64,000 bases of DNA from Oceanihabitans sp. IOP_32 (GTDB lineage: Bacteria; Bacteroidota; Bacteroidia; Flavobacteriales; Flavobacteriaceae): the NCBI RefSeq assembly GCF_009498295.1, contig NZ_CP040813.1, forward strand, positions 1 through 64,000, written 5' to 3'. Position numbers and translations under genes: made by a program. Of the stretch, positions 1 through 64,000 are shown in pieces (position 1 is the first letter of the stretch; each line of letters begins with the position of its first letter). The notes beneath the pieces are model-generated. The model was not told where the DNA came from. It saw only the letters and a list, made by a program, of their open reading frames with translations, and did no database searches.

Positions 1-38
1 CAAATTTGTTCACATATTTGCCGCAGATAAAAACATCC

Positions 39-59
39 GAGGAATTCAGAAAATTCCTC
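39..59 (+). other. Hairpin in the dnaA leader
   Basis: An 8-bp inverted repeat (GAGGAATT / AATTCCTC, 5-nt loop) lies about 40 bases before the dnaA start. There is no U-run, so it is not an obvious terminator. It could be a leader structure or the remains of an upstream signal cut off by the window edge. I see no consensus DnaA boxes in the 98 bases before dnaA. Confidence 0.35.
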
Positions 60-98
60 TTAGAACTAAATAATAAACAAACTATAATTTAAAGAAAA

Positions 99-1526
99 AT
101 GAGTGAAACTGCGCAATCGGTATGGAACAACTGTCTCGAATTTATAAAGGATAATATTCAGCCGCAAGCTTACAAAACTTGGTTCGAACCAATTAAAGCA
201 GTTAAACTCACAGACAACGCTTTAAGTATTCAAGTCCCTAGCAAGTTTTTTTATGAGTGGCTAGAAGAGCATTACGTTAAGATATTAAAAGTGTCTTTAA
301 CTAAGGAATTAGGTGAAAAAGCCAAATTGGTTTACATCATTAAGATGGAAAATACCTATGGTAATAAACAACCTTTTACCGAGAAAATACCTAGTGCAAA
401 TCGAAGTGCACTAAAATCTCAAGACGTCGATGTTCCTTTAAATAACAAAAGCCCTGAATTACGCAATCCTTTTGTTATCCCTGGAATTAGAAATGTAAAA
501 ATTGAATCGCAACTTAATCCCAATTATAGTTTTGACAACTTTTTAGAAGGGGATTCTAATCGCTTAGCCCGAAGTGCTGGATTAGCCGTTGCTGCAAAGC
601 CAGGAGGCACCTCGTTTAATCCTTTACTTATTTTTGGTGGCGTTGGTTTAGGTAAAACCCACTTAGCCCATGCCATTGGTGTCGATATTAAAGATAAATA
701 TCCAGAGAAAACCGTACTCTATATTTCTGCCGAAAAATTTACCCAGCAATATGTAGACTCTGTTAAAAAGAACAACAGAAACGATTTTATTCACTTTTAT
801 CAAATTATTGATGTTTTAATAATTGATGATGTGCAGTTTTTATCTGGTAAATCTGGAACCCAAGATGTGTTCTTCCATATCTTTAACCATCTGCATCAAA
901 ACGGAAAACAGGTAATTTTAACCAGTGATAAAGCACCTGTAGACATGCAAGACATAGAACAGCGCTTATTATCGCGATTTAAATGGGGGCTGTCTGCCGA
1001 GTTACAAAATCCCGATTTTGAGACTAGAGTATCTATCGTTAAAAACAAGCTCTATAGAGATGGCGTTGATATGCCAGACGATATTATTGAATATGTGGCT
1101 AAAAACATTAAAACGAATGTTAGAGAATTGGAAGGCGCTATTATTTCCTTAATCGCACAGTCTTCTTTCAATAAAAAAGAAATAAATATTGATCTTGCCA
1201 AACAGATTGTTGAGAAATTTGTAAAGAACACTAAGCGTGAGGTTTCTATTGATTATATACAAAAAATAGTGTCCGATTATTTCCAAATGGATGTCGACAC
1301 ACTTCAGTCCAAAACTAGAAAACGCCATATTGTTCAAGCCAGACAACTAGCCATGTATTTTGCCAAAAAAATGACAAAAGCCTCTTTAGCGAGTATTGGT
1401 TCTCAAATTGGAAAACGCGATCACGCTACCGTACTACACGCTTGTAAAACGGTTAACAACTTATCTTCAACCGATAAACAATTTAAAAAATATGTTGAGG
1501 ATATTACAAAAAAGCTTTCTGTTTAA
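99..1526 (+). CDS. dnaA: Chromosomal replication initiator protein DnaA
   Basis: DnaA is the AAA+ initiator that binds oriC, melts DNA and loads the DnaB helicase. All four domains are visible. The N-terminal domain I begins MSETAQSVWNNC. Walker A is GGVGLGKTH (about residues 180-188) and Walker B is IIDDVQF (about 241-247). The C-terminal domain IV has the DNA-binding signature IGKRDHATVLHACK. At 475 residues it has the usual length. dnaN is not next to it but about 15 kb downstream. Confidence 0.98.
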   Translation: MSETAQSVWNNCLEFIKDNIQPQAYKTWFEPIKAVKLTDNALSIQVPSKFFYEWLEEHYVKILKVSLTKELGEKAKLVYIIKMENTYGNKQPFTEKIPSANRSALKSQDVDVPLNNKSPELRNPFVIPGIRNVKIESQLNPNYSFDNFLEGDSNRLARSAGLAVAAKPGGTSFNPLLIFGGVGLGKTHLAHAIGVDIKDKYPEKTVLYISAEKFTQQYVDSVKKNNRNDFIHFYQIIDVLIIDDVQFLSGKSGTQDVFFHIFNHLHQNGKQVILTSDKAPVDMQDIEQRLLSRFKWGLSAELQNPDFETRVSIVKNKLYRDGVDMPDDIIEYVAKNIKTNVRELEGAIISLIAQSSFNKKEINIDLAKQIVEKFVKNTKREVSIDYIQKIVSDYFQMDVDTLQSKTRKRHIVQARQLAMYFAKKMTKASLASIGSQIGKRDHATVLHACKTVNNLSSTDKQFKKYVEDITKKLSV

Positions 1527-1557
1527 CTAAAAGAATAACGCTTTCGCGGAAGTTATA

Positions 1558-2013
1558 ATGACAAAAATTCTAATGGTTTGTTTAGGTAATATATGCCGCT
1601 CTCCTTTGGCAGAGGGTTTATTGCGCTCTAAACTCGACGATGATAAGTTTGTGGTAGATTCCGCAGGCACCGCAAATTACCACATTGGCAAAGCTCCAGA
1701 CGAACGATCTGTTGCCGTGGCCAAAAAATACGGGTTAGATATTTCGCATTTAAAAGCGAGACAGTTTAAGGTATCAGACTTTAATGTTTTTGATCTTATT
1801 TACGTTATGGACGAGTCTAACTACGAAAACGTTAAGGCTTTAGCGAGAGATGAGAAAGAACTCGCTAAAGTAAAGTTTATTTTGAATGAGGTTTATCCAA
1901 ATCAGAATCAAGCTGTTCCAGATCCATATTACGGCGGAGACGATGGTTTTGAGCAGACTTACAATATGTTAAATAAAGCCTGCGCTGTGGTTGCAGAAAA
2001 ATTAAAGTCTTAA
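1558..2013 (+). CDS. Low-molecular-weight protein tyrosine phosphatase
   Basis: A 151-residue LMW-PTP. The phosphate-binding loop CLGNICRS (C8 nucleophile, R14) is at the N-terminus and the general-acid Asp is in PDPYYGG near residue 121. These enzymes dephosphorylate phosphotyrosine proteins, in bacteria often kinases of polysaccharide export, or small phosphoesters. The gene starts 31 bp after dnaA on the same strand, with no terminator between, so co-transcription with dnaA and the next methyltransferase is possible. The substrate cannot be told from sequence, and no capsule genes are nearby. Confidence 0.93.
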   Translation: MTKILMVCLGNICRSPLAEGLLRSKLDDDKFVVDSAGTANYHIGKAPDERSVAVAKKYGLDISHLKARQFKVSDFNVFDLIYVMDESNYENVKALARDEKELAKVKFILNEVYPNQNQAVPDPYYGGDDGFEQTYNMLNKACAVVAEKLKS

Positions 2014-2067
2014 TACAGATGTTATATTATTATTAATTTATCAAAATAACTGTAATACATTAAACTT

Positions 2068-2784
2068 ATGAGTGCTTCAAAAGGTCATTTATATCTTATT
2101 CCAACAACACTTGGAGACAATGCACCGCTTGAAGTATTACCAATATCTGTTAAAAAGGTTATTGAACAAACAGACACCTATATTGTTGAAAACGAAAAAG
2201 CCGCACGGCGTTTTATAAAAAAAATAAACTCTGGGAAATCACAATCAGGGTTAAAACTGTTTAATTTAAACAAATTTACAGATCCTAGTGAATTACCGTT
2301 ATTTTTAGAGCCTTGCTTAAATGGCGTTAATGTAGGTATCTTATCAGACGCTGGATGTCCTGGTATCGCCGACCCTGGAGCCGATATTGTGAAACTCGCC
2401 CATCAAAAGAATATAAAAGTAATCCCTTTAGTTGGCCCCTCGTCTATTTTAATGGCCATGATGAGCTCTGGGATGAATGGCCAAAGCTTTACTTTTAACG
2501 GCTATCTACCTATTGATAAAGATGAAAGAAAGAAGGAAATCAAGCGTTTAGAACGTTTGTCTTTTGAGCGTAATCAATCACAAATTTTTATAGAAACGCC
2601 CTATAGGAATAATAAAATGCTTGAAGACCTCGTACAACTTTTAGATGGAAATACAGAGCTTTGTGTTGCTTGCGATATTACCTTAGCATCCGAGTTTATA
2701 AAAACACAACCCGCTCACCATTGGAAAAAAAATATGGTAGACCTTCATAAAAGACCTACCATATTTATAATACATAAAACTTAA
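2068..2784 (+). CDS. SAM-dependent methyltransferase, tetrapyrrole-methylase (RsmI-like) family
   Basis: A 238-residue protein of the tetrapyrrole (corrin/porphyrin) methylase superfamily. The N-terminal GHLYLIPTTLGDNAP replaces the RsmI-type GxLYxVxTPIGN. The SAM-binding loop SDAGCPGIADPG and the motif LVGPSSILMAMMSSG follow. RsmI 2'-O-methylates C1402 of 16S rRNA. This protein is shorter than E. coli RsmI and diverges at the N-terminus, and Bacteroidota often carry such a short paralogue, so I give no symbol. It follows the phosphatase gene by 54 bp. Confidence 0.85.
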   Translation: MSASKGHLYLIPTTLGDNAPLEVLPISVKKVIEQTDTYIVENEKAARRFIKKINSGKSQSGLKLFNLNKFTDPSELPLFLEPCLNGVNVGILSDAGCPGIADPGADIVKLAHQKNIKVIPLVGPSSILMAMMSSGMNGQSFTFNGYLPIDKDERKKEIKRLERLSFERNQSQIFIETPYRNNKMLEDLVQLLDGNTELCVACDITLASEFIKTQPAHHWKKNMVDLHKRPTIFIIHKT

Positions 2785-2812
2785 ATTAGTTTTAAGCTTG
2801 TTTTTTTTCTCA

Positions 2813-3469
2813 TTACATCGCCTTTGCTTTTCGATCTGGTTTTACGAAAGACGTATCGTAACCAGAAAAACGTTTCATATAATAGGAAACTGTGGTGCCG
2901 TAACCGTCGGTAAAATTATCTAACCCGTAGCTTCTTAAATACTTTTTAACATTACCAGGTCCCGCTAAATGTGCCGCCGCTAATATACCAGATTCTGTAA
3001 CAAGGACACCGTTTACTCGTTTTCCAACAAAATTTTTAATGTCACGTCTTAAAATCCACTTATTACGAGCCGCATTGGCTATAAAGGCCTTTTCTTGAAG
3101 GACTGGATTTTTTAAAAAATTAGCAGGGTTGTTAATACCAATTAATTTTAAAGTCGAAACGCCAAATTGGTATTTACCTAGGTATCCGTAGGTGTTTACG
3201 GTAAAATAATCTCCACCTGACTCTTTAAACGCTAAGGCTTCTTTAAAACCTACAAAAGATTTTCCTAAATACGGAGAGAATGATTTACGGTTATCCTTTG
3301 GCTCCAATAAATCTTTGTTGGTATTAGCGTCACTTACGGTATAGTTTAAAACTAAACCTTTTGTTGAGTACTTTCCTAAATCTATCGCTTCATCTGATGA
3401 AAACGATCCATACAACAACACAAGGGCTGTAATTGTTAAGGCTATGTAACTCGCTATACGTTTTATCAT
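2813..3469 (-). CDS. Membrane-anchored transglycosylase/lysozyme-like protein
   Basis: A 218-residue protein with an N-terminal hydrophobic segment (IASYIALTITALVLLYGSF) acting as signal anchor. A lysozyme/SLT-like core follows: FKESGGDYFTVNTYGYLGKYQF has the Glu-Ser-Gly-Gly plus YxGxYQF pattern of lytic transglycosylase-type catalytic sites. Further on, AAHLAGPGNVKKYL resembles the third motif of that fold. It most likely cleaves peptidoglycan on the periplasmic side. It is monocistronic, convergent with the methyltransferase gene, and has a well-formed flavobacterial promoter upstream. The fold is inferred from motifs only. Confidence 0.7.
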   Translation of the reverse strand: MIKRIASYIALTITALVLLYGSFSSDEAIDLGKYSTKGLVLNYTVSDANTNKDLLEPKDNRKSFSPYLGKSFVGFKEALAFKESGGDYFTVNTYGYLGKYQFGVSTLKLIGINNPANFLKNPVLQEKAFIANAARNKWILRRDIKNFVGKRVNGVLVTESGILAAAHLAGPGNVKKYLRSYGLDNFTDGYGTTVSYYMKRFSGYDTSFVKPDRKAKAM

Positions 3470-3528
3470 AAATTGTTTTTCTTTCCTTCATATTTCAATG
3501 GGAAGTATGACTGGAAAAATTGAGCGTG

Positions 3529-3559
3529 CAAAATTACATATAAATTTCTTTATAACAAA
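3529..3559 (-). promoter_or_regulatory. Promoter of the transglycosylase-like gene
   Basis: Read on the reverse strand this is TTTG (3559-3556), 19 nt, then TAATTTTG (3536-3529). That is an exact match to the Bacteroidetes -33/-7 consensus TTTG-N19-TAnnTTTG. Transcription should start near 3522, about 50 nt before the ATG at 3469. Confidence 0.7.
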
Positions 3560-3561
3560 AT

Positions 3562-3600
3562 TAATCGTTTATATGCTGCTTTTGTAGGTGTAAACGATTA
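3562..3600. repeat. 10-bp perfect inverted repeat upstream of the promoter
   Basis: TAATCGTTTA at 3562-3571 and its exact complement TAAACGATTA at 3591-3600 are separated by 19 bases. It sits just upstream of the -33 element of the 2813-3469 gene, the right place for a regulator site. A-runs, not T-runs, follow it on the + strand, so it is not a terminator there. The rest of 3601-3922 shows no gene or clear signal. Confidence 0.45.
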
Positions 3601-3922
3601 AAAAAAACACTTAAAACCCTGAAAATCAAAATTTAAAATCAGTTCAACCTTCCTTATAATAAGAATATAAGCTTATTGCTTTATATCGATTTTATAGCAT
3701 GAAGAACAACAAAGGCGATTATTAAAAACACTTTTAAGGTAGTAAACCCCTTGATATATATCGACAGCAAGAAAAAAATCATGCGTGTAAACTGCAATTA
3801 TCTTGTAGATTTCACAAATTAAATCAAATACTCATTTGTTGTAAAATCAAAAACACGTCATGATTACAGTTGTATTTTATACTATAAACCAGAGACTTCT
3901 TAATATAGAAACAAGATAATTA

Positions 3923-4966
3923 TTAACGCATAATGCCTTGGGCATTTAAATATTTATGGTATTCTCTGGCATTGGCGTTGTGCTGCGATAAGGTTTTTGC
4001 AAATTTATGATATCCAATACGTTTGGCATCAGCAGCAAAGTACAAGTATTTATGTGTCTCAAAATTTAAAACGGCATCAATGGCAGAAATATCTGGCATG
4101 GCGATTAAACCTGGTGGTAAACCCACGTATTTGTAAGTGTTATAAGGTGAATCTATCGCTTTGTGCACATTTAAAACGCGTTTAATAATTGTACCTTGGT
4201 ATTGCGGTAGTTTGTAAGCGGCAAATTTAAGTGTGGGATCGGCTTGTAGCGGCATACCAATTCGGATTCTATTCATATAAACCCCTGCAATTCTGGGCTG
4301 CTCACTAGGTTGTTTAGATTCTTCATAAACTATAGAAGCTAAAGCCATGACTTCATCCTGAGACAAACCAATGGCCTTGGCCTTGGCTTTTCTAGAGCCG
4401 TTCCAAAATCGGTTGTATTCCTTCAACATGCGATTGGTAAATTTTTCTGCAGATGTATTCCAAAAAAACTCGTAGCTATTAGGAATATACAAGCCTAGTG
4501 CGGTAGATTCATTAAAACCATTTTCAGCTAAAAAGTCTTTATTCTTCATGGCGTTTAAAAGTGCTATACTATCTGCCTCAATCTGAGCAGCCACTCGACC
4601 AGCAAGTTTCTCTAGAGAATCTTGATTGTTAAAAGACAGTTTTATTGGTAAATTCGCACTTCTAATTGAGTTAATAATGTCGTTATTATTCATACCGTTT
4701 TTAATAGCATAACGACCCGCCTTAATATGATTGACGTATTTTTTGCGTTTTGCCAAGGCATCAAATTTATCTATATTTTTTAGAAGTGGTTTTAACTGTT
4801 CCCGCACATCCGTATACGTATCTGTAGATTTTATATAAATATAGGCGGTTTCGTTATTAAAAGCTGTGTTAGGTTTAAACATAACGGTATAAACATAATA
4901 GCCAAAAAAAGCAGCAGCCACTAAACCTATAAACACTAAAGTTAACAGAATTTTTTTTATGTACAT
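3923..4966 (-). CDS. mltG: Endolytic transglycosylase MltG (YceG-like)
   Basis: MltG is an inner-membrane lytic transglycosylase that cuts nascent peptidoglycan strands and so sets glycan length. This 347-residue protein has one N-terminal membrane helix (ILLTLVFIGLVAAAFFGYYV). The YceG signature ALASIVYEESKQPSEQPRIA contains the catalytic Glu, and RIRIGMPLQADPT and YNTYKYVGLPPGLIAMP follow. It is the last gene of the dapF-acetyltransferase-mltG operon, starting 1 bp after the acetyltransferase stop. Grouping it with dapF fits a cell-wall theme. Confidence 0.95.
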   Translation of the reverse strand: MYIKKILLTLVFIGLVAAAFFGYYVYTVMFKPNTAFNNETAYIYIKSTDTYTDVREQLKPLLKNIDKFDALAKRKKYVNHIKAGRYAIKNGMNNNDIINSIRSANLPIKLSFNNQDSLEKLAGRVAAQIEADSIALLNAMKNKDFLAENGFNESTALGLYIPNSYEFFWNTSAEKFTNRMLKEYNRFWNGSRKAKAKAIGLSQDEVMALASIVYEESKQPSEQPRIAGVYMNRIRIGMPLQADPTLKFAAYKLPQYQGTIIKRVLNVHKAIDSPYNTYKYVGLPPGLIAMPDISAIDAVLNFETHKYLYFAADAKRIGYHKFAKTLSQHNANAREYHKYLNAQGIMR

Positions 4967-4967
4967 T

Positions 4968-5492
4968 TTATTTATGTATTAACTGAAATAAGTACTCGTT
5001 TTTATAAGAACCATTTACATAGTTCCATTCTTTTTTTAATCCAACTTTCTCAAATCCTTGTGCTTGGAAAAGCTTGATACTGGTTTCGTTCTCTTCTGAA
5101 ATATTACAATATAATTGATGTAAACCTAAATGGCTAAAACTATATTTTACTAATAATTGTAAAGCTTCACTTCCGTAACCCTTTCTCCTATCTACTTCCG
5201 CTTTAATCAAAATACCAACGCCTGCTCTACCGTTTTTAAAATCGAAATCGAATAAATCGATTAAACCCAAAGTATCGTTTTTATAATTACAAATCACCAA
5301 GCGCAGTTGTTTAACCTCAAAAATATCTTTTTGTGAATGCTCTAAGTATTGCTTAATTAGATATCTTGAATACGGTGTTTGGGTATTGCTAATTTCCCAG
5401 ATCGATTCGTCGTTTTCTATAGCATATACAAATTCCAAATCTTCAGGTTCTAAAGCTCTTAAAAAAATGTTATTTCCTTTTAAGGTAATCAT
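4968..5492 (-). CDS. GNAT-family N-acetyltransferase
   Basis: A 174-residue RimJ/RimL-type GNAT enzyme. It has the opening LRALEPEDLEFVYAIENDES, the acetyl-CoA-binding stretch VDRRKGYGSEAL and the late motif NETSIKLFQAQGFEKVG. It would transfer an acetyl group to an amine; the substrate is unknown. It overlaps the end of dapF by 4 bp and ends 1 bp before mltG, so it is translationally coupled inside that operon. Confidence 0.9.
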   Translation of the reverse strand: MITLKGNNIFLRALEPEDLEFVYAIENDESIWEISNTQTPYSRYLIKQYLEHSQKDIFEVKQLRLVICNYKNDTLGLIDLFDFDFKNGRAGVGILIKAEVDRRKGYGSEALQLLVKYSFSHLGLHQLYCNISEENETSIKLFQAQGFEKVGLKKEWNYVNGSYKNEYLFQLIHK

Positions 5493-6268
5493 ATTGTTCC
5501 TTGATATACTAATTTCGCGGGACCAATTAACCAGACCTCATTGTAAACCCCTTTTTGAGCCTTAAAAGAGACCTGTAAATCACCACCTTGCGTTTGCACA
5601 GTTATAAGATTTTTTTCTGTTTCTCCCAAATAATGCATCGCTAAAGAAACCGCTGTAACCCCAGTTCCGCAGGACAAGGTTTCGTCTTCTACACCGCGCT
5701 CGTAAGTTCTAACTTTAAAAATAGAATCGCTTATTTTTTGAACAAAATTTACATTAGTTCCAGCTTTATTATACGGTGCTCCGTAACGTATTTTAGCTCC
5801 TTCGGTTTTTATATCGAAATCATTAATATTATCTTCGAATTGCACATGATGAGGCGATCCAGTGTTTAAAAACACATGGTGATCGTGTTTTTCCACTATA
5901 TTCACATATTGCATTTGCAGTTTTACAATTTCGCCTGAAATAGTTGCATGATGCAAGCCGTCTACAGCCTCAAAAGTTGCTTTGTCTTCTATAATACCGA
6001 GCTGCTTAGCAAAAGCTACTAGACATCGACCACCATTGCCACACATAGAACTCGGGTTGCCGTCGGCATTAAAATACACCATTTTAAAATCTAAGGTGTC
6101 GTGATTTTCTAAGAGAATAAGTCCGTCACCCCCTATGCCAAAACGTCTGTCGCATAAAAAAGCAATGTGTTTGGTATTGTTTTTGTTGAATGATTGTTGA
6201 CGATTATCAATCATCACAAAATCATTTCCAGTTCCTTGATATTTATAAAAAGCTTGCGGTATCATCAT
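5489..6268 (-). CDS. dapF: Diaminopimelate epimerase DapF
   Basis: DapF converts LL- to meso-diaminopimelate for lysine and peptidoglycan synthesis. Both catalytic cysteines are present: SSMCGNGGRC and ETLSCGTGVTAV. The N-terminus has the standard YQGTGNDFVMIDNR. The 259-residue length assumes the first of two adjacent Met codons; the second, at 6265, gives MIPQAFYKYQG and is equally likely. It is the first gene of a three-gene reverse-strand operon. Confidence 0.97.
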   Translation of the reverse strand: MMIPQAFYKYQGTGNDFVMIDNRQQSFNKNNTKHIAFLCDRRFGIGGDGLILLENHDTLDFKMVYFNADGNPSSMCGNGGRCLVAFAKQLGIIEDKATFEAVDGLHHATISGEIVKLQMQYVNIVEKHDHHVFLNTGSPHHVQFEDNINDFDIKTEGAKIRYGAPYNKAGTNVNFVQKISDSIFKVRTYERGVEDETLSCGTGVTAVSLAMHYLGETEKNLITVQTQGGDLQVSFKAQKGVYNEVWLIGPAKLVYQGTI

Positions 6269-6275
6269 AACGTGA

Positions 6276-6283
6276 CAAATATA
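6276..6283 (-). promoter_or_regulatory. -7 element ahead of dapF operon
   Basis: The reverse strand reads TATATTTG, matching the TAnnTTTG consensus, a few bases before the dapF start. Transcription would begin within about 5 nt of the ATG, giving a very short leader. No TTTG -33 box is seen at the right distance, so this is tentative. 6284-6581 holds no gene. A small palindrome (GTTTGTTAAACAAAC) lies at about 6529-6543 ahead of the protease gene. Confidence 0.4.
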
Positions 6284-6581
6284 TAAATAAAGATGCTTTT
6301 AAAAAGAGAATTAGTAAATGTAAGCCTAAAAAAGTGCATACATTTAACTTAAATATCGCCAAAGTCATACAGCCTACGCTAATAAAAAAGTATCGAATTA
6401 CTTAAATTGGTTTTGATTGTTAAATAGCCGTTAAAAAAGGCGTTAAAAACCGTTAAATTTAAACGATTAACCCTTTTAAACTTATAATTTTAGTTTTAAA
6501 AACATACGCTATTTGTTGTTCTCTTGAGGTTTGTTAAACAAACAGCAATAGTTTAAATGTCATTAATAAAAATTTAAAGAA

Positions 6582-7979
6582 ATGAAGAAAATTTTAACTT
6601 TAGTATTAGTATCGGCATTAGGTGGGATGTTAACACTTGGTGCATATAAATTGTTTTTTGAACCAGAGCAAAGTACTATCGTAGCCACCAACGATGTTAA
6701 ACCCACTTTTTTACCCGCAAACAATGTAAGCCGAGTGTACAATATCGAAGAGGCTGCAAATTTTGTTAAAGCTGCCGAGAATACTGTAAATGCAGTTGTG
6801 CACGTTAAAAACGTATCGATTAGTAGCGGTCAAATGACTTTACAGGATTTGTTTTTGGGTAGGAGTTCACACCGAAAACAACTAGGTACTGGCTCTGGTG
6901 TTATTATAAATGCCGATGGTTATATTATAACAAATAACCATGTGATTAAAAATGCGCACGAACTATCGGTCACCTTAAACAATAATAAAACCTATGTTGC
7001 CGAATTGATTGGTGCCGATTCAAAAACAGACATTGCACTTTTAAAAATTGATGCCGAATCCGATTTACCCTTTGTAACGTTTAGTGATTCCGATCAAGCC
7101 AAAATTGGCGAATGGGTGCTTGCCGTTGGAAACCCCTTTAACTTAACCTCTACAGTAACAGCCGGAATTATAAGTGCTAAATCTAGAGATTTAACAGGAG
7201 GGCAATCATTTATTCAAACCGATGCAGCCGTTAACCCAGGAAACTCGGGTGGTGCTTTGGTAAATACTAATGGAGAACTTGTTGGTATTAACACCGCTAT
7301 TTCTTCGCAAACAGGTTCTTATATCGGATATTCCTTTGCGGTACCTAGTAATATTGCCCGTAAGGTGGTTGAAGATATTATGGAATACGGCAATGTACAA
7401 AACGGTATGCTTGGTATTAAAGGAGGCTCTTTAAATAGTAGATTTTCTGAAGAACTAAACATTAGCGATACCGAAGGTATTTATATTGATAGTGTTATTG
7501 AAGACTCAGGAGCCGATAAAGCTGGACTTGAAAAAGGAGATATTATAAAGGCTATAGATAATATTAAAATCTCAAAATTCTCAGATTTAACAGGACATAT
7601 TAGCACTAAGCGTCCAAACGATGTTGTAGAACTCACCATTGCCAGAAATGGCACATTAAAAACAATTCCAGTAACCTTATTTAAAAACCAAACCATAACC
7701 TTACCTCTTGTTGGTGAAATTAGAAATGCAAAACCACAAGATTTAAAAAGGTATAAAGCTAAGAATGGGGTTAAAATAGCCGCTTTAGACAATAAGTATG
7801 CAGAATATTGGGAGCGAAATGGTGTGGCCCCTGGAAATATTATCACAGCGATTAACGACATTAAGGTCAACTCCATAGACGATGTTCAAAATATCTTAGA
7901 AAACAAATCGCGTTCTGGATATTTAAGAATCGAACTTATAAATTCTAACGGAGAAAAAGAACGTTATAATTTTAGATAA
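6582..7979 (+). CDS. Periplasmic serine endoprotease, DegP/HtrA family
   Basis: A 465-residue HtrA protease and chaperone for misfolded envelope proteins. An N-terminal hydrophobic signal is followed by the trypsin-like domain. The complete triad is visible: H120 in ITNNHVI, D150 in SKTDIALLKI, and S222 in NPGNSGGALVN. Two C-terminal PDZ-like regions follow (about 275-365 and 375-460). It stands alone between its own upstream region and a clear terminator. Sequence cannot tell DegP, DegQ and DegS subtypes apart, so no symbol is given. Confidence 0.95.
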   Translation: MKKILTLVLVSALGGMLTLGAYKLFFEPEQSTIVATNDVKPTFLPANNVSRVYNIEEAANFVKAAENTVNAVVHVKNVSISSGQMTLQDLFLGRSSHRKQLGTGSGVIINADGYIITNNHVIKNAHELSVTLNNNKTYVAELIGADSKTDIALLKIDAESDLPFVTFSDSDQAKIGEWVLAVGNPFNLTSTVTAGIISAKSRDLTGGQSFIQTDAAVNPGNSGGALVNTNGELVGINTAISSQTGSYIGYSFAVPSNIARKVVEDIMEYGNVQNGMLGIKGGSLNSRFSEELNISDTEGIYIDSVIEDSGADKAGLEKGDIIKAIDNIKISKFSDLTGHISTKRPNDVVELTIARNGTLKTIPVTLFKNQTITLPLVGEIRNAKPQDLKRYKAKNGVKIAALDNKYAEYWERNGVAPGNIITAINDIKVNSIDDVQNILENKSRSGYLRIELINSNGEKERYNFR

Positions 7980-8004
7980 TCGATATAGAGACCCCTGTTT
8001 TTAC

Positions 8005-8042
8005 AACCTCTTTTAACCAAAGTTAGAAGAGGTTTATTTTTT
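8005..8042 (+). terminator. Terminator after the HtrA protease
   Basis: Stem AACCTCTT (8005-8012) / AAGAGGTT (8027-8034), then a T-rich tract interrupted by one A. Confidence 0.75.
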
Positions 8043-8076
8043 ACAACAATTCTTTACGAAAACGTTTGAAATATAG

Positions 8077-8084
8077 TACTTTTG
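8077..8084 (+). promoter_or_regulatory. -7 element ahead of GAPDH
   Basis: TACTTTTG matches TAnnTTTG 36 bases before the GAPDH ATG. No clear -33 TTTG lies at 19-21 nt spacing. Confidence 0.4.
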
Positions 8085-8120
8085 GCAAATCAATAATCAA
8101 CAAACTAAACATTTTAAGCA

Positions 8121-9569
8121 ATGGGTTTTAGTAAAACTTATGAAAAAGAGTTGTCTTTCCAGGCAGATCGTAGAAGAGCAACCGTAGAGTTTATCAAAAT
8201 TGTAAGCGATTTGTGGTACGATAAATCTATCGAGTTAGTGCTTTTTAGAAATCAATTAATTGATAGAAATGTAAGTCAGATTTTAAGCCTCCATGAATAT
8301 GCTGGTAAATTTGTACAAAAGCCCATTTCTATTTTTGACTCGGTAGAAATTGCTCAAGCGATAACATCGCTAGACATTCCGCCAGCAAAATTAGATATTG
8401 GTAAGTTAACTTATGAGTTTCATTTAGACGCCAACAAATACGGTAATGCAACAGCCTTTGTGGCGAGTAAATTAAAAGACGCTCATAAATCCAATGGGAT
8501 TTCTCCAAAAGACGTTGTTCTTTATGGTTTTGGTCGTATTGGTCGTTTAGTTGCTCGCGAACTCATGACGCGCACTGGTAAAGGCAGTCAATTGCGATTA
8601 AGAGCTATTGTTACTCGGGGTGCTCTTGATGAAACCACCCTAGAAAAAAGAGCCTCGCTGCTACGAAACGATTCTGTTCATGGAGATTTCCCAGGAACCG
8701 TTTCAGTAGATGCCAAAAATAAAGCCTTAATGATTAACGGCACCACCGTGCATGTTATTTCTGCTAAGACACCAGAAGACATTGATTATACGCAATACGG
8801 TATACACAAAGCCTTGATAATAGATAATACTGGGGCTTTTAGAGACAAAGAGGCTTTAAGTAAGCACTTAAAATCTAAAGGAGCAGATAAAGTATTGCTC
8901 ACCGCACCAGGCAAAGGTGTACCTAATATTGTATATGGGGTTAATCATCTAGAAAATAACCCCGATAAGGTGGATATCTTCTCGGCGGCTTCATGTACAA
9001 CCAATGCGATTACTCCAATTTTAAAAGTCGTAGAAGACTCTTTTGGTGTTGTTAACGGACATTTAGAAACCATTCATGCCTACACTAACGACCAAAATTT
9101 AGTAGATAATTTTCATAACAAATACCGTCGTGGTCGTGCCGCCGCATTAAATATGGTGATCACAGAAACTGGCGCTGGAAATGCCGTAGCAAAAGCACTA
9201 CCAAGTTTAGAGGGTAAACTAACCTCTAATGCCATACGTGTTCCCGTTCCCAATGGCTCTTTGGCAATTTTAAATTTAGAAATAGCGCAAGAAACCTCTC
9301 TCGATGGCATTAACACCATATTAAAAAAGTATGCTTTGGAAGGCGATCTGGTAGAACAAATAAAATACGAGTTAAGTGACGAGTTGGTGTCTAGTGACAT
9401 AATTGGCTGCTCTGCTCCTGCTATTTATGATAGTAAAGCAACAATTGTTCGTGCCGATGGTAAAAATGTATTATTATACATTTGGTACGATAACGAATAT
9501 GGCTACAGCCATCAAGTAATAAGACTAGCTAAATACATCGCCAAAGTAAGACGTTTTGCCTATTATTAA
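8121..9569 (+). CDS. gap: Glyceraldehyde-3-phosphate dehydrogenase, long form
   Basis: This enzyme converts glyceraldehyde-3-phosphate to 1,3-bisphosphoglycerate with NAD(P). The Rossmann motif VLYGFGRIGR is at about residues 133-142 and the active-site Cys is C292 in SAASCTTNAITP. WYDNEYGYSHQVIRL closes the catalytic domain. At 482 residues it carries a roughly 130-residue N-terminal extension absent from the common ~335-residue enzyme. This long form is one I associate with Bacteroidota. The direction (glycolytic or gluconeogenic) is not clear from sequence. Confidence 0.95.
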   Translation: MGFSKTYEKELSFQADRRRATVEFIKIVSDLWYDKSIELVLFRNQLIDRNVSQILSLHEYAGKFVQKPISIFDSVEIAQAITSLDIPPAKLDIGKLTYEFHLDANKYGNATAFVASKLKDAHKSNGISPKDVVLYGFGRIGRLVARELMTRTGKGSQLRLRAIVTRGALDETTLEKRASLLRNDSVHGDFPGTVSVDAKNKALMINGTTVHVISAKTPEDIDYTQYGIHKALIIDNTGAFRDKEALSKHLKSKGADKVLLTAPGKGVPNIVYGVNHLENNPDKVDIFSAASCTTNAITPILKVVEDSFGVVNGHLETIHAYTNDQNLVDNFHNKYRRGRAAALNMVITETGAGNAVAKALPSLEGKLTSNAIRVPVPNGSLAILNLEIAQETSLDGINTILKKYALEGDLVEQIKYELSDELVSSDIIGCSAPAIYDSKATIVRADGKNVLLYIWYDNEYGYSHQVIRLAKYIAKVRRFAYY

Positions 9570-9671
9570 TAATAAAATATTACAGCTATAAAATTAATCG
9601 TACACAAAAAGTAAAGTTTTACTTTTTTTACATTTTAAAAATCCAAACAACAATTTGTAACGTATATAGAG

Positions 9672-9695
9672 AAGCCTCATTTTATGGGGCTTTTT
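9672..9695 (+). terminator. Terminator after GAPDH
   Basis: AAGCC...GGCTT stem with a short AT-rich loop, ending in TTTTT. Confidence 0.65.
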
Positions 9696-9783
9696 CGTAA
9701 ATATTTCTGTATTAGTAAACATAATTTTATAACTTCGTTTTTTATTTTTTTAAACACAACTATCTCACTTAAACCAATTGTAA

Positions 9784-10404
9784 ATGAATATTTTTAAGCA
9801 CATTTCCCTTATTATCGTTTTTTTAATAAGTTCACTAACCTGTTTCTCGCAAGCTCAGCCACAGGAAGAATTATCTTTAAATGATGCTACTATTCCTAAC
9901 CAGTTTGAATATGTTTTAAGAAAATCTGGGAACTTTAAAGGTACAGACGGACAGCCCTATGAAGCTGTAAAACGAAGTATGTTTTTCAATTTACGAGACA
10001 ATACTATTGACTCGTTAAATACTTTAAAAACAAAGTTAGAAAACTCAAAAATTACCGTTGAAGCTCAAAAAAAAGAAGTTAACGATTTAAAAGCCAAACT
10101 AGAGAGCACACAAACAGCACTAGATACTACAAAATCTGAGAAAGACAGTATGTCTCTTCTAGGTATGCAAATGAGTAAAACAGGTTATAATGTACTCATG
10201 TGGACTATTATAGCTGGTTTATTGGCCTTGTTTTTGTTATTTGTATACAAATTTAAAAACAGTAATGCTGTGACTCGAGAAGCCAAGAAAGCCCTAGAAG
10301 ATATTGAAGAGCAATTTGACGACCACAGAAGAGTGGCTTTAGAACGCGAGCAAAAAGTAAGACGCCAGCTACAAGATGAAATCAATAAACAAAAAGGAAT
10401 TTAA
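9784..10404 (+). CDS. Envelope protein with coiled coil and one C-terminal membrane helix
   Basis: A 206-residue protein of unknown function. It starts with a cleavable signal peptide (FKHISLIIVFLISSLTCFSQAQ). A globular stretch (about 30-75) is followed by a coiled coil (SLNTLKTKLENS to TTKSEKDS, about 78-122), a transmembrane helix (VLMWTIIAGLLALFLLFVYKF, about 137-157) and a highly charged tail rich in Glu, Arg and Lys. It appears to be a periplasmic coiled-coil protein anchored by the C-terminal helix with a cytoplasmic tail. Similar flavobacterial proteins are sometimes labelled tRNA methyltransferases, which this sequence does not support. Confidence 0.8.
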   Translation: MNIFKHISLIIVFLISSLTCFSQAQPQEELSLNDATIPNQFEYVLRKSGNFKGTDGQPYEAVKRSMFFNLRDNTIDSLNTLKTKLENSKITVEAQKKEVNDLKAKLESTQTALDTTKSEKDSMSLLGMQMSKTGYNVLMWTIIAGLLALFLLFVYKFKNSNAVTREAKKALEDIEEQFDDHRRVALEREQKVRRQLQDEINKQKGI

Positions 10405-10442
10405 TTAAGAGTTTATATCTAAATTCTTATGCCAGATTAACA

Positions 10443-10472
10443 ATACGACATTTCAAAATTAAATTGGTATTA
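10443..10472. repeat. Dispersed 30-bp repeat, copy 1
   Basis: A 30-bp sequence beginning ATACGACATTTC is found again, identical and in the same orientation, at 20126-20155. Both copies are intergenic. Confidence 0.7.
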
Positions 10473-10505
10473 ATAATCGATGTAGATTGTTAAACGATTG
10501 ATTAA

Positions 10506-10538
10506 AGCTGAACAATCCAGTGATTGTTCAGCTTTTTT
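10506..10538 (+). terminator. Strong terminator between convergent genes
   Basis: AGCTGAACAAT / ATTGTTCAGCT (11-bp perfect stem, 10506-10532) is followed by TTTTTT. It serves the + strand gene ending at 10404. The opposite flank is only weakly A-rich, so it may be less effective for the converging purC. Confidence 0.85.
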
Positions 10539-10629
10539 ATGCTATAGTTTTAGATTTTTAAATCGCTTTACCGTCGGGAAGACTCATACCTCATTTAATC
10601 TATTGTAGTAAAATACGAGGTTATTGTCT

Positions 10630-11589
10630 TTACTGTTGCACAGTTTTAAGATACTCTAAAACGTTTTGTTCTATGCGCTCTTGAATGTTAGAAATGTCTG
10701 CTTTTACAAAACGCTCTCCTGTAATTTTTTCATAAAGCTCGATGTAACGGCTACTCACACTTTCAACATATTCGTCGCTCATTTCAGGCAGAGTTTGGCC
10801 CTCTAATCCCTGAAAATCTTGTGCTATAAGCCATTGGCGTACAAATTCTTTAGACAGTTGTTTTTGAGTTTCACCTTTATCTTGACGCTCTTGATAGCCA
10901 TCGGCATAAAAATAGCGTGAGGAGTCTGGTGTGTGTATTTCATCTATTAAAACAATTTTACCTTCTTTTGTTTTACCGAACTCATATTTAGTATCCACCA
11001 AAATTAAACCTCGAGATGCCGCTATTTCACTCCCTCTTTGAAATAATTTACGGGTGTAATCTTCCAAAACCTTATAATCGTCTTCTGAAACAATCCCTTT
11101 AGCTATAATCTCTTCACGTGAAATATCCTCGTCGTGATCACCCACTTCTGCTTTGGTTGCTGGTGTAATTATAGGTTCAGGAAACTTATCGTTCTCTTTC
11201 ATGCCTTCGGGCATTGCCACGCCACATAATAGACGTTTTCCTGCTTTGTATTCACGGGCAGCATGACCAGACATGTAGCCACGAATTACCATTTCTACTT
11301 TAAAAGGATCGCATAAAAGCCCAACAGCGACATTTGGATCTGGTGTAGCGGTTAACCAATTAGGAACAATATCTTTTGTAGCCGCCATCATTTTAGTCGC
11401 TATTTGGTTTAATATTTGTCCTTTGTATGGAATGCCTTTTGGCATCACGACGTCGAATGCCGATAGCCTATCGGTTGCAATCATCACTAACTGCTCGTTG
11501 TTAATATTGTATACTTCTCTAACTTTTCCTTTATAAACACTTTTTTGATTAGGGAAGTTAAAATTGGTGTCTGTTATTGTTTTACTCAT
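10630..11589 (-). CDS. purC: Phosphoribosylaminoimidazole-succinocarboxamide synthase (SAICAR synthase)
   Basis: PurC joins CAIR and aspartate with ATP in de novo purine synthesis. Family hallmarks are [28 protein letters not shown] at the N-terminus, [33 protein letters not shown] and [16 protein letters not shown]. At 319 residues it is the longer eukaryote/Bacteroidota type. It lies 148 bp downstream of phoH on the same strand, with a structured element between them. Confidence 0.97.
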
Positions 11590-11640
11590 AAAGTTTAGCG
11601 TTTTGCTTTTAGTTCTGGTTATGTTTTAATCTAAAATGCC

Positions 11641-11713
11641 TAGCCCCGATTGAAACGGCATCCTTTTTTGCCATGAAAGCAAAAAAGATATAGTTGAAAG
11701 CGGGAAACAGCTT
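11641..11713. ncRNA. Structured intergenic element between phoH and purC
   Basis: A GC-richer stretch folds as nested stems. Outer AGC/GCT and CCCG/CGGG pairs (about 11642-11648 and 11701-11713) enclose a hairpin CCTTTTTTGC / GCAAAAAAG (about 11662-11686). The central hairpin could terminate transcription of phoH; the outer pairing is more than a terminator needs. I recall very similar sequences after many flavobacterial genes but cannot name an RNA family. Confidence 0.4.
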
Positions 11714-11737
11714 CTAATACTTTTAAAATACGAACGA

Positions 11738-12691
11738 TTAATTTGTGCTATCGATACTTTTGTAGGCTTCTATAATTTTTTTAACAAGTTTATGTCGAAT
11801 AACATCTTTCTCGTCTAAAACAATGATTCCCACGCCTTCTACATTTTTTAAAATTAATAAAGCCTCTTTTAACCCCGATGTCGTGCGCCGTGGTAAATCT
11901 ATTTGACCAGGATCTCCAGTCAGTAAAAATTTTGCGTTTTTCCCCATACGGGTTAAAAACATTTTCATTTGTGCTGGGGTAGTATTTTGGCCTTCGTCTA
12001 AAATTACAAAGGCATTGTCTAAAGTACGCCCCCGCATAAAGGCTAAAGGTGCTATTTGAATGGTGCCATTTTCAATATAATACGCCAATTTTTCGGGCGC
12101 AATCATGTCTCTTAAAGCATCGTACAGGGGTTGCATATATGGATCTAATTTTTCTTTTAAATCGCCTGGCAGAAACCCCAAGTTCTCTCCTGCCTCGACG
12201 GCTGGTCGCGTTAAAATAATACGCCTCACTTCTTTATTCTTTAAAGCTTGTACTGCTAAAGCTACACCAGTGTAAGTTTTACCTGTTCCAGCTGGTCCAA
12301 TAGCGAAAACCATGTCGTTTTTACGCATGCTTTCAACCAATTTACGCTGGTTGGCCGTTTGTGCCTTAATAAGTCTACCGCCTACACCATGCACAATAAC
12401 GTCTCCACTTTTTTGAGAGGTTGTGTACTCTTCACTACTTTGGCTCGTTAAAACACGTTCTATAGCGTTTTCGTCTAGCTTATTATACTTGGAAAAATGC
12501 TTTAATAACATCGTGATACGTCTGTCAAACTCCTCTAATAGAGCTTCGTCTCCAAAGGCCTTAATTTTATTTCCTCGCGCTACTATTTTAAGCTTTGGAA
12601 AATATTTTTTTAACAGTTCAATATTACTGTTTTGTTCTCCAAAAAATTCTTTTGGAGTGATGTCTTCAAGTTCGATAATAATTTCGTTCAA
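11738..12691 (-). CDS. PhoH-family ATPase
   Basis: A 317-residue cytoplasmic PhoH-like protein (PhoL/YbeZ type). The N-terminal KH-like region (about 1-100) is followed by a superfamily-1-helicase-like NTPase. Walker A is GPAGTGKTYTGVA (about 131-143). RAFMRGRTLDNAFVILDEGQN-type sequence provides Walker B, and LTGDPGQIDLP is the sensor motif. PhoH proteins are linked to RNA metabolism and ribosome maturation. It diverges from the SAM hydrolase gene. Confidence 0.93.
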   Translation of the reverse strand: MNEIIIELEDITPKEFFGEQNSNIELLKKYFPKLKIVARGNKIKAFGDEALLEEFDRRITMLLKHFSKYNKLDENAIERVLTSQSSEEYTTSQKSGDVIVHGVGGRLIKAQTANQRKLVESMRKNDMVFAIGPAGTGKTYTGVALAVQALKNKEVRRIILTRPAVEAGENLGFLPGDLKEKLDPYMQPLYDALRDMIAPEKLAYYIENGTIQIAPLAFMRGRTLDNAFVILDEGQNTTPAQMKMFLTRMGKNAKFLLTGDPGQIDLPRRTTSGLKEALLILKNVEGVGIIVLDEKDVIRHKLVKKIIEAYKSIDSTN

Positions 12692-12798
12692 AGGCCTATT
12701 TTATTTTATTTTCTTCTGAATTAGTGATAATAATATTCTCTCAGATGAAATGATTTCTTAATTTTGTGGTTTACACATATCTGAAACTCAAAAATACA

Positions 12799-12806
12799 TA
12801 AATTTG
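12799..12806 (+). promoter_or_regulatory. -7 element ahead of the SAM hydrolase gene
   Basis: TAAATTTG matches TAnnTTTG, 38 bases before the ATG. A second match, TAATTTTG (12834-12841), lies only 3 bases from the ATG and would put the start of transcription inside the gene, so I prefer the upstream one. Confidence 0.35.
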
Positions 12807-12844
12807 AGTGATCAAACATTAAAAATATATCAATAATTTTGCCA

Positions 12845-13717
12845 ATGGCGATAATTACTTTAACAACCGATTTCGGACAAAAAGATTACTTTGCTGCTGC
12901 AACAAAGGGTGCCATCTATAGTGAGCTTGCCGATGTTAAAATTGTTGACATTTCGCATTCGGTATCGCCTTTTAGTATTCCTGAAGCCGCTTATATCATT
13001 CAGAATGCCTATAGTAGTTTTCCTAAGGGTACCATTCATATTATTGGGATAGACGCTGAGCTAAACCCAGAAAATAAACATATCGCACTAAGTCTAGACG
13101 ATCACTATTTTATTTGCGCCAATAATGGTATTATGAGTATGATTTGTTCTGAAATTGTCCCTGATAAAATTGTTGAAATTAATATTCACGACAGAATTCA
13201 AACCAGTTTTCCCGTTTTAGATGTTTTTGTAAAAGTAGCTTGCCACATTGCCCGTGGTGGTACTTTAGATGTTATTGGGAAAAGAATTACTGAAATTAAA
13301 CCCATTAAAAACATTTTGCCGTATGTTAACCAAGATAAAACTCAAATTATAGGCAGTATTATTTATATAGATAATTACGGCAATGTAGTAACCAATATTA
13401 AACGCGAGTTTTTTGAAAATCATCAAAAAGGACGCGAGTTTATCATATCGGCACGAAATTACAAATTCAAGAAAATATTAAATAACTATAGTGATGTGGT
13501 TAATTTTGATATTCCTGTAGAAAAAAGACATGACGAGGGTAAAGGTTTGGTTGTTTTTAATTCTGGTGGCTTTTTAGAGATCGCACTTTATAAAAGCAAT
13601 ACAACTACGGTTGGGAGCGCCTCCTCTTTAATGGGTTTAACCATTATGGATACCGTTACGGTAAACTTTAGTGCTAAGCCCATAATCCCAAAAGGAACCC
13701 AAGATTTTAATAACTAA
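12845..13717 (+). CDS. SAM hydrolase / SAM hydroxide adenosyltransferase (DUF62)
   Basis: A protein of about 290 residues related to fluorinase and SAM hydroxide adenosyltransferase. It cleaves S-adenosylmethionine to adenosine and methionine. The family start ITLTTDFGQKDYFAAATKG contains the nucleotide-binding Asp, and VKIVDISHSVSPFSIPEAAY and YIDNYGNVVTNI follow. I take the ATG at 12845 rather than the TTG two codons upstream, since the family motif begins almost at once. It is followed 5 bp later by a monooxygenase-like gene. Confidence 0.92.
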   Translation: MAIITLTTDFGQKDYFAAATKGAIYSELADVKIVDISHSVSPFSIPEAAYIIQNAYSSFPKGTIHIIGIDAELNPENKHIALSLDDHYFICANNGIMSMICSEIVPDKIVEINIHDRIQTSFPVLDVFVKVACHIARGGTLDVIGKRITEIKPIKNILPYVNQDKTQIIGSIIYIDNYGNVVTNIKREFFENHQKGREFIISARNYKFKKILNNYSDVVNFDIPVEKRHDEGKGLVVFNSGGFLEIALYKSNTTTVGSASSLMGLTIMDTVTVNFSAKPIIPKGTQDFNN

Positions 13718-13722
13718 GCCAT

Positions 13723-14019
13723 ATGTTTGTAAGAATTGTAAAATTGAGTTTTAATGAAAATGATGTTGCTAGATTTCTTAAAAACTTTAATGCGAATAAA
13801 CACAAAATAAGAGCGTTTAAAGGCTGTACTTTTTTAGAATTATACCGGGATAAAAATAACCCTAATATATTTTTCACCTATAGTTATTGGACCACTGAAA
13901 CCGATTTAGAAAGCTACAGAAAATCTGAATTGTTTAAAACTGTTTGGAACAAAACCAAACCGCTTTTTAATGCTAAACCTGAGGCCTGGAGTGTTGATAA
14001 GGTAGAAACTTTGGTCTAA
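13723..14019 (+). CDS. ABM-domain (antibiotic biosynthesis monooxygenase-like) protein
   Basis: A 98-residue ferredoxin-like dimeric alpha-beta barrel protein. It has the ABM pattern: an N-terminal strand FVRIVKLSF, CTFLELYRDKNNPNIFFTYSYW, and a C-terminal LESYRKSELFKTVW helix. Members include small oxygenases such as haem degraders and proteins with no proven activity. It follows the SAM hydrolase stop by 5 bp and is probably co-transcribed. Confidence 0.82.
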   Translation: MFVRIVKLSFNENDVARFLKNFNANKHKIRAFKGCTFLELYRDKNNPNIFFTYSYWTTETDLESYRKSELFKTVWNKTKPLFNAKPEAWSVDKVETLV

Positions 14020-14110
14020 AAACAAAAAACCTAATTGGGCAACAAACACAGAATAATAAAAAAATACCACGATCCCTCATCTCTGGTAGGATACTTACAA
14101 AATAAATGAA

Positions 14111-16495
14111 ATGATAGCCATCTTAAAAAAAGAAATAAACGCGTTTTTTGCATCACCTATTGGATATTTAGTTATTAGCCTATTCCTGTTGTTAAACGGC
14201 TTGTTTTTATGGCTATTTAAAGGTGACTTTAATATTTTAGACTATGGGTTTGCCGATTTATCACCTTTCTTTCTGCTCGCACCATGGATACTCATTTTCT
14301 TAATTCCTGCGGTGACCATGCGCAGTTTTTCGGATGAAAAAAAACAAGGCACCCTAGAGTTATTATTAACAAAACCGATCTCGCATACCCAAATTGTGTT
14401 GGGTAAATATTTTGGGGCATTCGCTTTAATTTTAATCGCGCTTTTACCAACCTTATTATACATTTATACGGTTTATCAATTAGGCGATCCTGTTGGGAAT
14501 TTAGATTTAGGTAGCACTCTGGGCTCTTATTTTGGCTTGCTGTTTTTAATCGCCTCTTATACTGCGATTGGCGTGTTTTGCTCGACCTTATCAGACAATC
14601 AAATTGTAGCTTTTATAATTGCGGTTTTTTTGTGTCTCCTATTTTACATAGGTTTTGAAGGGATTTCAGACTTTACCTCGAACACCTTTGTAGAACAACT
14701 GGGCATAAGTTATCATTTTAACAGTATGAGCCGCGGTGTGCTCGATACTCGCAATATTTTATATTTTTTAAGTGTTAGCCTACTATTTATTGCTTTAACC
14801 ACGAAGAATATTAGTGTAAAAGCGTTTTCTAAAAAACAAGGCATCAAGCTTTTAATTTTACCCATAGTGTTAATACTGGTTAACCTCTTTTCTGCTTCCA
14901 TACATAAACGTTTCGATTTAACTGCAGATAAGCGCTATACCTTAAGTGAAGCCTCAAAAGCAATTGTAGCCCCTGTTAATTCGCCCATTATTATAGATGT
15001 CTTTTTAAAAGGCGACGGTTTTCCTTCAGAAATTAAACGATTACAACGAGAAACTAAACAGTTGCTAGAAGAGTTCGCAGCCGTAAACAAAAACATTAAT
15101 TTTAGCTTTATAAATCCTCTTGAAAACGAGGCCACTCGCGAGCGTAATATTCAACAACTTACACAACGCGGCCTGACTCCTATGCAGTTAAGTGTTCAAG
15201 AAAGCGGAAAAGCCTCACAAGCCATCATTTTCCCTTGGGCTCTGGCCAGTTTTAACGATGTAACCATTAGTATTCCTTTAGTAAAAAACAAAATTGGCGC
15301 TTCCCAGCAAGATTTAGTGAGCAATTCTGTTCAGCATTTAGAGTATGCTTTTGCCGATGCTCTGAGTAAATTAACCATTCCGAAACAGAAAAAAATTGCG
15401 GTTTTAAAAGGCAATAATCAGTTAGAAGACCAATATATTGCAGACTTTATAAAAAAGCTTAACGAGTATTATTTTATCGCCCCTTTTACTTTAGATAGCG
15501 TTTCAAACCAAACACAAAAAACACTTGAAGAATTAAAAGCATTCGATTTAATTATTTCGGCTAAACCAACCGAAGCTTTTTCAGAAAATGAAAAATTGGT
15601 ATTAGATCAATTTACCATGCACGGTGGTAAAAGTTTGTGGTTAATAGATAATGTCGCCATAGATAAAGATAGTTTATACAATGCCAGCGGCAGTAATTTG
15701 GCTCTGGCACGAGATTTAAATTTAAACGATTTCTTTTTTAAATACGGTATACGTATTAACCCTGTTTTAGTTAGCACACTCTACTCTGCTCCTATTACTT
15801 TAGCCATTGGCGAAGGTAGTAATGCACAGTTTCAACATTTAAGATGGCCGTATTCGCCATTGGCCTCATCAAACAGTAGTCATCCTATTGTTAACAATTT
15901 AAATTTTGTGAAGTTCGATTTTGCCAATCAAATCGACACCTTAAAAAACAACCTCAAAAAAACAATCCTATTAGAAAGTGCAGCCCTCACCAGGTTAGAA
16001 GGCACGCCAAGACCTATTAGTTTAGAGGTGGCCACCCAAGAGCAAAATCCAGCCACATTTAACCAGGGCAATCAAACACTTGCTGTACTTTTAGAAGGCG
16101 AGTTTACAAGTGTTTACAACAACAGAATTAAGCCTTTTAAGCTTTTAGAAGTGCAAAACAAAAGCATACCTACTAAAATGGTTGTTATTGCCGATGGCGA
16201 TGTAATTAAAAACGATGTGGTAAAAAATGTACCCCAAGAATTAGGCTTCGATAAATGGACGGGCCAAACTTACGGTAACAAAGAATTTTTACTGAATGTG
16301 GTTAATTATTTACTAGACGACAACGGACTTATAAACATTCGGTCTAAAGAAATTGCTGTGGCTTTTTTAAATCAGCAAAAAATAGCGGCTCAAAAAACGA
16401 GCTGGCAACTCATTAATATCGCGTTACCACTCGTTTTGTTAGCAGGATTTGGTTTTACTTTTAATTACTTTAGGAAGAAAAAATACACGGCTTAA
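14111..16495 (+). CDS. GldF-GldG fusion, gliding-motility ABC transporter subunit
   Basis: A 794-residue protein in which two gliding-motility proteins form one chain. Residues 1 to about 240 match GldF, an ABC-2 permease with six membrane helices (IGYLVISLFLLLNGLFLWLF, then MRSFSDEKKQGTLELLLTKP). A linker helix (IKLLILPIVLILVNLF) leads into GldG (KRFDLTADKRYTLSEASKAI onward, a periplasmic ABC-type auxiliary domain), ending in a C-terminal membrane helix. In Flavobacterium johnsoniae GldF and GldG are separate proteins working with the ATPase GldA; no gldA is in this window. There is no stop or start codon at the junction region. Confidence 0.9.
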   Translation: MIAILKKEINAFFASPIGYLVISLFLLLNGLFLWLFKGDFNILDYGFADLSPFFLLAPWILIFLIPAVTMRSFSDEKKQGTLELLLTKPISHTQIVLGKYFGAFALILIALLPTLLYIYTVYQLGDPVGNLDLGSTLGSYFGLLFLIASYTAIGVFCSTLSDNQIVAFIIAVFLCLLFYIGFEGISDFTSNTFVEQLGISYHFNSMSRGVLDTRNILYFLSVSLLFIALTTKNISVKAFSKKQGIKLLILPIVLILVNLFSASIHKRFDLTADKRYTLSEASKAIVAPVNSPIIIDVFLKGDGFPSEIKRLQRETKQLLEEFAAVNKNINFSFINPLENEATRERNIQQLTQRGLTPMQLSVQESGKASQAIIFPWALASFNDVTISIPLVKNKIGASQQDLVSNSVQHLEYAFADALSKLTIPKQKKIAVLKGNNQLEDQYIADFIKKLNEYYFIAPFTLDSVSNQTQKTLEELKAFDLIISAKPTEAFSENEKLVLDQFTMHGGKSLWLIDNVAIDKDSLYNASGSNLALARDLNLNDFFFKYGIRINPVLVSTLYSAPITLAIGEGSNAQFQHLRWPYSPLASSNSSHPIVNNLNFVKFDFANQIDTLKNNLKKTILLESAALTRLEGTPRPISLEVATQEQNPATFNQGNQTLAVLLEGEFTSVYNNRIKPFKLLEVQNKSIPTKMVVIADGDVIKNDVVKNVPQELGFDKWTGQTYGNKEFLLNVVNYLLDDNGLINIRSKEIAVAFLNQQKIAAQKTSWQLINIALPLVLLAGFGFTFNYFRKKKYTA

Positions 16496-16534
16496 ATGTT
16501 AATAAGTTTGTTTTCTATATTAACAGGTATAGAA

Positions 16535-16542
16535 TATATTTG
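16535..16542 (+). promoter_or_regulatory. -7 element ahead of dnaN
   Basis: TATATTTG matches TAnnTTTG 41 bases before the dnaN ATG. A TTTG lies at 16507-16510, but the 24-nt spacing is longer than usual. Confidence 0.45.
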
Positions 16543-16583
16543 TAAGTAGCATTTTTGTTGAAAATTAAACACATTATAAATAC

Positions 16584-17702
16584 ATGAAATTTATAGTATC
16601 AAGTACCTATTTGTTAAAACAACTACAAGTTTTAGGTGGCGTAATTAACAGCTCGAACACCTTACCTATTTTAGATAATTTTTTATTTGAATTAGACCAT
16701 TCTAAGTTAACGGTTTCTGCCAGTGATTTAGAAACCACTATGGCTTCAACCTTAAGTGTTGAAAGTGATAATGAAGGTAGTGTAGCCATTCCTGCACGTC
16801 TATTACTCGATACTTTAAAAACTTTTCCAGAGCAACCCTTAACTTTTATAATTGAAGAGAATAATACCATCGAAATTAGCTCTAATCACGGTAAATACGC
16901 TTTAGCTTATGCCGATGGCAATGAATTTCCTAAAGCCGTAGTCTTAGAAGACCCGAGTAAAACCGTTATTACTGGCGATGTGCTAGCCACTGCGATAAGT
17001 AAAACTATTTTTGCGGCTGGCAACGACGATTTACGCCCTGTAATGAGCGGTGTTTTTTTTCAGTTTTCTACTGAAGGCTTAACCTTTGTGGCGACCGATG
17101 CACATAAGTTAGTAAAATATACCCGTGAAGATATAAAAGCCAATCAGGTGGCCGAATTTATTATGCCTAAAAAACCTCTAAATCTTTTAAAAGGTATTTT
17201 AGCCGCGAGCGAAGAAGATGTTACTATTGAATACAACGAAAGTAATGCTAAATTTACTTTTGAAAACTCTGAATTGATTTGCCGATTAATAGATGGTAAA
17301 TACCCGAACTACGAGGCGGTAATTCCTAAAGAAAACCCTAATAAACTAACCATAGACAGAACACAATTTCTTAATTCTGTGCGTCGTGTTAGTATTTTCT
17401 CTAATAAAACCACACACCAAATTCGTTTAAAAATTGCTGGTGCAGAGCTTAATATTTCGGCAGAAGATGTAGACTACAGCAACAAAGCCGAAGAGCGTTT
17501 AACCTGTGATTATCAAGGTGACGATATGCAAATAGGTTTTAATTCTCGCTTTTTAACCGAAATGTTAAATAACTTGAACTCAGACGAGGTACAATTAGAA
17601 ATGAGCATGCCAAATAGAGCGGGTATTTTAACGCCTATTGATGGCTTAGATGAAGGCGAACAAATCACCATGCTGGTTATGCCAGTGATGCTGAATAGTT
17701 AA
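16584..17702 (+). CDS. dnaN: DNA polymerase III beta sliding clamp
   Basis: The ring-shaped clamp that tethers DNA polymerase III. It has 372 residues, the normal length, with three repeated clamp domains. Family landmarks are LLKQLQVLGGVINSSNTLPILDNFL at the start, TDAHKLVKY, LICRLIDGKYPNYEAVIP and the C-terminal VMPVML, which ends with the usual short hydrophobic tail. A strong terminator follows, so this is a single-gene unit. Confidence 0.98.
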   Translation: MKFIVSSTYLLKQLQVLGGVINSSNTLPILDNFLFELDHSKLTVSASDLETTMASTLSVESDNEGSVAIPARLLLDTLKTFPEQPLTFIIEENNTIEISSNHGKYALAYADGNEFPKAVVLEDPSKTVITGDVLATAISKTIFAAGNDDLRPVMSGVFFQFSTEGLTFVATDAHKLVKYTREDIKANQVAEFIMPKKPLNLLKGILAASEEDVTIEYNESNAKFTFENSELICRLIDGKYPNYEAVIPKENPNKLTIDRTQFLNSVRRVSIFSNKTTHQIRLKIAGAELNISAEDVDYSNKAEERLTCDYQGDDMQIGFNSRFLTEMLNNLNSDEVQLEMSMPNRAGILTPIDGLDEGEQITMLVMPVMLNS

Positions 17703-17736
17703 TAAATTCTCACGACAGTGGGAATCTCATTATACA

Positions 17737-17774
17737 AAAGCAGCACTCTTTAATGAGATGGCTGCTTTTTTTTG
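17737..17774 (+). terminator. Terminator after dnaN
   Basis: AAAAGCAGC / GCTGCTTTT stem with an inner CTC/GAG pairing, then a run of eight T. Confidence 0.85.
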
Positions 17775-17850
17775 TGGTTTAGAAATGCAAAAACTCAACA
17801 ATTACAGAACTTATAGGATGTTCTTAAATTACACAAAATTTAGAGAGCCA

Positions 17851-18158
17851 CGCTTTGTCATTTCGACGATAGGAGAAATCTCATAATAATTAGTCAAGAT
17901 TTAGAACAAATTTGAGAAGCCTCCTCCATCTTACTACATTTCAACTTGACGTCACCAGTCGTTTTTTATGATTGCGACATTCTCACGTAAAGACTCAAAA
18001 GCATTTTGTTTTCTTGATAACAACGCTTTGTCATTTCGACGATAGGAGAAATCTCAGAATAATTAGTCAAGATTTAGAACATATTTGAGAAGCCTCCTCC
18101 ATCTTACTACATTTCAACTTGACGTCACCAGTCGTTTTTTATGATTGTGACATTCTCA
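17851..18158. repeat. Two tandem copies of a ~135-bp intergenic repeat
   Basis: Copies at 17851-17985 and 18024-18158, 173 bp apart, differ at only a few positions. Each starts with GTCATTTCGACGATAGGAGA, the core of a repeat family widespread in flavobacterial intergenic DNA. No protein is encoded. The remaining gene-free stretch 18159-18631 shows nothing recognisable. Confidence 0.85.
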
Positions 18159-18631
18159 GGCAAAGGCGCAAAGCCCCCTAGTAAAAAAATATCATAATAA
18201 TAAATAATCACTAGTGTCCCATTAAAAATATTAAAATGCTGTCCATCCTTTTAAAATTAAGAACTTTGCACGTTTTTTATAATGTCACCTTCCTTATTTG
18301 AAATAATTATTAAGATTTAAAGGAACTATTTTGTGAATTTAAAGTACTTCTGTTTATCAGTTAGTTAGAATCAAGTCTTGGTTCTTATGTCTATTAGCGA
18401 AGCGGTCTTATGTCTTTTGTCGGACATTAATGATAAATAATTTTAAAACGGCTAAGATTAAAACGGTAACTCAACATTTAAAACAAAGGAGTTTCGGTAT
18501 GCAAATCAAACGGTTTAACCCTCGTTAAAACCTATTAGACTTTCCAGAAAACATTCAACGTAGTTCCATTTCAAGATAAATACCTATATTTAAAATTTCA
18601 TTTTAATTACAGTTAAAGCATTTTCAGATTT

Positions 18632-20076
18632 ATGATGGACAAAATTAAGGAATTAGAAAAATTAGCACGACTTCTCGATCCTGAAGCAAGTCAAAGACAT
18701 GCTTGGAATACGCAGGTTTTAGATTATTCTAATACCTTTCTAAACAACTTAGAAACTACAAAGGCCTATATCAAAACTGAAGAAGCGGGTAAGGCCATAA
18801 CCCATCTAGATATTGAAGAAAACGCTACCAATTTAACAACTTTGCTAGCCAGCACCACAAAACATATAGATGGTGTAGGCATAAATCCCGCTTCAAGTGG
18901 GCATATGGGGTATATTCCTGGTGGCGGTCTTTATCCCTCGGCACTAGGCGATTATATAGCAGCGGTAAGCAATCGCTATGCTGGGGTATATTATGCGGCT
19001 CCCGGGGCAGTGCGTTTAGAAAATATGCTTATAAAATGGATGTGCCGCTTAATGGGCTATCCTCAAGACGCTTTTGGTAATCTAACCTCTGGAGGATCTA
19101 TTGCCAATCTCATGGCCTTGGTAACCGCGAGAGAGGGCACACCATTTAAAAGCTCGAGATTTTGAACGTGCTGTAATTTACCTTTCAGAGCAAGCACACC
19201 ATTCTATATTGAAAGCCATTCGCATTTCTGGACTTTCTGAAGCCCAGTTACGATATATACCCTTAGACGAAAATTTAAAGTTATCGCCTTCACATTTAGA
19301 AGCAGCAATTATTGAAGATCAAAACAAGGGTCTTATCCCCTTTTATATTAATGCCTCATTCGGTACAACCAATACAGGAACCATCGACCCCTTAGAATCG
19401 ATTGCCGAAATTGCTAAAAAGCATAAACTATGGTTTCATGTCGATGCAGCTTACGGGGGCTTTTTTAAATTAGTAAACCCTTTAGACTCCAAATTTAAAG
19501 GCATAGAAACGGCAGATTCCATCACATTAGACCCTCACAAAACCCTGTTTTTACCCTACGGTTCTGGTGCTGTGCTTATAAAAAATAAAAACACATCTCT
19601 TAAAAGCCTATCATTGCTTAGCCGATTATATGCAAGATGTTATTGGTAAAGAGGATGAGATTTCGCCTGCCGACATCTCGGTAGAACAAACCAAACATTT
19701 TAGAGGTCTAAGACTGTGGTTGCCCTTAAAACTATTTGGTTTAAAACCTTTTCGAGCAGCATTGGAAGAAAAGCTGTATTTAACCAAGTATTTTTATGAT
19801 GAAATTCAAAAAATTGAAGGTTTTGAGGTGGGCCCAGAACCCGAATTGTCTGTGGCTATTTTCAGGTATGTTCCTAAAACTAAAAACGCCAACGAATTTA
19901 ACCGAAAATTAATTGAAGCCATTCAAAACGACGGTCGTATTTTTCTATCATCAACCAACATAAACGGTGTTTTCTGGATACGGATAGCGGTTGTGCAATT
20001 TAGAACCCATCTAGAACAGATAAATTTACTGCTCGATATTATTAAAAAAACCATTCAAGAAGAAAATTTTAATTAG
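18632..20076 (+). pseudogene. Frameshifted PLP-dependent decarboxylase (aromatic-L-amino-acid/glutamate decarboxylase group)
   Basis: Three consecutive reading frames together make one group II decarboxylase of about 480 residues. Frame one (18632-19165) holds NPASSGHMGYIPGG and LTSGGSIANLMAL. Frame two (19209-19649) holds WFHVDAAYGGFF and the PLP-lysine motif DPHKTLFLPYG. Frame three (19630-20076) holds EISPADISVEQTKHFRGLRLW. The breaks are near 19140-19150 and 19595-19625, and each is a +1 shift. All catalytic motifs survive, so the damage is recent or is an assembly error. The substrate amino acid cannot be told. Confidence 0.85.
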
Positions 20077-20125
20077 AGCAGTTTAAAATGGCCATGCGTA
20101 AAACGCGCCTTATATCATATTAGCC

Positions 20126-20155
20126 ATACGACATTTCAAAATTAAATTGGTATTA
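20126..20155. repeat. Dispersed 30-bp repeat, copy 2
   Basis: Identical to 10443-10472 and in the same orientation, 9.7 kb away. Confidence 0.7.
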
Positions 20156-20182
20156 CTGATAAAAAAGAGTCCGATTTGTCCT

Positions 20183-20238
20183 CAAAAAAAAACGCATCAT
20201 TATAGCTCACAGCTAATTTATGATCTATAATGATGCGT
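20183..20238 (-). terminator. Terminator of the DegT-family aminotransferase gene
   Basis: On the reverse strand, ACGCATCATTATAG (rc of 20225-20238) pairs with 20192-20205 in a 14-bp perfect stem and is followed by nine T (A-run 20184-20192 on the + strand). Confidence 0.85.
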
Positions 20239-20262
20239 ATCAAAATCAGATTGACCTTCTAT

Positions 20263-21456
20263 TTAAAGACTATCTTGTATGGCTTTAACCATCTTGCTGG
20301 CGCGTTCTTTAAGCTCGCTTTCTGTCCAAGACAGTTTAATTAAACAAGAGATATTCCTAGAAATATAATGATCTGATTTTTCGTAGGTTTTCGTTTTAAG
20401 ATATTCTAAGCCTTTTCTAACTTCTGGCGACACGGGATACAGCGATTTTATATCCTTTAAATGATCCCACTTTTTAAGATAATGCCAATTGTTAGTATAG
20501 TAATTCCAACAGGCATCTACCCCACTTTCTTTAAAGTTTTGAGCCACTTTATTGGCAATATCAGCATTTGGTAAAAAGAAATTTAAAAAGGCATAACTTT
20601 CTTCTCCACCTTCAGGAACCGTTCTAAAGGTCACTTCTGGAATTTGAGACAAAGCATCACGCAGCACGGTATAATTTCGTTTTTGAATGTCTATAAACTC
20701 TGGTAACCGCTTTACCTGTGCTAAACCAACAGCGGCATGCAATTCTGAAATTCTGAAATTATAACCTAAAAACGGATGCGTTTCTGCACCACGATCGTTT
20801 CCAACATGGTCGTGACCGTGGTCACTGTAATGATCGGCGTTTAAATAGTAGTCTTTGTTGTTTGTGATTACGGCACCACCTTCACCACAGGTTATGGTTT
20901 TTACAAAATCGAACGAAAAACAACCTAAATCCCCAATGCTTCCCAAAGGTTTCCCCTTGTAAGTACCCCCAATCGCTTGACAAGCATCTTCAACCAATAG
21001 CAAATTATGCTTGTTAGCAATGGTTTGTAATGCATCCATATTAGCCATACTCCCGCACATTTGCACCACCATAATCGCTTTGGTTTTTGGTGTAATGGCT
21101 TTTTCAACAGCCTCTGGACATAAGCCTAAGGTGTCATCAATATCAACTAAAACGGGAATAGCACTCAGCATCATGATGGCCTCAAAACTGGCTACAAAGG
21201 TAAATGTTGGCATAATAACTTCATCACCTGCTCCTACACCAGCTGAGGCTAAAGCTACAGTGACTGCGGCAGTACCACTAGACACCAATTGTACATGATT
21301 AGATTTAAAGGTGCCTTGTAACTCACTTTCAAGCTCCTTAGCTTTCCAATGGCCATTACGCATGCCATCAAAACCGTAGCGCATCAATACACCACTTTCT
21401 AATACATCGTTTACTTCTTTTCGTTCTAAATCTCCAAATAATTCAAATCCTGGCAT
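20263..21456 (-). CDS. DegT/DnrJ/EryC1/StrS-family aminotransferase
   Basis: A 397-residue PLP enzyme of the sugar-aminotransferase family. It has QLVSSGTAAVTVALASAGVG and GDEVIMPTFTFVASFEA. LLVEDACQAIGGTYKGKPLG carries the PLP-binding Asp region, and CFSFDFVKTITCGEGGAV carries the Schiff-base Lys. Relatives transfer an amino group to keto-sugars for polysaccharide or antibiotic sugars. No sugar-nucleotide genes are next to it, so the substrate is open. It is monocistronic with its own terminator. Confidence 0.92.
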   Translation of the reverse strand: MPGFELFGDLERKEVNDVLESGVLMRYGFDGMRNGHWKAKELESELQGTFKSNHVQLVSSGTAAVTVALASAGVGAGDEVIMPTFTFVASFEAIMMLSAIPVLVDIDDTLGLCPEAVEKAITPKTKAIMVVQMCGSMANMDALQTIANKHNLLLVEDACQAIGGTYKGKPLGSIGDLGCFSFDFVKTITCGEGGAVITNNKDYYLNADHYSDHGHDHVGNDRGAETHPFLGYNFRISELHAAVGLAQVKRLPEFIDIQKRNYTVLRDALSQIPEVTFRTVPEGGEESYAFLNFFLPNADIANKVAQNFKESGVDACWNYYTNNWHYLKKWDHLKDIKSLYPVSPEVRKGLEYLKTKTYEKSDHYISRNISCLIKLSWTESELKERASKMVKAIQDSL

Positions 21457-21623
21457 AATCTTTTTTATTTAATGTTTTTGAGCCTTGTTTTTTTTGGTGT
21501 GAAGCAGCGTTTTGAAACTAATTTTAACCTAAAACCTCAATGAAAATATCGGCTTTTTGTGGCGTTAAAAACCATTTCAATACCCTTACCTTCCGGTGAA
21601 CAAGCAACTGCTCATTTGTTTGT

Positions 21624-22253
21624 TTATAATTCTATAATAACCTCTTCCATAGGTTTTCTAACCTTTTTAAAGGTTGAAAAAACATCATCATCAGCCCTGT
21701 AACCCACTGGTAAAAGTAAAACCGACTGCAATCCTTTTTCTTTTAAATGGAGGATTTTATCAAATTCTTGTGCTGCAAAACCTTCCATTGGGCAGGCGTC
21801 TATTTGTTCTAAAGCGCAAACGTTTAACAAATTCCCCAAAGCAATATACGCCTGATTTTTAGACCACTGCAAGCGTTCTTTTTTCGACATGTCCCGCATG
21901 GTTTTCTTGAGTCTTTTTCTGTACGGCTCTAAAATACGATCTGGGGTATCACGAGTTTCTTTAATGTTTTTATAATAGCTGTTAACATCTTTTTTCTTGA
22001 TGTTATCCTGAATGCAAATTACTAATAAATGTGAGGCTTCCAAAACTTGTTTTTGATGGTAAGCATGAGGCACTAAAGCTTCCCGTAATGATGTGTTTTT
22101 AACAATAACAAGCTTTATGGTTTGCAAACCAAATGATGTGGGTGTTAAATTAAAGGCTTGTTTTAACACCCTTAATTTAGCTTCAGACAATTTTTTATTG
22201 GCATCAAATTTTTTTACGGCATAGCGCCAGTTTAGCTGTTTTATTATATCCAT
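21624..22253 (-). CDS. NAD(P)H-dependent nitroreductase-family oxidoreductase
   Basis: A protein of about 209 residues in the FMN-binding nitroreductase (NfsB-like) fold. It starts MDIIKQLNWRYAVKKFD and has the Arg-rich FMN-binding start. LTPTSFGLQTIKLVIV, CALEQIDACPMEGF and VLLLPVGYRADDD follow, all typical of the group. An upstream in-frame ATG would add 19 poorly matching residues, so I start at 22253. It reduces quinones, nitro compounds or flavins; the physiological substrate is unknown. 22254-22557 contains no gene. Confidence 0.92.
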   Translation of the reverse strand: MDIIKQLNWRYAVKKFDANKKLSEAKLRVLKQAFNLTPTSFGLQTIKLVIVKNTSLREALVPHAYHQKQVLEASHLLVICIQDNIKKKDVNSYYKNIKETRDTPDRILEPYRKRLKKTMRDMSKKERLQWSKNQAYIALGNLLNVCALEQIDACPMEGFAAQEFDKILHLKEKGLQSVLLLPVGYRADDDVFSTFKKVRKPMEEVIIEL

Positions 22254-22557
22254 AAGGTTATAGCAATCTTTTTTAAGCAAAAATAAGGTTTGCTTTGGTC
22301 TTTTTAGCAAGAAGTAATAAAATAAAATGGATTTAAAACTATGATCACTAAGCTAAAGACCACATTAAGATAACAAGTCTCTTTTATATTTAGGTCTGAA
22401 TTCAGTTTGGAAATTTAAAAAGTGCTGTTTTTTATGAATAAAATGAAGAAGGATAGTACAATCTCACATAACTTCTTATGACGACGCAAAAAACGATACA
22501 TTGTAAAAAGCTCACTATTAAAGATATAAAAATTATTTTAAAAAAGTGTGTTTTTTA

Positions 22558-22589
22558 TTTGAAAGAACTAAAAAAGGGTTATATATTTG
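22558..22589 (+). promoter_or_regulatory. Promoter of tRNA-Ser
   Basis: TTTG (22558-22561), 20 nt, then TATATTTG (22582-22589) exactly fit the flavobacterial -33/-7 consensus. Transcription should begin near 22595, about 30 nt before the mature tRNA. Confidence 0.75.
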
Positions 22590-22627
22590 CACCCGCAATC
22601 AAGAACAATACTTGATGAGGCGCTCAA

Positions 22628-22712
22628 GGAGAAATGGCAGAGCGGTCGAATGCGGCAGTCTTGAAAACTGTTGAGGGTCACACCTCCGGGGGTTCGAATC
22701 CCTCTTTCTCCG
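22628..22712 (+). tRNA. tRNA-Ser(UGA)
   Basis: An 85-nt class II tRNA. The acceptor stem is GGAGAAA / TTTCTCC (22628-22634 and 22705-22711) with discriminator G. The anticodon loop CTTGAAA gives UGA. There is a long variable arm, and the T-loop GGTTCGAATCC is intact. CCA is not encoded. The 3' end is the integration site of the element that follows; insertion kept the tRNA whole. Confidence 0.96.
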
Positions 22713-22713
22713 C
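22697..22713 (+). repeat. attL: 17-bp core at the tRNA-Ser 3' end
   Basis: AATCCCTCTTTCTCCGC, the T-arm/acceptor end of tRNA-Ser, recurs exactly at 50208-50224 without the rest of a tRNA. This marks the left edge of the integrated element. Confidence 0.9.
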
Positions 22714-22735
22714 TAGGAATTAAACAAATTCCACC

Positions 22736-22776
22736 AAAACCCTTTAAAACGTACGTTTTAAAGGGTTTTTTCTTTT
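22736..22776 (+). terminator. Palindromic terminator brought in behind tRNA-Ser
   Basis: A 34-bp perfect palindrome (22736-22769, centre ACGT|ACGT) is followed by a T-rich tract. It lies inside the element, so it replaces the original tRNA terminator, which now appears to lie beyond attR at 50247-50284. Confidence 0.85.
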
Positions 22777-22975
22777 TAGCATATACCAAAATATTCATTA
22801 AATCGTGTAACAAAGGTGGTAAAATCGGGTACCTCAACTTTTTTAAATTTTAGGGTAACCGAATTTTAAGCTTTCCCCAGTATTCACAAGGGTTACAACT
22901 AGTTCAAACTTCAAACATCTTGTGTCGTATTGAGGTAAAAATTAAGTTTATTATTAATTAAAAAGGTTACCAAAA

Positions 22976-24223
22976 ATGAAAACAAAAGTATCTATCCTCT
23001 TTTATGCAAAAAGAGCAAAAGTCAATGCGAATGGCTTATTCCCTATTTACACCCGCATTACAGTGAACGGAAAACGAATTGAAATGAGTACTGGAAGATT
23101 TGTAGATCCATCCAAATGGTCCACCTCTGCGGGCAAAATGAAAGGCCAATCAGAAGAAGCTCGTTCAGTAAATAGGCAGCTTGATATGCTAAAAATCAAG
23201 ATTATTGATATACAGATGGAGTTAATTCATCAAAATATTCCAATCACAGCAAAAGCATTTAAAAGCAAACTATTAGGTCTTGATGAAAAGCAACGTATGC
23301 TCATTCCAATATTCGAAGATCACAACAAAAAGATTGAAGAACTGGTAGGTAAAGAATACGCACCAGGCACATTAGAACGCTACAAAACATCATTAAAACA
23401 TACTATTGATTTTTTAGAATGGAAGTATAAAATATCAGACATCGACATCTTAAAAATAAATCATGCGTTTATTACGGAATATGAATTCTATTTAAGAAGC
23501 GTAAGAAACTGTAGTAACAATACAGCAGTTAAATACATCAAGAATTTCGGCAAAATAATCAAGATATGTTTAGCTAATAATTGGATAGATAAAAACCCAT
23601 TGAGCAATTACAAAGCGAAAGTTAGAGAAGTAGAACGTGTATATCTAACAGAAGAGGAAATCCAAAAAATACTAAACAAAGAATTCCCAACAGAACGCTT
23701 ATCATTAGTTCGAGATATATTCTTATTTAGCTGCTTTACTGGTCTGGCTTATATCGATGTAAAGAACCTAACCAAATCTCACATCAGTTTAGGTATTGAT
23801 GGTGAAAAATGGATATTTACCCATCGTCAAAAAACGGAATCTGCTTCTAAAATTCCGATCCTTCCGGTAACACAATTAATTATCGATAAATATTTAGAGC
23901 ATCCACAATGCTTAAATGAAAATCGTTTACTACCCATATTAAGCAATCAAAAAATGAATGCCTATTTAAAGGAAATAGCAGGAATTTGCGAAATAAACAA
24001 GGAACTCACACTCCATATTGCGCGTCATACATTTGCGACTACAGTCACCCTTTCAAATGGCGTACCTATCGAAAGCGTTAGTAAAATGCTTGGTCATAAA
24101 AATTTAAGAACCACACAGCATTACGCCAAAGTTTTAGATAGAAAAGTAAGCGACGATATGAGACTTTTAAAGGAAAAACTGGGTAATACACATACCATTA
24201 CAAAAGCCAAACAAATTGGTTAA
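22976..24223 (+). CDS. Tyrosine recombinase / integrase of the element
   Basis: A 415-residue Bacteroidetes-type phage integrase that should catalyse integration and excision at tRNA-Ser. An N-terminal arm-binding region is followed by a SAM-like core-binding domain (about 108-205) and the catalytic domain. H347 and R350 (HIARHTF), H374 (LGHKNL) and the nucleophile Y383 (QHYAKVLD) are visible. The first catalytic Arg, normally in TGLR, is replaced by Ala in FTGLAYID (255-261). That substitution is known in CTnDOT-like recombinases. It lies 262 bp from attL. Confidence 0.95.
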   Translation: MKTKVSILFYAKRAKVNANGLFPIYTRITVNGKRIEMSTGRFVDPSKWSTSAGKMKGQSEEARSVNRQLDMLKIKIIDIQMELIHQNIPITAKAFKSKLLGLDEKQRMLIPIFEDHNKKIEELVGKEYAPGTLERYKTSLKHTIDFLEWKYKISDIDILKINHAFITEYEFYLRSVRNCSNNTAVKYIKNFGKIIKICLANNWIDKNPLSNYKAKVREVERVYLTEEEIQKILNKEFPTERLSLVRDIFLFSCFTGLAYIDVKNLTKSHISLGIDGEKWIFTHRQKTESASKIPILPVTQLIIDKYLEHPQCLNENRLLPILSNQKMNAYLKEIAGICEINKELTLHIARHTFATTVTLSNGVPIESVSKMLGHKNLRTTQHYAKVLDRKVSDDMRLLKEKLGNTHTITKAKQIG

Positions 24224-24274
24224 TTTTGATGTTGTTGAAAACTTTTTAAGTGTTCAATTCAATAATTTTAACAG

Positions 24275-24316
24275 AAAATGGTTTATTTTGATAGCACTCG
24301 AAATAAACCATTTTTT
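24275..24316 (+). terminator. Hairpin terminator of the integrase, directly before the RteC-like gene
   Basis: A 14-bp perfect stem (24275-24288 with 24301-24314) ends in TTTTTT. The RteC-like ATG is at 24322, only 6 bases past it. Read-through transcripts would carry the hairpin in the ribosome-binding region, so it may also control translation. Confidence 0.8.
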
Positions 24317-24321
24317 AATCT

Positions 24322-25158
24322 ATGAATACCTTTTGCATACCATTCTTTCAGGAATTGGAGCGTGACTTTGAATTACTCAAATGCACCTATTGCAATAGTA
24401 TTGAGCATAGTCAAAAAATGATTTTCTTTTTAGAAAAAAAGTTAAAGCAAATCAATAAATGGGTGAAAACATTTTGCTTTGCAAACGAAAAAGATGAAAT
24501 CTATTTCTTTAAAGAATTAAAACCATCATTAGTTTCTAAAATCTTATACTACAAATACATTTTAAAAATTGAATCTACATTGCCTCCAGGCAAAAAAGGA
24601 AAACGCAAACATTACATCAAGGCGTTAAATAAAGCGACTCAATTAGGAAAAGAAAATCGCGAATTCTATGAATACTTTAGATGTAGAGCAACTTACAGCG
24701 ACACCAATTATTTTATTAGAAGACCCTATAAGGATATCATTCGTGATCACTCCATGCTTTTGTTTTTTGACTCTAAAATATCTACTTCCCATGATTATCA
24801 GGTAGCCAGCTTGATTAGTGCTGATATGCTGATTAATTACTTGGAACGCAAAATTGATGAAATCGATAATAAAAATGGCACCAATAATTATGGCCAACCT
24901 GTAAATTATTCCTGGTCTGGTACCAAAATAGATTTGGTAGAACTAATCTATGCTTTAAAACATGCGAAGCTGATTAATAATGGTAATACCGATGTTAAAG
25001 AATTAGCGACTCATATTGGTAAAATCTTTAATATTGAATTAGAAGATAGCATTTACCGAGTATATCAAGATATCAAGATCAGAAAAACGGTTCGAACAAA
25101 ATTCTTAAATAGTTTGGTGGAAAGCCTCAACCAAAAATTGATGGAAGAAGACTCCTAA
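24322..25158 (+). CDS. RteC-like regulatory protein
   Basis: A 278-residue protein matching the RteC family. In CTnDOT-type elements RteC activates the excision genes. Features are an N-terminal helical stretch (FFLEKKLKQINKWVKTF), the charged GKKGKRKHYIKALNKATQLG region, YDYxVASLISADMLINYLER-type sequence, and a C-terminal DNA-binding-like domain (ALKHAKLINNGNTDVKELATHIG). It follows the integrase in the common Bacteroidetes order. It probably controls excision or the replication genes downstream. Confidence 0.85.
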   Translation: MNTFCIPFFQELERDFELLKCTYCNSIEHSQKMIFFLEKKLKQINKWVKTFCFANEKDEIYFFKELKPSLVSKILYYKYILKIESTLPPGKKGKRKHYIKALNKATQLGKENREFYEYFRCRATYSDTNYFIRRPYKDIIRDHSMLLFFDSKISTSHDYQVASLISADMLINYLERKIDEIDNKNGTNNYGQPVNYSWSGTKIDLVELIYALKHAKLINNGNTDVKELATHIGKIFNIELEDSIYRVYQDIKIRKTVRTKFLNSLVESLNQKLMEEDS

Positions 25159-25384
25159 AACACACAAGGTCTTCCCTACTATGGTTTCCATTATTAAGGC
25201 AATAATATAAACAGCTTTCAACTTCTCATCTAAACAAACCTATAAGAGGTCGCTAGTCATATAATTAAAAATCAGCATATTAAATATTTTTCAATTAAAA
25301 TAACACCCACCTTGGGTTTACCTTGTTAATGAAAAATTACGAAATGAAGTTGCTTTGTATCATAACAATACAAAACACTTTATT

Positions 25385-25684
25385 ATGAATTTACATCCAA
25401 AAACACTGTTCCCTGAAACCGAAAATTTAGAACTCTTAAATCATCAACTAGTAACTAAAAGAGATCTATTAAATGTGGTTAATGCACTACTTACAGAGTT
25501 AAAGAATGTCAAAAAAGAAGACAAGCCAGCGCAATGGCTAAAATCATCAGAAGTTAGAAAACTATTAAGGATCTCTCCAGGTACGCTTCAAAATCTACGA
25601 ATTAACGGAACACTCAATTTCAAGCGTGTTGGTGGCATCATTTACTATAAGTATGAAGACATCCAAAACATGCTAGAAAATTAA
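25385..25684 (+). CDS. Excisionase-like helix-turn-helix protein
   Basis: A protein of about 99 residues. Its C-terminal half is a winged MerR/Xis-type HTH (WLKSSEVRKLLRISPGTLQNLRINGTLNFKRVGGIIYY). Short proteins like this sit beside integrases in Bacteroidetes elements and act as recombination directionality factors or regulators. I start at ATG 25385 (MNLHPKTLF) rather than the ATG 30 bases upstream; the first ten residues of the longer form look non-coding. The 25159-25384 gap holds no gene. Confidence 0.8.
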   Translation: MNLHPKTLFPETENLELLNHQLVTKRDLLNVVNALLTELKNVKKEDKPAQWLKSSEVRKLLRISPGTLQNLRINGTLNFKRVGGIIYYKYEDIQNMLEN

Positions 25685-25710
25685 TCATCAAAAAACTTAA
25701 ACCTTTAATC

Positions 25711-26517
25711 ATGAACTATATTAAACACTTAACAGGTTTTTTCGATAAAGTCATTAACGATAACACCTTAAACCCAACACATATCAGTTTATATATCGCA
25801 TTGTTTCAATTCTGGAACTGCAACCGCTTCAGAAATCCCATTAGCATTTCGCGCGATGAAGTCATGCGGATCAGCAAGATAAGCTCTAAAGCAACTTACC
25901 ATAAATGCTTAAAAAATTTACACGCATTAGGATATATAAAATACGAACCATCATACAACCCCTATAAAGGAAGTTTAGTACATCTCTTTAATTTTTCTGA
26001 AAACTTAAAACCAAAACCAAAAAACAGCAAGGTTATAAAACAAGTAACAGGTAAGTCTTATACTGGTATTGATACAAGTACTGAACAAGCAGAGGTATCT
26101 TATATAAACAGTATAAACAATACAAATAAGTTAAACAATTCAAACTTGAACGAGCAATCTCTAAATTCTAAAAATGAAACTTTAGATTTAAAAAAAGAAG
26201 TTGATAATACAAAACAAAAAAAGTTGCGTCAAAAAAATAAAAGTATGGTAACACCAAATGAAAAAGACCTAATCAATTACTTCCTGGAACAAAACTTTCC
26301 AGAATTAGAAGCAAAAAAATTCTTTAATTACTTCTCCAGTAATGGTTGGTTAGTAGGTGGCAAAACACCTATGGCCAATTGGAAAGCAGCTGCACAAAAT
26401 TGGATGATTAATAGCTCTAATTTCAATGCACACCACCACAACACCGACGCAACACCGACAATTCGCCCAAAAAACCTCAACACAGCAACCAATAAAAATT
26501 ATTCAGAACCTTTATAA
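25711..26517 (+). CDS. Winged-helix replication-module protein
   Basis: A 268-residue protein. An N-terminal winged-helix domain (NPTHISLYIALFQFWNCNRF, then ISRDEVMRISKISSKATYHKCLKNLHALGYIKYE) is followed by a low-complexity Asn/Lys-rich linker (about 110-185). A C-terminal segment (FLEQNFPELEAKKFFNYFSSNGWLVGG) resembles primosome components such as DnaD/DnaT-like C-termini. Next to a DnaC-like ATPase it looks like an origin-binding or helicase-loading factor. Databases often call such proteins transcriptional regulators, so the role is inference. Confidence 0.65.
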   Translation: MNYIKHLTGFFDKVINDNTLNPTHISLYIALFQFWNCNRFRNPISISRDEVMRISKISSKATYHKCLKNLHALGYIKYEPSYNPYKGSLVHLFNFSENLKPKPKNSKVIKQVTGKSYTGIDTSTEQAEVSYINSINNTNKLNNSNLNEQSLNSKNETLDLKKEVDNTKQKKLRQKNKSMVTPNEKDLINYFLEQNFPELEAKKFFNYFSSNGWLVGGKTPMANWKAAAQNWMINSSNFNAHHHNTDATPTIRPKNLNTATNKNYSEPL

Positions 26518-26526
26518 TCTTTCTGC

Positions 26527-26612
26527 CGTCATTGCGAACAGAGTGAAGCAAATGCAAAGCATTCACGAATACCAAAATGTTTAAATAAGAATGCATGAGT
26601 AATCTCATCATT
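26527..26612. repeat. Flavobacterial intergenic repeat split by about 50 bp
   Basis: CGTCATTGCGAACAGAGTGA at 26527 and TAATCTCATCA near 26600 are the two halves of a short repeat that is contiguous at 27294-27329. About 50 unrelated bases separate them here. Confidence 0.45.
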
Positions 26613-26628
26613 AGAACTTACAATCAAA

Positions 26629-27237
26629 ATGAATTACAACTACCAAAAAGCAACCAAATGGCTAGAATCTAAAGGACAAGAACTATTTGGCAACCACTTC
26701 AAAATTTATGATGAAGACAAAACCATCATTCACAAACTCATGGCCTACAGCACAGGTGATGAAGAAGCAACAAATCAACTCGATATTAATTTAGAAAAAG
26801 GGATTTTGCTTTCTGGTCCTATTGGCTGTGGTAAAACAACCTTAATGACACTAATGAAACATTTAGCATCCCCTCAAAATAAATACTATGTGAAATCGTG
26901 TAGAGAAGTGAGTTTCGAATTCATTAAAGAAGGTTACGACGTCATAAGCAGGTATAGCAAACCAAGTTTACATCAATCCAAAGCAGGCATCATCTGCTTT
27001 GATGATCTTGGTACAGAAAACAATTTAAAATACTTCGGTAACGAGTGTAATGTGATGGGTGAAATTCTATTAAGCCGCTATGATTTATTTATTAGCAAAA
27101 AAGTTAAAACACATCTCACAACCAACCTATCTGCATCAGAACTAGAACATCATTATGGCAATCGAGTGAGAAGCAGATTAAGAGAATCTTTCAATCTAAT
27201 AGCATTCAATAATAATTCAAGAGATAAACGAAGGTAA
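26629..27237 (+). CDS. DnaC-like ATPase (helicase-loader type)
   Basis: A 202-residue AAA+ ATPase. Walker A is SGPIGCGKTTLMTL (about 63-76) and Walker B is IICFDDLGTE (about 121-130). A sensor-like THLTTNLSASELEHHYGNRVRSRL closes the core with a Box VII-like Arg. It matches DnaC/IstB-type proteins that load replicative helicase. It follows the winged-helix gene and completes a small replication module, suggesting the excised circle replicates. Confidence 0.85.
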   Translation: MNYNYQKATKWLESKGQELFGNHFKIYDEDKTIIHKLMAYSTGDEEATNQLDINLEKGILLSGPIGCGKTTLMTLMKHLASPQNKYYVKSCREVSFEFIKEGYDVISRYSKPSLHQSKAGIICFDDLGTENNLKYFGNECNVMGEILLSRYDLFISKKVKTHLTTNLSASELEHHYGNRVRSRLRESFNLIAFNNNSRDKRR

Positions 27238-27293
27238 ATTTTACCCATGTTTATTAAACGAGTGTAAAAAATTAAATAATTTACCCTTGTCAA

Positions 27294-27329
27294 CGTCATT
27301 GCGAGGAGTGCGCGACGTAGCAATCTCAT
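27294..27329. repeat. Short intergenic repeat (CGTCATTGCGAGGAG family)
   Basis: A 36-bp imperfect palindrome beginning CGTCATTGCGAGGAGTGCGC and ending in GCAATCTCAT. Such repeats recur in flavobacterial intergenic DNA; a relative lies at 26527. Confidence 0.7.
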
Positions 27330-27389
27330 CAGTTTAAACTGATATTTTAATTATTTAGTAGGTCATATTAAAAGAATAAAATTATTATT

Positions 27390-27440
27390 TTGATTGTTAT
27401 TTCAATCAATTAAGCTATATTTGCTTGAAATAACAATCAA
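27390..27440 (+). promoter_or_regulatory. hipBA promoter and operator
   Basis: A 16-bp perfect inverted repeat (TTGATTGTTATTTCAA at 27390-27405, complement at 27425-27440) flanks a -7 element TATATTTG (27416-27423). TTTG at 27389-27392 could be the -33 box. Binding of the HipB-like repressor across this site would block the promoter, as expected for autoregulation. Confidence 0.75.
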
Positions 27441-27449
27441 TTTGTTGTC

Positions 27450-27737
27450 ATGAATAAAAAAACACAAGTACTATTCCCTAAACATAAGGACATTCTTAAG
27501 CAAATGGGAGAAAACATAAAACTAGCTAGAAAGAGACGTAAACTTACAACAACTCAAGTTTCTGAAAGAGCTGATATAGTTAGGAGTACATTATATCTAA
27601 TAGAAACAGGTAGTCCTAGTGTAACATTAGGCGCCTATTTCAATGTATTGAGAGTGTTAGGCTTGCAAGATGATTTCTTAAAACTAGCAGCGGATGATGA
27701 GTTTGGAAGAAAATTACAAGATTTAGACTTATTATAA
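27450..27737 (+). CDS. hipB: HipB-like XRE antitoxin/repressor
   Basis: A 95-residue XRE-family HTH protein (MGENIKLARKRRKLTTTQVSERADIVRSTLYLIETG) with a C-terminal tail. It lies 1 bp before hipA. HipB neutralises the HipA kinase and represses the operon, here through the large inverted repeat just upstream. Confidence 0.88.
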   Translation: MNKKTQVLFPKHKDILKQMGENIKLARKRRKLTTTQVSERADIVRSTLYLIETGSPSVTLGAYFNVLRVLGLQDDFLKLAADDEFGRKLQDLDLL

Positions 27738-27738
27738 A

Positions 27739-29007
27739 ATGGCAACCGGAAAATTAGACATATACGTCTTCGCGCATTGGAAACCAATGGCAGAACCCGA
27801 ATTAATAGGTATCCTTTCAGCACTAAATGCAAAAGGAAAAAAGGCCTTTAGTTTTGAGTATGATAAAAACTGGATCAAATCTAAAAACCAAATGCTATTA
27901 GATCCAGATATTCAGTTTTACGGTGGTCCACAATATCCAAATAACAAAGAAAATTTTGGTGTCTTTTTAGATAGTATGCCAGATACCTGGGGACGTACAT
28001 TAATGAAAAGAAGAGCTTCTCAAGAAGCAGCTGTAACTGGAGAAAAAGCAAAAACACTATATGAAATAGACTTTTTACTCGGTGTGTATGATGAAAGCCG
28101 AATGGGTGCATTAAGATTTAAAACAGATTTAGATGGTCCATTTTTAGATAATAACAATCTGTCTCCAACACCACCTTGGTCATCAATACGTGAACTTCAA
28201 GATGCTGCTCAAAACTTTGAAAATGATACCGAAAATGATGAAGCAAGACAATGGCTAGCTATTTTAATGGCACCTGGTTCCTCTTTGGGTGGTGCCAGAC
28301 CCAAAGCAAATATTTTAGATAACGATAAAAATTTGTGGATAGCAAAATTTCCTGCAAAAAATGATACCACAGACAAAGCTGCTTGGGAATATCTAGCATA
28401 TCAATTGGCATTAAAAGCAGGTATAAACATGTCCGAATGTAAAATCCAAAAGGTTACCGGAAATTACAATACATTTTTTACAAAACGCTTCGATAGAGAA
28501 AATGGCGAAAGAATTCATTTCGCTTCGGCTATGACCATGACTGGTAATAACGAGGTCAAAATTAGAGATCATCAAGCAAGTTATTTGGAATTAGCAGAAT
28601 TTATTCAAAATCATGGTAGTAATATAGAATGTAATCTCGAGCAACTTTGGCGCCGTATTGTTTTTAATATTGCCATTTCAAATACTGATGATCATTTACG
28701 CAATCATGGGTTTATAATTACAAATAATGGTTGGGAACTCTCCCCTGCTTACGACCTCAACCCGTCTATAGATAAAGATGGTTTAGCATTAAATATAGAT
28801 ATGGATAACAATGCATTAGATTATGATTTAGCAAAAAGTGTTGGCATATATTTTCGTTTAGATGAAAACCAAATGAACGTCATTTTAGAAGAGGTACTAA
28901 CTGCTGTTGCTTCATGGAAAGAAATGGCAACAAAAATTGGAATTCCTAATAAAGAAATAGAACTTATGGAAAAAGCATTTAATCTCTATCCTAAAAATAA
29001 CCAATAA
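27739..29007 (+). CDS. hipA: HipA-family Ser/Thr kinase toxin
   Basis: A 422-residue protein in full HipA form. The N-terminal HipA_N domain (about 1-110, FGVFLDSMPDTWGRTLMKRR) is followed by the kinase core. LLGVYDESRMGALRF and GSSLGGARPKA form the nucleotide and P-loop-like region. NTDDHLRNHGF is the catalytic HxxN segment and SPAYDLNPS the metal-binding Asp. HipA of E. coli phosphorylates glutamyl-tRNA synthetase; the target here is unknown. All key motifs are intact. The module sits inside the mobile element and could stabilise it. Confidence 0.92.
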   Translation: MATGKLDIYVFAHWKPMAEPELIGILSALNAKGKKAFSFEYDKNWIKSKNQMLLDPDIQFYGGPQYPNNKENFGVFLDSMPDTWGRTLMKRRASQEAAVTGEKAKTLYEIDFLLGVYDESRMGALRFKTDLDGPFLDNNNLSPTPPWSSIRELQDAAQNFENDTENDEARQWLAILMAPGSSLGGARPKANILDNDKNLWIAKFPAKNDTTDKAAWEYLAYQLALKAGINMSECKIQKVTGNYNTFFTKRFDRENGERIHFASAMTMTGNNEVKIRDHQASYLELAEFIQNHGSNIECNLEQLWRRIVFNIAISNTDDHLRNHGFIITNNGWELSPAYDLNPSIDKDGLALNIDMDNNALDYDLAKSVGIYFRLDENQMNVILEEVLTAVASWKEMATKIGIPNKEIELMEKAFNLYPKNNQ

Positions 29008-29038
29008 CCATCAACAGATAACTGACCAATGATTAAAC

Positions 29039-29096
29039 TACACCCTTTAAGGTATAAAAACAACACAAACACAGAATTTACACCCATTAAGGTATA
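29039..29096 (+). promoter_or_regulatory. Paired direct repeats ahead of the second HipB-like gene
   Basis: TACACCCTTTAAGGTATA (29039-29056) and the same 18-mer with one change (29079-29096) are exactly 40 bp apart. They end 5 bp before the 29102 start. The placement suggests a two-site operator for the 81-residue regulator. Confidence 0.6.
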
Positions 29097-29101
29097 ATAT
29101 T

Positions 29102-29347
29102 ATGGACTTGGATAAAGAAAACCCCATAGCCCAATTTATGAGGGAGAATCGTAAAAAAGCAAATCTAACACAAGTTGAGTTGTCGGACATCACTGGTCTG
29201 GGGCTTCGTTTTATTCGCGAACTCGAACAAGGCAAATCTAACCTAATGTTAAGTAAGGTAAATCAATTGCTACTTTTTTTCGGACATAAATTATCTCCAA
29301 CACCATTATCTAAATTAGATAGAGAAAAGTTAGCGGGAGAATTATAG
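29102..29347 (+). CDS. Second HipB-like XRE regulator (y4mF type), no partner kinase
   Basis: An 81-residue HTH protein (REELEQ-type core: ANLTQVELSDITGLGLRFIRELEQGKSNLMLSKVNQLLLFFGHKL). This form is normally encoded before a HipA N-terminal domain. Here the next gene is unrelated, and the complete hipBA lies upstream. It is either an orphan antitoxin left after loss of its toxin or an extra regulator of the hipA region. Confidence 0.8.
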   Translation: MDLDKENPIAQFMRENRKKANLTQVELSDITGLGLRFIRELEQGKSNLMLSKVNQLLLFFGHKLSPTPLSKLDREKLAGEL

Positions 29348-29479
29348 AATAATTTATATCAGTGTTCAATACTTTTTGATGTTCATTGACACTGAACATT
29401 GTAAATTTATGAACAAGTCAACAGAACAATTCAATTTTAATAGTAAATTGTATTCCTTTTAATTTAATAACCTCATCCT

Positions 29480-29878
29480 ATGGAAGCTCAACAATTGGTA
29501 CACAAAATCGCAACGACTGAAGAAACAAAATCCTACCTCATGCTGGTTCTTGATGCCTTCCAAAATATGGATTACCACAAGCTAAACGATTTGTTAGATG
29601 AAGAAGCTTATTACGAAGACATGAAAAAAACAGCGTTCATCTATAAGCAAATGCAAATCTTTAAAGAACTTCGAAAAAAAGAAGATACATATTTAAATCT
29701 TTCAACAAATATTTGCACAGGCTGTTTATGCAATGATCCGCAACCAGTTTTTGTGTTCACTGGCAATAATTCTGGTCTTAAATATGCCATAATTATAGAA
29801 TTCACAGAAGGTGAAATAACAGATATTTATAGATGTTCTGAACAATCAGACTGGTTAGACGGCATGATGCCTTTTTAA
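29480..29878 (+). CDS. Conserved-looking hypothetical protein
   Basis: A 132-residue soluble protein I do not recognise. The N-terminal two-thirds is helical (ETKSYLMLVLDAFQNMDYHKLNDLLDEEAYYEDM), like NTF2/SnoaL-type small domains. It has a Cys cluster CTGCLC in the middle and an acidic, aromatic C-terminus (SDWLDGMMPF). It stands between the second HipB-like gene and the BREX operon. Codon use looks like its neighbours, so I take it as real. Confidence 0.6.
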   Translation: MEAQQLVHKIATTEETKSYLMLVLDAFQNMDYHKLNDLLDEEAYYEDMKKTAFIYKQMQIFKELRKKEDTYLNLSTNICTGCLCNDPQPVFVFTGNNSGLKYAIIIEFTEGEITDIYRCSEQSDWLDGMMPF

Positions 29879-29968
29879 ACTTCAAAGTACTTATTTAATA
29901 TAATCCTTCAAGTCTCTAATTTTTAAAAATAAGTGAGACAAATACTATTTTATATAATCTCAATTTCA

Positions 29969-29976
29969 TAAATTTG
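29969..29976 (+). promoter_or_regulatory. -7 element of the BREX operon
   Basis: TAAATTTG matches TAnnTTTG, 37 bases before the start of the small XRE gene that leads the operon. The -33 box would be degenerate (TTTT). Confidence 0.45.
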
Positions 29977-30012
29977 ATGTGAAGGCAAACTTTAATTTTT
30001 ATTAAACTCAAT

Positions 30013-30189
30013 ATGCTTAAAGAACTTTTAAAATTGAAAGGAGTAAAACAAAAATGGCTCGCAAAAAAAATCGGTGTTAGTGAAGTAACCGTGAGCAATT
30101 GGGTAAAAGAGAAATCAATTCCGAGTGATAAAAATTATCAAAAAATTAGTGAAGCCTTGAATATTCCATTAAAAGATTTAACGAATTAA
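30013..30189 (+). CDS. Small XRE-type regulator leading the BREX operon
   Basis: A 58-residue Cro-like HTH protein: LKELLKLKGVKQKWLAKKIG, then the recognition helix VSEVTVSNWVKE. Its stop codon overlaps the brxA start by one base (TAATG), so the two are translationally coupled. Described BREX regulators (BrxR) are larger WYL-domain proteins; this is a minimal HTH protein. Position makes it the likely transcriptional regulator of the BREX operon, or a leader that sets brxA translation. Confidence 0.75.
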   Translation: MLKELLKLKGVKQKWLAKKIGVSEVTVSNWVKEKSIPSDKNYQKISEALNIPLKDLTN

Positions 30190-30800
30190 TGGTGGCGGAT
30201 AATAAATACAAATTCTCATTTACAGCAGCGTCTTTAAGAACTAAAGACCTTGTTATGGTCGCATTACGGAAATCCTCAAAAAATACTGCCGATCTGGAGC
30301 TAACTTTAGGCAATGGAAAATCGGCAACAGGTAAACGTTTATTAGTAGAATTAGAAAATTGGATAAGTACATTAACAGAACATCAAATAGAGGTACTTCA
30401 AAACGGTAGTTTTAAATCTCAAAACGAAATAGCCTTTTTAGCAGTATGTAAATACTTGGACTTTATACGTGATTTCGTTATAGAAGTCATCAGAGAAAAA
30501 TATATAGTATTTGATTATGAGCTAACAGATGGCGACTATTTGTCTTTTTTTAGACGAAAAGCAGAATTTCACCCAGAGATGGATGATCTAACAGAAATAA
30601 CACAAAAGAAAATCAAACAAGTCACCTTTAAAATGCTTGAGCAAGCAGGCATCATAAATAGTGTCAAGTCAAGAATCATTCAACCTCAATTGATAGAATC
30701 AGACACGCAAAAGGCAATAATGAGTGATAATCCAGAATTATTAAAAGTGTTTCTGTATTCAGATATAGACATACAAAGATTACAGGAAGCCTATGAATAG
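30189..30800 (+). CDS. brxA: BREX protein BrxA (DUF1819)
   Basis: A 203-residue DUF1819 protein, a small helical component of type 1 BREX with reported DNA-binding, NusB-like folding in other species. The typical opening YKFSFTAASLRTKDLVMVA is present, as is FLAVCKYLDFIRDFVIEVIREKY and the segment DYLSFFRRKAEFHPEMD. It starts on the last base of the regulator stop codon and overlaps brxB by 8 bp. It is needed for phage defence in studied type 1 systems, but its exact job is unresolved. Confidence 0.9.
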   Translation: MVADNKYKFSFTAASLRTKDLVMVALRKSSKNTADLELTLGNGKSATGKRLLVELENWISTLTEHQIEVLQNGSFKSQNEIAFLAVCKYLDFIRDFVIEVIREKYIVFDYELTDGDYLSFFRRKAEFHPEMDDLTEITQKKIKQVTFKMLEQAGIINSVKSRIIQPQLIESDTQKAIMSDNPELLKVFLYSDIDIQRLQEAYE

Positions 30801-31377
30801 CTTAAACAAAAAATTTGAACACTTATACGGTGTTATTTCTTCGTCCAATTTTCTAAATAAAGAATCATTAGGTGGTGAAATACCTTTTTTTATTGCAGCT
30901 TATGATGCCGAACAGGAATTAGACTGCAGAGAAGAAATAAAACTATTAAAAAGAAAACTCGAAAATTCCGGTATTGAAATTTTAGAACTGAACTTATACG
31001 ACCTTACCTGCGAAATCCTCGAAGCAAAAGGCGGTATGGAACGTATGTTTAAAATTGAAAAAGTAAAAAGCAAAGACAAGTTTTTACGGGCTCTCCAATC
31101 GTCTTTAAACATTCATCAAGTATTAATGCCCCTAATTAAACAGAAAATTGAAGCAAGTAATGCAAAGGTATATTTCCTAACAGGCATTGGCTTGGTGTTT
31201 CCATTTATACGCTCACATAACGTATTGAACAATTTACAAAATATTGCAAAAGAAGCACCTACAGTCGCTTTTTTTCCGGGAGAATATAATGGCCATTCGT
31301 TAAATCTATTTGGCAAACTAAAAGACGATAATTATTACAGAGCATTTAATATTTTTAAAATAGAAGCAAAAATATGA
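30793..31377 (+). CDS. brxB: BREX protein BrxB (DUF1788)
   Basis: A 194-residue DUF1788 protein. The family pattern is present: GEIPFFIAAYDAEQE near the start, KVYFLTGIGLVFPFIRSHNVLNNL in the middle and FFPGEYNGHSLNLFGKLKDDNYYRAF at the end. It overlaps brxA by 8 bp and brxC by 4 bp (ATGA), a tightly coupled cluster. BrxB is a core BREX component thought to bridge other Brx proteins; no enzyme motif is seen. Confidence 0.93.
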   Translation: MNSLNKKFEHLYGVISSSNFLNKESLGGEIPFFIAAYDAEQELDCREEIKLLKRKLENSGIEILELNLYDLTCEILEAKGGMERMFKIEKVKSKDKFLRALQSSLNIHQVLMPLIKQKIEASNAKVYFLTGIGLVFPFIRSHNVLNNLQNIAKEAPTVAFFPGEYNGHSLNLFGKLKDDNYYRAFNIFKIEAKI

Positions 31378-34300
31378 TCAAAGATTTTTTTGAAAAGGAT
31401 ATAAACAGATCTATCGAAACGGTTATCAAAGCAGACGATCGCGACCATATCGCAACTGAGGTTACCGAATACGTTATAACAGACGAAATTGCTAAAAAAA
31501 TAAGAGACTTTTTTCAAGCCTACAATGATTATGCTGGTGCCAATGGGGTTTGGATTTCTGGTTTCTTCGGTAGTGGTAAATCTCATTTATTAAAAATGAT
31601 TTCCTATGTACTAGAAAACAAACAATACGATGGATATCATTCTGGCGAATTGTTTGCAGAAAAGGTAGACGACGATGCCATGTTAAAAGCCGATATTTTA
31701 AACGCAACACGTATTCCGTCAGAGTCTGTACTATTCAACATAGATCAACAAGCACAAATTACCAGTAAAGAAGACGCTAATGCCATTCTTGCTGTTTTCT
31801 ATAAAGTATTCTATGACCATTTGGGCTATTACGGATTTCAACCGCATGTAGCAGAGTTTGAAATGTGGTTAGATAGCAAAGGTAAATACGAAGCTTTTAA
31901 AGCAGAGTATGAAAAAGTAAACGGTATTACTTGGGAAGTAGATCGATTAGAATATTTTGTTGTTGAGGTGAAAGATATTTTAGCATCAATTTTTAATGAA
32001 AGTCCTGATAAATATGAAAATATCCTTGATGAATTAGAAGACAGAAACAAGCAATCTATTGAAGATTTTTGTAATCGTGTAAAAAGCTACATTGACACGA
32101 AACCCAAAGGCTTCCGTTTAAATTTCTTTGTAGATGAGGTTGGCCAGTATATAAGCGACAACACAAAGCTTATGCTTAACTTGCAAACTATTGCAGAAAC
32201 TTTAGCAACCAAAACCAAAGGAAACTCTTGGATATTAGTGACCTCGCAAGAAGATATGGAAACGGTTGTTGGTGATATGAACAAAAGCCAGCAAAACGAC
32301 TTTTCGCGTATCCAAGCACGTTTTAAAATAAAAATACCATTAACCTCTGCCAATGTTGATGAGGTGATAGAAAAACGATTGCTTCACAAAAAAGATACCT
32401 ATCAAAAGCAATTGGAAAAAGCCCATAAAACCAATGCGGCTCATTTACAATCGCTTTTGTCTTTTTCTGAAGCTGGCGTACAGTTTAAAGGGTTTAAAAG
32501 CGATAAGGATTTTGCAAATAAATTTCCATTTGCACCCTATCAGTTCGATTTATTTCAACAATGTCGTATTGCTTTATCAAACCACAATGCCTTTCAAGGA
32601 AAACATGCTTCCGTAGGAGAACGCTCTATGTTAGGCGTGTTTCAACAAGTCATTCAAGCTATTGAAAAAAGAGATGAAAACGCTCTGGTTAGTTTTGATT
32701 TAATGTTTCAAGGTATCCGTAACGAATTGCGTGGAGACATCCAGCAATCACTACAATTGGGTGAGCGCCAACTAAACGACCCATTCGAAATCAAAGTGTT
32801 AAAAACGCTCTTTTTAGTAAAATACTTCAACAGCTTTAAAACCACCAAACGCAATATTTCGGTGTTATTGATAGATGATATCAATGTCGATTTAAAAGCA
32901 CACGAAGAAAAAATTGAGAAAGCGCTAACCGTTTTAGAAAACCAAAGTTACGTGCAACGTAATGGTGACATCTACGAGTTTTTAACCGATGATGAAAAGG
33001 ATATTGAAGAAGAAATTAAAAATACAGACATTGATGATCAGGCAGTAACCACCTTATTAAAGGAAATTCTGTTTGATGAGATTATCAAAGACAATCGTAT
33101 CACCTACCTAGACAACAAGCAAGCCTACGATTTTACCAGTAAAATAAACGGAACCATATTAGGTCGCGAAAAAGAACTGGAAATTGAAATCATAACCGAC
33201 GATTTCGAAAACAACGAAACCTACATTCAATCGCAAACTATGGGTAGTACTGCCATGAAGTTGTTATTGTCGCCCAACCCAACCTTTATGCGCGATATAC
33301 GCATGTACATAAAAACAGCAAAGTACGAAAGGCAAAATCGTGGTAACAGTACCAGTCCACAAGTAGCACGTATTTTACAGGAAAAATCTATTCAAAACGT
33401 TACACGTAAAAAGAACTTAATCACATTGGCAAACAAAGCATTGGCAGAATCGAATGCTTTTGTAAATGGTAGCAAATTGGAAGCATCTTCTACAGCCGAT
33501 GGTAAAACCAAAGTCATTAACGTATTTCAAAATTTAGTGGCTGCTGTATATCCTAATTTACGTATGCTTAAAGGTGTAGCGTTTACAGAAGATACCATTA
33601 AAACAACCATACATTCCAAACAAGACGATTTATTTTCTGGTGATGACGCTACGATGTCCGAAGCTGAAACAGAAATATTAAGTCTCATCAACAGGCGTAA
33701 AAAACAAAGTGACCGTACATCATTAAACGATGTGAAAAATGAGTTTATTAAAAAACCGTATGGTTGGTATCCTAATGCAGTGTGGACCACCATTGCAAAA
33801 TTGTATAAACGTGGTAAAATAGAATTAACGCAAAATGCTAATTTATTAGAAAATGATGAGGTGTTAAACGCCCTATTAAACAGCTCAAACCATGGCAATA
33901 CTTTATTAGAACCGCAAGCAACTTTTAATGATGCTTCTGTAAAAAAATTAAAAGACATCTATAAAGATGCGTTTGATGAAAGCTGCGCCTTTCGTGAAGC
34001 TAAAGATGTAGCGACTGCTTTTAAAGAAAAACTAAAAGACATGTCCATACAAGTTAATCAACTGTTAGCAAGTAAACGAGACTATCCATTTTTAAGCAGT
34101 TTAGAACCCTTTGCAGACCAGTTAACAAAATGGTCAAAAAAAGAATATGCCTATTTCTTAATCAATACTAACGATTTTGAAGATGCTTTACTAGATACTA
34201 AAGAAGATCTGCTAGATCCTATCAAGCGATTTATGAATGGTGAGCAGCGTAATATTTACGACCAGGTTAAAAAATTACTCGATGGTAATACAGCTAATTT

Positions 34301-34847
34301 CGATTACATTCAAGGCGATGAACTAGAAGTTCTTAAAACCTTACTCGCAAGTAACACGCCCTACAAAGGCAATGGCGTACAGTTAGCTAAAGCAGCCAAA
34401 GATCAATTAGCAACTAAAGTATTAACGCTAATTGAAGAAGAAAAGGAAAAGGCGACTAAAAAAGCAGAAGACTTAATTACAGACATTACTTCACGTAAAG
34501 AATACAAGGCGTTAGAGACTGCACAACAACAGCAAACTATTACTGGTTTAGAGCAACGTAAAAAAGCCTTAAAAGACGAGCGCTTTATCGCTAACATCCG
34601 CCAGAGTTACAATCAGTTATCCGAGTTGCATACTGCTGCCTTAAACCTTATGGCGACTTATTTAGCGAAACCACAAGAAGATGGTAAAGCAGCAGAACCA
34701 ACTACAAAATACATTCGTAGGTCTAACGTGCATATCGATTTTGATAAAAAAGAACTGCATACCGAAGCCGATGTATTAGAATATATAGAAGCGGTTAAAG
34801 AAGCCTATTTAAAAAGAATAAAAGACAATATTAGAATAACACTATAA
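31374..34847 (+). CDS. brxC: BREX P-loop protein BrxC
   Basis: An 1157-residue ATPase, the large core protein of type 1 BREX. Walker A is SGFFGSGKSHLL (about 62-73), right after a 60-residue N-terminal region. FRLNFFVDEVGQYI is the Walker B-like stretch and NSWILVTSQEDM a sensor. The C-terminal third is rich in coiled coil (EEEKEKATKKAEDL). BrxC is thought to use ATP to assemble or move the BREX complex on DNA. Full length, with no break. Confidence 0.95.
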   Translation: MIKDFFEKDINRSIETVIKADDRDHIATEVTEYVITDEIAKKIRDFFQAYNDYAGANGVWISGFFGSGKSHLLKMISYVLENKQYDGYHSGELFAEKVDDDAMLKADILNATRIPSESVLFNIDQQAQITSKEDANAILAVFYKVFYDHLGYYGFQPHVAEFEMWLDSKGKYEAFKAEYEKVNGITWEVDRLEYFVVEVKDILASIFNESPDKYENILDELEDRNKQSIEDFCNRVKSYIDTKPKGFRLNFFVDEVGQYISDNTKLMLNLQTIAETLATKTKGNSWILVTSQEDMETVVGDMNKSQQNDFSRIQARFKIKIPLTSANVDEVIEKRLLHKKDTYQKQLEKAHKTNAAHLQSLLSFSEAGVQFKGFKSDKDFANKFPFAPYQFDLFQQCRIALSNHNAFQGKHASVGERSMLGVFQQVIQAIEKRDENALVSFDLMFQGIRNELRGDIQQSLQLGERQLNDPFEIKVLKTLFLVKYFNSFKTTKRNISVLLIDDINVDLKAHEEKIEKALTVLENQSYVQRNGDIYEFLTDDEKDIEEEIKNTDIDDQAVTTLLKEILFDEIIKDNRITYLDNKQAYDFTSKINGTILGREKELEIEIITDDFENNETYIQSQTMGSTAMKLLLSPNPTFMRDIRMYIKTAKYERQNRGNSTSPQVARILQEKSIQNVTRKKNLITLANKALAESNAFVNGSKLEASSTADGKTKVINVFQNLVAAVYPNLRMLKGVAFTEDTIKTTIHSKQDDLFSGDDATMSEAETEILSLINRRKKQSDRTSLNDVKNEFIKKPYGWYPNAVWTTIAKLYKRGKIELTQNANLLENDEVLNALLNSSNHGNTLLEPQATFNDASVKKLKDIYKDAFDESCAFREAKDVATAFKEKLKDMSIQVNQLLASKRDYPFLSSLEPFADQLTKWSKKEYAYFLINTNDFEDALLDTKEDLLDPIKRFMNGEQRNIYDQVKKLLDGNTANFDYIQGDELEVLKTLLASNTPYKGNGVQLAKAAKDQLATKVLTLIEEEKEKATKKAEDLITDITSRKEYKALETAQQQQTITGLEQRKKALKDERFIANIRQSYNQLSELHTAALNLMATYLAKPQEDGKAAEPTTKYIRRSNVHIDFDKKELHTEADVLEYIEAVKEAYLKRIKDNIRITL

Positions 34848-34869
34848 CCAATCAACTGAACCGTTTCCA

Positions 34870-36717
34870 ATGGAAAAAAAAACATTATCAAATATTTTAG
34901 AGGGGAAAATACTCAAAATACCAGACTATCAAAGAGGTTATGCTTGGGAAGAACAACAATGGAAAGATTTTGTTCAAGATATAGATGCTTTAATTGATGA
35001 TAAAATTGTAAATCATTATACAGGCACCATTGTTATTTATCAACCTAAAGAAAAGCCTACAGAATATTATGGAATTGATAGACTGGAACTAGTTGATGTT
35101 GTAGATGGCCAACAACGATTAACAACGTCAAGTCTTTATTTATCTATTATATTGAAAGAATTAATAAAGCAAGGAGAAAAAGATTATGACACTAAATTAC
35201 CGCTTTTGTTTTCCGGAACTAAAAGTCGTCTTATTTTAAATAACGATACTTCAGATTTCTTTTTTGACCTTATCTCAAAAGGTACGACAAACGTTGCTGC
35301 AATAACGGTGCATCAAAAAAGACTTTTAGAGGCTCACAATTATCTTAAATCACATATTCAACAGCAATTAGATTCAAAAGGTACTGAAGGTGTAAGTTAT
35401 CTAAAAGATGTATTTGATGCTATTATACGCAAACTTAATTTTTCGTTTTATCCTATTGAAGTTGAGAGTGAAATTGGGATGACATTTGAACTAATGAATT
35501 CCAGAGGGAAAGGACTTTCAGCGTTAGAGTTATTAAAAAACTACCTGATGCATTGGGTGTATAGAAATATCACACAAGAAAACGAAAAAGAGGATGTTAC
35601 CAATACGATTAATAAATCTTGGAAAGAAGTATATACCAATATTGCAAAATGTAACGGTAGCGAAAATCAATGTTTAAGAATAGCGTGGACTTTATATCAT
35701 TCGCACACACCAAAAAACTGGAAGGGTTATAAAGGCTTTAAGGACAATGATGTTATTCCGTTAAGAGACTTTTCAATAAAAACGAAAGCAGATACCCAAC
35801 AGTTTATAAACCAGTTTACTTATGGATTAGCAGAAATTTCTATGCATTATGCTGCTATTATACAGCCTTCCAAAAGTTCACCAATTATAGACGAATTTAA
35901 ATGGTTAACTAAAATTAAAAATGCGGGTAACATAGCAAATTTTTTACCACTTATGGTAGCTACTCGTTTAGGTGTTGTTGCAGATGAAATCCCTCATGAC
36001 AAATATATTAACTTACTAAAAGCATTAGAACTATTTTCGTATCGCGTGTTTTTGTGGCAAGGGAAACGTAGTAATGCAGGACTCTCTAAATTTTACAGAT
36101 GGGCAGATGATATTTTCTCTAAAAAACATGATATTGAAGCAGTAACTGAATGGATTTTAGGTACCATTAATTGGTATTCTAATGAAAATAGCTTTAGAAA
36201 AGAACTTAAAGAAGATTTTTACGATTGGTATCATTGGAGACGATTATTACGATATACATTGTATGAATACGAACTGGATTTACTCACAGAAGAGGGAAAA
36301 GGCGCTAAACCTAAACTAGCTTGGGATGATTTAACCGATGCCACTTTTGAGCATATTTTACCACAAACACCAAAAGAGGATTCTATATGGAAACAACAAT
36401 GGACAGATGAAGACATTGAAACCTATCTACACGACATCTCAAACATTGTTTTAACCAAAGACAATTCTCATTATTTAAATTTCGAGTTTTCCAGAAAGAA
36501 GGGAGAAGCAGGAATAGGACATTGCTATGCCAATTCAGACATACGACAAGAACGTAAAATTGCAGAGTTTGCAGATTGGACACCAGAAAGCTGTAAACAA
36601 AGAAAAGATACACTTAATAAATGGATTATAGATAGATGGGGAATAGACCAACATTATAAAGTACCTAAAGAGATAGAAGATATTGAAGAGGAAGAAGAAA
36701 TTTTAGAAACTGTTTAG
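34870..36717 (+). CDS. GmrSD/BrxU-like nuclease (DUF262-DUF1524) inside the BREX operon
   Basis: A 615-residue two-domain protein. The N-terminal DUF262 domain has IPDYQRGYAWEEQQW (17-31) and the ParB/Srx-like catalytic motif VDGQQRLTT (78-86). The C-terminal DUF1524 His-Me nuclease has FEHILPQTP (H495) with DISNIVLTKDNSHYLNFEFS. This is the architecture of GmrSD and of BrxU, type IV restriction enzymes that cut modified phage DNA with NTP help. It sits between brxC and pglX, 22 bp after brxC. Both catalytic motifs are intact. Confidence 0.9.
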   Translation: MEKKTLSNILEGKILKIPDYQRGYAWEEQQWKDFVQDIDALIDDKIVNHYTGTIVIYQPKEKPTEYYGIDRLELVDVVDGQQRLTTSSLYLSIILKELIKQGEKDYDTKLPLLFSGTKSRLILNNDTSDFFFDLISKGTTNVAAITVHQKRLLEAHNYLKSHIQQQLDSKGTEGVSYLKDVFDAIIRKLNFSFYPIEVESEIGMTFELMNSRGKGLSALELLKNYLMHWVYRNITQENEKEDVTNTINKSWKEVYTNIAKCNGSENQCLRIAWTLYHSHTPKNWKGYKGFKDNDVIPLRDFSIKTKADTQQFINQFTYGLAEISMHYAAIIQPSKSSPIIDEFKWLTKIKNAGNIANFLPLMVATRLGVVADEIPHDKYINLLKALELFSYRVFLWQGKRSNAGLSKFYRWADDIFSKKHDIEAVTEWILGTINWYSNENSFRKELKEDFYDWYHWRRLLRYTLYEYELDLLTEEGKGAKPKLAWDDLTDATFEHILPQTPKEDSIWKQQWTDEDIETYLHDISNIVLTKDNSHYLNFEFSRKKGEAGIGHCYANSDIRQERKIAEFADWTPESCKQRKDTLNKWIIDRWGIDQHYKVPKEIEDIEEEEEILETV

Positions 36718-36746
36718 CCATTACCATCAATTTAAAGAACGTATTA

Positions 36747-39700
36747 ATGAACACCAACAACCTAAAACGCTTCGCACAAGCAGCACGCTTAAAACTACTG
36801 GACCAAATTGGCGCAAAGTTAGAAAAGGTACTCACCACCGATTCTGCAGAGTTACGCGAAAAAGCCAACCAAATAAAACAGTTACAAGAAGCCATTAATA
36901 AAAGTAGTAAGCAACAAGTTATTGATACCGTTGCCTATACCTGGTTTAACCGTTTGGTAGCCCTACGCTTTATGGATGTAAACGCTTACGAACCTATTGG
37001 CATAAAAGTAGTATCGCCAGCTAGTAATGCCACTTTGCCAGAGTTATTGCAAGAAGCCAAAGCAGGTAATATATCGCAAGAGTTGCCTGTAAACCACCAA
37101 CGTATTTACCAAATACTAGATGGTACAATACCAAGTAGCAACGCCCAAAATGAAGCCTACAGAGAATTATTAGTTGGTGCTTGCAACCAGTTGCATACGG
37201 TATTTCCGTTTTTATTTGAACGTATTAACGATTATTCCGAACTACTATTACCAGACGATCTCATTTCAGAGTTTTCTATTGTAGAAGACATTAAAAATGG
37301 CATGCCACCAGAAGATTGCGAAGAAGTGGAAATTATTGGTTGGATTTATCAGTTTTATATTTCTGAAAAGAAAGATGAAGTGTTTGCAAGTAAAGCTAAA
37401 ATAAAAAAAGAAGACATACCTGCGGCAACCCAACTCTTTACACCTCGTTGGATTGTAGAATATATGGTACAAAACACAGTTGGTAAGTTGTGGTTACAAA
37501 ACAAGCCACAATCGCGATTACGTGAGCACATGCCTTATTTTATTGAGTCACCATCTGTAAAAAGTGACGATTATTTAAAAATAAATTCTGTTGAAGAGAT
37601 TACCTTATTAGACCAAGCCTGTGGCTCGGGACATATTTTAGTTTATGGCTTTGAGTTACTTTCTAAAATTTATGAAGAAGAAGGCTATAACGAAAGCGAA
37701 ATACCCAAGCTCATCATAGAAAAAAACCTCTATGGTTTTGAAATTGATGTACGTGCAGCCCAATTAGCAGGTTTAGCCTTAATGCTAAAAGCACGCAGTT
37801 ACCAACGCAGAGTCTTTAAAAAAGAAATCACCCCTAATATTTTATGTTATAAAGATTTAAAACTAACAGCGGAAGAGATAAAAGACAGTTTTTCACAAAT
37901 GGTTTTTAAAGCTACCGATGCTTTATTATTTGACCTTAACAACATGCAACAAGCTACCAATTTGGGTTCATTGATGATACCACAAACCAATAGCCAAGAA
38001 CTTACTAATATTTTAGAAGTAGTAAATAGTAAACTGAACACCAACGATATCTTTTTAAAGGAAAACTTAATCCAAATTAAAGAGGCTTTAGAGCAATTAG
38101 TGTTGTTAAGTACCAAATTCCATTGTGTAGTAGATAACCCCCCTTATATGGGTGGTGGCAATATGAATAAAGCATTGGGCGACTTTGTAAAAGTGTTTTA
38201 TCCAGACAGTAAAGCCGATTTAATGGCGTGTTTTATGGAAGCTGGTTTAAAAGCTTTAAAACCTAAAGGCTTTTTAGGGATGATTAACCAACACTCATGG
38301 ATGTTTTTAAGCAGTTATGAAAAACTGCGAAAAAAACTGATAAAAAATACTTTTTTTGATACGCTACTGCATTTAGGGTCTCGCACCTTCCCAGAAATTG
38401 GTGGCGAAGTCGTGCAAAATGCTTCGTTTACGTTTTGGAACACAACAGCAGATGAAAAAGGAAGTTATTTGCGTTTAGTAGACGAAAATACGACTGAACT
38501 TAAACGTAACAAAACCCTTCAAGCTATTCAAGATTTTGATTGTAGTTGGTTTTATAGGTCAGATCAAAGTGATTTTAATAAAATACCAGGAAATCAAATA
38601 GCTTATTGGTTGAAAACGAAATCTTTTCAGATTTTTGAAAACGAGTTAATGGGTGTGCAAACCACTCTATTTCAGGGTATAATTACAGGTAAAAATGACG
38701 AAGCCATTAGGTTATGGAGTGAAATTGAAAATAATAAATTTTCTTGTGAATTAGAAGATATTAATGAATTCAATGAATTAAAATATTGGGTGCCTTATAA
38801 TAAAGGAGGTCTCTCTAAAAAATGGTATGGTAATCTTGAATTAGTTATTAACTTCTCTCAAAAAGGACGGGATTTTACTCGAGGAAAACATCAATTCTAT
38901 AGATATTTTTTCAAGCCATGTTTTTCGTGGAATTACATTGGTTCAAATACGCCTATGGCTAGATATTACTATGGAAATACTATTTGGGATGTTCATGGTT
39001 CTAGTGGTTTTATGAAAGAAAATGACAAACTATTATATAGAATGGCTTTAATAAATTCCAAAGTAGGAAAATACCTTTTAAATATTATCAACCCAACAAT
39101 TAGTTTTCAGGTAGAAAACATTGCCGCAATTCCAATAATAGAGTCTGATAAAAGCAATTTAGAATTAATTCAGAATAATATTTCAAATTCTAGTGTTGAA
39201 TGGAATTCAAGGGAAACCGCTTGGGACTTTAAACAAAATGAACTCATCCGTATCAATGGTCAAGACACCTCGGCTTCGCTCGGCACAGGCCTAGAAGAAG
39301 CTTATGATAGTTATTGCCACTACTGGCAAAATAAGTTTTTTGAGTTGCACAAAAATGAAGAAGAACTCAACAAACAGTTTATAGACATTTACGGCTTACA
39401 AGACGAGTTAACACCAGACGTACTGTTAGAAGATATTACCATTTTAAAAGAAGAAACCAGCATAGTCAACAACCAATTGGTATTTAATGCCAAAGAGGTA
39501 TTACAACAATTTGTAAGTTATGCAGTGGGTTGTATGTTTGGGCGTTACAGTTTAGATAAACCAGGTTTAATCCTCGCCAATCAAGGCGAAACTTTGGAGG
39601 ACTATCTTAAAGCTGTCACACTGAGCGCAGTCGAAGTGTCTTTCCTTCCCGATGATGATAATATTATACCAATCCTAGACAACGAATGGTTTGAAGACGA

Positions 39701-40277
39701 TATCGTAGGACGTTTTTACGAGTTCTTAAAAGTCACCTTTGGGAAGGCCAATTTTGAGAAAAATCTCGCTTTTGTAGAAGAGTGTTTGGGTAAAGACATC
39801 CGTAAATACTTCTTAAAAGACTTTTATACAGACCATGTAAAACGCTATAAAAAACGTCCTATTTATTGGATGTTTTCTTCGCCATCAGGTGCGTTTAACG
39901 TGCTTATTTATATGCACCGCTACACACCAGATACGCTTAACCAAATACTAAACGGCTACCTAAAAGACTACCGCGAAAAACTAACAGCAGAATTAGACCG
40001 TCAAGCCCACCTTAAAAATGTGGGAACCGCCAGAGAGCAAACCCTTGCTACCAGAGAAGAAGACCGCATCCGCAAAGTACTACTAGAATTACAAGAATAC
40101 GAGCGCGAACTCTACAAAATGGCCACAGAACGCATCAGCATCGATTTAGATGATGGCGTATTGGTTAATTACAACAAGTTTGGTAAGATTATTAAAGAAG
40201 TAAAAGGCCTTAACGATAAAAAAGCCAAAGACAAAGTGAGAAAATTTGATTGGATAGATGTAACGGAAATAAGGTAA
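36747..40277 (+). CDS. pglX: BREX-1 adenine-specific DNA methyltransferase PglX
   Basis: An 1176-residue N6-adenine methyltransferase that marks host DNA so BREX spares it. SAM motif I is LLDQACGSGHIL (about 287-298), motif IV is DNPPYMGGG (463-471), and FTPRWIVEYMVQN precedes motif I. The C-terminal part (about 600-1176) carries target recognition and conserved PglX sequence (YKKRPIYWMFSSPSGAF). Two short palindromic intergenic-type repeats lie within the frame near residues 840-848 and 957-965. It starts 29 bp after the GmrSD-like gene. Confidence 0.95.
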   Translation: MNTNNLKRFAQAARLKLLDQIGAKLEKVLTTDSAELREKANQIKQLQEAINKSSKQQVIDTVAYTWFNRLVALRFMDVNAYEPIGIKVVSPASNATLPELLQEAKAGNISQELPVNHQRIYQILDGTIPSSNAQNEAYRELLVGACNQLHTVFPFLFERINDYSELLLPDDLISEFSIVEDIKNGMPPEDCEEVEIIGWIYQFYISEKKDEVFASKAKIKKEDIPAATQLFTPRWIVEYMVQNTVGKLWLQNKPQSRLREHMPYFIESPSVKSDDYLKINSVEEITLLDQACGSGHILVYGFELLSKIYEEEGYNESEIPKLIIEKNLYGFEIDVRAAQLAGLALMLKARSYQRRVFKKEITPNILCYKDLKLTAEEIKDSFSQMVFKATDALLFDLNNMQQATNLGSLMIPQTNSQELTNILEVVNSKLNTNDIFLKENLIQIKEALEQLVLLSTKFHCVVDNPPYMGGGNMNKALGDFVKVFYPDSKADLMACFMEAGLKALKPKGFLGMINQHSWMFLSSYEKLRKKLIKNTFFDTLLHLGSRTFPEIGGEVVQNASFTFWNTTADEKGSYLRLVDENTTELKRNKTLQAIQDFDCSWFYRSDQSDFNKIPGNQIAYWLKTKSFQIFENELMGVQTTLFQGIITGKNDEAIRLWSEIENNKFSCELEDINEFNELKYWVPYNKGGLSKKWYGNLELVINFSQKGRDFTRGKHQFYRYFFKPCFSWNYIGSNTPMARYYYGNTIWDVHGSSGFMKENDKLLYRMALINSKVGKYLLNIINPTISFQVENIAAIPIIESDKSNLELIQNNISNSSVEWNSRETAWDFKQNELIRINGQDTSASLGTGLEEAYDSYCHYWQNKFFELHKNEEELNKQFIDIYGLQDELTPDVLLEDITILKEETSIVNNQLVFNAKEVLQQFVSYAVGCMFGRYSLDKPGLILANQGETLEDYLKAVTLSAVEVSFLPDDDNIIPILDNEWFEDDIVGRFYEFLKVTFGKANFEKNLAFVEECLGKDIRKYFLKDFYTDHVKRYKKRPIYWMFSSPSGAFNVLIYMHRYTPDTLNQILNGYLKDYREKLTAELDRQAHLKNVGTAREQTLATREEDRIRKVLLELQEYERELYKMATERISIDLDDGVLVNYNKFGKIIKEVKGLNDKKAKDKVRKFDWIDVTEIR
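39264..39288 (+). repeat. Palindromic repeat inside pglX, copy 1
   Basis: GACACCTCGGCTTCGCTCGG and five following bases form a GC-rich imperfect palindrome, encoding DTSASLGT in frame. It resembles the reverse complement of the element at 39615-39640. Confidence 0.6.
39615..39640 (+). repeat. Palindromic repeat inside pglX, copy 2
   Basis: GTCACACTGAGCGCAGTCGA plus six bases, encoding VTLSAVEVS in frame, matches a very common flavobacterial intergenic palindrome. Orientation is opposite to the copy at 39264-39288. Confidence 0.7.
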
Positions 40278-40280
40278 AAA

Positions 40281-42776
40281 ATGAGTCAAAAAATACAAGA
40301 AGCATTAGAACATAAATTCAAATCGCACGATGTCATATTTTGGTATGATGAGAACAGTGAACTCAAAGAAGATTTTGAAAATTTAGTATTTAATAGTATT
40401 GAAAAAGTACATGTAAATGGCAACGAATTTGAAGTAAAACACCGCGTAACAACCAAAAAGGCTGAAGAAAAATACTTACTCTATTTTAATACCAAAAAAC
40501 CAAAAAACAACGAAAACTGGTTGTTGGATTTAGAGTTGGCTTACCATCAATTCCATACAGATCAAGAAGCCATTATATTACAAGAATTAGGGTTAGACTT
40601 TAATTTTAAAACATTAGTGGCGAAGCATCTATTGTTTTTTAAATCCAAAGAGCGTTTAGATAATTTAAAAAGCCTATTAGGTGATGGCGATAGCCATAAT
40701 GATATTCGCTATAAAATGCTGGCAGTAGTCTTTAACACGGAACACGTTAACCTAAATACCTTTATTCATGCACATGGAACCGCGTTTGCCAATGGCAACG
40801 AAAAAATGGATCGTGATCTGGAGCGTTACAATTTAGTAGATTTCTATTGGAATGAAATTAATGATAAGTTTAAGTACCAAAATAAAGCACCTAAAATTTA
40901 TGATTTCTTAATTGAAGCATTTAGCAATAGCGCCATAACAACGGAAACATCTAAATTATCAAAAGAGTCTAAATTGTTACTGTCGCTTTGGAAAGACACC
41001 ATCACTTATAGAACAGGGTTCAATACCATTTCAGAAAAAATTGCTGAAGATTTAAACATAGAGGACCAATTAAACACCATAAATCTTGAAACAATTCTAG
41101 AAGAAGATCTATTTAAATTAATAGATAAAAAAATAATTCACGAATTGGTTCATCGATTAATTGACGAAAGTATATCAAATGAGAGTATTCAAACAAGCAT
41201 TAAGTCTAGAGAAAATAAATTTTGGTATACAACTTTCGAACCCTACTACCAATGCATAGCATTTGCTTCACAATTACAGGATAAAATAAAAACCACACAA
41301 AGTATTTTTAAATCCATTACCGATGGTCTGCAAAACTATACCAATACCTATTATGAAATAGACTATTTGTATCGTAAATTCATACTATGGTATAGAAAAT
41401 CGAACCATGATAGTATTTTAGGAAGATTAGCAAATACTATTGAAAAACTATATACCAATACTTGGTTACTAAAATCTAACAACCAATGGCAAAAAGTCGT
41501 TAATAATGTTAATACTTGGCCAATTAACGAAAGTTATGCCCAACGTCAATTTTATAAGCAGCACGTAAAACCGTTTGTAGATAAGAACCAACGTGTTTTT
41601 GTGATTATTTCAGATGCGCTTCGTTACGAATGTGGCGCGGAGTTAAATAACCTTTTAGTAAAAGAAAATCGCTATGATGCTTCAATACAAGGGTTAGTGG
41701 CTTCAATACCTTCATATACACAATTAGGTATGGCGTCATTGCTTCCCAATACAGATATAAAAATTGATGAAGGTAGTGATGCAGTAAGTGTTGATGGCAT
41801 GTCGGCTTCTGGGGTTATTGGAAGAGCAAAAATTTTACAACAGAATTCAGAAGCTAGAGCGACGGCAATTAAAGCGGATGATTTTATGCAATTGAATGCC
41901 AATACAGACGGTAGAGAATTTGTAAAGCAATACGATGTTATTTATATCTATCATAATAGAATTGATAAAACAGGGGATGACAAAACTACTGAAGATAAAG
42001 TGTTTGATGCTGTTGAAGATGAATTAGACTTCTTTATGGAAATGCTAAAGAAAATTTCCAATATGAATGGTAATAACATGCTTATCACTTCAGATCATGG
42101 TTTCTTATATCAGTATCAAAATATCGATGAAAGTGATTATATAAAATTAGAAGTAAAAGGTGATGTCGTAAAATACAATAGACGCTTTGTTTTAGGCAAT
42201 GATATAACTGCTAACGACACTGTAAAACAGTTTACACAAAAACAATTAGGGCTTTCAAGTACGGGTGATGTATTAATTCCAAAATCAGTAAATAGGCTAC
42301 GTGTAAAGGGAGCGGGCTCTAAATTTGTACATGGTGGTGCGTCGTTACAAGAAATTATTATTCCTGTTATTAAGGTCAACAAAAAAAGACAAGACACCAC
42401 AACTTTTGTAGACATTGATATTATTAAATCAACAGATAAGATTACAACAAATTTATTGCCAGTATCATTTATTCAAATGACTGCGGTTAATAAAAACAGT
42501 TTAGGAAGAACTATTCGCGCCGCAATATTTGCTGAAGACAATACGATGTTAAGCGACCAATATAAATACGTATTCGATAGCGAGGATGAAAACCAAAGGC
42601 AACGTGAAGTGAAACATAGGTTTCAATTAACAGCATTGGCTAGTGGTAAATATAAAAACCAACGCGTAAAATTAGTCCTCGAAGAACCTATGGATCGTTC
42701 AAATAAATGGAAAGTATATAAAGAATATTACTATACACTTAACATATCATTTACAACTGATTTTGACGGATTTTAA
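40281..42776 (+). CDS. pglZ: BREX-1 protein PglZ, alkaline-phosphatase superfamily
   Basis: An 831-residue PglZ. The metal-binding phosphatase fold is recognised by VFVIISDALRYECGAEL (about 440-456), ASIPSYTQLGMASLLPN, and the later metal motif MLITSDHGFLYQYQ (about 593-606). The long N-terminal region (about 1-420) is helical. PglZ is one of the defining BREX proteins and may act as a nuclease or phosphatase; its substrate is not settled. It begins 3 bp after pglX. Confidence 0.95.
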   Translation: MSQKIQEALEHKFKSHDVIFWYDENSELKEDFENLVFNSIEKVHVNGNEFEVKHRVTTKKAEEKYLLYFNTKKPKNNENWLLDLELAYHQFHTDQEAIILQELGLDFNFKTLVAKHLLFFKSKERLDNLKSLLGDGDSHNDIRYKMLAVVFNTEHVNLNTFIHAHGTAFANGNEKMDRDLERYNLVDFYWNEINDKFKYQNKAPKIYDFLIEAFSNSAITTETSKLSKESKLLLSLWKDTITYRTGFNTISEKIAEDLNIEDQLNTINLETILEEDLFKLIDKKIIHELVHRLIDESISNESIQTSIKSRENKFWYTTFEPYYQCIAFASQLQDKIKTTQSIFKSITDGLQNYTNTYYEIDYLYRKFILWYRKSNHDSILGRLANTIEKLYTNTWLLKSNNQWQKVVNNVNTWPINESYAQRQFYKQHVKPFVDKNQRVFVIISDALRYECGAELNNLLVKENRYDASIQGLVASIPSYTQLGMASLLPNTDIKIDEGSDAVSVDGMSASGVIGRAKILQQNSEARATAIKADDFMQLNANTDGREFVKQYDVIYIYHNRIDKTGDDKTTEDKVFDAVEDELDFFMEMLKKISNMNGNNMLITSDHGFLYQYQNIDESDYIKLEVKGDVVKYNRRFVLGNDITANDTVKQFTQKQLGLSSTGDVLIPKSVNRLRVKGAGSKFVHGGASLQEIIIPVIKVNKKRQDTTTFVDIDIIKSTDKITTNLLPVSFIQMTAVNKNSLGRTIRAAIFAEDNTMLSDQYKYVFDSEDENQRQREVKHRFQLTALASGKYKNQRVKLVLEEPMDRSNKWKVYKEYYYTLNISFTTDFDGF

Positions 42777-42800
42777 CTAGTAACTAGTCGCTAGTAACTA
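42777..42800. repeat. Short direct repeat between pglZ and brxL
   Basis: CTAGTAACTA occurs at 42777-42786 and again at 42791-42800 in the 31-bp gap. It could be a protein-binding site or a replication-slippage product. Confidence 0.4.
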
Positions 42801-42807
42801 ATAGCTA

Positions 42808-44826
42808 ATGGATATGAAAACATTAAATGAAAAAATAAACACCCACTTCGCAGGTAAAGTAGTCCGTAAAGATCTTACTAAACTAGTTAAAGGTAATGCT
42901 ATTGTACCCACTTACGTTTTAGAATACCTATTAGGTCAATATTGTGCGACTGATGATGAAGAAACCATTATTCAAGGGGTTGAAACAGTCAAAACTATTA
43001 TAGCTAAACACTTTGTACATCGCGAGGAATCCCAAATCATAAAGTCAATGGTTCGAGAAAAAGGATCTCATAGAATTATTGATAAAGTGGCTGTGCAATT
43101 AAATGATCGTCAAGACAGATATGAGGCGTCTTTCGCTAATTTAGGACTGACTAGAATACCAATTTCAGATAGTATCATTAAAGAACATCAGAAATTATTG
43201 TCAAGTGGTGTTTGGTGTATCCTTACTTTAGGGTATTCACCTTCTGAAGAAAGAGATCACACACCTTGGTTTGTTGAAAGTTTAAAACCCATTCAAGTAT
43301 CTAATGTAGATATTGATGAATATAAAAGTACACGTAAACAGTTTTCAAAAGAAGAATGGATAGACATGCTAATGCAATCCATTGGTTTAAATCCTACTGA
43401 ATTTACATTTAGATCAAAATTATTGCAACTAACACGTTTAGTACCTTTTGTAGAAAACAATTATAATTTGATTGAATTAGGGCCAAAAGGAACTGGTAAA
43501 TCTCATATCTATTCAGAAATGTCACCACATGGAATTTTAATATCTGGTGGTGAAGTATCGAAAGCAAAATTATTTGTAAATAACAGTTCTGGTGAAATTG
43601 GTTTGGTAGGCTATTGGGATGTTGTAGCATATGATGAATTTGCAGGTAAAACAAAACGCGTAGATCGTGGTTTAGTAGACATCATGAAAAACTATATGGC
43701 AAACAAGTCATTTTCAAGAGGTACTCAAGTATATGGCGCATCCGCATCTATGGTTTTTGTGGGGAATACAGACCATTCTGTAGCTTATATGCTCAAGCAT
43801 AGTGATTTGTTCGATGCACTACCGAAAGATTACTACGACACCGCTTTTTTAGACAGAATGCATGCCTACTTACCAGGTTGGGAAGTTCAAAAATTGCGTA
43901 ACGAAATGTTTACATCGGAATATGGTTTCATAGTAGATTATCTGGCTGAAATATTAAAAAACTTAAGAAAAGAAGACCGTACGCACGATTACACGAAGTT
44001 TTTTGAATTATCCAGTACTATTACAACTAGAGATAAAACATCCATAGCAAAAACCTATGCAGGTTTAATTAAAGTCATTTATCCAGATGATGCGTATTCA
44101 GAATTGGAAGCAAAAGAAATATTAGATTTTGCAATCGAAAACAGAAAACGCGTTAAAGATCAATTGCGTAAAATGGATGAAACCTTTGAAGAAGTAGATT
44201 TTAGTTATGTGAGTAAATCTTCAGGTGAATCATTTGACATAGAAACTTTAGAAGAAATCCAATACAAACCAAAGCCAGTTGTTTCTGAAGGAAATGAAAA
44301 CCAAATGGTTTCAAATGAAAGTAGCCCTCAAATAAAAGATAAAATCCAATTAAATCCTGGTCAAAAAATCATTAGGGATAACCAAACAGGTATTTCCTAT
44401 GATAACCTGTTTGGAGCATATTTATTAAACAGTTCGGATATCAAAGTGGTGGATCCTTATGTTAGATTGCCATATCAATTGAGAAACTTAATGGAGTTTG
44501 CAAAACTAATCGCTGAAAAAAAAGAAACCGATTCAGAAGTCAAATTACACCTGGTAACAAGCAATAATGAAGATTTTATAGCGAATGTAAAAGAAGCCTT
44601 TGACCAAATGACATATTCATTAGAATCCATGGGTATTATTTTTTCCTATGAATTTGATGATTACATTCATGACAGGTCAATTACATCTGATAATGGTTGG
44701 AAAATAATCCTCGGAAGAGGCCTTGACATTTGGCAAAAAACTGGTGGTTGGTATGATATCAGTGAATATGTTCAAGAACAACGTATTTGTAAAGCTTGTG
44801 AGATTACATTTGTAAAGGAAGGATAA
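42808..44826 (+). CDS. brxL: BREX Lon-like AAA+ protein BrxL
   Basis: A 672-residue BrxL, the marker that separates type 1 BREX from other subtypes. Walker A is ELGPKGTGKSHIYSE (about 223-237) and Walker B VVAYDEFAGK (about 272-281), with VYGASASMVFVGNTD as sensor 1. The C-terminal region has the Lon-protease-like fold but appears to lack a usual Ser-Lys dyad motif. BrxL assembles into ATP-dependent rings on DNA and is needed for phage exclusion in some systems. It ends the operon. Confidence 0.93.
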   Translation: MDMKTLNEKINTHFAGKVVRKDLTKLVKGNAIVPTYVLEYLLGQYCATDDEETIIQGVETVKTIIAKHFVHREESQIIKSMVREKGSHRIIDKVAVQLNDRQDRYEASFANLGLTRIPISDSIIKEHQKLLSSGVWCILTLGYSPSEERDHTPWFVESLKPIQVSNVDIDEYKSTRKQFSKEEWIDMLMQSIGLNPTEFTFRSKLLQLTRLVPFVENNYNLIELGPKGTGKSHIYSEMSPHGILISGGEVSKAKLFVNNSSGEIGLVGYWDVVAYDEFAGKTKRVDRGLVDIMKNYMANKSFSRGTQVYGASASMVFVGNTDHSVAYMLKHSDLFDALPKDYYDTAFLDRMHAYLPGWEVQKLRNEMFTSEYGFIVDYLAEILKNLRKEDRTHDYTKFFELSSTITTRDKTSIAKTYAGLIKVIYPDDAYSELEAKEILDFAIENRKRVKDQLRKMDETFEEVDFSYVSKSSGESFDIETLEEIQYKPKPVVSEGNENQMVSNESSPQIKDKIQLNPGQKIIRDNQTGISYDNLFGAYLLNSSDIKVVDPYVRLPYQLRNLMEFAKLIAEKKETDSEVKLHLVTSNNEDFIANVKEAFDQMTYSLESMGIIFSYEFDDYIHDRSITSDNGWKIILGRGLDIWQKTGGWYDISEYVQEQRICKACEITFVKEG

Positions 44827-44962
44827 TTACTTTGCGTTTTATAATTTGAATTATTGTTAAGGATTGTGAATAACTATTTACAATAAAGTAAACGGTTTTA
44901 CATAAATTCGAAACCTTTATAATTGTATTAAAAAGCGCTTTTGGTTGATAGTAGATATCATA

Positions 44963-45018
44963 AAATTAACTTAAAAGTGAAATAAATTTGTAAATTAACT
45001 TATAAGTGAATAACTTTG
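44963..45018 (+). promoter_or_regulatory. Operator/promoter of the toxin-antitoxin-chaperone module
   Basis: AAATTAACTTAAAAGTGAA (44963-44981) recurs with one change at 44992-45010. Between and after them, TTTG (44987-44990), 20 nt, TAACTTTG (45011-45018) fit the promoter consensus, so the second repeat fills the spacer. TAAATTTG (44983-44990) is a second possible -7 box. This is the layout expected for autorepression by the XRE antitoxin. Confidence 0.65.
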
Positions 45019-45530
45019 CACATATAAAACCAATAGCACAATACAAAAAAGTAGGCTACTATTCAGTATGTATTAATGATAATGAAATCTCTTTATTTGA
45101 AAAATTTATCAAACAACATACAAATACGAATAAAAAAAAGTTAGACCATATACTTAATTGGCTAAAAGTTATAGGAAACAAATATGGTGCACAAACACAT
45201 CACTTTAGACCAGAAGGAGAAACAGCTGACACTTCTGCACTCCCACCCAAAGGAGTTGACCGTAAACCTCAATATACAGAGTATGGTAAAAAGAAAGCAA
45301 ACAATTTGCGATTATATTGTTTGAGAGCAAATGAACACATTGTTTTCTTATTTAGTGGAGACATTAAAACAACTAAAAAAGCGCAACACTGCCCAAATGT
45401 TAAAGATCATTTTAAATTAGCAAACCAAATTACTAAAGCAATTGATAATGCTTTTATAGATAAAGATATCACTTGGAACGATGATTATACACAAATAGAA
45501 TGTAATGAAGATTTTAAAATCTATTTCTAA
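45006..45530 (+). CDS. Probable toxin of a TAC (toxin-antitoxin-chaperone) module
   Basis: A protein of up to 174 residues. The C-terminal part (LRLYCLRANEHIVFLFSGDIKTT, then a helix KDHFKLANQITKAIDNAFI) resembles HigB/RelE-like toxins. It lies 9 bp before an XRE antitoxin gene. The frame opens with GTG at 45006 right after a stop; there is no in-frame ATG. A consensus promoter overlaps the GTG, so the real start may be further in and non-standard. The fold is inferred from position and limited motif likeness. Confidence 0.65.
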   Translation: MNNFAHIKPIAQYKKVGYYSVCINDNEISLFEKFIKQHTNTNKKKLDHILNWLKVIGNKYGAQTHHFRPEGETADTSALPPKGVDRKPQYTEYGKKKANNLRLYCLRANEHIVFLFSGDIKTTKKAQHCPNVKDHFKLANQITKAIDNAFIDKDITWNDDYTQIECNEDFKIYF

Positions 45531-45539
45531 AAACACACT

Positions 45540-45914
45540 ATGAAATTTCCACAAAACAATATTATAGATAATTGGTTAAACAAAAATGGTAATCCTGAAA
45601 TAGCAAGATTAGTAGAAAAAAATCTTGCCTTAACAGAAAAGATTAATTCCATATTAAAAGAACGTGGTATTAAAAAAGGTGAATTTGCTAAAATGTTAGG
45701 CAAAAATCCTTCTGAAGTATCAAAATGGCTATCAGGTGCTCATAATTTAACTTTGAAAAGCATTAATAAAATGGAGTTTGTTTTAGGTGTCGATTTAATT
45801 AATATTGAACCTATTACAGAAGTTAAATATGTGTATTTAGGCTTAATTCAAGGCGGTGAACTTGAAAACGCAATGAACGATTATGAAGATTCTAATTACA
45901 ATATTGCTATGTAA
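45540..45914 (+). CDS. XRE-family antitoxin of the TAC module
   Basis: A 124-residue protein with a central HTH domain (SILKERGIKKGEFAKMLGKNPSEVSKWLSGAHNLTLKSI, about 36-75). A C-terminal extension (ITEVKYVYLGLIQGGELENAMNDYEDSNYNIAM) follows. In known TAC systems such a tail is the chaperone-addiction region recognised by the SecB-like protein. The stop codon overlaps the chaperone start by one base (TAATG). Confidence 0.82.
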   Translation: MKFPQNNIIDNWLNKNGNPEIARLVEKNLALTEKINSILKERGIKKGEFAKMLGKNPSEVSKWLSGAHNLTLKSINKMEFVLGVDLINIEPITEVKYVYLGLIQGGELENAMNDYEDSNYNIAM

Positions 45915-46378
45915 TGTCAGAAGTCAAAATAAATCCAGAAAAATTACACCTCTTTCATATTAACATTATTGAAAGTTCAATAAAAGATTTACCTAACAAA
46001 GGTAAAGTTCCTTTTAGTATTAATGTTGCGCATAAAACAATGCACAATTTAAAAGATGAACGTATTAAAATTGGCCTGTTAATTGACCTCCAAACCAATA
46101 GTTCTGAAACAAATAATGCAAATGCTCACTTTAATATAGATTTTCATTTTCAAATAGAAGAATTAAAAAACTATTTTGAATTAAACGAAAAGAACGAACC
46201 TATTTTTGCAGGTTTGTTAATCGCAACTTTATTAGGCGTTAGCTTCTCTACTGCAAGAGGTATTATTTATGAGCGTCTATCAAATACAAATATGCAAGGA
46301 ATTATTCTACCTGTTGTATCTCCACAAAAAATGCTTACACAACAAATAATTGAGGATAATAAAGATATTAGTAAGTAA
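45914..46378 (+). CDS. SecB-like chaperone of the TAC module
   Basis: A 154-residue protein with the SecB-like layout: an N-terminal strand region (LHLFHINIIESSIKDL), alternating strands (INVAHKTMHNLKD, KIGLLIDLQT, FNIDFHFQIEEL) and the C-terminal signature FSTARGIIYERLSNTNMQGIILPVVSPQKML. The last resembles SecB ARGxI...PPxNLxPxNF. SecB-like proteins encoded with a toxin-antitoxin pair keep the unstable antitoxin folded; in CmdTAC this senses phage infection. It is directly downstream of BREX. Confidence 0.75.
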   Translation: MSEVKINPEKLHLFHINIIESSIKDLPNKGKVPFSINVAHKTMHNLKDERIKIGLLIDLQTNSSETNNANAHFNIDFHFQIEELKNYFELNEKNEPIFAGLLIATLLGVSFSTARGIIYERLSNTNMQGIILPVVSPQKMLTQQIIEDNKDISK

Positions 46379-46382
46379 TTAT

Positions 46383-46507
46383 ATCCCCACAACCCAAAAC
46401 CCGGATCGAGCGTTTAGAATCTATCAGGTGGATAGATTTAGCGAAGAGGCCAGCTGGCGTGGTGGTTTAAACTATTTTATTTTGTAGTCCCCACAACCCA
46501 AAACCCA
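46383..46507. repeat. 19-bp direct repeats after the TAC module
   Basis: TCCCCACAACCCAAAACCC occurs at 46384-46402 and 46488-46506. Just beyond, at about 46510-46545, is another intergenic-type sequence (CTTGAGCCTGTCGAAAGCTC). Confidence 0.6.
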
Positions 46508-46610
46508 GTTTTCTCGCTTGCTTTAGCTTGAGCCTGTCGAAAGCTCAAAACCCTCTGTCTTTTGTGTTGTTCCGCTTACCTTACAAGTTTAGCGTTTTTT
46601 TGGTCTTCAA

Positions 46611-47077
46611 GGTAATAGCACATTGCAGTTTTGGTTTTCATAAAATCAAACCAAAATACAATAAGCTATTACCTCTATTATGGTATCATAAAAACCCTAA
46701 ACTCCCCCAAGCTATGTTACATAATACAAGTTATAATACTTCCCTATTTGTAGCCCTACGGGCGTATTTTATTTCGGGTGTAGTTATAACTGGTATTATG
46801 TAAAATATCGGCTAGCCTTTGCGCACAATTTTGTACAAAAAACACAATTAGCCGATATTCACGAGTACATTCATTTTAAATAGAAAAGGCACGAGCTAAA
46901 TATCGGCTTACCTACGCTCAAATTTGAACTTAAACATAAACTTTTCGTTTCTTTGAAATTATAAAACCACTTTTCCCCACCACCCAAGTCAGCGGTTATA
47001 AAAAAATAGGCATACAAAATGTATTTATACGCCATAGCACATTACTTTTTTCGTTCCTTAAAAAAGCAATAAGCTAT
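46611..47077. repeat. Array of large hairpins in a gene-free stretch
   Basis: There are four successive inverted repeats. (1) GGTAATAGC 46611-46619 / GCTATTACC 46665-46673 with an inner TTTTGGTTT pairing. (2) A 20-bp arm 46717-46736 / 46784-46803 with one mismatch and a GCCC/GGGC inner stem. (3) AATATCGGCTA 46804-46814 / TAGCCGATATT 46849-46859. (4) ATAGC 47034-47038 / GCTAT 47073-47077, sharing TAGCACATT...AATAAGCTATT with (1). No convincing gene lies in 46379-47211. Such arrays can be transfer or replication origins or structured RNA. Confidence 0.6.
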
Positions 47078-47211
47078 TGTCTAAAAGTCCTGTATAAGTA
47101 GCTTGTTTAAATGCTGTTTTATCAAACAACTATTTAAAACACTACCCATACAAACGCTTCATCCAACGCTCAAATACGAACTGAAACCTATTTTTTTAAG
47201 TGTTAATTCCC

Positions 47212-47544
47212 CTAAAAGTGTTTCCCTTTTTTAATTAAATAATCAGATGCTTGTTTTTCAATATCATCCTGTGTCCATATTTTATTTTCCAACACCCAAC
47301 TATTTATCGTTTCCTTATCAAAATAAAGCCTTTTACCTCTTTTAGAATGCGGTATAGTATGACTACTTGTTAGTTTATATATATGCGATTTTGATAAACC
47401 TAAATAATTTGAAAGCTGTTCAATATCCATAATTTTAGAAGTAATAATATTGGTTTCTTTTGTACCAATATTTGAATAGATGTTTTCAAGTAAGTTTTCA
47501 ATTCTCTTTAATCTTTCGTTAATAATTTCAAAAGGATTTTCCAT
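47212..47544 (-). CDS. Helix-turn-helix (excisionase-like) protein
   Basis: A protein of about 110 residues. A helical N-terminus (FEIINERLKRIENLLENIYSN) is followed by a MerR/Xis-type HTH (MDIEQLSNYLGLSKSHIYKLTSSHTIPHSKRGKRLYFDKETI). It resembles the HTH_17 proteins beside Bacteroidetes integrases. I use ATG 47544; an ATG three codons upstream is possible. It stands alone and is likely a regulator of excision or of the reverse-strand operon. Confidence 0.82.
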   Translation of the reverse strand: MENPFEIINERLKRIENLLENIYSNIGTKETNIITSKIMDIEQLSNYLGLSKSHIYKLTSSHTIPHSKRGKRLYFDKETINSWVLENKIWTQDDIEKQASDYLIKKGKHF

Positions 47545-47800
47545 AATAATCAAGTTTATATTAGAGTATGAAAATAAAAAAAGGCAGCAAATATAGGTAG
47601 CTTCCTTCTGCCAGCGCCCAATGCTATAAAGGTCAAGCCCTACGGGTTTTGAATAAAACTTTTTTCAAATAAACTCTAAATGTCAGATTCAAGGTTTTAG
47701 TATAAAAAACTTTTATCCAAAAACCTTGACAGCATCACCCACGCTACCTTAACATCAGCTTTCTTTTTTCTTTTCTTTTAAAAAATTAATTGCAAAAGAA

Positions 47801-47827
47801 AAAGTCCAATCGAAATGACCGGACTTT
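47801..47827 (-). terminator. Terminator of the right-end reverse-strand operon
   Basis: On the reverse strand, AAAGTCC (47827-47821) pairs with GGACTTT (47807-47801), followed by TTCTTTT. 47545-47800 holds no gene but has further small inverted repeats (GGCAG/CTGCC at about 47584-47613, and CAAGGTTTT/AAAACCTTG at about 47690-47729). Confidence 0.65.
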
Positions 47828-47866
47828 GTATAATTCAGTAAAGGTTACCAATCAAAACTGAATATT

Positions 47867-48040
47867 CTATTTTTTAGATTTTGTTAACCATTTTAAGAAA
47901 AGAGATACAGCGAAACTAACCGAAGCACCAACGACTGCTAAAATAACAGTTTTTAAAATATCTTCCGAAAAAATATTCGGTATGATACTCAATAAAGTAC
48001 CCGACGTGGTGCCAACTTTTAATGAAATATCTGCTTTCAT
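47867..48040 (-). CDS. Small membrane protein
   Basis: A 57-residue protein starting MKADISLKVGTTSGTLLSII. One strongly hydrophobic segment (TVILAVVGASVSFAVSLFL) is followed by a basic end (KWLTKSKK). Five bases separate it from the upstream gene of the same operon, and it is the last gene before the terminator. Size and layout are holin-like, but there is no family assignment. Confidence 0.6.
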   Translation of the reverse strand: MKADISLKVGTTSGTLLSIIPNIFSEDILKTVILAVVGASVSFAVSLFLKWLTKSKK

Positions 48041-48045
48041 GAGTC

Positions 48046-48276
48046 CTAATGTATCTCAACCTCTTTTTTAGCCTGATCATCAACCGTGACTTGACTAACA
48101 GCAGATAAAACGCCTCCTGCAACCGCTACATAACCGGCAATGGTTACGATGCTTGCAGGTAAGGCAATAGGAGCAGCAATAATACTACCGCTAACAGCTA
48201 ATAATGATAATCCGATGGTTCTCAAAATTCTAAAAAATTTAGGTGTGGGAGCTTTAGCTCGTTCTTTTAAATTCAT
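48046..48276 (-). CDS. Small membrane protein (holin-like)
   Basis: A 76-residue protein. A basic N-terminus (MNLKERAKAPTPKFFRI) leads into two hydrophobic segments (TIGLSLLAVSGSIIAAPIALP and VTIAGYVAVAGGVLSAVSQV) and a charged tail. The shape is that of small phage-type holins. It lies between the DUF5675-like gene and the 57-residue membrane protein on the same strand. Confidence 0.65.
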   Translation of the reverse strand: MNLKERAKAPTPKFFRILRTIGLSLLAVSGSIIAAPIALPASIVTIAGYVAVAGGVLSAVSQVTVDDQAKKEVEIH

Positions 48277-48304
48277 AACATATATTTTTAAGATGAAACG
48301 TCTT

Positions 48305-48703
48305 TTAAGCAGAGGTAATTAACAATTCCACTTCCGTATTCTTGTCTAACAGTGGAAAAACCAAATCAGTCAATTTTTTGAGTGCTTTTCTTGAATAATT
48401 ACCCTTACCTATTCCAGTGCAATTAGATACTGGTGCAATGCAACCTAACAGTTCTTTTTTGGCATCATTTGCAGGATGAATTAATATGAATTGTCTTCCT
48501 GGTACATCAATGAGATGTATATGCCAACCAAACTTTTTACTAAATCGCTTTTTTAGAATGTACTTCCCTTCAGGAATACAAGATACCATGCGCCTGTTAT
48601 TTAACCAGGGCAATTCAATGGTATAACAAATAGTTTTTCCATCGTATTGCAATAGTCCATGAGTACCTTCAGGGAAATAGATCCTATGTAATACTAATAG
48701 CAT
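48305..48703 (-). CDS. DUF5675-like protein
   Basis: A 132-residue protein with the DUF5675 pattern: LLVLHRIYFPEGTHGLLQYDGKTICYTIELPW, CIPEGKYILKKRFSKKFGWHIHLIDVPG, and LIHPANDAKKELLGCIAP. The His and Cys in IHPAN...LLGC resemble a transpeptidase-like arrangement. The family occurs in phages and mobile DNA, with no proven function known to me. Its start overlaps the stop of the upstream gene by one base. Confidence 0.75.
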   Translation of the reverse strand: MLLVLHRIYFPEGTHGLLQYDGKTICYTIELPWLNNRRMVSCIPEGKYILKKRFSKKFGWHIHLIDVPGRQFILIHPANDAKKELLGCIAPVSNCTGIGKGNYSRKALKKLTDLVFPLLDKNTEVELLITSA

Positions 48704-49461
48704 TATACACCACTATCCACTTTTACAATAAATAATGGATTGTATGCACCATTTTTAAGCGGATACATTTGGCCATTAACCTCTTGATAAAACTCAATAC
48801 CTAGTGCTAAAAACAAAGGTTTTGTGCTGTTAGCAGTAACAGCATTACTCAAATTGATAGCTGCAGTTGCAGTGGTATCCCATGGTAATATGGCTGTTTC
48901 TGAAGTAGCAACAACAAAAGTTTCTGCTTCAAAATCTACTTCAACACCACCAGAAACCATTTTAAAATGCGTAGTTCCACTTGGAGCTGCAATCATATTA
49001 GATGGAATAAAAGAAGCGAGATCAGCATCCAAAGTACCAGCGACACGATCAATCGTTGCGGTAAATGGTGCGAACAAGCTCGTTCCTAATTTCCCTCGAA
49101 TATTAAATTCAAATCCAAATAACAATTCAGCTTCACCATCAATCACGTTTCGTAATCCACGTACACTAGTCGTGTCCGCTTGAATCACTTTTACCATAGA
49201 TTGGGTTAATCTGCTTACCATTCTGCTGTCAGCAGAATTTAAGAGCAATGGTCGTAGTGCTGTTCTTAAAAGTTTACCTGCCTTCCCTGCTCTACCAAAC
49301 TCTGAACCATTTTCACGCGTTCTTTGAAACGCAGGATCATTTGCAATTCTATTTGCATCAATACCACCTTTTTCGCGCGCTAAATGTCCGTCTTGGGTTT
49401 TATAAAAGGTAATATCTCCAATAGTACCTTTTAGTTTAATTATGCCTTTTTGCCTTGCCAT
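48703..49461 (-). CDS. Conserved hypothetical protein of Bacteroidota mobile DNA
   Basis: A 252-residue protein starting MARQKGIIKLKGTIGDITFYKT, an opening I recognise from a recurrent Bacteroidota family of unknown role. A middle region has mixed strands (LLFGFEFNIRGKLGTSLFAPF), and the C-terminal beta-rich half ends LFIVKVDSGV. There is no signal peptide and no enzyme motif. It heads the reverse-strand operon with the DUF5675-like and membrane proteins, which hints at a structural or surface role. 49462-49762 contains no gene. Confidence 0.7.
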   Translation of the reverse strand: MARQKGIIKLKGTIGDITFYKTQDGHLAREKGGIDANRIANDPAFQRTRENGSEFGRAGKAGKLLRTALRPLLLNSADSRMVSRLTQSMVKVIQADTTSVRGLRNVIDGEAELLFGFEFNIRGKLGTSLFAPFTATIDRVAGTLDADLASFIPSNMIAAPSGTTHFKMVSGGVEVDFEAETFVVATSETAILPWDTTATAAINLSNAVTANSTKPLFLALGIEFYQEVNGQMYPLKNGAYNPLFIVKVDSGV

Positions 49462-49762
49462 AATTTTAATTATTTAGTTAAACAATCCGTTTAAATCAAT
49501 AAGATGTTGCAACAAACTCGATAGATTTGAAAACAAATATGACTTGACTAAATCAATAATAAAGGCAAGGGCAGTTCCATATGTCACTAACTGCTCCAAA
49601 TGGCAGTAAACAGCACAAATAACCTCTAAAAAGGAATGGAAGTTGAGGTATATTACCAATAGAAAGAATTGACTAAAAAAACAGTATTTTTAATCAGGCT
49701 TAAAATGGAATCATTTAGTAAGCTAATGTATATTAAAGCCTAACCAAAAGCATAGATAGTAT

Positions 49763-49966
49763 ATGAAAAATGACATGCAAAGAGTATGCATCTATCCAAA
49801 AGACGTTCAGCTAATCACGGGGAAGCGTTATCGTCAAAGTGTAAGACTCGTAAGGAAAATTAAAGAAGACCTCAATAAGACCACCAATGAGTTCTTAACC
49901 ATTGATGAGTTTTGTGCTTATGCTGGCATAAAATATGAACAAGTCTCTCACTTGATTTTAGGATAG
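49763..49966 (+). CDS. Small conserved hypothetical protein
   Basis: A 67-residue basic protein (MKNDMQRVCIYPKDVQLITGKRYRQSVRLVRKIKEDL, then LTIDEFCAYAGIKYEQV). I have seen this opening as a recurrent small protein in flavobacterial genomes. The C-terminal part resembles a degenerate helix-turn-helix. It is the last gene before attR. 49967-50207 contains no gene. Confidence 0.65.
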   Translation: MKNDMQRVCIYPKDVQLITGKRYRQSVRLVRKIKEDLNKTTNEFLTIDEFCAYAGIKYEQVSHLILG

Positions 49967-50207
49967 TAAATCCATTTAATAATTGGGAGATAATTCATTA
50001 ACAAAAACAATCCATGCCCTATTAAAACTAGTTCAAATTTTAGTGTTCTATAACTAAAAACCCTTTGATTTATTGACTTAATTCACTACTTTTACAATAC
50101 ACAATTTAGTGGTATTTAGTACGTAAAAAAAGGAGTCTAAATCGGTTACCTTTATTGATTTTAAAATCATAAGTATCTGATTTATAATAGCATAGTAAGA
50201 GGATTAC

Positions 50208-50224
50208 AATCCCTCTTTCTCCGC
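50208..50224 (+). repeat. attR: 17-bp copy of the tRNA-Ser 3' end
   Basis: Exact repeat of 22697-22713. The bases before it do not resemble a tRNA, so this is the right edge of the element. Confidence 0.9.
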
Positions 50225-50246
50225 CAAGATTTATTCAAAATCGACG

Positions 50247-50284
50247 AAAGTCCTGTAAACTGAATGTTTATGGGACTTTTTATT
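50247..50284 (+). terminator. Original tRNA-Ser terminator, now beyond attR
   Basis: AAAGTCCTGTAAAC (50247-50260) pairs with GTTTATGGGACTTT (50266-50279), followed by T-rich sequence. It lies 23 bp past attR, where the native tRNA-Ser terminator would sit before insertion. 50285-50698 contains no recognisable gene. Confidence 0.75.
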
Positions 50285-50698
50285 TTGCCCAAAACATCAA
50301 AATATGTATTAAAAAGGATCAAGTCCAGGATCAGGATCAAGTCCAAAAGTGGATCATTCTCAAAAGTTGTGTGTAAATTGAAATAAGATTGCGATTTTTG
50401 TTTTTAAAAATATTATTTTGGACAATTATCTAGAACTACTCAAACTTATTTTACCTGAATTTTTTATACTCTTATTTAAATTCTATCAGTGAATTCCAGA
50501 ATTATAAAGAAGGATTTAAAAACGCATTTAATGTAATAAAAAACGGGCATTATGTTGCTAAATGTAGCTTTAATTCTATTAAAATTTCATTAAATTCGTA
50601 ACCTATAGATATAATGGATATATATACACCATTAATTATATATACGTTGTAAAACATACCCAAAAAACGCTCGGAAAGTAAAATTAACATTCTAAAAT

Positions 50699-50729
50699 TT
50701 TGAAAATAGTAACTTTTAAGTTACCTTTG
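50699..50729 (+). promoter_or_regulatory. HigBA promoter with palindromic operator
   Basis: TTTG (50699-50702), 19 nt, TACCTTTG (50722-50729) is an exact consensus promoter. Inside the spacer lies the perfect palindrome GTAACTTTTAAGTTAC (50709-50724), a good antitoxin operator. Transcription would start about at the toxin ATG (50735), implying a leaderless or nearly leaderless mRNA. Confidence 0.75.
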
Positions 50730-50734
50730 TCTTA

Positions 50735-51091
50735 ATGGGAAAAGTTAGGCAAGTAATACAATACAAAAATTATTTCGAGGAGTTTTTGCTTGCTCAACCG
50801 AAAAAAGTTCAAGACAAAATATTTAAGGTCATTGAAATAATTGAAACCTATCAACATGTGCCAAAAACATACTTGGCACCAATGAAAACTCATAAAGGAT
50901 TATTTGAAGCCCGAATTAAATTAGGCTCGAATATTTGGCGAGTTTTTTGCTTCTTCGATAAAGGTAAATTAGTTATACTCTTGAACGGATTTACAAAAAA
51001 GACGCAGAAAACACCGAAAAAGGAAATTGATAAAGCTGTCCGATTAATGAAAGAGTATTACGAAGAAAAAAACCAAAAACATGGAAACTAA
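50735..51091 (+). CDS. higB: HigB/Gp49-like toxin (RelE superfamily)
   Basis: A 118-residue toxin of the HigB/phage Gp49-like group, expected to be a ribosome-dependent mRNA nuclease. It has the family core LFEARIKLGSNIWRVFCFFDKGKLVILLNGFTKKTQKTP with Arg/Lys positions typical of RelE folds, and the C-terminal helix KEIDKAVRLMKEYYEE. Toxin-first order and an 11-bp overlap with the antitoxin gene fit HigBA. Confidence 0.9.
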   Translation: MGKVRQVIQYKNYFEEFLLAQPKKVQDKIFKVIEIIETYQHVPKTYLAPMKTHKGLFEARIKLGSNIWRVFCFFDKGKLVILLNGFTKKTQKTPKKEIDKAVRLMKEYYEEKNQKHGN

Positions 51092-51371
51092 AAGCTGGAA
51101 AGACATTAAAGATAAAGTTTACGGAAAAAAAGGTACTGAACGCAGAGACGAACTTGAAAGAGATTTTGAGTCCTTTAAAATAGGTTTGCTTTTGAGAAAT
51201 GCTCGTGAGGAAAAAAATTTAACTCAACAACAACTTGGAGAATTGATTGACAAAAAACGAACTTATATTTCTCGTGTAGAAAATGATGGTAGCAATTTGA
51301 CTTTAAAGACTTTATTTGATATTGTAGAAAAAGGACTTGGCGGAAAAGTAAATATTTCAATAGAAGTCTGA
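51081..51371 (+). CDS. higA: HigA-like XRE antitoxin
   Basis: A 96-residue XRE-family protein. The HTH is RNAREEKNLTQQQLGELIDKKRTYISRVENDGSNLTLKTLFDIVEKGLGG (about 38-87). An N-terminal basic helix (KDIKDKVYGKKGTERRDELERDF) probably contacts the toxin. It overlaps higB by 11 bp and probably binds the palindrome in the promoter. Confidence 0.88.
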   Translation: METKSWKDIKDKVYGKKGTERRDELERDFESFKIGLLLRNAREEKNLTQQQLGELIDKKRTYISRVENDGSNLTLKTLFDIVEKGLGGKVNISIEV

Positions 51372-51394
51372 TATAAAGTACGTTTTACAATAAC

Positions 51395-51560
51395 TAAGCA
51401 TTCGTGTGGTCGGTACGACCCAACATGAATGCCGTGTTGACTGAACCGGTGTTTGTCGGTTCGCCCTTATGGGGAATGGTCTGTTTTGGATTGGATTTTT
51501 AGGAGTTGGTTTTTTCTGTTTTGGGAGTTTTCGACCTCCCTTTCTTTGGAAGATTAAAAG
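51395..51560 (+). ncRNA. Unexplained structured non-coding region
   Basis: Three hairpins lie in close succession: GCATTC...GAATGC with inner GTGTGG/CCAACAT-type pairing (51399-51434), GAACCG / CGGTTC (about 51443-51462), and GGGAG / CCTCCC (about 51525-51542). The stretch is GC-richer than its surroundings and has no reading frame. 51561-51794 also encodes nothing clear. It may be a small RNA or a remnant of a structured mobile RNA. Confidence 0.35.
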
Positions 51561-51794
51561 AACATGGCAGATTTAGGACTTACTTTTCCATGTTCATTAC
51601 TGCTTTGATGCGTTTTCTCGTCTGGCCTACCCAGATCTTTTTGTAGTTCTGGGATTAAGGTTCTTTTATAATAGCTGCTCAAGACACCATAGTGCCTGAT
51701 GCGGGGAAGCTAACAATCTAATTTGTCGATTGAAATAACAACAAACAAGTTCTTTAGCTCACGCTAGACTTTTTTGGGAGATTCTGGATGTGTT

Positions 51795-51808
51795 AAAAAA
51801 AAAAAAAA
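51795..51808 (+). repeat. Homopolymer of 14 A
   Basis: A run of 14 A about 65 bases before the Cys-rich peptide gene. Its length can change by slippage, which might alter promoter spacing. Confidence 0.6.
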
Positions 51809-51872
51809 CGAAAACGATGTATCTTTTTTGTGGTTTACCAGTCTACTTAATGAATAGTAAAACATTAAAGTT

Positions 51873-51986
51873 ATGAATAAATGTAAATGCACAGCATGCG
51901 ATTGCACAAAATGTAATTGCGGAAATTGTTTAGAAAATAATTGTACTTGTTCTAAATGCGAATGTGATAAATGCGATTGTTGCTAA
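51873..51986 (+). CDS. Cys-rich metallothionein-like peptide
   Basis: A 37-residue peptide starting MNKCKCTACDCTKCNC with 14 Cys, arranged almost entirely as CxC and CxxC pairs, plus Lys, Asp, Asn and Thr. It has no other hydrophobic core. The composition is that of a metallothionein, which chelates Cu, Zn or Cd through cysteine thiolates. It is followed at once by its own terminator and then by a SigZ-like sigma factor gene whose product also has a Cys-rich end. The role is inferred from composition. Confidence 0.75.
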   Translation: MNKCKCTACDCTKCNCGNCLENNCTCSKCECDKCDCC

Positions 51987-51993
51987 ATATTTT

Positions 51994-52025
51994 AAAGGTT
52001 AGTTTTTAAACTAACCTTTTTATTT
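51994..52025 (+). terminator. Terminator of the Cys-rich peptide gene
   Basis: AAAGGTTAGTTT / AAACTAACCTTT stem (12 bp, 2-nt loop) with a T-rich tail, ending just before the sigma factor start. Confidence 0.85.
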
Positions 52026-52035
52026 ATTTTTGAAT

Positions 52036-52563
52036 ATGGAAACACAAAAAATATGGGACAATTTTAATGATGAACTGTATTTCTTCATTCTAAAAAAGGT
52101 AAAAGACCAAGACAAGGCTAAGGATATTTTTCAAAATACATTCTTAAAAATTCATAAGCATTTAACTAACCTCGAAAAGGAAGAAAAAGCAAGAGCATGG
52201 ATTTTTCAAATTGCTCGTAACGAGATCTTTAACTACTTCAATAAAGAATCTGTTTATGTAGAGCAGTTGAGTGTGAATAAAGAAATTCCTTCCGAAAAAT
52301 ATGTGCGAATATGTTGTTTTGATAGATTTATAAATGATTTGCCCGAAATTTATAAACAAGTAATTGAATTGACTTATATTAAAGGACAAAAGCAAAAAGA
52401 TGTTGCAAAGGAATTAGAAATAAGTCTTGAAAATGTAAAAGTGAGAATTAAAAGGGCAAAAGATATTTTAAAGAAAAAATTTAACGAATGTTGCAAATAT
52501 GAGTTCGATAAAAACGGTAAATTAACAGGAAAAGCGCATTGTTCTATATGCGAAGCTAACTAA
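52036..52563 (+). CDS. sigZ: ECF sigma factor, SigZ-like
   Basis: A protein of about 175 residues. Sigma region 2 (KVKDQDKAKDIFQNTFLKIHKHL, then ARAWIFQIARNEIFNYF) and region 4 (LPEIYKQVIELTYIKGQKQKDVAKELEISLENVKVRIKRAKDIL) are clear. The C-terminal tail CCKYEFDKNGKLTGKAHCSIC carries paired Cys, as in SigZ proteins, and may sense metal or redox state. I choose ATG 52036 over a TTG two codons upstream. It may control the Cys-rich peptide gene just before it. Confidence 0.88.
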   Translation: METQKIWDNFNDELYFFILKKVKDQDKAKDIFQNTFLKIHKHLTNLEKEEKARAWIFQIARNEIFNYFNKESVYVEQLSVNKEIPSEKYVRICCFDRFINDLPEIYKQVIELTYIKGQKQKDVAKELEISLENVKVRIKRAKDILKKKFNECCKYEFDKNGKLTGKAHCSICEAN

Positions 52564-52643
52564 AAAAAACGGTTGGCGTACAAAATTAATGGCTAGTTAT
52601 AGACTACTTACCAGAAGACTCACAGATTTTCTATTCGTTTTTT

Positions 52644-52665
52644 ACCTGCCTGCCGGCAGGCAGGT
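52644..52665. repeat. 22-bp perfect GC-rich palindrome
   Basis: ACCTGCCTGCC followed by its exact complement GGCAGGCAGGT. A palindrome of this type recurs in flavobacterial intergenic DNA. It may also act as a bidirectional RNA hairpin. Confidence 0.8.
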
Positions 52666-52742
52666 TTGCTAAATTAGGAGCTTAAAGGCATCACTAATCT
52701 CATACATAAACTTTAACTATAAACTGAGAAATCAATTTAAAT

Positions 52743-53219
52743 ATGTCACTAAGAGCATTAAAAAAGGAATTAAACCAAATGGACAAAACTGAAATCATTA
52801 ATCTGATTTTGGACATGTATAAAAAAATTCCTGATGCTAAAAACTTCTTAGATATATTCACAACAGGCGATATTGAGAAGTTAACAGATAAATATAAAAA
52901 CGAAATTGAAAGATATATTTATCCACATGGAAGGGATATGGTTTTACGCGAAACCGAGGCACGAAAAATAATTCGCACAGTTCGAAAAATGAAAATCACG
53001 CAATTAAACGTGGCATTAGAATTACATTACGTAAGTTGTTGTTTAGAAATTATCGACGATTTTGGATATTGGGAGGAGAACTATTATGTGGCAATGGAAA
53101 AAATGTTTGATAATGCGATTAACGGAATAAATGAAATGGGAATGGAAGAAAAGTATCTTGAACAAATAAGAACACTATCTTATAAGGCGAGTGAATTTGG
53201 ATTGGAACTTCAATATTAG
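52743..53219 (+). CDS. DUF6155-like hypothetical protein
   Basis: A 158-residue helical protein: MSLRALKKELNQMDKTEIINLILDMYKKIPDAKNFLDIF, ARKIIRTVRKMKITQLNVALELHYVSCCLEIIDDFGYW, then NAINGINEMGMEEKYLEQIR. It looks like the DUF6155 family, which has no known role. It is alone between a palindromic repeat and the LysR gene. Confidence 0.7.
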   Translation: MSLRALKKELNQMDKTEIINLILDMYKKIPDAKNFLDIFTTGDIEKLTDKYKNEIERYIYPHGRDMVLRETEARKIIRTVRKMKITQLNVALELHYVSCCLEIIDDFGYWEENYYVAMEKMFDNAINGINEMGMEEKYLEQIRTLSYKASEFGLELQY

Positions 53220-53354
53220 CATGAGAACATCCCGTGGCAAAAAAATACTACGGTAAACATAACAAGTAAAAACCAAAACAACTGTTTTTTGCCAACGCTC
53301 TAAAAATGAAGCTTTTGAATACACATCAATTCAGTTTTTAAATTGGCAATTGCA

Positions 53355-54278
53355 TCATTTTTGACTAGAATATTGATTTATCCAAGCAAAATTTTCATTG
53401 ATAATCTTGCTTTTATTTGTTTTCAAAAATTCAAGATATGCAACAGCAGTGGGCGACAGTTTCTTTGATTTCAGCCATATAAGCTGCCATTTTGTAACTA
53501 TTGGCAGGCCTTTTAATGGAATAATATCCAGTTCATGATTATGTAATTCATTTTTCAAACCAATTAAAGGCATAATTGAAAATCCCAAACCAGCAATTAC
53601 AGCCTGTTTCACAGCCTCATTTGAGGTTAGCTCCATTTTCTTTCTTACTGGATAATTGTTTTCTGAGACTACTTGTTCCATCGTATTTCGTGTTGCAGAA
53701 CCTTCTTCACGATATATTAAGGGTAGTTTTTCAAAATCTTTTTTCTTAAAAGTTTTATTCGATTTACTACCAATCAAAAAAAGTTGATTATCCATTAATT
53801 CTATCGAAAATACATCAAGTGTTTTTGGTACCACAGAAACCAACGCAAAATCAACTTCATTAAGTTCCAGGCTCCTTACTACCTTGGTTTTGTTTGTGAC
53901 ATCCATTACCAAATCAACACCTTCGTGCTCCCTCATAAAGCCAGATAAAAAATAAGGCATCACATATTTGCCTGTAGACGCTATCGATATTTTGAGTATC
54001 CCTGCTAATTTCCCTTGGTGAGCAAGTGTTTTATAATTAATAGCATGCACCTCTTCAATTATTTTCTTTGCAGCTTCAGCAATCTCCATTCCAAAATCAG
54101 TAACAAATAATTTTCTACCTACAATTTCAGTTAATGGAATGGAAAATTGATCTTGAAAATTTTTCAATTGAATAGATACGGCTGGTTGTGTTAAAAAAAG
54201 TTTCTCAGCTGTTTTGGTAACACTTTTACTTTCTGATATTTCTAAGAATATCTTTAATTGATGCAAGGTATAATTCAT
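53355..54278 (-). CDS. LysR-type regulator divergent from the dab operon
   Basis: A 307-residue LysR protein. The winged HTH is at the N-terminus (YTLHQLKIFLEISESKSVTKTAEKLFLTQPAVSIQLKNFQDQF). The effector-binding domain follows (about 90-295), with LKISIASTGKYVMPYFLSGF and GLGFSIMPLIGL typical of CysB/CbbR-type receptors. Divergent placement beside an inorganic-carbon transporter suggests it controls dabBA, as CbbR/CcmR-type LysR proteins do for carbon uptake genes. Confidence 0.93.
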   Translation of the reverse strand: MNYTLHQLKIFLEISESKSVTKTAEKLFLTQPAVSIQLKNFQDQFSIPLTEIVGRKLFVTDFGMEIAEAAKKIIEEVHAINYKTLAHQGKLAGILKISIASTGKYVMPYFLSGFMREHEGVDLVMDVTNKTKVVRSLELNEVDFALVSVVPKTLDVFSIELMDNQLFLIGSKSNKTFKKKDFEKLPLIYREEGSATRNTMEQVVSENNYPVRKKMELTSNEAVKQAVIAGLGFSIMPLIGLKNELHNHELDIIPLKGLPIVTKWQLIWLKSKKLSPTAVAYLEFLKTNKSKIINENFAWINQYSSQK

Positions 54279-54302
54279 AAAATATTTTAATGTAAATCAT
54301 TG

Positions 54303-54310
54303 CAAATGTA
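54303..54310 (-). promoter_or_regulatory. -7 element of the LysR gene
   Basis: The reverse strand reads TACATTTG (TAnnTTTG) 25 bases before the ATG. GTAAATCATT occurs at 54292-54301 and 54349-54358, on both sides of the element, a possible LysR site pair. Confidence 0.45.
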
Positions 54311-54452
54311 AATAAAAATTTATGGTTAAGTTTTTGAAACTTTGCGTCGTAAATCATTAAACGGCATATCCGTTTTTCGTCATACCACGAAAAAATCTAT
54401 GCTCGTCTGCAAAATCAGCGAGAAAACAAATAGTAGATACGGGAGAATTATC

Positions 54453-54479
54453 CCGCGGATTACGCAGGTTTACGCGGAA
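54453..54479. repeat. Short intergenic repeat with CCGCG/CGCGG ends
   Basis: CCGCGGATTACGCAGGTTTA and the following CGCGG form an imperfect palindrome of a type recurrent in Bacteroidota. It lies between LysR and the small gene at 54585. Confidence 0.55.
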
Positions 54480-54584
54480 TAAAAATAAATATTTGTTTTC
54501 GTGATTGTGTACAGTTGTCATCATAAGTTACTAATTTATAGGTTTATGACATTTAGTGGACGATCAATCATTAAAATTTAAAAT

Positions 54585-54834
54585 ATGGAAATCAAAATAA
54601 GAACTCAAATTGGAAATCAGGTACATACAGTTCAGTTGGTGGATGGTGAATTCTCTCCATCACAAGCAAATGATGTCATTTCATCACTCATCAACCAAAA
54701 AAATCAATTATTATAAATTAAAAGGACTTCAAAACTGGGAAAGAAATCACAAATATGATGAAGAACCCTTAAGAAATCAAATTAAAGAATTAGAGGAAGC
54801 TATGAAACAAACCAAAGATTTTATGACGGAATAA
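54585..54834 (+). pseudogene. Small gene with a +1 frameshift in an A7 run, ahead of dabB
   Basis: The 5' frame starts MEIKIRTQIGNQVHTVQLVDG and stops at 54716 after 43 residues. The 3' frame continues YYKLKGLQNWERNHKYDEEP and ends at 54834 with a coiled-coil-like tail. Removing one A from the run of seven at about 54695-54701 joins them into an 82-residue protein. It is a true mutation, an assembly error or slippage control. Position directly before dabB suggests a helper of that transporter; no family is recognised. Confidence 0.65.
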
Positions 54835-54921
54835 AAAAATGGTGGAAAAAACGTAAAAGTTGACGAAATATAAAAATCACAGTCTTAGAATAATTATTCA
54901 AAATACACACCTATACACAAT

Positions 54922-56397
54922 ATGGCATTAACTAACGAACTACCCCAAAATCAATCAAACCAAAGGGAAGAGCATAAAATCCCCTTAATAGCTGCACTGG
55001 CAACTCCCCTCTTATGGCTCTTATTTTTTTGCTCAGTAGGCTTGCTCATTTTTCATCAAGTCAATAATACACAATGGAATTTTAATGATAGTTTCCGAAT
55101 AAACGGATTTACACTCCTCATTTGGATAACTGTAACTTTCTTTAGCGCTGTTGTTAGCAGTTATTCGAAGAATTACTTAAAAGGTTTTAAGTATCACAGA
55201 AGATTTACAGCACTTAGTTTAAGTTTTACGTTATCGGTTATGCTTTTTGTGATGTCCAATCATATTGCTCCATTTTTAATTTCTTGGTTATTAATGGGCT
55301 TTTTTATGGCACGATTGATTGGAGTAAACTCTGATTGGGGTGAAGCTAAAGAAGCATCAAGATTAGCTCAGAAATATTTTTTTGCTGGTACAGCTTTATT
55401 GAGTATTGGAGTTTTAACACTTTCCTTTTATAGCAATCTTTTTACCATTACTGAACTGGTTGAAAATATCGAAAAAATACCTTTTTACATTGTTATTATT
55501 GCTGCATTCTGTATTATAACTGCAGCCATTATACAATCTGCTATGTACCCATTTCATCGCTGGTTGCTTTCAGCCATGACAGCCCCAACTCCAGCATCTG
55601 CACTTATGCACGCAGGTTTTGTAAATGGTGCTGGTATTTTGCTTACCATTTTGTCTGCTGTTTTATTAACATCGAATACGCTAACATTAATTTTTATCAT
55701 TGGAGGTCTCACTGCTATTATTGCTCAATTTACAAAACTGCTTCAGGTAAATGTGAAACAAAAACTTGCTTGTTCAACTATTGCTCAAATGGGTTTTATG
55801 ATTATGCAATGTGGTTTAGGTTTTTTTAATGCAGCAGTAGCTCATTTGATTTTGCATGGGTTTTATAAAGCCTATTTGTTTTTATCATCAGGAGAAGAAA
55901 TTGCTCATACTGCTCCTAAAAAACTAGAGAAAATAAAAATAAAACCTTTTCAAGCTATTGTTGTACTAATATCTGGTTCGGCTGGGGCCATTTTATTTGC
56001 AATACTCACGGGTAAAACAAATATAAATGACACCAGCGTTTTTCTTACTTTAATTGTTGCCATCACAGTAGGTCAGGTTGCTTACAATATCGTGAAGGAA
56101 AAGAGTTTATCCAATATTCAAAAGGCGATTGTTCCCATTGTTCTTTCTGTTTCTGGAATAGGTGCGTATGCTTTACTCTACAATGGCGTGACTAATTTAA
56201 TGTCAGACATGCCTTTTTCTGAAGTTCCTCAGCCACTTTCTGTATTGCAAATCGTATTTGGTGTAGTGTTTCTATTAGGCTTTTTTATTATGAAACTTGG
56301 GCTTTACAAAAAAATACCATGGCTCTATGTAAAACTGCTGAATTTATCTCAACCCAATAAAAAAACAATTCTTACCTATAAAATTTCAAACAAATGA
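54922..56397 (+). CDS. dabB: DabB, membrane subunit of the inorganic-carbon transporter
   Basis: A 491-residue polytopic protein related to NADH dehydrogenase subunit L/MrpA-type antiporters. About 13 helices are present, with the ion-channel signature SAMYPFHRWLLSAMTAPTPASALMHAGFVNGAG (about 210-242) containing conserved His and Lys/Arg. In the DAB complex it carries protons and energises DabA. The stop overlaps the dabA start (ATGA). There are no other complex I genes here, which supports DabB over NuoL. Confidence 0.93.
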   Translation: MALTNELPQNQSNQREEHKIPLIAALATPLLWLLFFCSVGLLIFHQVNNTQWNFNDSFRINGFTLLIWITVTFFSAVVSSYSKNYLKGFKYHRRFTALSLSFTLSVMLFVMSNHIAPFLISWLLMGFFMARLIGVNSDWGEAKEASRLAQKYFFAGTALLSIGVLTLSFYSNLFTITELVENIEKIPFYIVIIAAFCIITAAIIQSAMYPFHRWLLSAMTAPTPASALMHAGFVNGAGILLTILSAVLLTSNTLTLIFIIGGLTAIIAQFTKLLQVNVKQKLACSTIAQMGFMIMQCGLGFFNAAVAHLILHGFYKAYLFLSSGEEIAHTAPKKLEKIKIKPFQAIVVLISGSAGAILFAILTGKTNINDTSVFLTLIVAITVGQVAYNIVKEKSLSNIQKAIVPIVLSVSGIGAYALLYNGVTNLMSDMPFSEVPQPLSVLQIVFGVVFLLGFFIMKLGLYKKIPWLYVKLLNLSQPNKKTILTYKISNK

Positions 56398-58751
56398 TTA
56401 TGGAAAACTTCCAAAACAAAATCCAAAAAGCTTCTCAGGTCATTGGTACATCTTGGCCCCTATACTCCTTTGTAACCTCAAACCCATTAGCTGGATTCGA
56501 AAATAATCACTTTAAAGAAGCAATACAAAGTGTTAAAGAAACAAGAGGTGCTCGTGTTTTTCCCAAAGCTCAGGTGTATCGAAAAGCTTATCAAGAGGGA
56601 AGAATAAATGAAAAAGAATTAATTGACCTGCTTTCGGCAAACAACTTATTTGAAACTCCAGAACAATATCTTCAAAAGCTAGAATCTGTTCAAGAAATAA
56701 AAACCCAAAATTACGATTCAAAATTGGATCGGGTTATGGTAAAATGGTTGATGGCATTTATAGACGAAGGACTTGCAGAATGGGAAATGCCATTTAAGGA
56801 AGATGGGTTTTATAGTTCTTGGAGAATATTGGCAATTTATGATGAAGACATCAAGGTTAAATCATTATCGAAACTACCAAAAACAGCTACCGAAGTTTTT
56901 TCAAAAATCTTAATAAAATACTCAGATAAAGAGCAACTGGCCATAATGGAGCATCATATAAATGCTTTACCAGGTTGGGCAGGTTATATTAAACACAGGG
57001 AAGAAACTAATTCGCCTTGGCAACAAAAATATAGCATCACACTAGCCGATTACCTGGCTGTACGTTTATGGCTTGCCAATCATTTTAAAGTGTCACTTCT
57101 CCCTGATACAAATGACAAGCAGGCTCCTGATCCAAACGCAAAAATCCAATACCTATTTTTAAAAGCTTGGGAAAAGAGTTGGCAAAACAAGTTGATTTCC
57201 GAATTAAAAAATCAATCAAACAACATTTCTAATACTCCAAAAATACCTGATGCTCAAATGGTATTTTGTATCGACACTCGCTCAGAATTAATCCGAAGAA
57301 ATGTTGAATCTAAAGGTAATTATGAAACTTTTGGTTATGCTGGTTTTTTTGGAATTGCAATGGATTATAAAAATTTGGAAAACGGATTATCCCGAAAGTC
57401 GTGTCCTCCTATTGTCCCTTCTGCCTATCAAGTTTCAGAAATAGCTCAAGAAAACAAAGAAAAACAGATTGTCCAATTTCAAAAGAAGAATGAAAGAAAA
57501 AAGTTTACCAATTATTTTCTAAAGCGGATGAAAAATATGCTTCCATCTGCATTTGGTTATGTGGAAGGTTCGGGCGTGTTTTACGCCGTTTCGTTGTTAT
57601 CAAGAACGCTCTTTCCAGCACCCCTTTACAATCCAAAGCGAAATAATGAATTATCTCACGAGAATATTACTAAACCCAAAATATGCCATACTCATAAAGA
57701 CGAAATCGATACGATTGACATTACATTAGAGGAAAAAACAACCATTGTAAAATCGGCTTTTGACCTTATGGGTTGGAATCAGTTCGCTCCCTTAGTCGTT
57801 TTTGTTGGACATGGAAGCCACTCGGCTAACAACCCATTTGCTTCAAGTTTAGATTGTGGCGCTTGTGCTGCTAGTCCGGGAAGACACAACGCTCGGATGC
57901 TTGCGAGGTTAGCCAATCAGCTTGAGGTTAGAAAAGCGTTAAAAGAAAAACACAAGATTACTATTCCCGAGACAACCCTTTTTCTTGGAGCAGAACACAA
58001 TACCACAACAGACGAGATTGTTTTGTTTGATTCAGAATTACCAAGTTCACATAATGCCCAAATATCAAACTTGAAAAAAGATTTACAGCGAGCTCAAGAA
58101 ACAGCAACACAAGAGCGTCTTGGAATTTCTAAAAATGGTATTTTGGCAGTTCATAAAAAAACAAACACTTGGTCAGAAACCAGACCAGAATGGGGTTTAG
58201 CAAAAAATGCTGGTTTTATTGTTGCCCCACGCTCACTCACTAAAGATATGAACCTGAATGGACATTGCTTTCTGCATTCCTACAATTGGGAATTGGATAA
58301 AAATGGGAAAGCTTTAGAGGGTATAATGCAGGGTCCAATGGTCGTTACCCAATGGATTAACAACCATTATTATTTTTCTACAGTTGATAATGAAACATTT
58401 GGAGGAGGATCTAAAATAAGCCACAATATTACTGGAAAGTTTGGTGTCGTTCAAGGTAATGGTGGTGATTTAAAAATTGGGCTTCCTTTACAATCTGTAA
58501 ATGAAACAGACGAAAAGTTTTATCACCAACCATTACGGTTATCAGTTTTAATCCAAGCTCCAAAAGAAAACATTCAGGAAATTCTTCTTAAAAATGACAA
58601 CCTCAAAACCTTATTGGACAACGAATGGATTTACCTTTTGGTAATGGATCCTACTTCAGAAAATAACGTAAGTCGATATCAAAAAGGAATGAAATGGGTA
58701 GAAACAAACAAAATGCAACATTTTTCAGAAAATGTTTTAGTAAAAAATTAA
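56394..58751 (+). CDS. dabA: DabA, carbonic-anhydrase-like subunit (DUF2309)
   Basis: A 785-residue DUF2309 protein. With DabB it hydrates CO2 to bicarbonate in the cytoplasm in one direction, raising dissolved inorganic carbon. The zinc-site residues are visible: VFCIDTRSELIRRN supplies Cys and Asp, and FVGHGSHSANNPFASSLDCGACA supplies His and Cys. It overlaps dabB by 4 bp. The start may be the second Met, at 56400. In a probable heterotroph it would feed carboxylases rather than RuBisCO. Confidence 0.95.
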   Translation: MIMENFQNKIQKASQVIGTSWPLYSFVTSNPLAGFENNHFKEAIQSVKETRGARVFPKAQVYRKAYQEGRINEKELIDLLSANNLFETPEQYLQKLESVQEIKTQNYDSKLDRVMVKWLMAFIDEGLAEWEMPFKEDGFYSSWRILAIYDEDIKVKSLSKLPKTATEVFSKILIKYSDKEQLAIMEHHINALPGWAGYIKHREETNSPWQQKYSITLADYLAVRLWLANHFKVSLLPDTNDKQAPDPNAKIQYLFLKAWEKSWQNKLISELKNQSNNISNTPKIPDAQMVFCIDTRSELIRRNVESKGNYETFGYAGFFGIAMDYKNLENGLSRKSCPPIVPSAYQVSEIAQENKEKQIVQFQKKNERKKFTNYFLKRMKNMLPSAFGYVEGSGVFYAVSLLSRTLFPAPLYNPKRNNELSHENITKPKICHTHKDEIDTIDITLEEKTTIVKSAFDLMGWNQFAPLVVFVGHGSHSANNPFASSLDCGACAASPGRHNARMLARLANQLEVRKALKEKHKITIPETTLFLGAEHNTTTDEIVLFDSELPSSHNAQISNLKKDLQRAQETATQERLGISKNGILAVHKKTNTWSETRPEWGLAKNAGFIVAPRSLTKDMNLNGHCFLHSYNWELDKNGKALEGIMQGPMVVTQWINNHYYFSTVDNETFGGGSKISHNITGKFGVVQGNGGDLKIGLPLQSVNETDEKFYHQPLRLSVLIQAPKENIQEILLKNDNLKTLLDNEWIYLLVMDPTSENNVSRYQKGMKWVETNKMQHFSENVLVKN

Positions 58752-58953
58752 TCGAAAACAAATTTTTATTAAATGATGAATGAAAAACATGGTGGCTATG
58801 ATTTGTTTAAAGGGCGTCCTTTAATGGTGGCCTCCATGCACAAAACAACCTTAATCCTCTCTTTTTATTCTTCTGTTTATATACCTAAATTATAACTTTA
58901 TTATAAAAAGCTAACTTAAAACACACAAAACCGTTAGTTTTAATTAACCAAAA

Positions 58954-59427
58954 ATGCAGAAAAAATACTATAATATAATAACTCTAATTCTTCTTTCATT
59001 ATTTATAAACTCTTGTGGAGTAAAAAAAATAATTTCAGAAAAGAATTATACTTATATACCAAAACACAATATTAATATTGAGAATCTAGGGAATGGAAAA
59101 ATTTTATTTTTTAACGGAGAATATTATTGTCCACTTATTGAATGTGGAATAAAAACAAAAATGAATGTGCATTTTAATAATATCTCTTTTGGACAAATTA
59201 ATTATGGTGAATATTTTATTGTTGAAATGGATTATGGAGAATATGATGTTCAACTGAAACATAGAGATGTATTCAATATGAAAAGTAAACATAAAATAAT
59301 TATTAACGCTAATACGAAAGTTATAAAACTTAAACCAACAGCATTTTCTAATAGCATAAAAATCGTGAATGAATTACCGAAAGAATTTAAGTTTTTTAAC
59401 CAAGTGACATCTGAAACAATAAACTAA
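58954..59427 (+). CDS. Hypothetical lipoprotein
   Basis: A 157-residue protein with a lipoprotein signal: IITLILLSLFINSCG has the lipobox Cys at about residue 21. The mature part is beta-rich (GNGKILFFNGEYYCPLIECGIK, then YGEYFIVEMDYGEYDVQLKH) with two further Cys. No function is recognised. It is probably an outer-membrane or periplasmic surface-attached protein, monocistronic, 200 bp after dabA. Confidence 0.75.
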   Translation: MQKKYYNIITLILLSLFINSCGVKKIISEKNYTYIPKHNINIENLGNGKILFFNGEYYCPLIECGIKTKMNVHFNNISFGQINYGEYFIVEMDYGEYDVQLKHRDVFNMKSKHKIIINANTKVIKLKPTAFSNSIKIVNELPKEFKFFNQVTSETIN

Positions 59428-59434
59428 AGTTAAT

Positions 59435-59650
59435 CGAGTAAACGGGTAACGACCTAACAATCGCCACTACGCCTCTCACACCACCGTGCGTAAGGGTGTC
59501 GTACTCGACGGTTCGCAAACCATCTTTCCAATTGCTCTTTACACCAATCGGAACTATTTCGTACTTCATGAAATGGCTACAGATAGTTCTGTTCCTTGTC
59601 TAATTTCCGAAAGGATAGCGTTCTGTCCTTACTTTGGTGGTGAGACCTCC
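59435..59650 (-). mobile_element. 3' remnant of a group II intron (domains V-VI)
   Basis: On the reverse strand, 59513-59473 reads GAACCGTCGAGTACGACACC and on to CACGGTGGTGTGAGAGGCGT. This is the domain V hairpin followed by the typical GGTGTGAGAGG. A domain VI-like GATTGTTAGGTCGTTACCCG and the 3' end near TTACTCGAT (about 59435) come next. No reverse transcriptase frame remains; 59514-59650 looks like the degraded region before domain V. 59651-60049 contains no gene. Confidence 0.6.
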
Positions 59651-60049
59651 GCTTTGTATTAAAATCGGACCAAGCATAATTATTCGGGACTAGGCATAAA
59701 ATTTTTTAGTATATACAATGCCTCTTTTTTCCACCAAACAAAACGTTGTCAATTAGCTATTATTAATTTATCGTTTTTTGTTTGCTAAACACCCATGTAG
59801 AACTCCATTCAAATTATCTGATAAGAATTGAAATAAAATACTGCTTACAAAACCTCAACAAAAAAAATGCAACATTACGCTTAACCAAGCCATGGCCAAA
59901 GCACCAATTCTATAAGTTTTAAACGAAATACGACTTCAGGTAAACTTACATTAAAACAGCAAAAATAAGGCTTAGCAAAATAAGATTTAGCTAAACAAGC
60001 CTCTGGTTTCTTTTTCATTCCCCTTATTTTTCGTAATATTGCACACTTA

Positions 60050-60154
60050 ATGAAAAATAATAGACTACACATAAAACAAAATTTAAGAGTTTACACATTT
60101 GCTTTTGGTGTTTTCAGAAACCAATCGAGTAAATTTATCCCTCCTACCTGTTAG
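60050..60154 (+). CDS. Possible leader peptide before the porin/betaine operon
   Basis: A 34-codon frame (MKNNRLHIKQNLRVYTFAFG, ending FIPPTC). It is preceded at 60034-60041 by TAATATTG, close to the -7 consensus, which would start transcription within a few bases of the ATG. It could be a leader peptide for the operon starting at 60268, or chance. There is no family match. Confidence 0.3.
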   Translation: MKNNRLHIKQNLRVYTFAFGVFRNQSSKFIPPTC

Positions 60155-60267
60155 CTATTTTCATTTTATTACATCATTATCATTTTTTGACGTTATTGTT
60201 TTCCCTTATCGTTTTTGGTAGAGGTTAAACACGTTGCTACATATTAATTTTTAATTCCATAAACTTT

Positions 60268-61458
60268 ATGATTTTATCAAACACCTCTATTGTTAAACTA
60301 TTAACAATGGGCATGTTTCTAACATTTTCTGTAACTGTAAAAGCACAACAAAACAAAGAAGAAGAAAAACCGCAAGTAAAAATAGGAGGCGCATTACGCT
60401 ATAACTACAATTTGTCTTCATGGAAAGACGGACAAAAAAAACGTGGCGGCGATTTTGGTTTTGATCTTTTTCGTATTAATGCCAATGCCAAATACAAAAA
60501 ATTAAAACTTAATGCTGAATATCGCTTGTACTCACAAGGTTTTGGCGGCGGAATGCTTAAACAAGGTTGGGTTGGATATGACTTTAACGAGAAAGATAAC
60601 TTACAAATAGGTTTAACTCAAGTGCCTTTCGGGAATACCACCTATAATTCACACAACTGGTTTTTTAACATCGATTTTTATACTGGTATGGAAGACGACC
60701 ACGATATGGGTGTGAAATTTACTCATAAAAGTGAGAAATGGGATTATGCCATTGCTTTTTTTAAAAATGCCGAAGAATTAAATTTTGGAAGTAATTCTGA
60801 TATTGACGATTCCAGATACTCCTATGATGTTGCGTCTATTGATATTGATGGCGACGGAAATTTAGATTTAAGAAACAAAGAAGTCAATCAATTAAATGCA
60901 CAGCTTAACTATAAATTTGGAGAAGACGTAAAACACAATTTAGGCGTGTCGTTACAGTATGGAGGACTGTACAATTTAGATACAGAAAATATGGGAAATC
61001 ACTATGCTGCTGCCGTTCATTACACCTTAAAATCAGGAAATTTTGATGCAAAAGCTCAGGTCTCTACCTATGAATACAACCCAGAAAACCCTGTAGGACA
61101 AACTAAGGACGTTGTAGGAATGACGGCCTTTGGCGCTCCCTACCTTATAGCCTCGAAAGCAAACAATTATACCGTTGGTGCCGCCTACAGTATTCCCGTA
61201 AATTGGGCACCAATTTCTAACATTCAAATTTATAATGATTTTGGATATACCGACAAAGACAATAAAAACTTTGAAGACTCCATGATGAATGTTACCGGAA
61301 TGCTTATAACAGCAGGAAACATCTATACCTATATAGATTATGCCATGGGAAAAAACCACCCTTGGTTAGGTGATGTTTGGACAAATGCTCTGGGATCAGG
61401 AACACCTAACGCCGATTGGCATGCCAGATTTAATATTAATATCGGATATTATTTTTAG
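60268..61458 (+). CDS. Outer-membrane beta-barrel porin
   Basis: A 396-residue protein. The signal peptide (LLTMGMFLTFSVTVKAQ) is followed by alternating amphipathic strands such as GGALRYNYNLSSWKDGQ, LKLNAEYRLYSQGFGGGM and DNLQIGLTQVPFGN. It ends in the aromatic barrel terminus NINIGYYF. It resembles phosphate-selective-porin-like (OprP/O type) barrels. The next gene starts 1 bp after its stop, so the porin is in one operon with the ABC importer and probably lets its substrate cross the outer membrane. Confidence 0.88.
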   Translation: MILSNTSIVKLLTMGMFLTFSVTVKAQQNKEEEKPQVKIGGALRYNYNLSSWKDGQKKRGGDFGFDLFRINANAKYKKLKLNAEYRLYSQGFGGGMLKQGWVGYDFNEKDNLQIGLTQVPFGNTTYNSHNWFFNIDFYTGMEDDHDMGVKFTHKSEKWDYAIAFFKNAEELNFGSNSDIDDSRYSYDVASIDIDGDGNLDLRNKEVNQLNAQLNYKFGEDVKHNLGVSLQYGGLYNLDTENMGNHYAAAVHYTLKSGNFDAKAQVSTYEYNPENPVGQTKDVVGMTAFGAPYLIASKANNYTVGAAYSIPVNWAPISNIQIYNDFGYTDKDNKNFEDSMMNVTGMLITAGNIYTYIDYAMGKNHPWLGDVWTNALGSGTPNADWHARFNINIGYYF

Positions 61459-61459
61459 A

Positions 61460-62701
61460 ATGAAAAAACAAGACACAAAAATACAAATAAAAGACCTTAC
61501 GCTTATTTTCGGAAAACGAAAAAAGGAGGCTTTACAACTATTAAATGAGGGCTTTTCTAAGACTGAAATATTAGAAAAAACAGGTTGTATTGTCGGTGTA
61601 AATAAAGCCAATTTTGAAATAAAAGCAGGAGAGTTTTTTGTTATCATGGGACTTTCCGGTAGTGGAAAATCCACGCTATTGCGATGTTTAAATCGCTTAA
61701 TTGAGCCTACTAGTGGTGATGTGATTATTAATAACGACAATATTACCAAGAAAAACAACAAAGAGTTGTTAGAAGTTCGCAGAACCGAAATGAGTATGGT
61801 TTTTCAAAAATTTGGTTTACTGCCACACCGTACCGTATTAGAAAATGCTGCCTTTGGTTTAGAAATAAAAGGAGAAGACAAGATAAATCGCCTAAAAAAA
61901 GCTACAGAAGCTCTAGAAACCGTGGGATTAAAGGGTTTTGAAAGTCAGCTGCCCTCACAACTTTCTGGAGGCATGCAACAGCGCGTAGGCTTGGCAAGAG
62001 CATTAACAAACGATCCTGAAATATTATTAATGGACGAGGCGTTTTCTGCACTCGACCCACTAATAAAGTCCGATATGCAAGACGAATTACTCGATTTGCA
62101 AGAGAAATTAAAAAAAACCATCGTTTTTATTACCCACGATTTAGATGAAGCCATAAAACTTGGCGACCGAATTGCGATAATGAAAGATGGTAAAATAGAG
62201 CAAATTGGTACTGCGGAAGATATCTTGACCGAACCAGCAAGCGAATACGTAGAAGCTTTTGTTGAAAAAGTCGATAGAAAAAATATCATTACAGCTGGTA
62301 CACTCATGTTTGAAAAACCAATAGTTTGCCAATTTAAAAAAGATGGTATTAAAGGCGCTTTGCGAAAAATGCGAAATGCGGTAACAGAAGTGCTTCCAGT
62401 GATAGATGAACATCACGTTTTTTTGGGTTTTATTTGGTTAAAAGATGTTTTAAAAGCCGAGAAAGAGGGCTCTAAAACCATAGATAGTATTTTAAGAACA
62501 GAAGTGCCCAGCGTATATCCTGAGTACACCGTAGAAGAGATGATGCCACTTATTATAGGTACAAAATCACCTATCGCTGTAGTTAATGAAATGAACGGAA
62601 AATTAAAGGGAATTGTTACACAAATTTCACTAATGATAGAGGCTACTCAGTTTGATAAACAGGAAATAAAAGACCTAAAAGAACAGGCAATAAAACAATA
62701 A
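61460..62701 (+). CDS. proV: Glycine betaine/proline ABC importer, ATP-binding subunit
   Basis: A protein of about 413 residues, ProV/OpuAA type. Walker A is MGLSGSGKSTLLR, the signature LSGGMQQRVGLARAL, and Walker B EILLMDEAFSALDP. An N-terminal helix extension is typical of ProV (IQIKDLTLIFGKRKKEALQLL), and C-terminal tandem CBS domains (about 270-410) sense ionic strength in relatives. I use ATG 61460, 2 bp past the porin stop; a longer frame overlapping the porin has no family likeness. Confidence 0.93.
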   Translation: MKKQDTKIQIKDLTLIFGKRKKEALQLLNEGFSKTEILEKTGCIVGVNKANFEIKAGEFFVIMGLSGSGKSTLLRCLNRLIEPTSGDVIINNDNITKKNNKELLEVRRTEMSMVFQKFGLLPHRTVLENAAFGLEIKGEDKINRLKKATEALETVGLKGFESQLPSQLSGGMQQRVGLARALTNDPEILLMDEAFSALDPLIKSDMQDELLDLQEKLKKTIVFITHDLDEAIKLGDRIAIMKDGKIEQIGTAEDILTEPASEYVEAFVEKVDRKNIITAGTLMFEKPIVCQFKKDGIKGALRKMRNAVTEVLPVIDEHHVFLGFIWLKDVLKAEKEGSKTIDSILRTEVPSVYPEYTVEEMMPLIIGTKSPIAVVNEMNGKLKGIVTQISLMIEATQFDKQEIKDLKEQAIKQ

Positions 62702-62703
62702 TT

Positions 62704-63537
62704 ATGGATAAAATTATAGACATAGGAAAATATATCGAACGCTTTGTAAATTGGCTTACAGATAATGCGAAACCATTTTTTGATCTCATCAAAGACGGCG
62801 GAAACGGCTTTATCGAGGGCGTAGAATTTTTACTCTTATTTACCCCTTTTTATGTGATTATTGCACTATTTGCAATCTTAGCCTATTTTAAAACCGGAAA
62901 AGGCATGACTATTTTTACCGTGCTAGGCCTTACGCTAATTTACTTACTTGGGTTTTGGCAAGAAACCATGGAAACTTTAGCATTAATTTTTGTATCTACC
63001 ATTACGGCTTTAGTATTGGCTATTCCTTTAGGGATTTGGGCAGCAAAGAATAAATGGGCAGAAAAAATTATTCGTCCTGTTTTAGATTTAATGCAAACCA
63101 TGCCTGCGTTTGTATATCTTATCCCGGCTGTGCTATTTTTTAGTATCGGAAAGTTACCAGGCGCATTCGCCACCATTATTTTTGCCATGCCTCCAGCAGT
63201 GCGATTAACAACATTTGGTATCCAGCAAGTACCACAAGATATTGTTGAAGCTGGGCGTGCCTTTGGCGCAACTAATCGGCAATTATTATTCAAGGTAGAA
63301 CTACCCTTAGCTTTAAAAACCATTCTTACAGGTGTTAACCAAACCATCATGATGGCCCTTTCTATGGTCGTAATTGCCGGAATGATTGCCGCAGGAGGTT
63401 TAGGTGAAAAAGTATTAGAAGGCATTAACAATTTAGACATCGGATTAGGGTTTGAAAGCGGATTGGCAGTTGTAATTATTGCCATCATTTTAGACCGCAT
63501 CACCCAAGCCTTTGGCAAACAAACACAAAATAAATAA
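62704..63537 (+). CDS. proW: Glycine betaine/proline ABC importer, permease subunit
   Basis: A 277-residue ProW/OpuAB permease. Hydrophobic helices span the protein, with the ABC permease EAA-like loop DIVEAGRAFGATNRQLLFKVELPLALKTI (about 181-209). LDLMQTMPAFVYLIPAVLFF is the ProW core, and MMALSMVVIAGMIAAGGLGEKVLEGI follows. It starts 2 bp after proV. Together they import a compatible solute or a related quaternary amine. Confidence 0.94.
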   Translation: MDKIIDIGKYIERFVNWLTDNAKPFFDLIKDGGNGFIEGVEFLLLFTPFYVIIALFAILAYFKTGKGMTIFTVLGLTLIYLLGFWQETMETLALIFVSTITALVLAIPLGIWAAKNKWAEKIIRPVLDLMQTMPAFVYLIPAVLFFSIGKLPGAFATIIFAMPPAVRLTTFGIQQVPQDIVEAGRAFGATNRQLLFKVELPLALKTILTGVNQTIMMALSMVVIAGMIAAGGLGEKVLEGINNLDIGLGFESGLAVVIIAIILDRITQAFGKQTQNK

Positions 63538-63566
63538 TAGTAATCAATTTAAAAATCAATTTAATT

Positions 63567-64000
63567 ATGAAATTAAAATTTATAGCCATCCTAGTTATCA
63601 TGACAACACTATTTGCAACAGGATGTAAATCTGACCAAAAAACAAACAACAAAGAAAACAAAACACTTGAAATCGCCTATGTCGACGGCTGGGCAGAAGG
63701 TGTCGCAATGACGCACGTGGCCACCGAAATAATGAAGGAAAAGGGTTATGATGTTGAATTAAAAAAAGCAGCCGTAGATTTAGTATTCGCCTCGCTAGCC
63801 AATGGAGATTTAGATGTATTTATGGATGCCTGGTTACCAGCCACACATAAAGAAAAAGTAGCTAAGTTTGGCGATAAAATAGAAAGTTTAGGGGTAAACT
63901 TCGACAATGCAAAAATTGGATTAGTTGTACCTAAATACGTAACGATTAACTCCATAGAAGAACTCAATGCTCATGCTGAAAAATTTGATGGCCAAATTGT
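63567..64000 (+). CDS. proX: Glycine betaine/proline-binding lipoprotein (partial)
   Basis: The first 144 codons of an OpuAC/ProX-type binding protein cut off by the window end. The lipoprotein signal is FIAILVIMTTLFATGCK (lipobox Cys 20). The family core begins LEIAYVDGWAEGVAMTHVATEIM and includes LANGDLDVFMDAWLPATHKEKV, which supplies the Trp box for quaternary ammonium binding. It is 29 bp after the permease, the last visible gene of the porin-importer operon. Confidence 0.92.
   Translation, partial: MKLKFIAILVIMTTLFATGCKSDQKTNNKENKTLEIAYVDGWAEGVAMTHVATEIMKEKGYDVELKKAAVDLVFASLANGDLDVFMDAWLPATHKEKVAKFGDKIESLGVNFDNAKIGLVVPKYVTINSIEELNAHAEKFDGQI

Follow-up and report, generated by a model that had tools for sequence, protein, structure and literature searches.

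A conserved pair of genes for a cysteine-rich mini-protein and a SigZ-like sigma factor in Flavobacteriaceae: a putative metallothionein operon with a predicted promoter of its own

The window analysed here is the opening 64 kb of a genome assembled as one contig of 3.48 Mb. It carries on its plus strand an operon of two genes, an open reading frame for a peptide of 37 residues with 14 cysteines (type A; a second type, B, is described below) and a gene for a SigZ-like sigma factor. Its features are the following:

51819..51846, plus strand: ECF-type promoter, GTATC (51819-51823), 17 nt and GTCTAC (51841-51846), the predicted target of the SigZ-like sigma factor (motif counts)
51851..51855, plus strand: TGAAT, match to a conserved TGAAc-like element just past the -10-like element, its role putative (column conservation)
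51873..51986, plus strand: type A peptide gene, 37 aa, 14 Cys, metallothionein-like (ORF listing, homologue search, codon analysis, cysteine counts)
51994..52031, plus strand: hairpin of AAAGGTTAGTTT and AAACTAACCTTT (51994-52005 and 52008-52019), then TTATTTATTTTT; terminator-like in appearance, its role putative (shuffles)
52036..52563, plus strand: SigZ-like ECF sigma factor gene, 175 aa (family models, homologues, tree, alignment)
52312..52317, plus strand: linker Cys-Cys (C93, C94) between sigma2 and sigma4, invariant in 40/40 sigma proteins of the A clade
52489..52551, plus strand: C-terminal cysteine site, CC (C152, C153) and CxxC (C169, C172), in 39/40 A-clade and 47/47 B sigma proteins (alignment counts; AlphaFold2)

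The peptide, MNKCKCTACDCTKCNCGNCLENNCTCSKCECDKCDCC, starts at an ATG and has no histidine, and 49 nt separate its stop codon from the ATG of the sigma gene. The ORF listing gave the start of the sigma gene as a TTG at 52030; we set it at the ATG at 52036 (METQ...) because its relatives align from there. The initial annotation had described a 37-residue, 14-cysteine peptide beside a SigZ-like factor that ends in paired cysteines. ORF coordinates and family models confirmed the pair, and the sigma factor does end in CC-x15-CxxC followed by three residues.

A Gp49/RelE-type toxin gene and then an HTH antitoxin-like gene (50735-51371, plus strand) lie directly upstream of the operon. Downstream (53355-58751) are a LysR-type regulator on the minus strand, an NDH-5-like protein and a 785-aa protein that had no NCBIfam match; the last two resemble the DabA/DabB inorganic-carbon pair. 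Farther away, a complete-looking BREX phage-defence locus (30189-44826, plus strand) was recognised with PADLOC models as brxA, brxB, brxC, a gene that we presume to be DUF262-like, pglX, pglZ and brxL. Since a tyrosine recombinase gene is located at 22976-24223, the BREX region may be a genomic island.

Homologues were sought in 397 Flavobacteriaceae genomes and in 345 genomes of the class, with one genome per species in both samples. As a single query, the window peptide was found in 22 of the 397 genomes, its own included, and two more (G217 and G353) were reached through the sigma factor, giving 24 genomes with type A. In 22 of the 24 (20 of the 22 found with the peptide query), the peptide gene was directly upstream of a SigZ-like sigma gene, while in G222 and G359 it had no adjacent sigma gene. 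In the class sample type A was present in 5/345 genomes, the window genome among them; G711, from outside the family, has the pair together with the promoter motif, and the copies of G452, G633 and G545 are unpaired. Among 18 named loci 17 encode a true sigma relative and all 17 of these have the peptide, the other locus (L070) being a weak 23% sigma match without it. Roseivirga, Brumimicrobium and Profundicola, all represented among the named loci, belong to other families according to the tree listing. Psychroflexus tropicus and Roseivirga spongicola have identical peptides and close sigma factors, which suggests transfer between lineages.

The cysteines of the peptide were highly constrained. 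Their number was exactly 14 in 39/39 paired A loci, and their spacing was identical in 37/39, the two deviating entries being a single locus entered twice. L069 and L087 are one and the same locus, and 38 of the 39 DNA sequences of the A peptide were distinct. Both TGT and TGC were seen at every cysteine position. Pooled over all pairs among 32 A and 34 B sequences of equal length, pN/pS was 0.20 (A) and 0.30 (B) for all codons, and 0.45 and 0.56 for the non-cysteine codons only. The median dN/dS was 0.12 for A and 0.20 for B, taken over unsaturated pairs only (143/496 and 242/561, respectively). As judged from these codon comparisons, the peptide is under selection at the protein level. A chance open reading frame was excluded by the matches in 22 of 397 genomes, the constant cysteine count, the varying cysteine codons and the pN/pS of 0.20. 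Conservation of the frame, and its presence before sigZ in other Flavobacteriaceae, were the tests named in the initial annotation, and in the sample both the frame and the linkage proved to be conserved.

The peptide has the marks of a metallothionein, being small and cysteine-rich (14 of 37 residues) with fixed CxC/CxxC spacing. Searches of NCBIfam and Pfam with the window peptide were empty to a threshold of E = 1, as was a PDB search to E = 10; the Pfam and NCBIfam scans of two more A and two B peptides were likewise empty to E = 10. The models searched include the bacterial metallothionein families of Pfam and NCBIfam, so the initial view that the peptide is unlike SmtA stands as far as tested, for the window peptide and these four relatives. 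A tblastn search of plasmids with the peptide found no match, although the low-complexity filter of BLAST may mask such a sequence.

The best family models for the sigma factor were NF007215 (143.8 bits, cut-off 212) and TIGR02959 (140.8 bits, cut-off 168.65). We call it SigZ-like because the SigZ models score best and yet stay below both curated cut-offs. Its place among the ECF factors is clear: Sigma70_r2 and Sigma70_r4_2 scored above their gathering scores, and TIGR02937 reached 70.1 bits against a cut-off of 42.9. The search for the sigma factor found it in 99 of the 397 Flavobacteriaceae genomes. Of the 105 matches, all but six weak ones were read (99 loci); two of the six genomes left aside (G119 and G057) were later found to have paired type B loci. 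In the 99 loci the cysteine tail and the peptide occurred together in 68 and were both missing in 28, while one locus had the tail only and two had the peptide without a matched tail (one of them degenerate, the other cut by a contig end). The tail, CC...CxxC, was incomplete only in L081 of the A clade, which lacks the last cysteine. In the linker the B sigma factors have HxxxxC (47/47), in the form H(T/S)xx(D/E)C in 38 of them. For the alignments (A1 and A2) 28 and 30 sequences were selected, whereas the tallies of motif and cysteines cover the loci.

In the sigma tree, the A sequences together with one A-clade sigma factor that has no peptide formed a clade (100/100), and so did the B sequences (98/94). 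However, the branch joining A with B was weak (70/13), and a common origin of the two is weakly supported by this tree. AlphaFold2 models of 18 sequences predicted the tail as a beta hairpin with a short helix, at low to moderate confidence (pLDDT about 50-64, pTM 0.42). Furthermore, a search of plasmids for the sigma factor matched 113 records, of which three were read. A SigZ from a Vibrio plasmid, with a CxxC end after a CC, and one from a Priestia plasmid, with a linker cysteine and CC, both had no cysteine-rich ORF within 3 kb, indicating that tail and peptide are uncoupled outside Bacteroidota, at least in these records.

The type B mini-protein, of 33 residues with 11 cysteines, precedes SigZ relatives that are about 30-40% identical to the window sigma factor. 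Its profile found 67 of the 397 family genomes, with the sigma gene adjacent in 51 and absent beside it in 16. All 48 paired B loci counted had exactly 11 cysteines with identical spacing. No genome had both types (24 with A and 67 with B, so that either was present in 91/397), for which the chance would be about 0.01 if genomes were independent, which kinship makes them not. There are thus two parallel forms, a 14-cysteine peptide with a CC-linker sigma factor and an 11-cysteine peptide with an HxxxxC-linker sigma factor.

Twenty-one peptides in total had no adjacent sigma gene. Their genomes contained 36 sigma-like matches at E <= 1e-10 (best E 1.6e-15), and the CC...CxxC tail was in none of the 20 matches whose ends were read. 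Completeness of 90% or more together with contamination of 5% or less was reached by only 8 of the 21 genomes (13 were below 90% or above 5%), so loss of the sigma factor from the whole genome is not proven for all 21. Some of the copies were decayed or odd: L256 has 8 cysteines, L268 has an in-frame stop, L258, L263 and L223 have one cysteine fewer, the start of L269 and L270 is doubtful, and in L222 the contig ends 505 nt downstream. An Lrp-type gene, identified by eye, follows L256, L257 and L263 as at many paired B loci, as if the sigma gene had been lost in place; L256 has also lost three cysteines. As seen by eye, the unpaired type A copy L224 (G545, about 4250-5950) is flanked by peroxiredoxin-like and ZIP-type transporter-like genes, and the unpaired type B copies L264 and L265, from two genomes of one genus, precede beta-carbonic anhydrase-like and SulP transporter-like genes. 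A decayed pair was also observed in G188 (L153 and L293), where stop codons interrupt the sigma gene and the type B peptide is matched only in part, while the promoter motif is still present; this genome counts as having neither in the tail and peptide tally and as a paired B locus in the promoter tally.

The paired peptide genes are preceded by an element of two blocks at a constant distance, GTATC-17 nt-GTCT for A and GCATC-17 nt-GTCT for B, mostly 24-27 nt before the ATG. The strict motif was present at 36/40 paired A and 46/51 paired B loci, missing at L060, L080, L089, L090, L096, L111, L117, L143 and L152. A relaxed motif with small variants, defined after inspection of the paired loci, was present at 40/40 and 51/51, and in 5 of 1820 shuffled upstream regions. 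In G119 it lay farther from the ATG than at other loci. In contrast, none of the 21 unpaired peptides had the motif, strict or relaxed, within about 160 nt upstream. Otherwise little was conserved upstream of the peptide; a TGAAc-like element a few bases past GTCTAC, in both peptide types, and an A-rich stretch followed the motif more weakly. The TGAAc-like element perhaps marks the region around the transcription start. Because the motif tracks the presence of the sigma factor and differs between its subtypes, we take it to be the promoter of the SigZ-like sigma factor, which on these counts very probably drives its own operon. The functional link between sigZ and the peptide that had been suspected from their adjacency is made much stronger by this result. 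The sigma factor is, however, dispensable for the peptide, since at least some type B peptides sit under other promoters.

Few other motif sites were found, and the detectable regulon is thus essentially the operon itself. The exact A motif had 25 sites in 25 genomes (3 for the reversed-pattern control), 18 of them at the peptide promoter, and the remaining seven were not clearly in excess over the control of 3. Three of the seven (L195, L177 and L180) are overlapped by a long open frame of the other strand, and two (L183 and L187) by such frames on both strands; at L179 the long frame is on the strand of the motif itself, and an ORF begins 150 nt further along. Only L178, in G225, overlaps no long frame and has a long ORF close behind. 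For the B motif, 14 of the 16 sites in 25 B genomes were at the peptide promoter (control: 1 site), and as a control of spacing the type B pattern with one extra spacer base had no site in 25 genomes. With up to one mismatch the window genome had 3 motif sites against 4 reversed-control sites, and we claim no further target there because the two sites away from the peptide promoter fall within long open frames of the other strand. G225 differs, having a SigZ-like gene without an adjacent peptide. Its only exact site precedes, by 20 nt, the ATG start of a gene for a TonB-dependent receptor (L084, 7578-9749, minus strand) that is convergent with the sigma gene, indicating that the target of the sigma factor is not always the peptide.

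The hairpin between the peptide and sigma genes was more stable than 20/20 shuffles in the window, and it beat all 20 shuffles in 27/34 A and 39/46 B regions (duplicates and regions shorter than 25 nt left out). Its 5' arms had 33 different sequences in A and 44 in B, and this retention of structure while the sequence changes suggests a functional element. A T-rich stretch followed it in 26/34 A regions but in only 25/46 B regions. From these comparisons the hairpin is probably a partial terminator or an mRNA stabiliser, which may reduce the transcription that continues into the sigma gene or shield the mRNA of the peptide. It is not essential, because five A loci (L067, L085, L086, L088 and L092) have no clear hairpin or no room for one.

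No recurrent metal gene was found in the printed clusters of ORFs flanking 40 A and 48 B loci, and no redox gene stood out among the recurrent neighbours of paired loci. The type B loci have ordinary synteny in common; among the shared genes, as named by eye, are an Lrp-type regulator and a transporter, a pattern that vertical descent would produce.

The conserved pair, the selection on the peptide, the association of motif and sigma factor, the scarcity of other sites, the cysteines of the sigma factor and the peptides without a sigma gene were all observed by sequence comparison. We consider it probable that together they describe a self-contained metal-stress operon with a cysteine-sensing sigma factor, a dedicated promoter, a chelator peptide and feedback. 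In such an operon the linker CC and the CC...CxxC tail would be the on-board cysteine sensor of the SigZ-like factor. A thiophilic metal (or, less likely, a thiol-oxidising stress) would alter the state of these cysteines, and the sigma factor would then guide RNA polymerase to a single promoter reserved for this operon, GTATC-17 nt-GTCTAC before the peptide gene. The peptide would be made in large amounts and its 14 fixed cysteines would chelate the metal, while the leaky hairpin terminator would let a smaller amount of sigma factor be made. Chelation would lower the signal and close the loop. By the comparative evidence the peptide is most likely the effector, a metallothionein-like chelator, and it is the persistence of the peptide without the sigma factor that argues against its being a leader or an anti-sigma factor. 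The earlier picture of a chelator and a sensor-like sigma factor encoded side by side fits this evidence; its metal- or redox-binding part we infer.

Other roles for the peptide must be weighed. A short ORF just before a regulatory gene, rich in cysteine codons and with a terminator-like hairpin in between, has the look of a leader peptide, at which ribosome stalling under cysteine shortage would control the hairpin and the expression of the sigma factor by attenuation. However, the cysteine spacing is identical at the A and B paired loci (37/39 and 48/48), and the non-cysteine codons are constrained as well (pooled pN/pS 0.45 and 0.56). The 21 copies beside no sigma gene and the five A loci without a clear hairpin or room for it fit attenuation poorly, too. 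Given the protein-level selection, the fixed spacing and the 21 sigma-less copies, we rejected assignment of the peptide to the leader or attenuator class, and this explanation is very improbable. The near-obligate pairing as seen from the sigma side, and the parallel A and B subtypes of both proteins, would also be expected if the peptide bound directly to the cysteine sites of SigZ, either as a small anti-sigma factor switched by metal or redox state or as a donor of metal. Again the 21 peptides without a sigma gene speak against it, with all 20 of the 36 sigma-like matches that were read being tail-less, although 13 of these 21 genomes are less than 90% complete or more than 5% contaminated. 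In addition, the peptide matched no anti-sigma model of Pfam or NCBIfam, and the sigma gene of G225 has no adjacent peptide. We regard an anti-sigma or donor function as improbable, while direct contact of peptide and sigma factor could be a secondary role.

A third explanation changes the signal rather than the circuit: the operon would answer thiol or redox stress (peroxide, disulfide or electrophiles) and the peptide would be a sacrificial thiol buffer. The cysteines could serve thiol buffering too, and a peroxiredoxin-like gene precedes the unpaired copy in G545 (L224, by eye). On the other hand, the CxC/CxxC spacing is fixed, no redox gene recurs beside the paired loci, and the cysteine-tailed ECF factors described in the cited parts of the literature respond to metals, although for CorE it is the redox state of copper that counts (PMC8999054; PMC9023288; PMC3107203). 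We find redox stress as the signal unlikely, if less so than the two roles above. On balance we lean towards the broader proposal of a one-component, positively driven metallothionein circuit, present in two parallel Bacteroidota forms and mobile between lineages, which would give SigZ a physiological role and make the peptides two new families of bacterial metallothioneins. In that case a sigma factor that itself senses the stress would turn on a metallothionein, a logic unlike that of SmtB and RicR. There would be two testable families of peptides that annotation may miss because of their size, SigZ would gain a concrete functional hypothesis, and a circuit with one promoter could serve metal biosensing.

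Like the peptides described here, the known bacterial metallothioneins SmtA/BmtA and mycobacterial MymT are short and very cysteine-rich, and by analogy the function may be shared. SmtA has a histidine-bearing zinc-finger part, which is absent from the 37- or 33-aa peptides. The known regulators are SmtB for smtA and RicR for mymT (PMC10141476); here, by contrast, regulation is probably by a sigma factor. For the SigZ family itself (TIGR02959 and NF007215), a linker cysteine and a CC after region 4 also occur in the Priestia and Vibrio plasmid proteins. However, the linker of the window factor has CC instead of a single cysteine, and the upstream cysteine-rich peptide is absent at both plasmid genes. 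In the cited part of a recent table of Bacillus subtilis sigma factors SigZ is given no function (PMC10141391). Titles and abstracts in the open PMC literature held no SigZ or Bacteroidota ECF sigma factor joined with a metallothionein, which is weak evidence of novelty; each part of the operon is of a known kind, and the combination did not turn up in these searches.

CorE and OrbS offer close comparisons for the sigma factor, and by analogy with them the SigZ-like factor probably senses metal itself. OrbS (ECF243), from Burkholderia cenocepacia, has a cluster of C-terminal cysteines that senses Fe(II) and forms an on-board metal sensor as proposed here. It differs in that it is inhibited by Fe(II) and drives ornibactin genes, and the cited part of that work mentions no peptide partner (PMC9023288). 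CorE is a copper-dependent ECF factor whose activity needs a linker CXC and a C-terminal cysteine-rich domain (PMC8999054; PMC3107203). CorE and CorE2 of Myxococcus xanthus (former ECF44, now ECF238) have a linker cysteine motif and a cysteine-rich C-terminal extension like the A-clade sigma factors, and they are also alike in that the cited parts of the two papers report no linked anti-sigma gene and a partial autoregulation. Among 21 factors with the CorE-type domain, counted in the cited part of one of them, four phyla were represented and Bacteroidota had none (PMC3107203). However, the window factor departs from CorE in both cysteine sites: the linker carries CC in place of CXC in all 40 A-clade sigma factors, and the CorE tail as described there has 38 residues and 6 cysteines, compared with about 24 residues and 4 cysteines (CC...CxxC) in another arrangement. 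What also sets the window factor apart from CorE is its SigZ-like sequence and its apparent target, the operon of a single cysteine-rich peptide.
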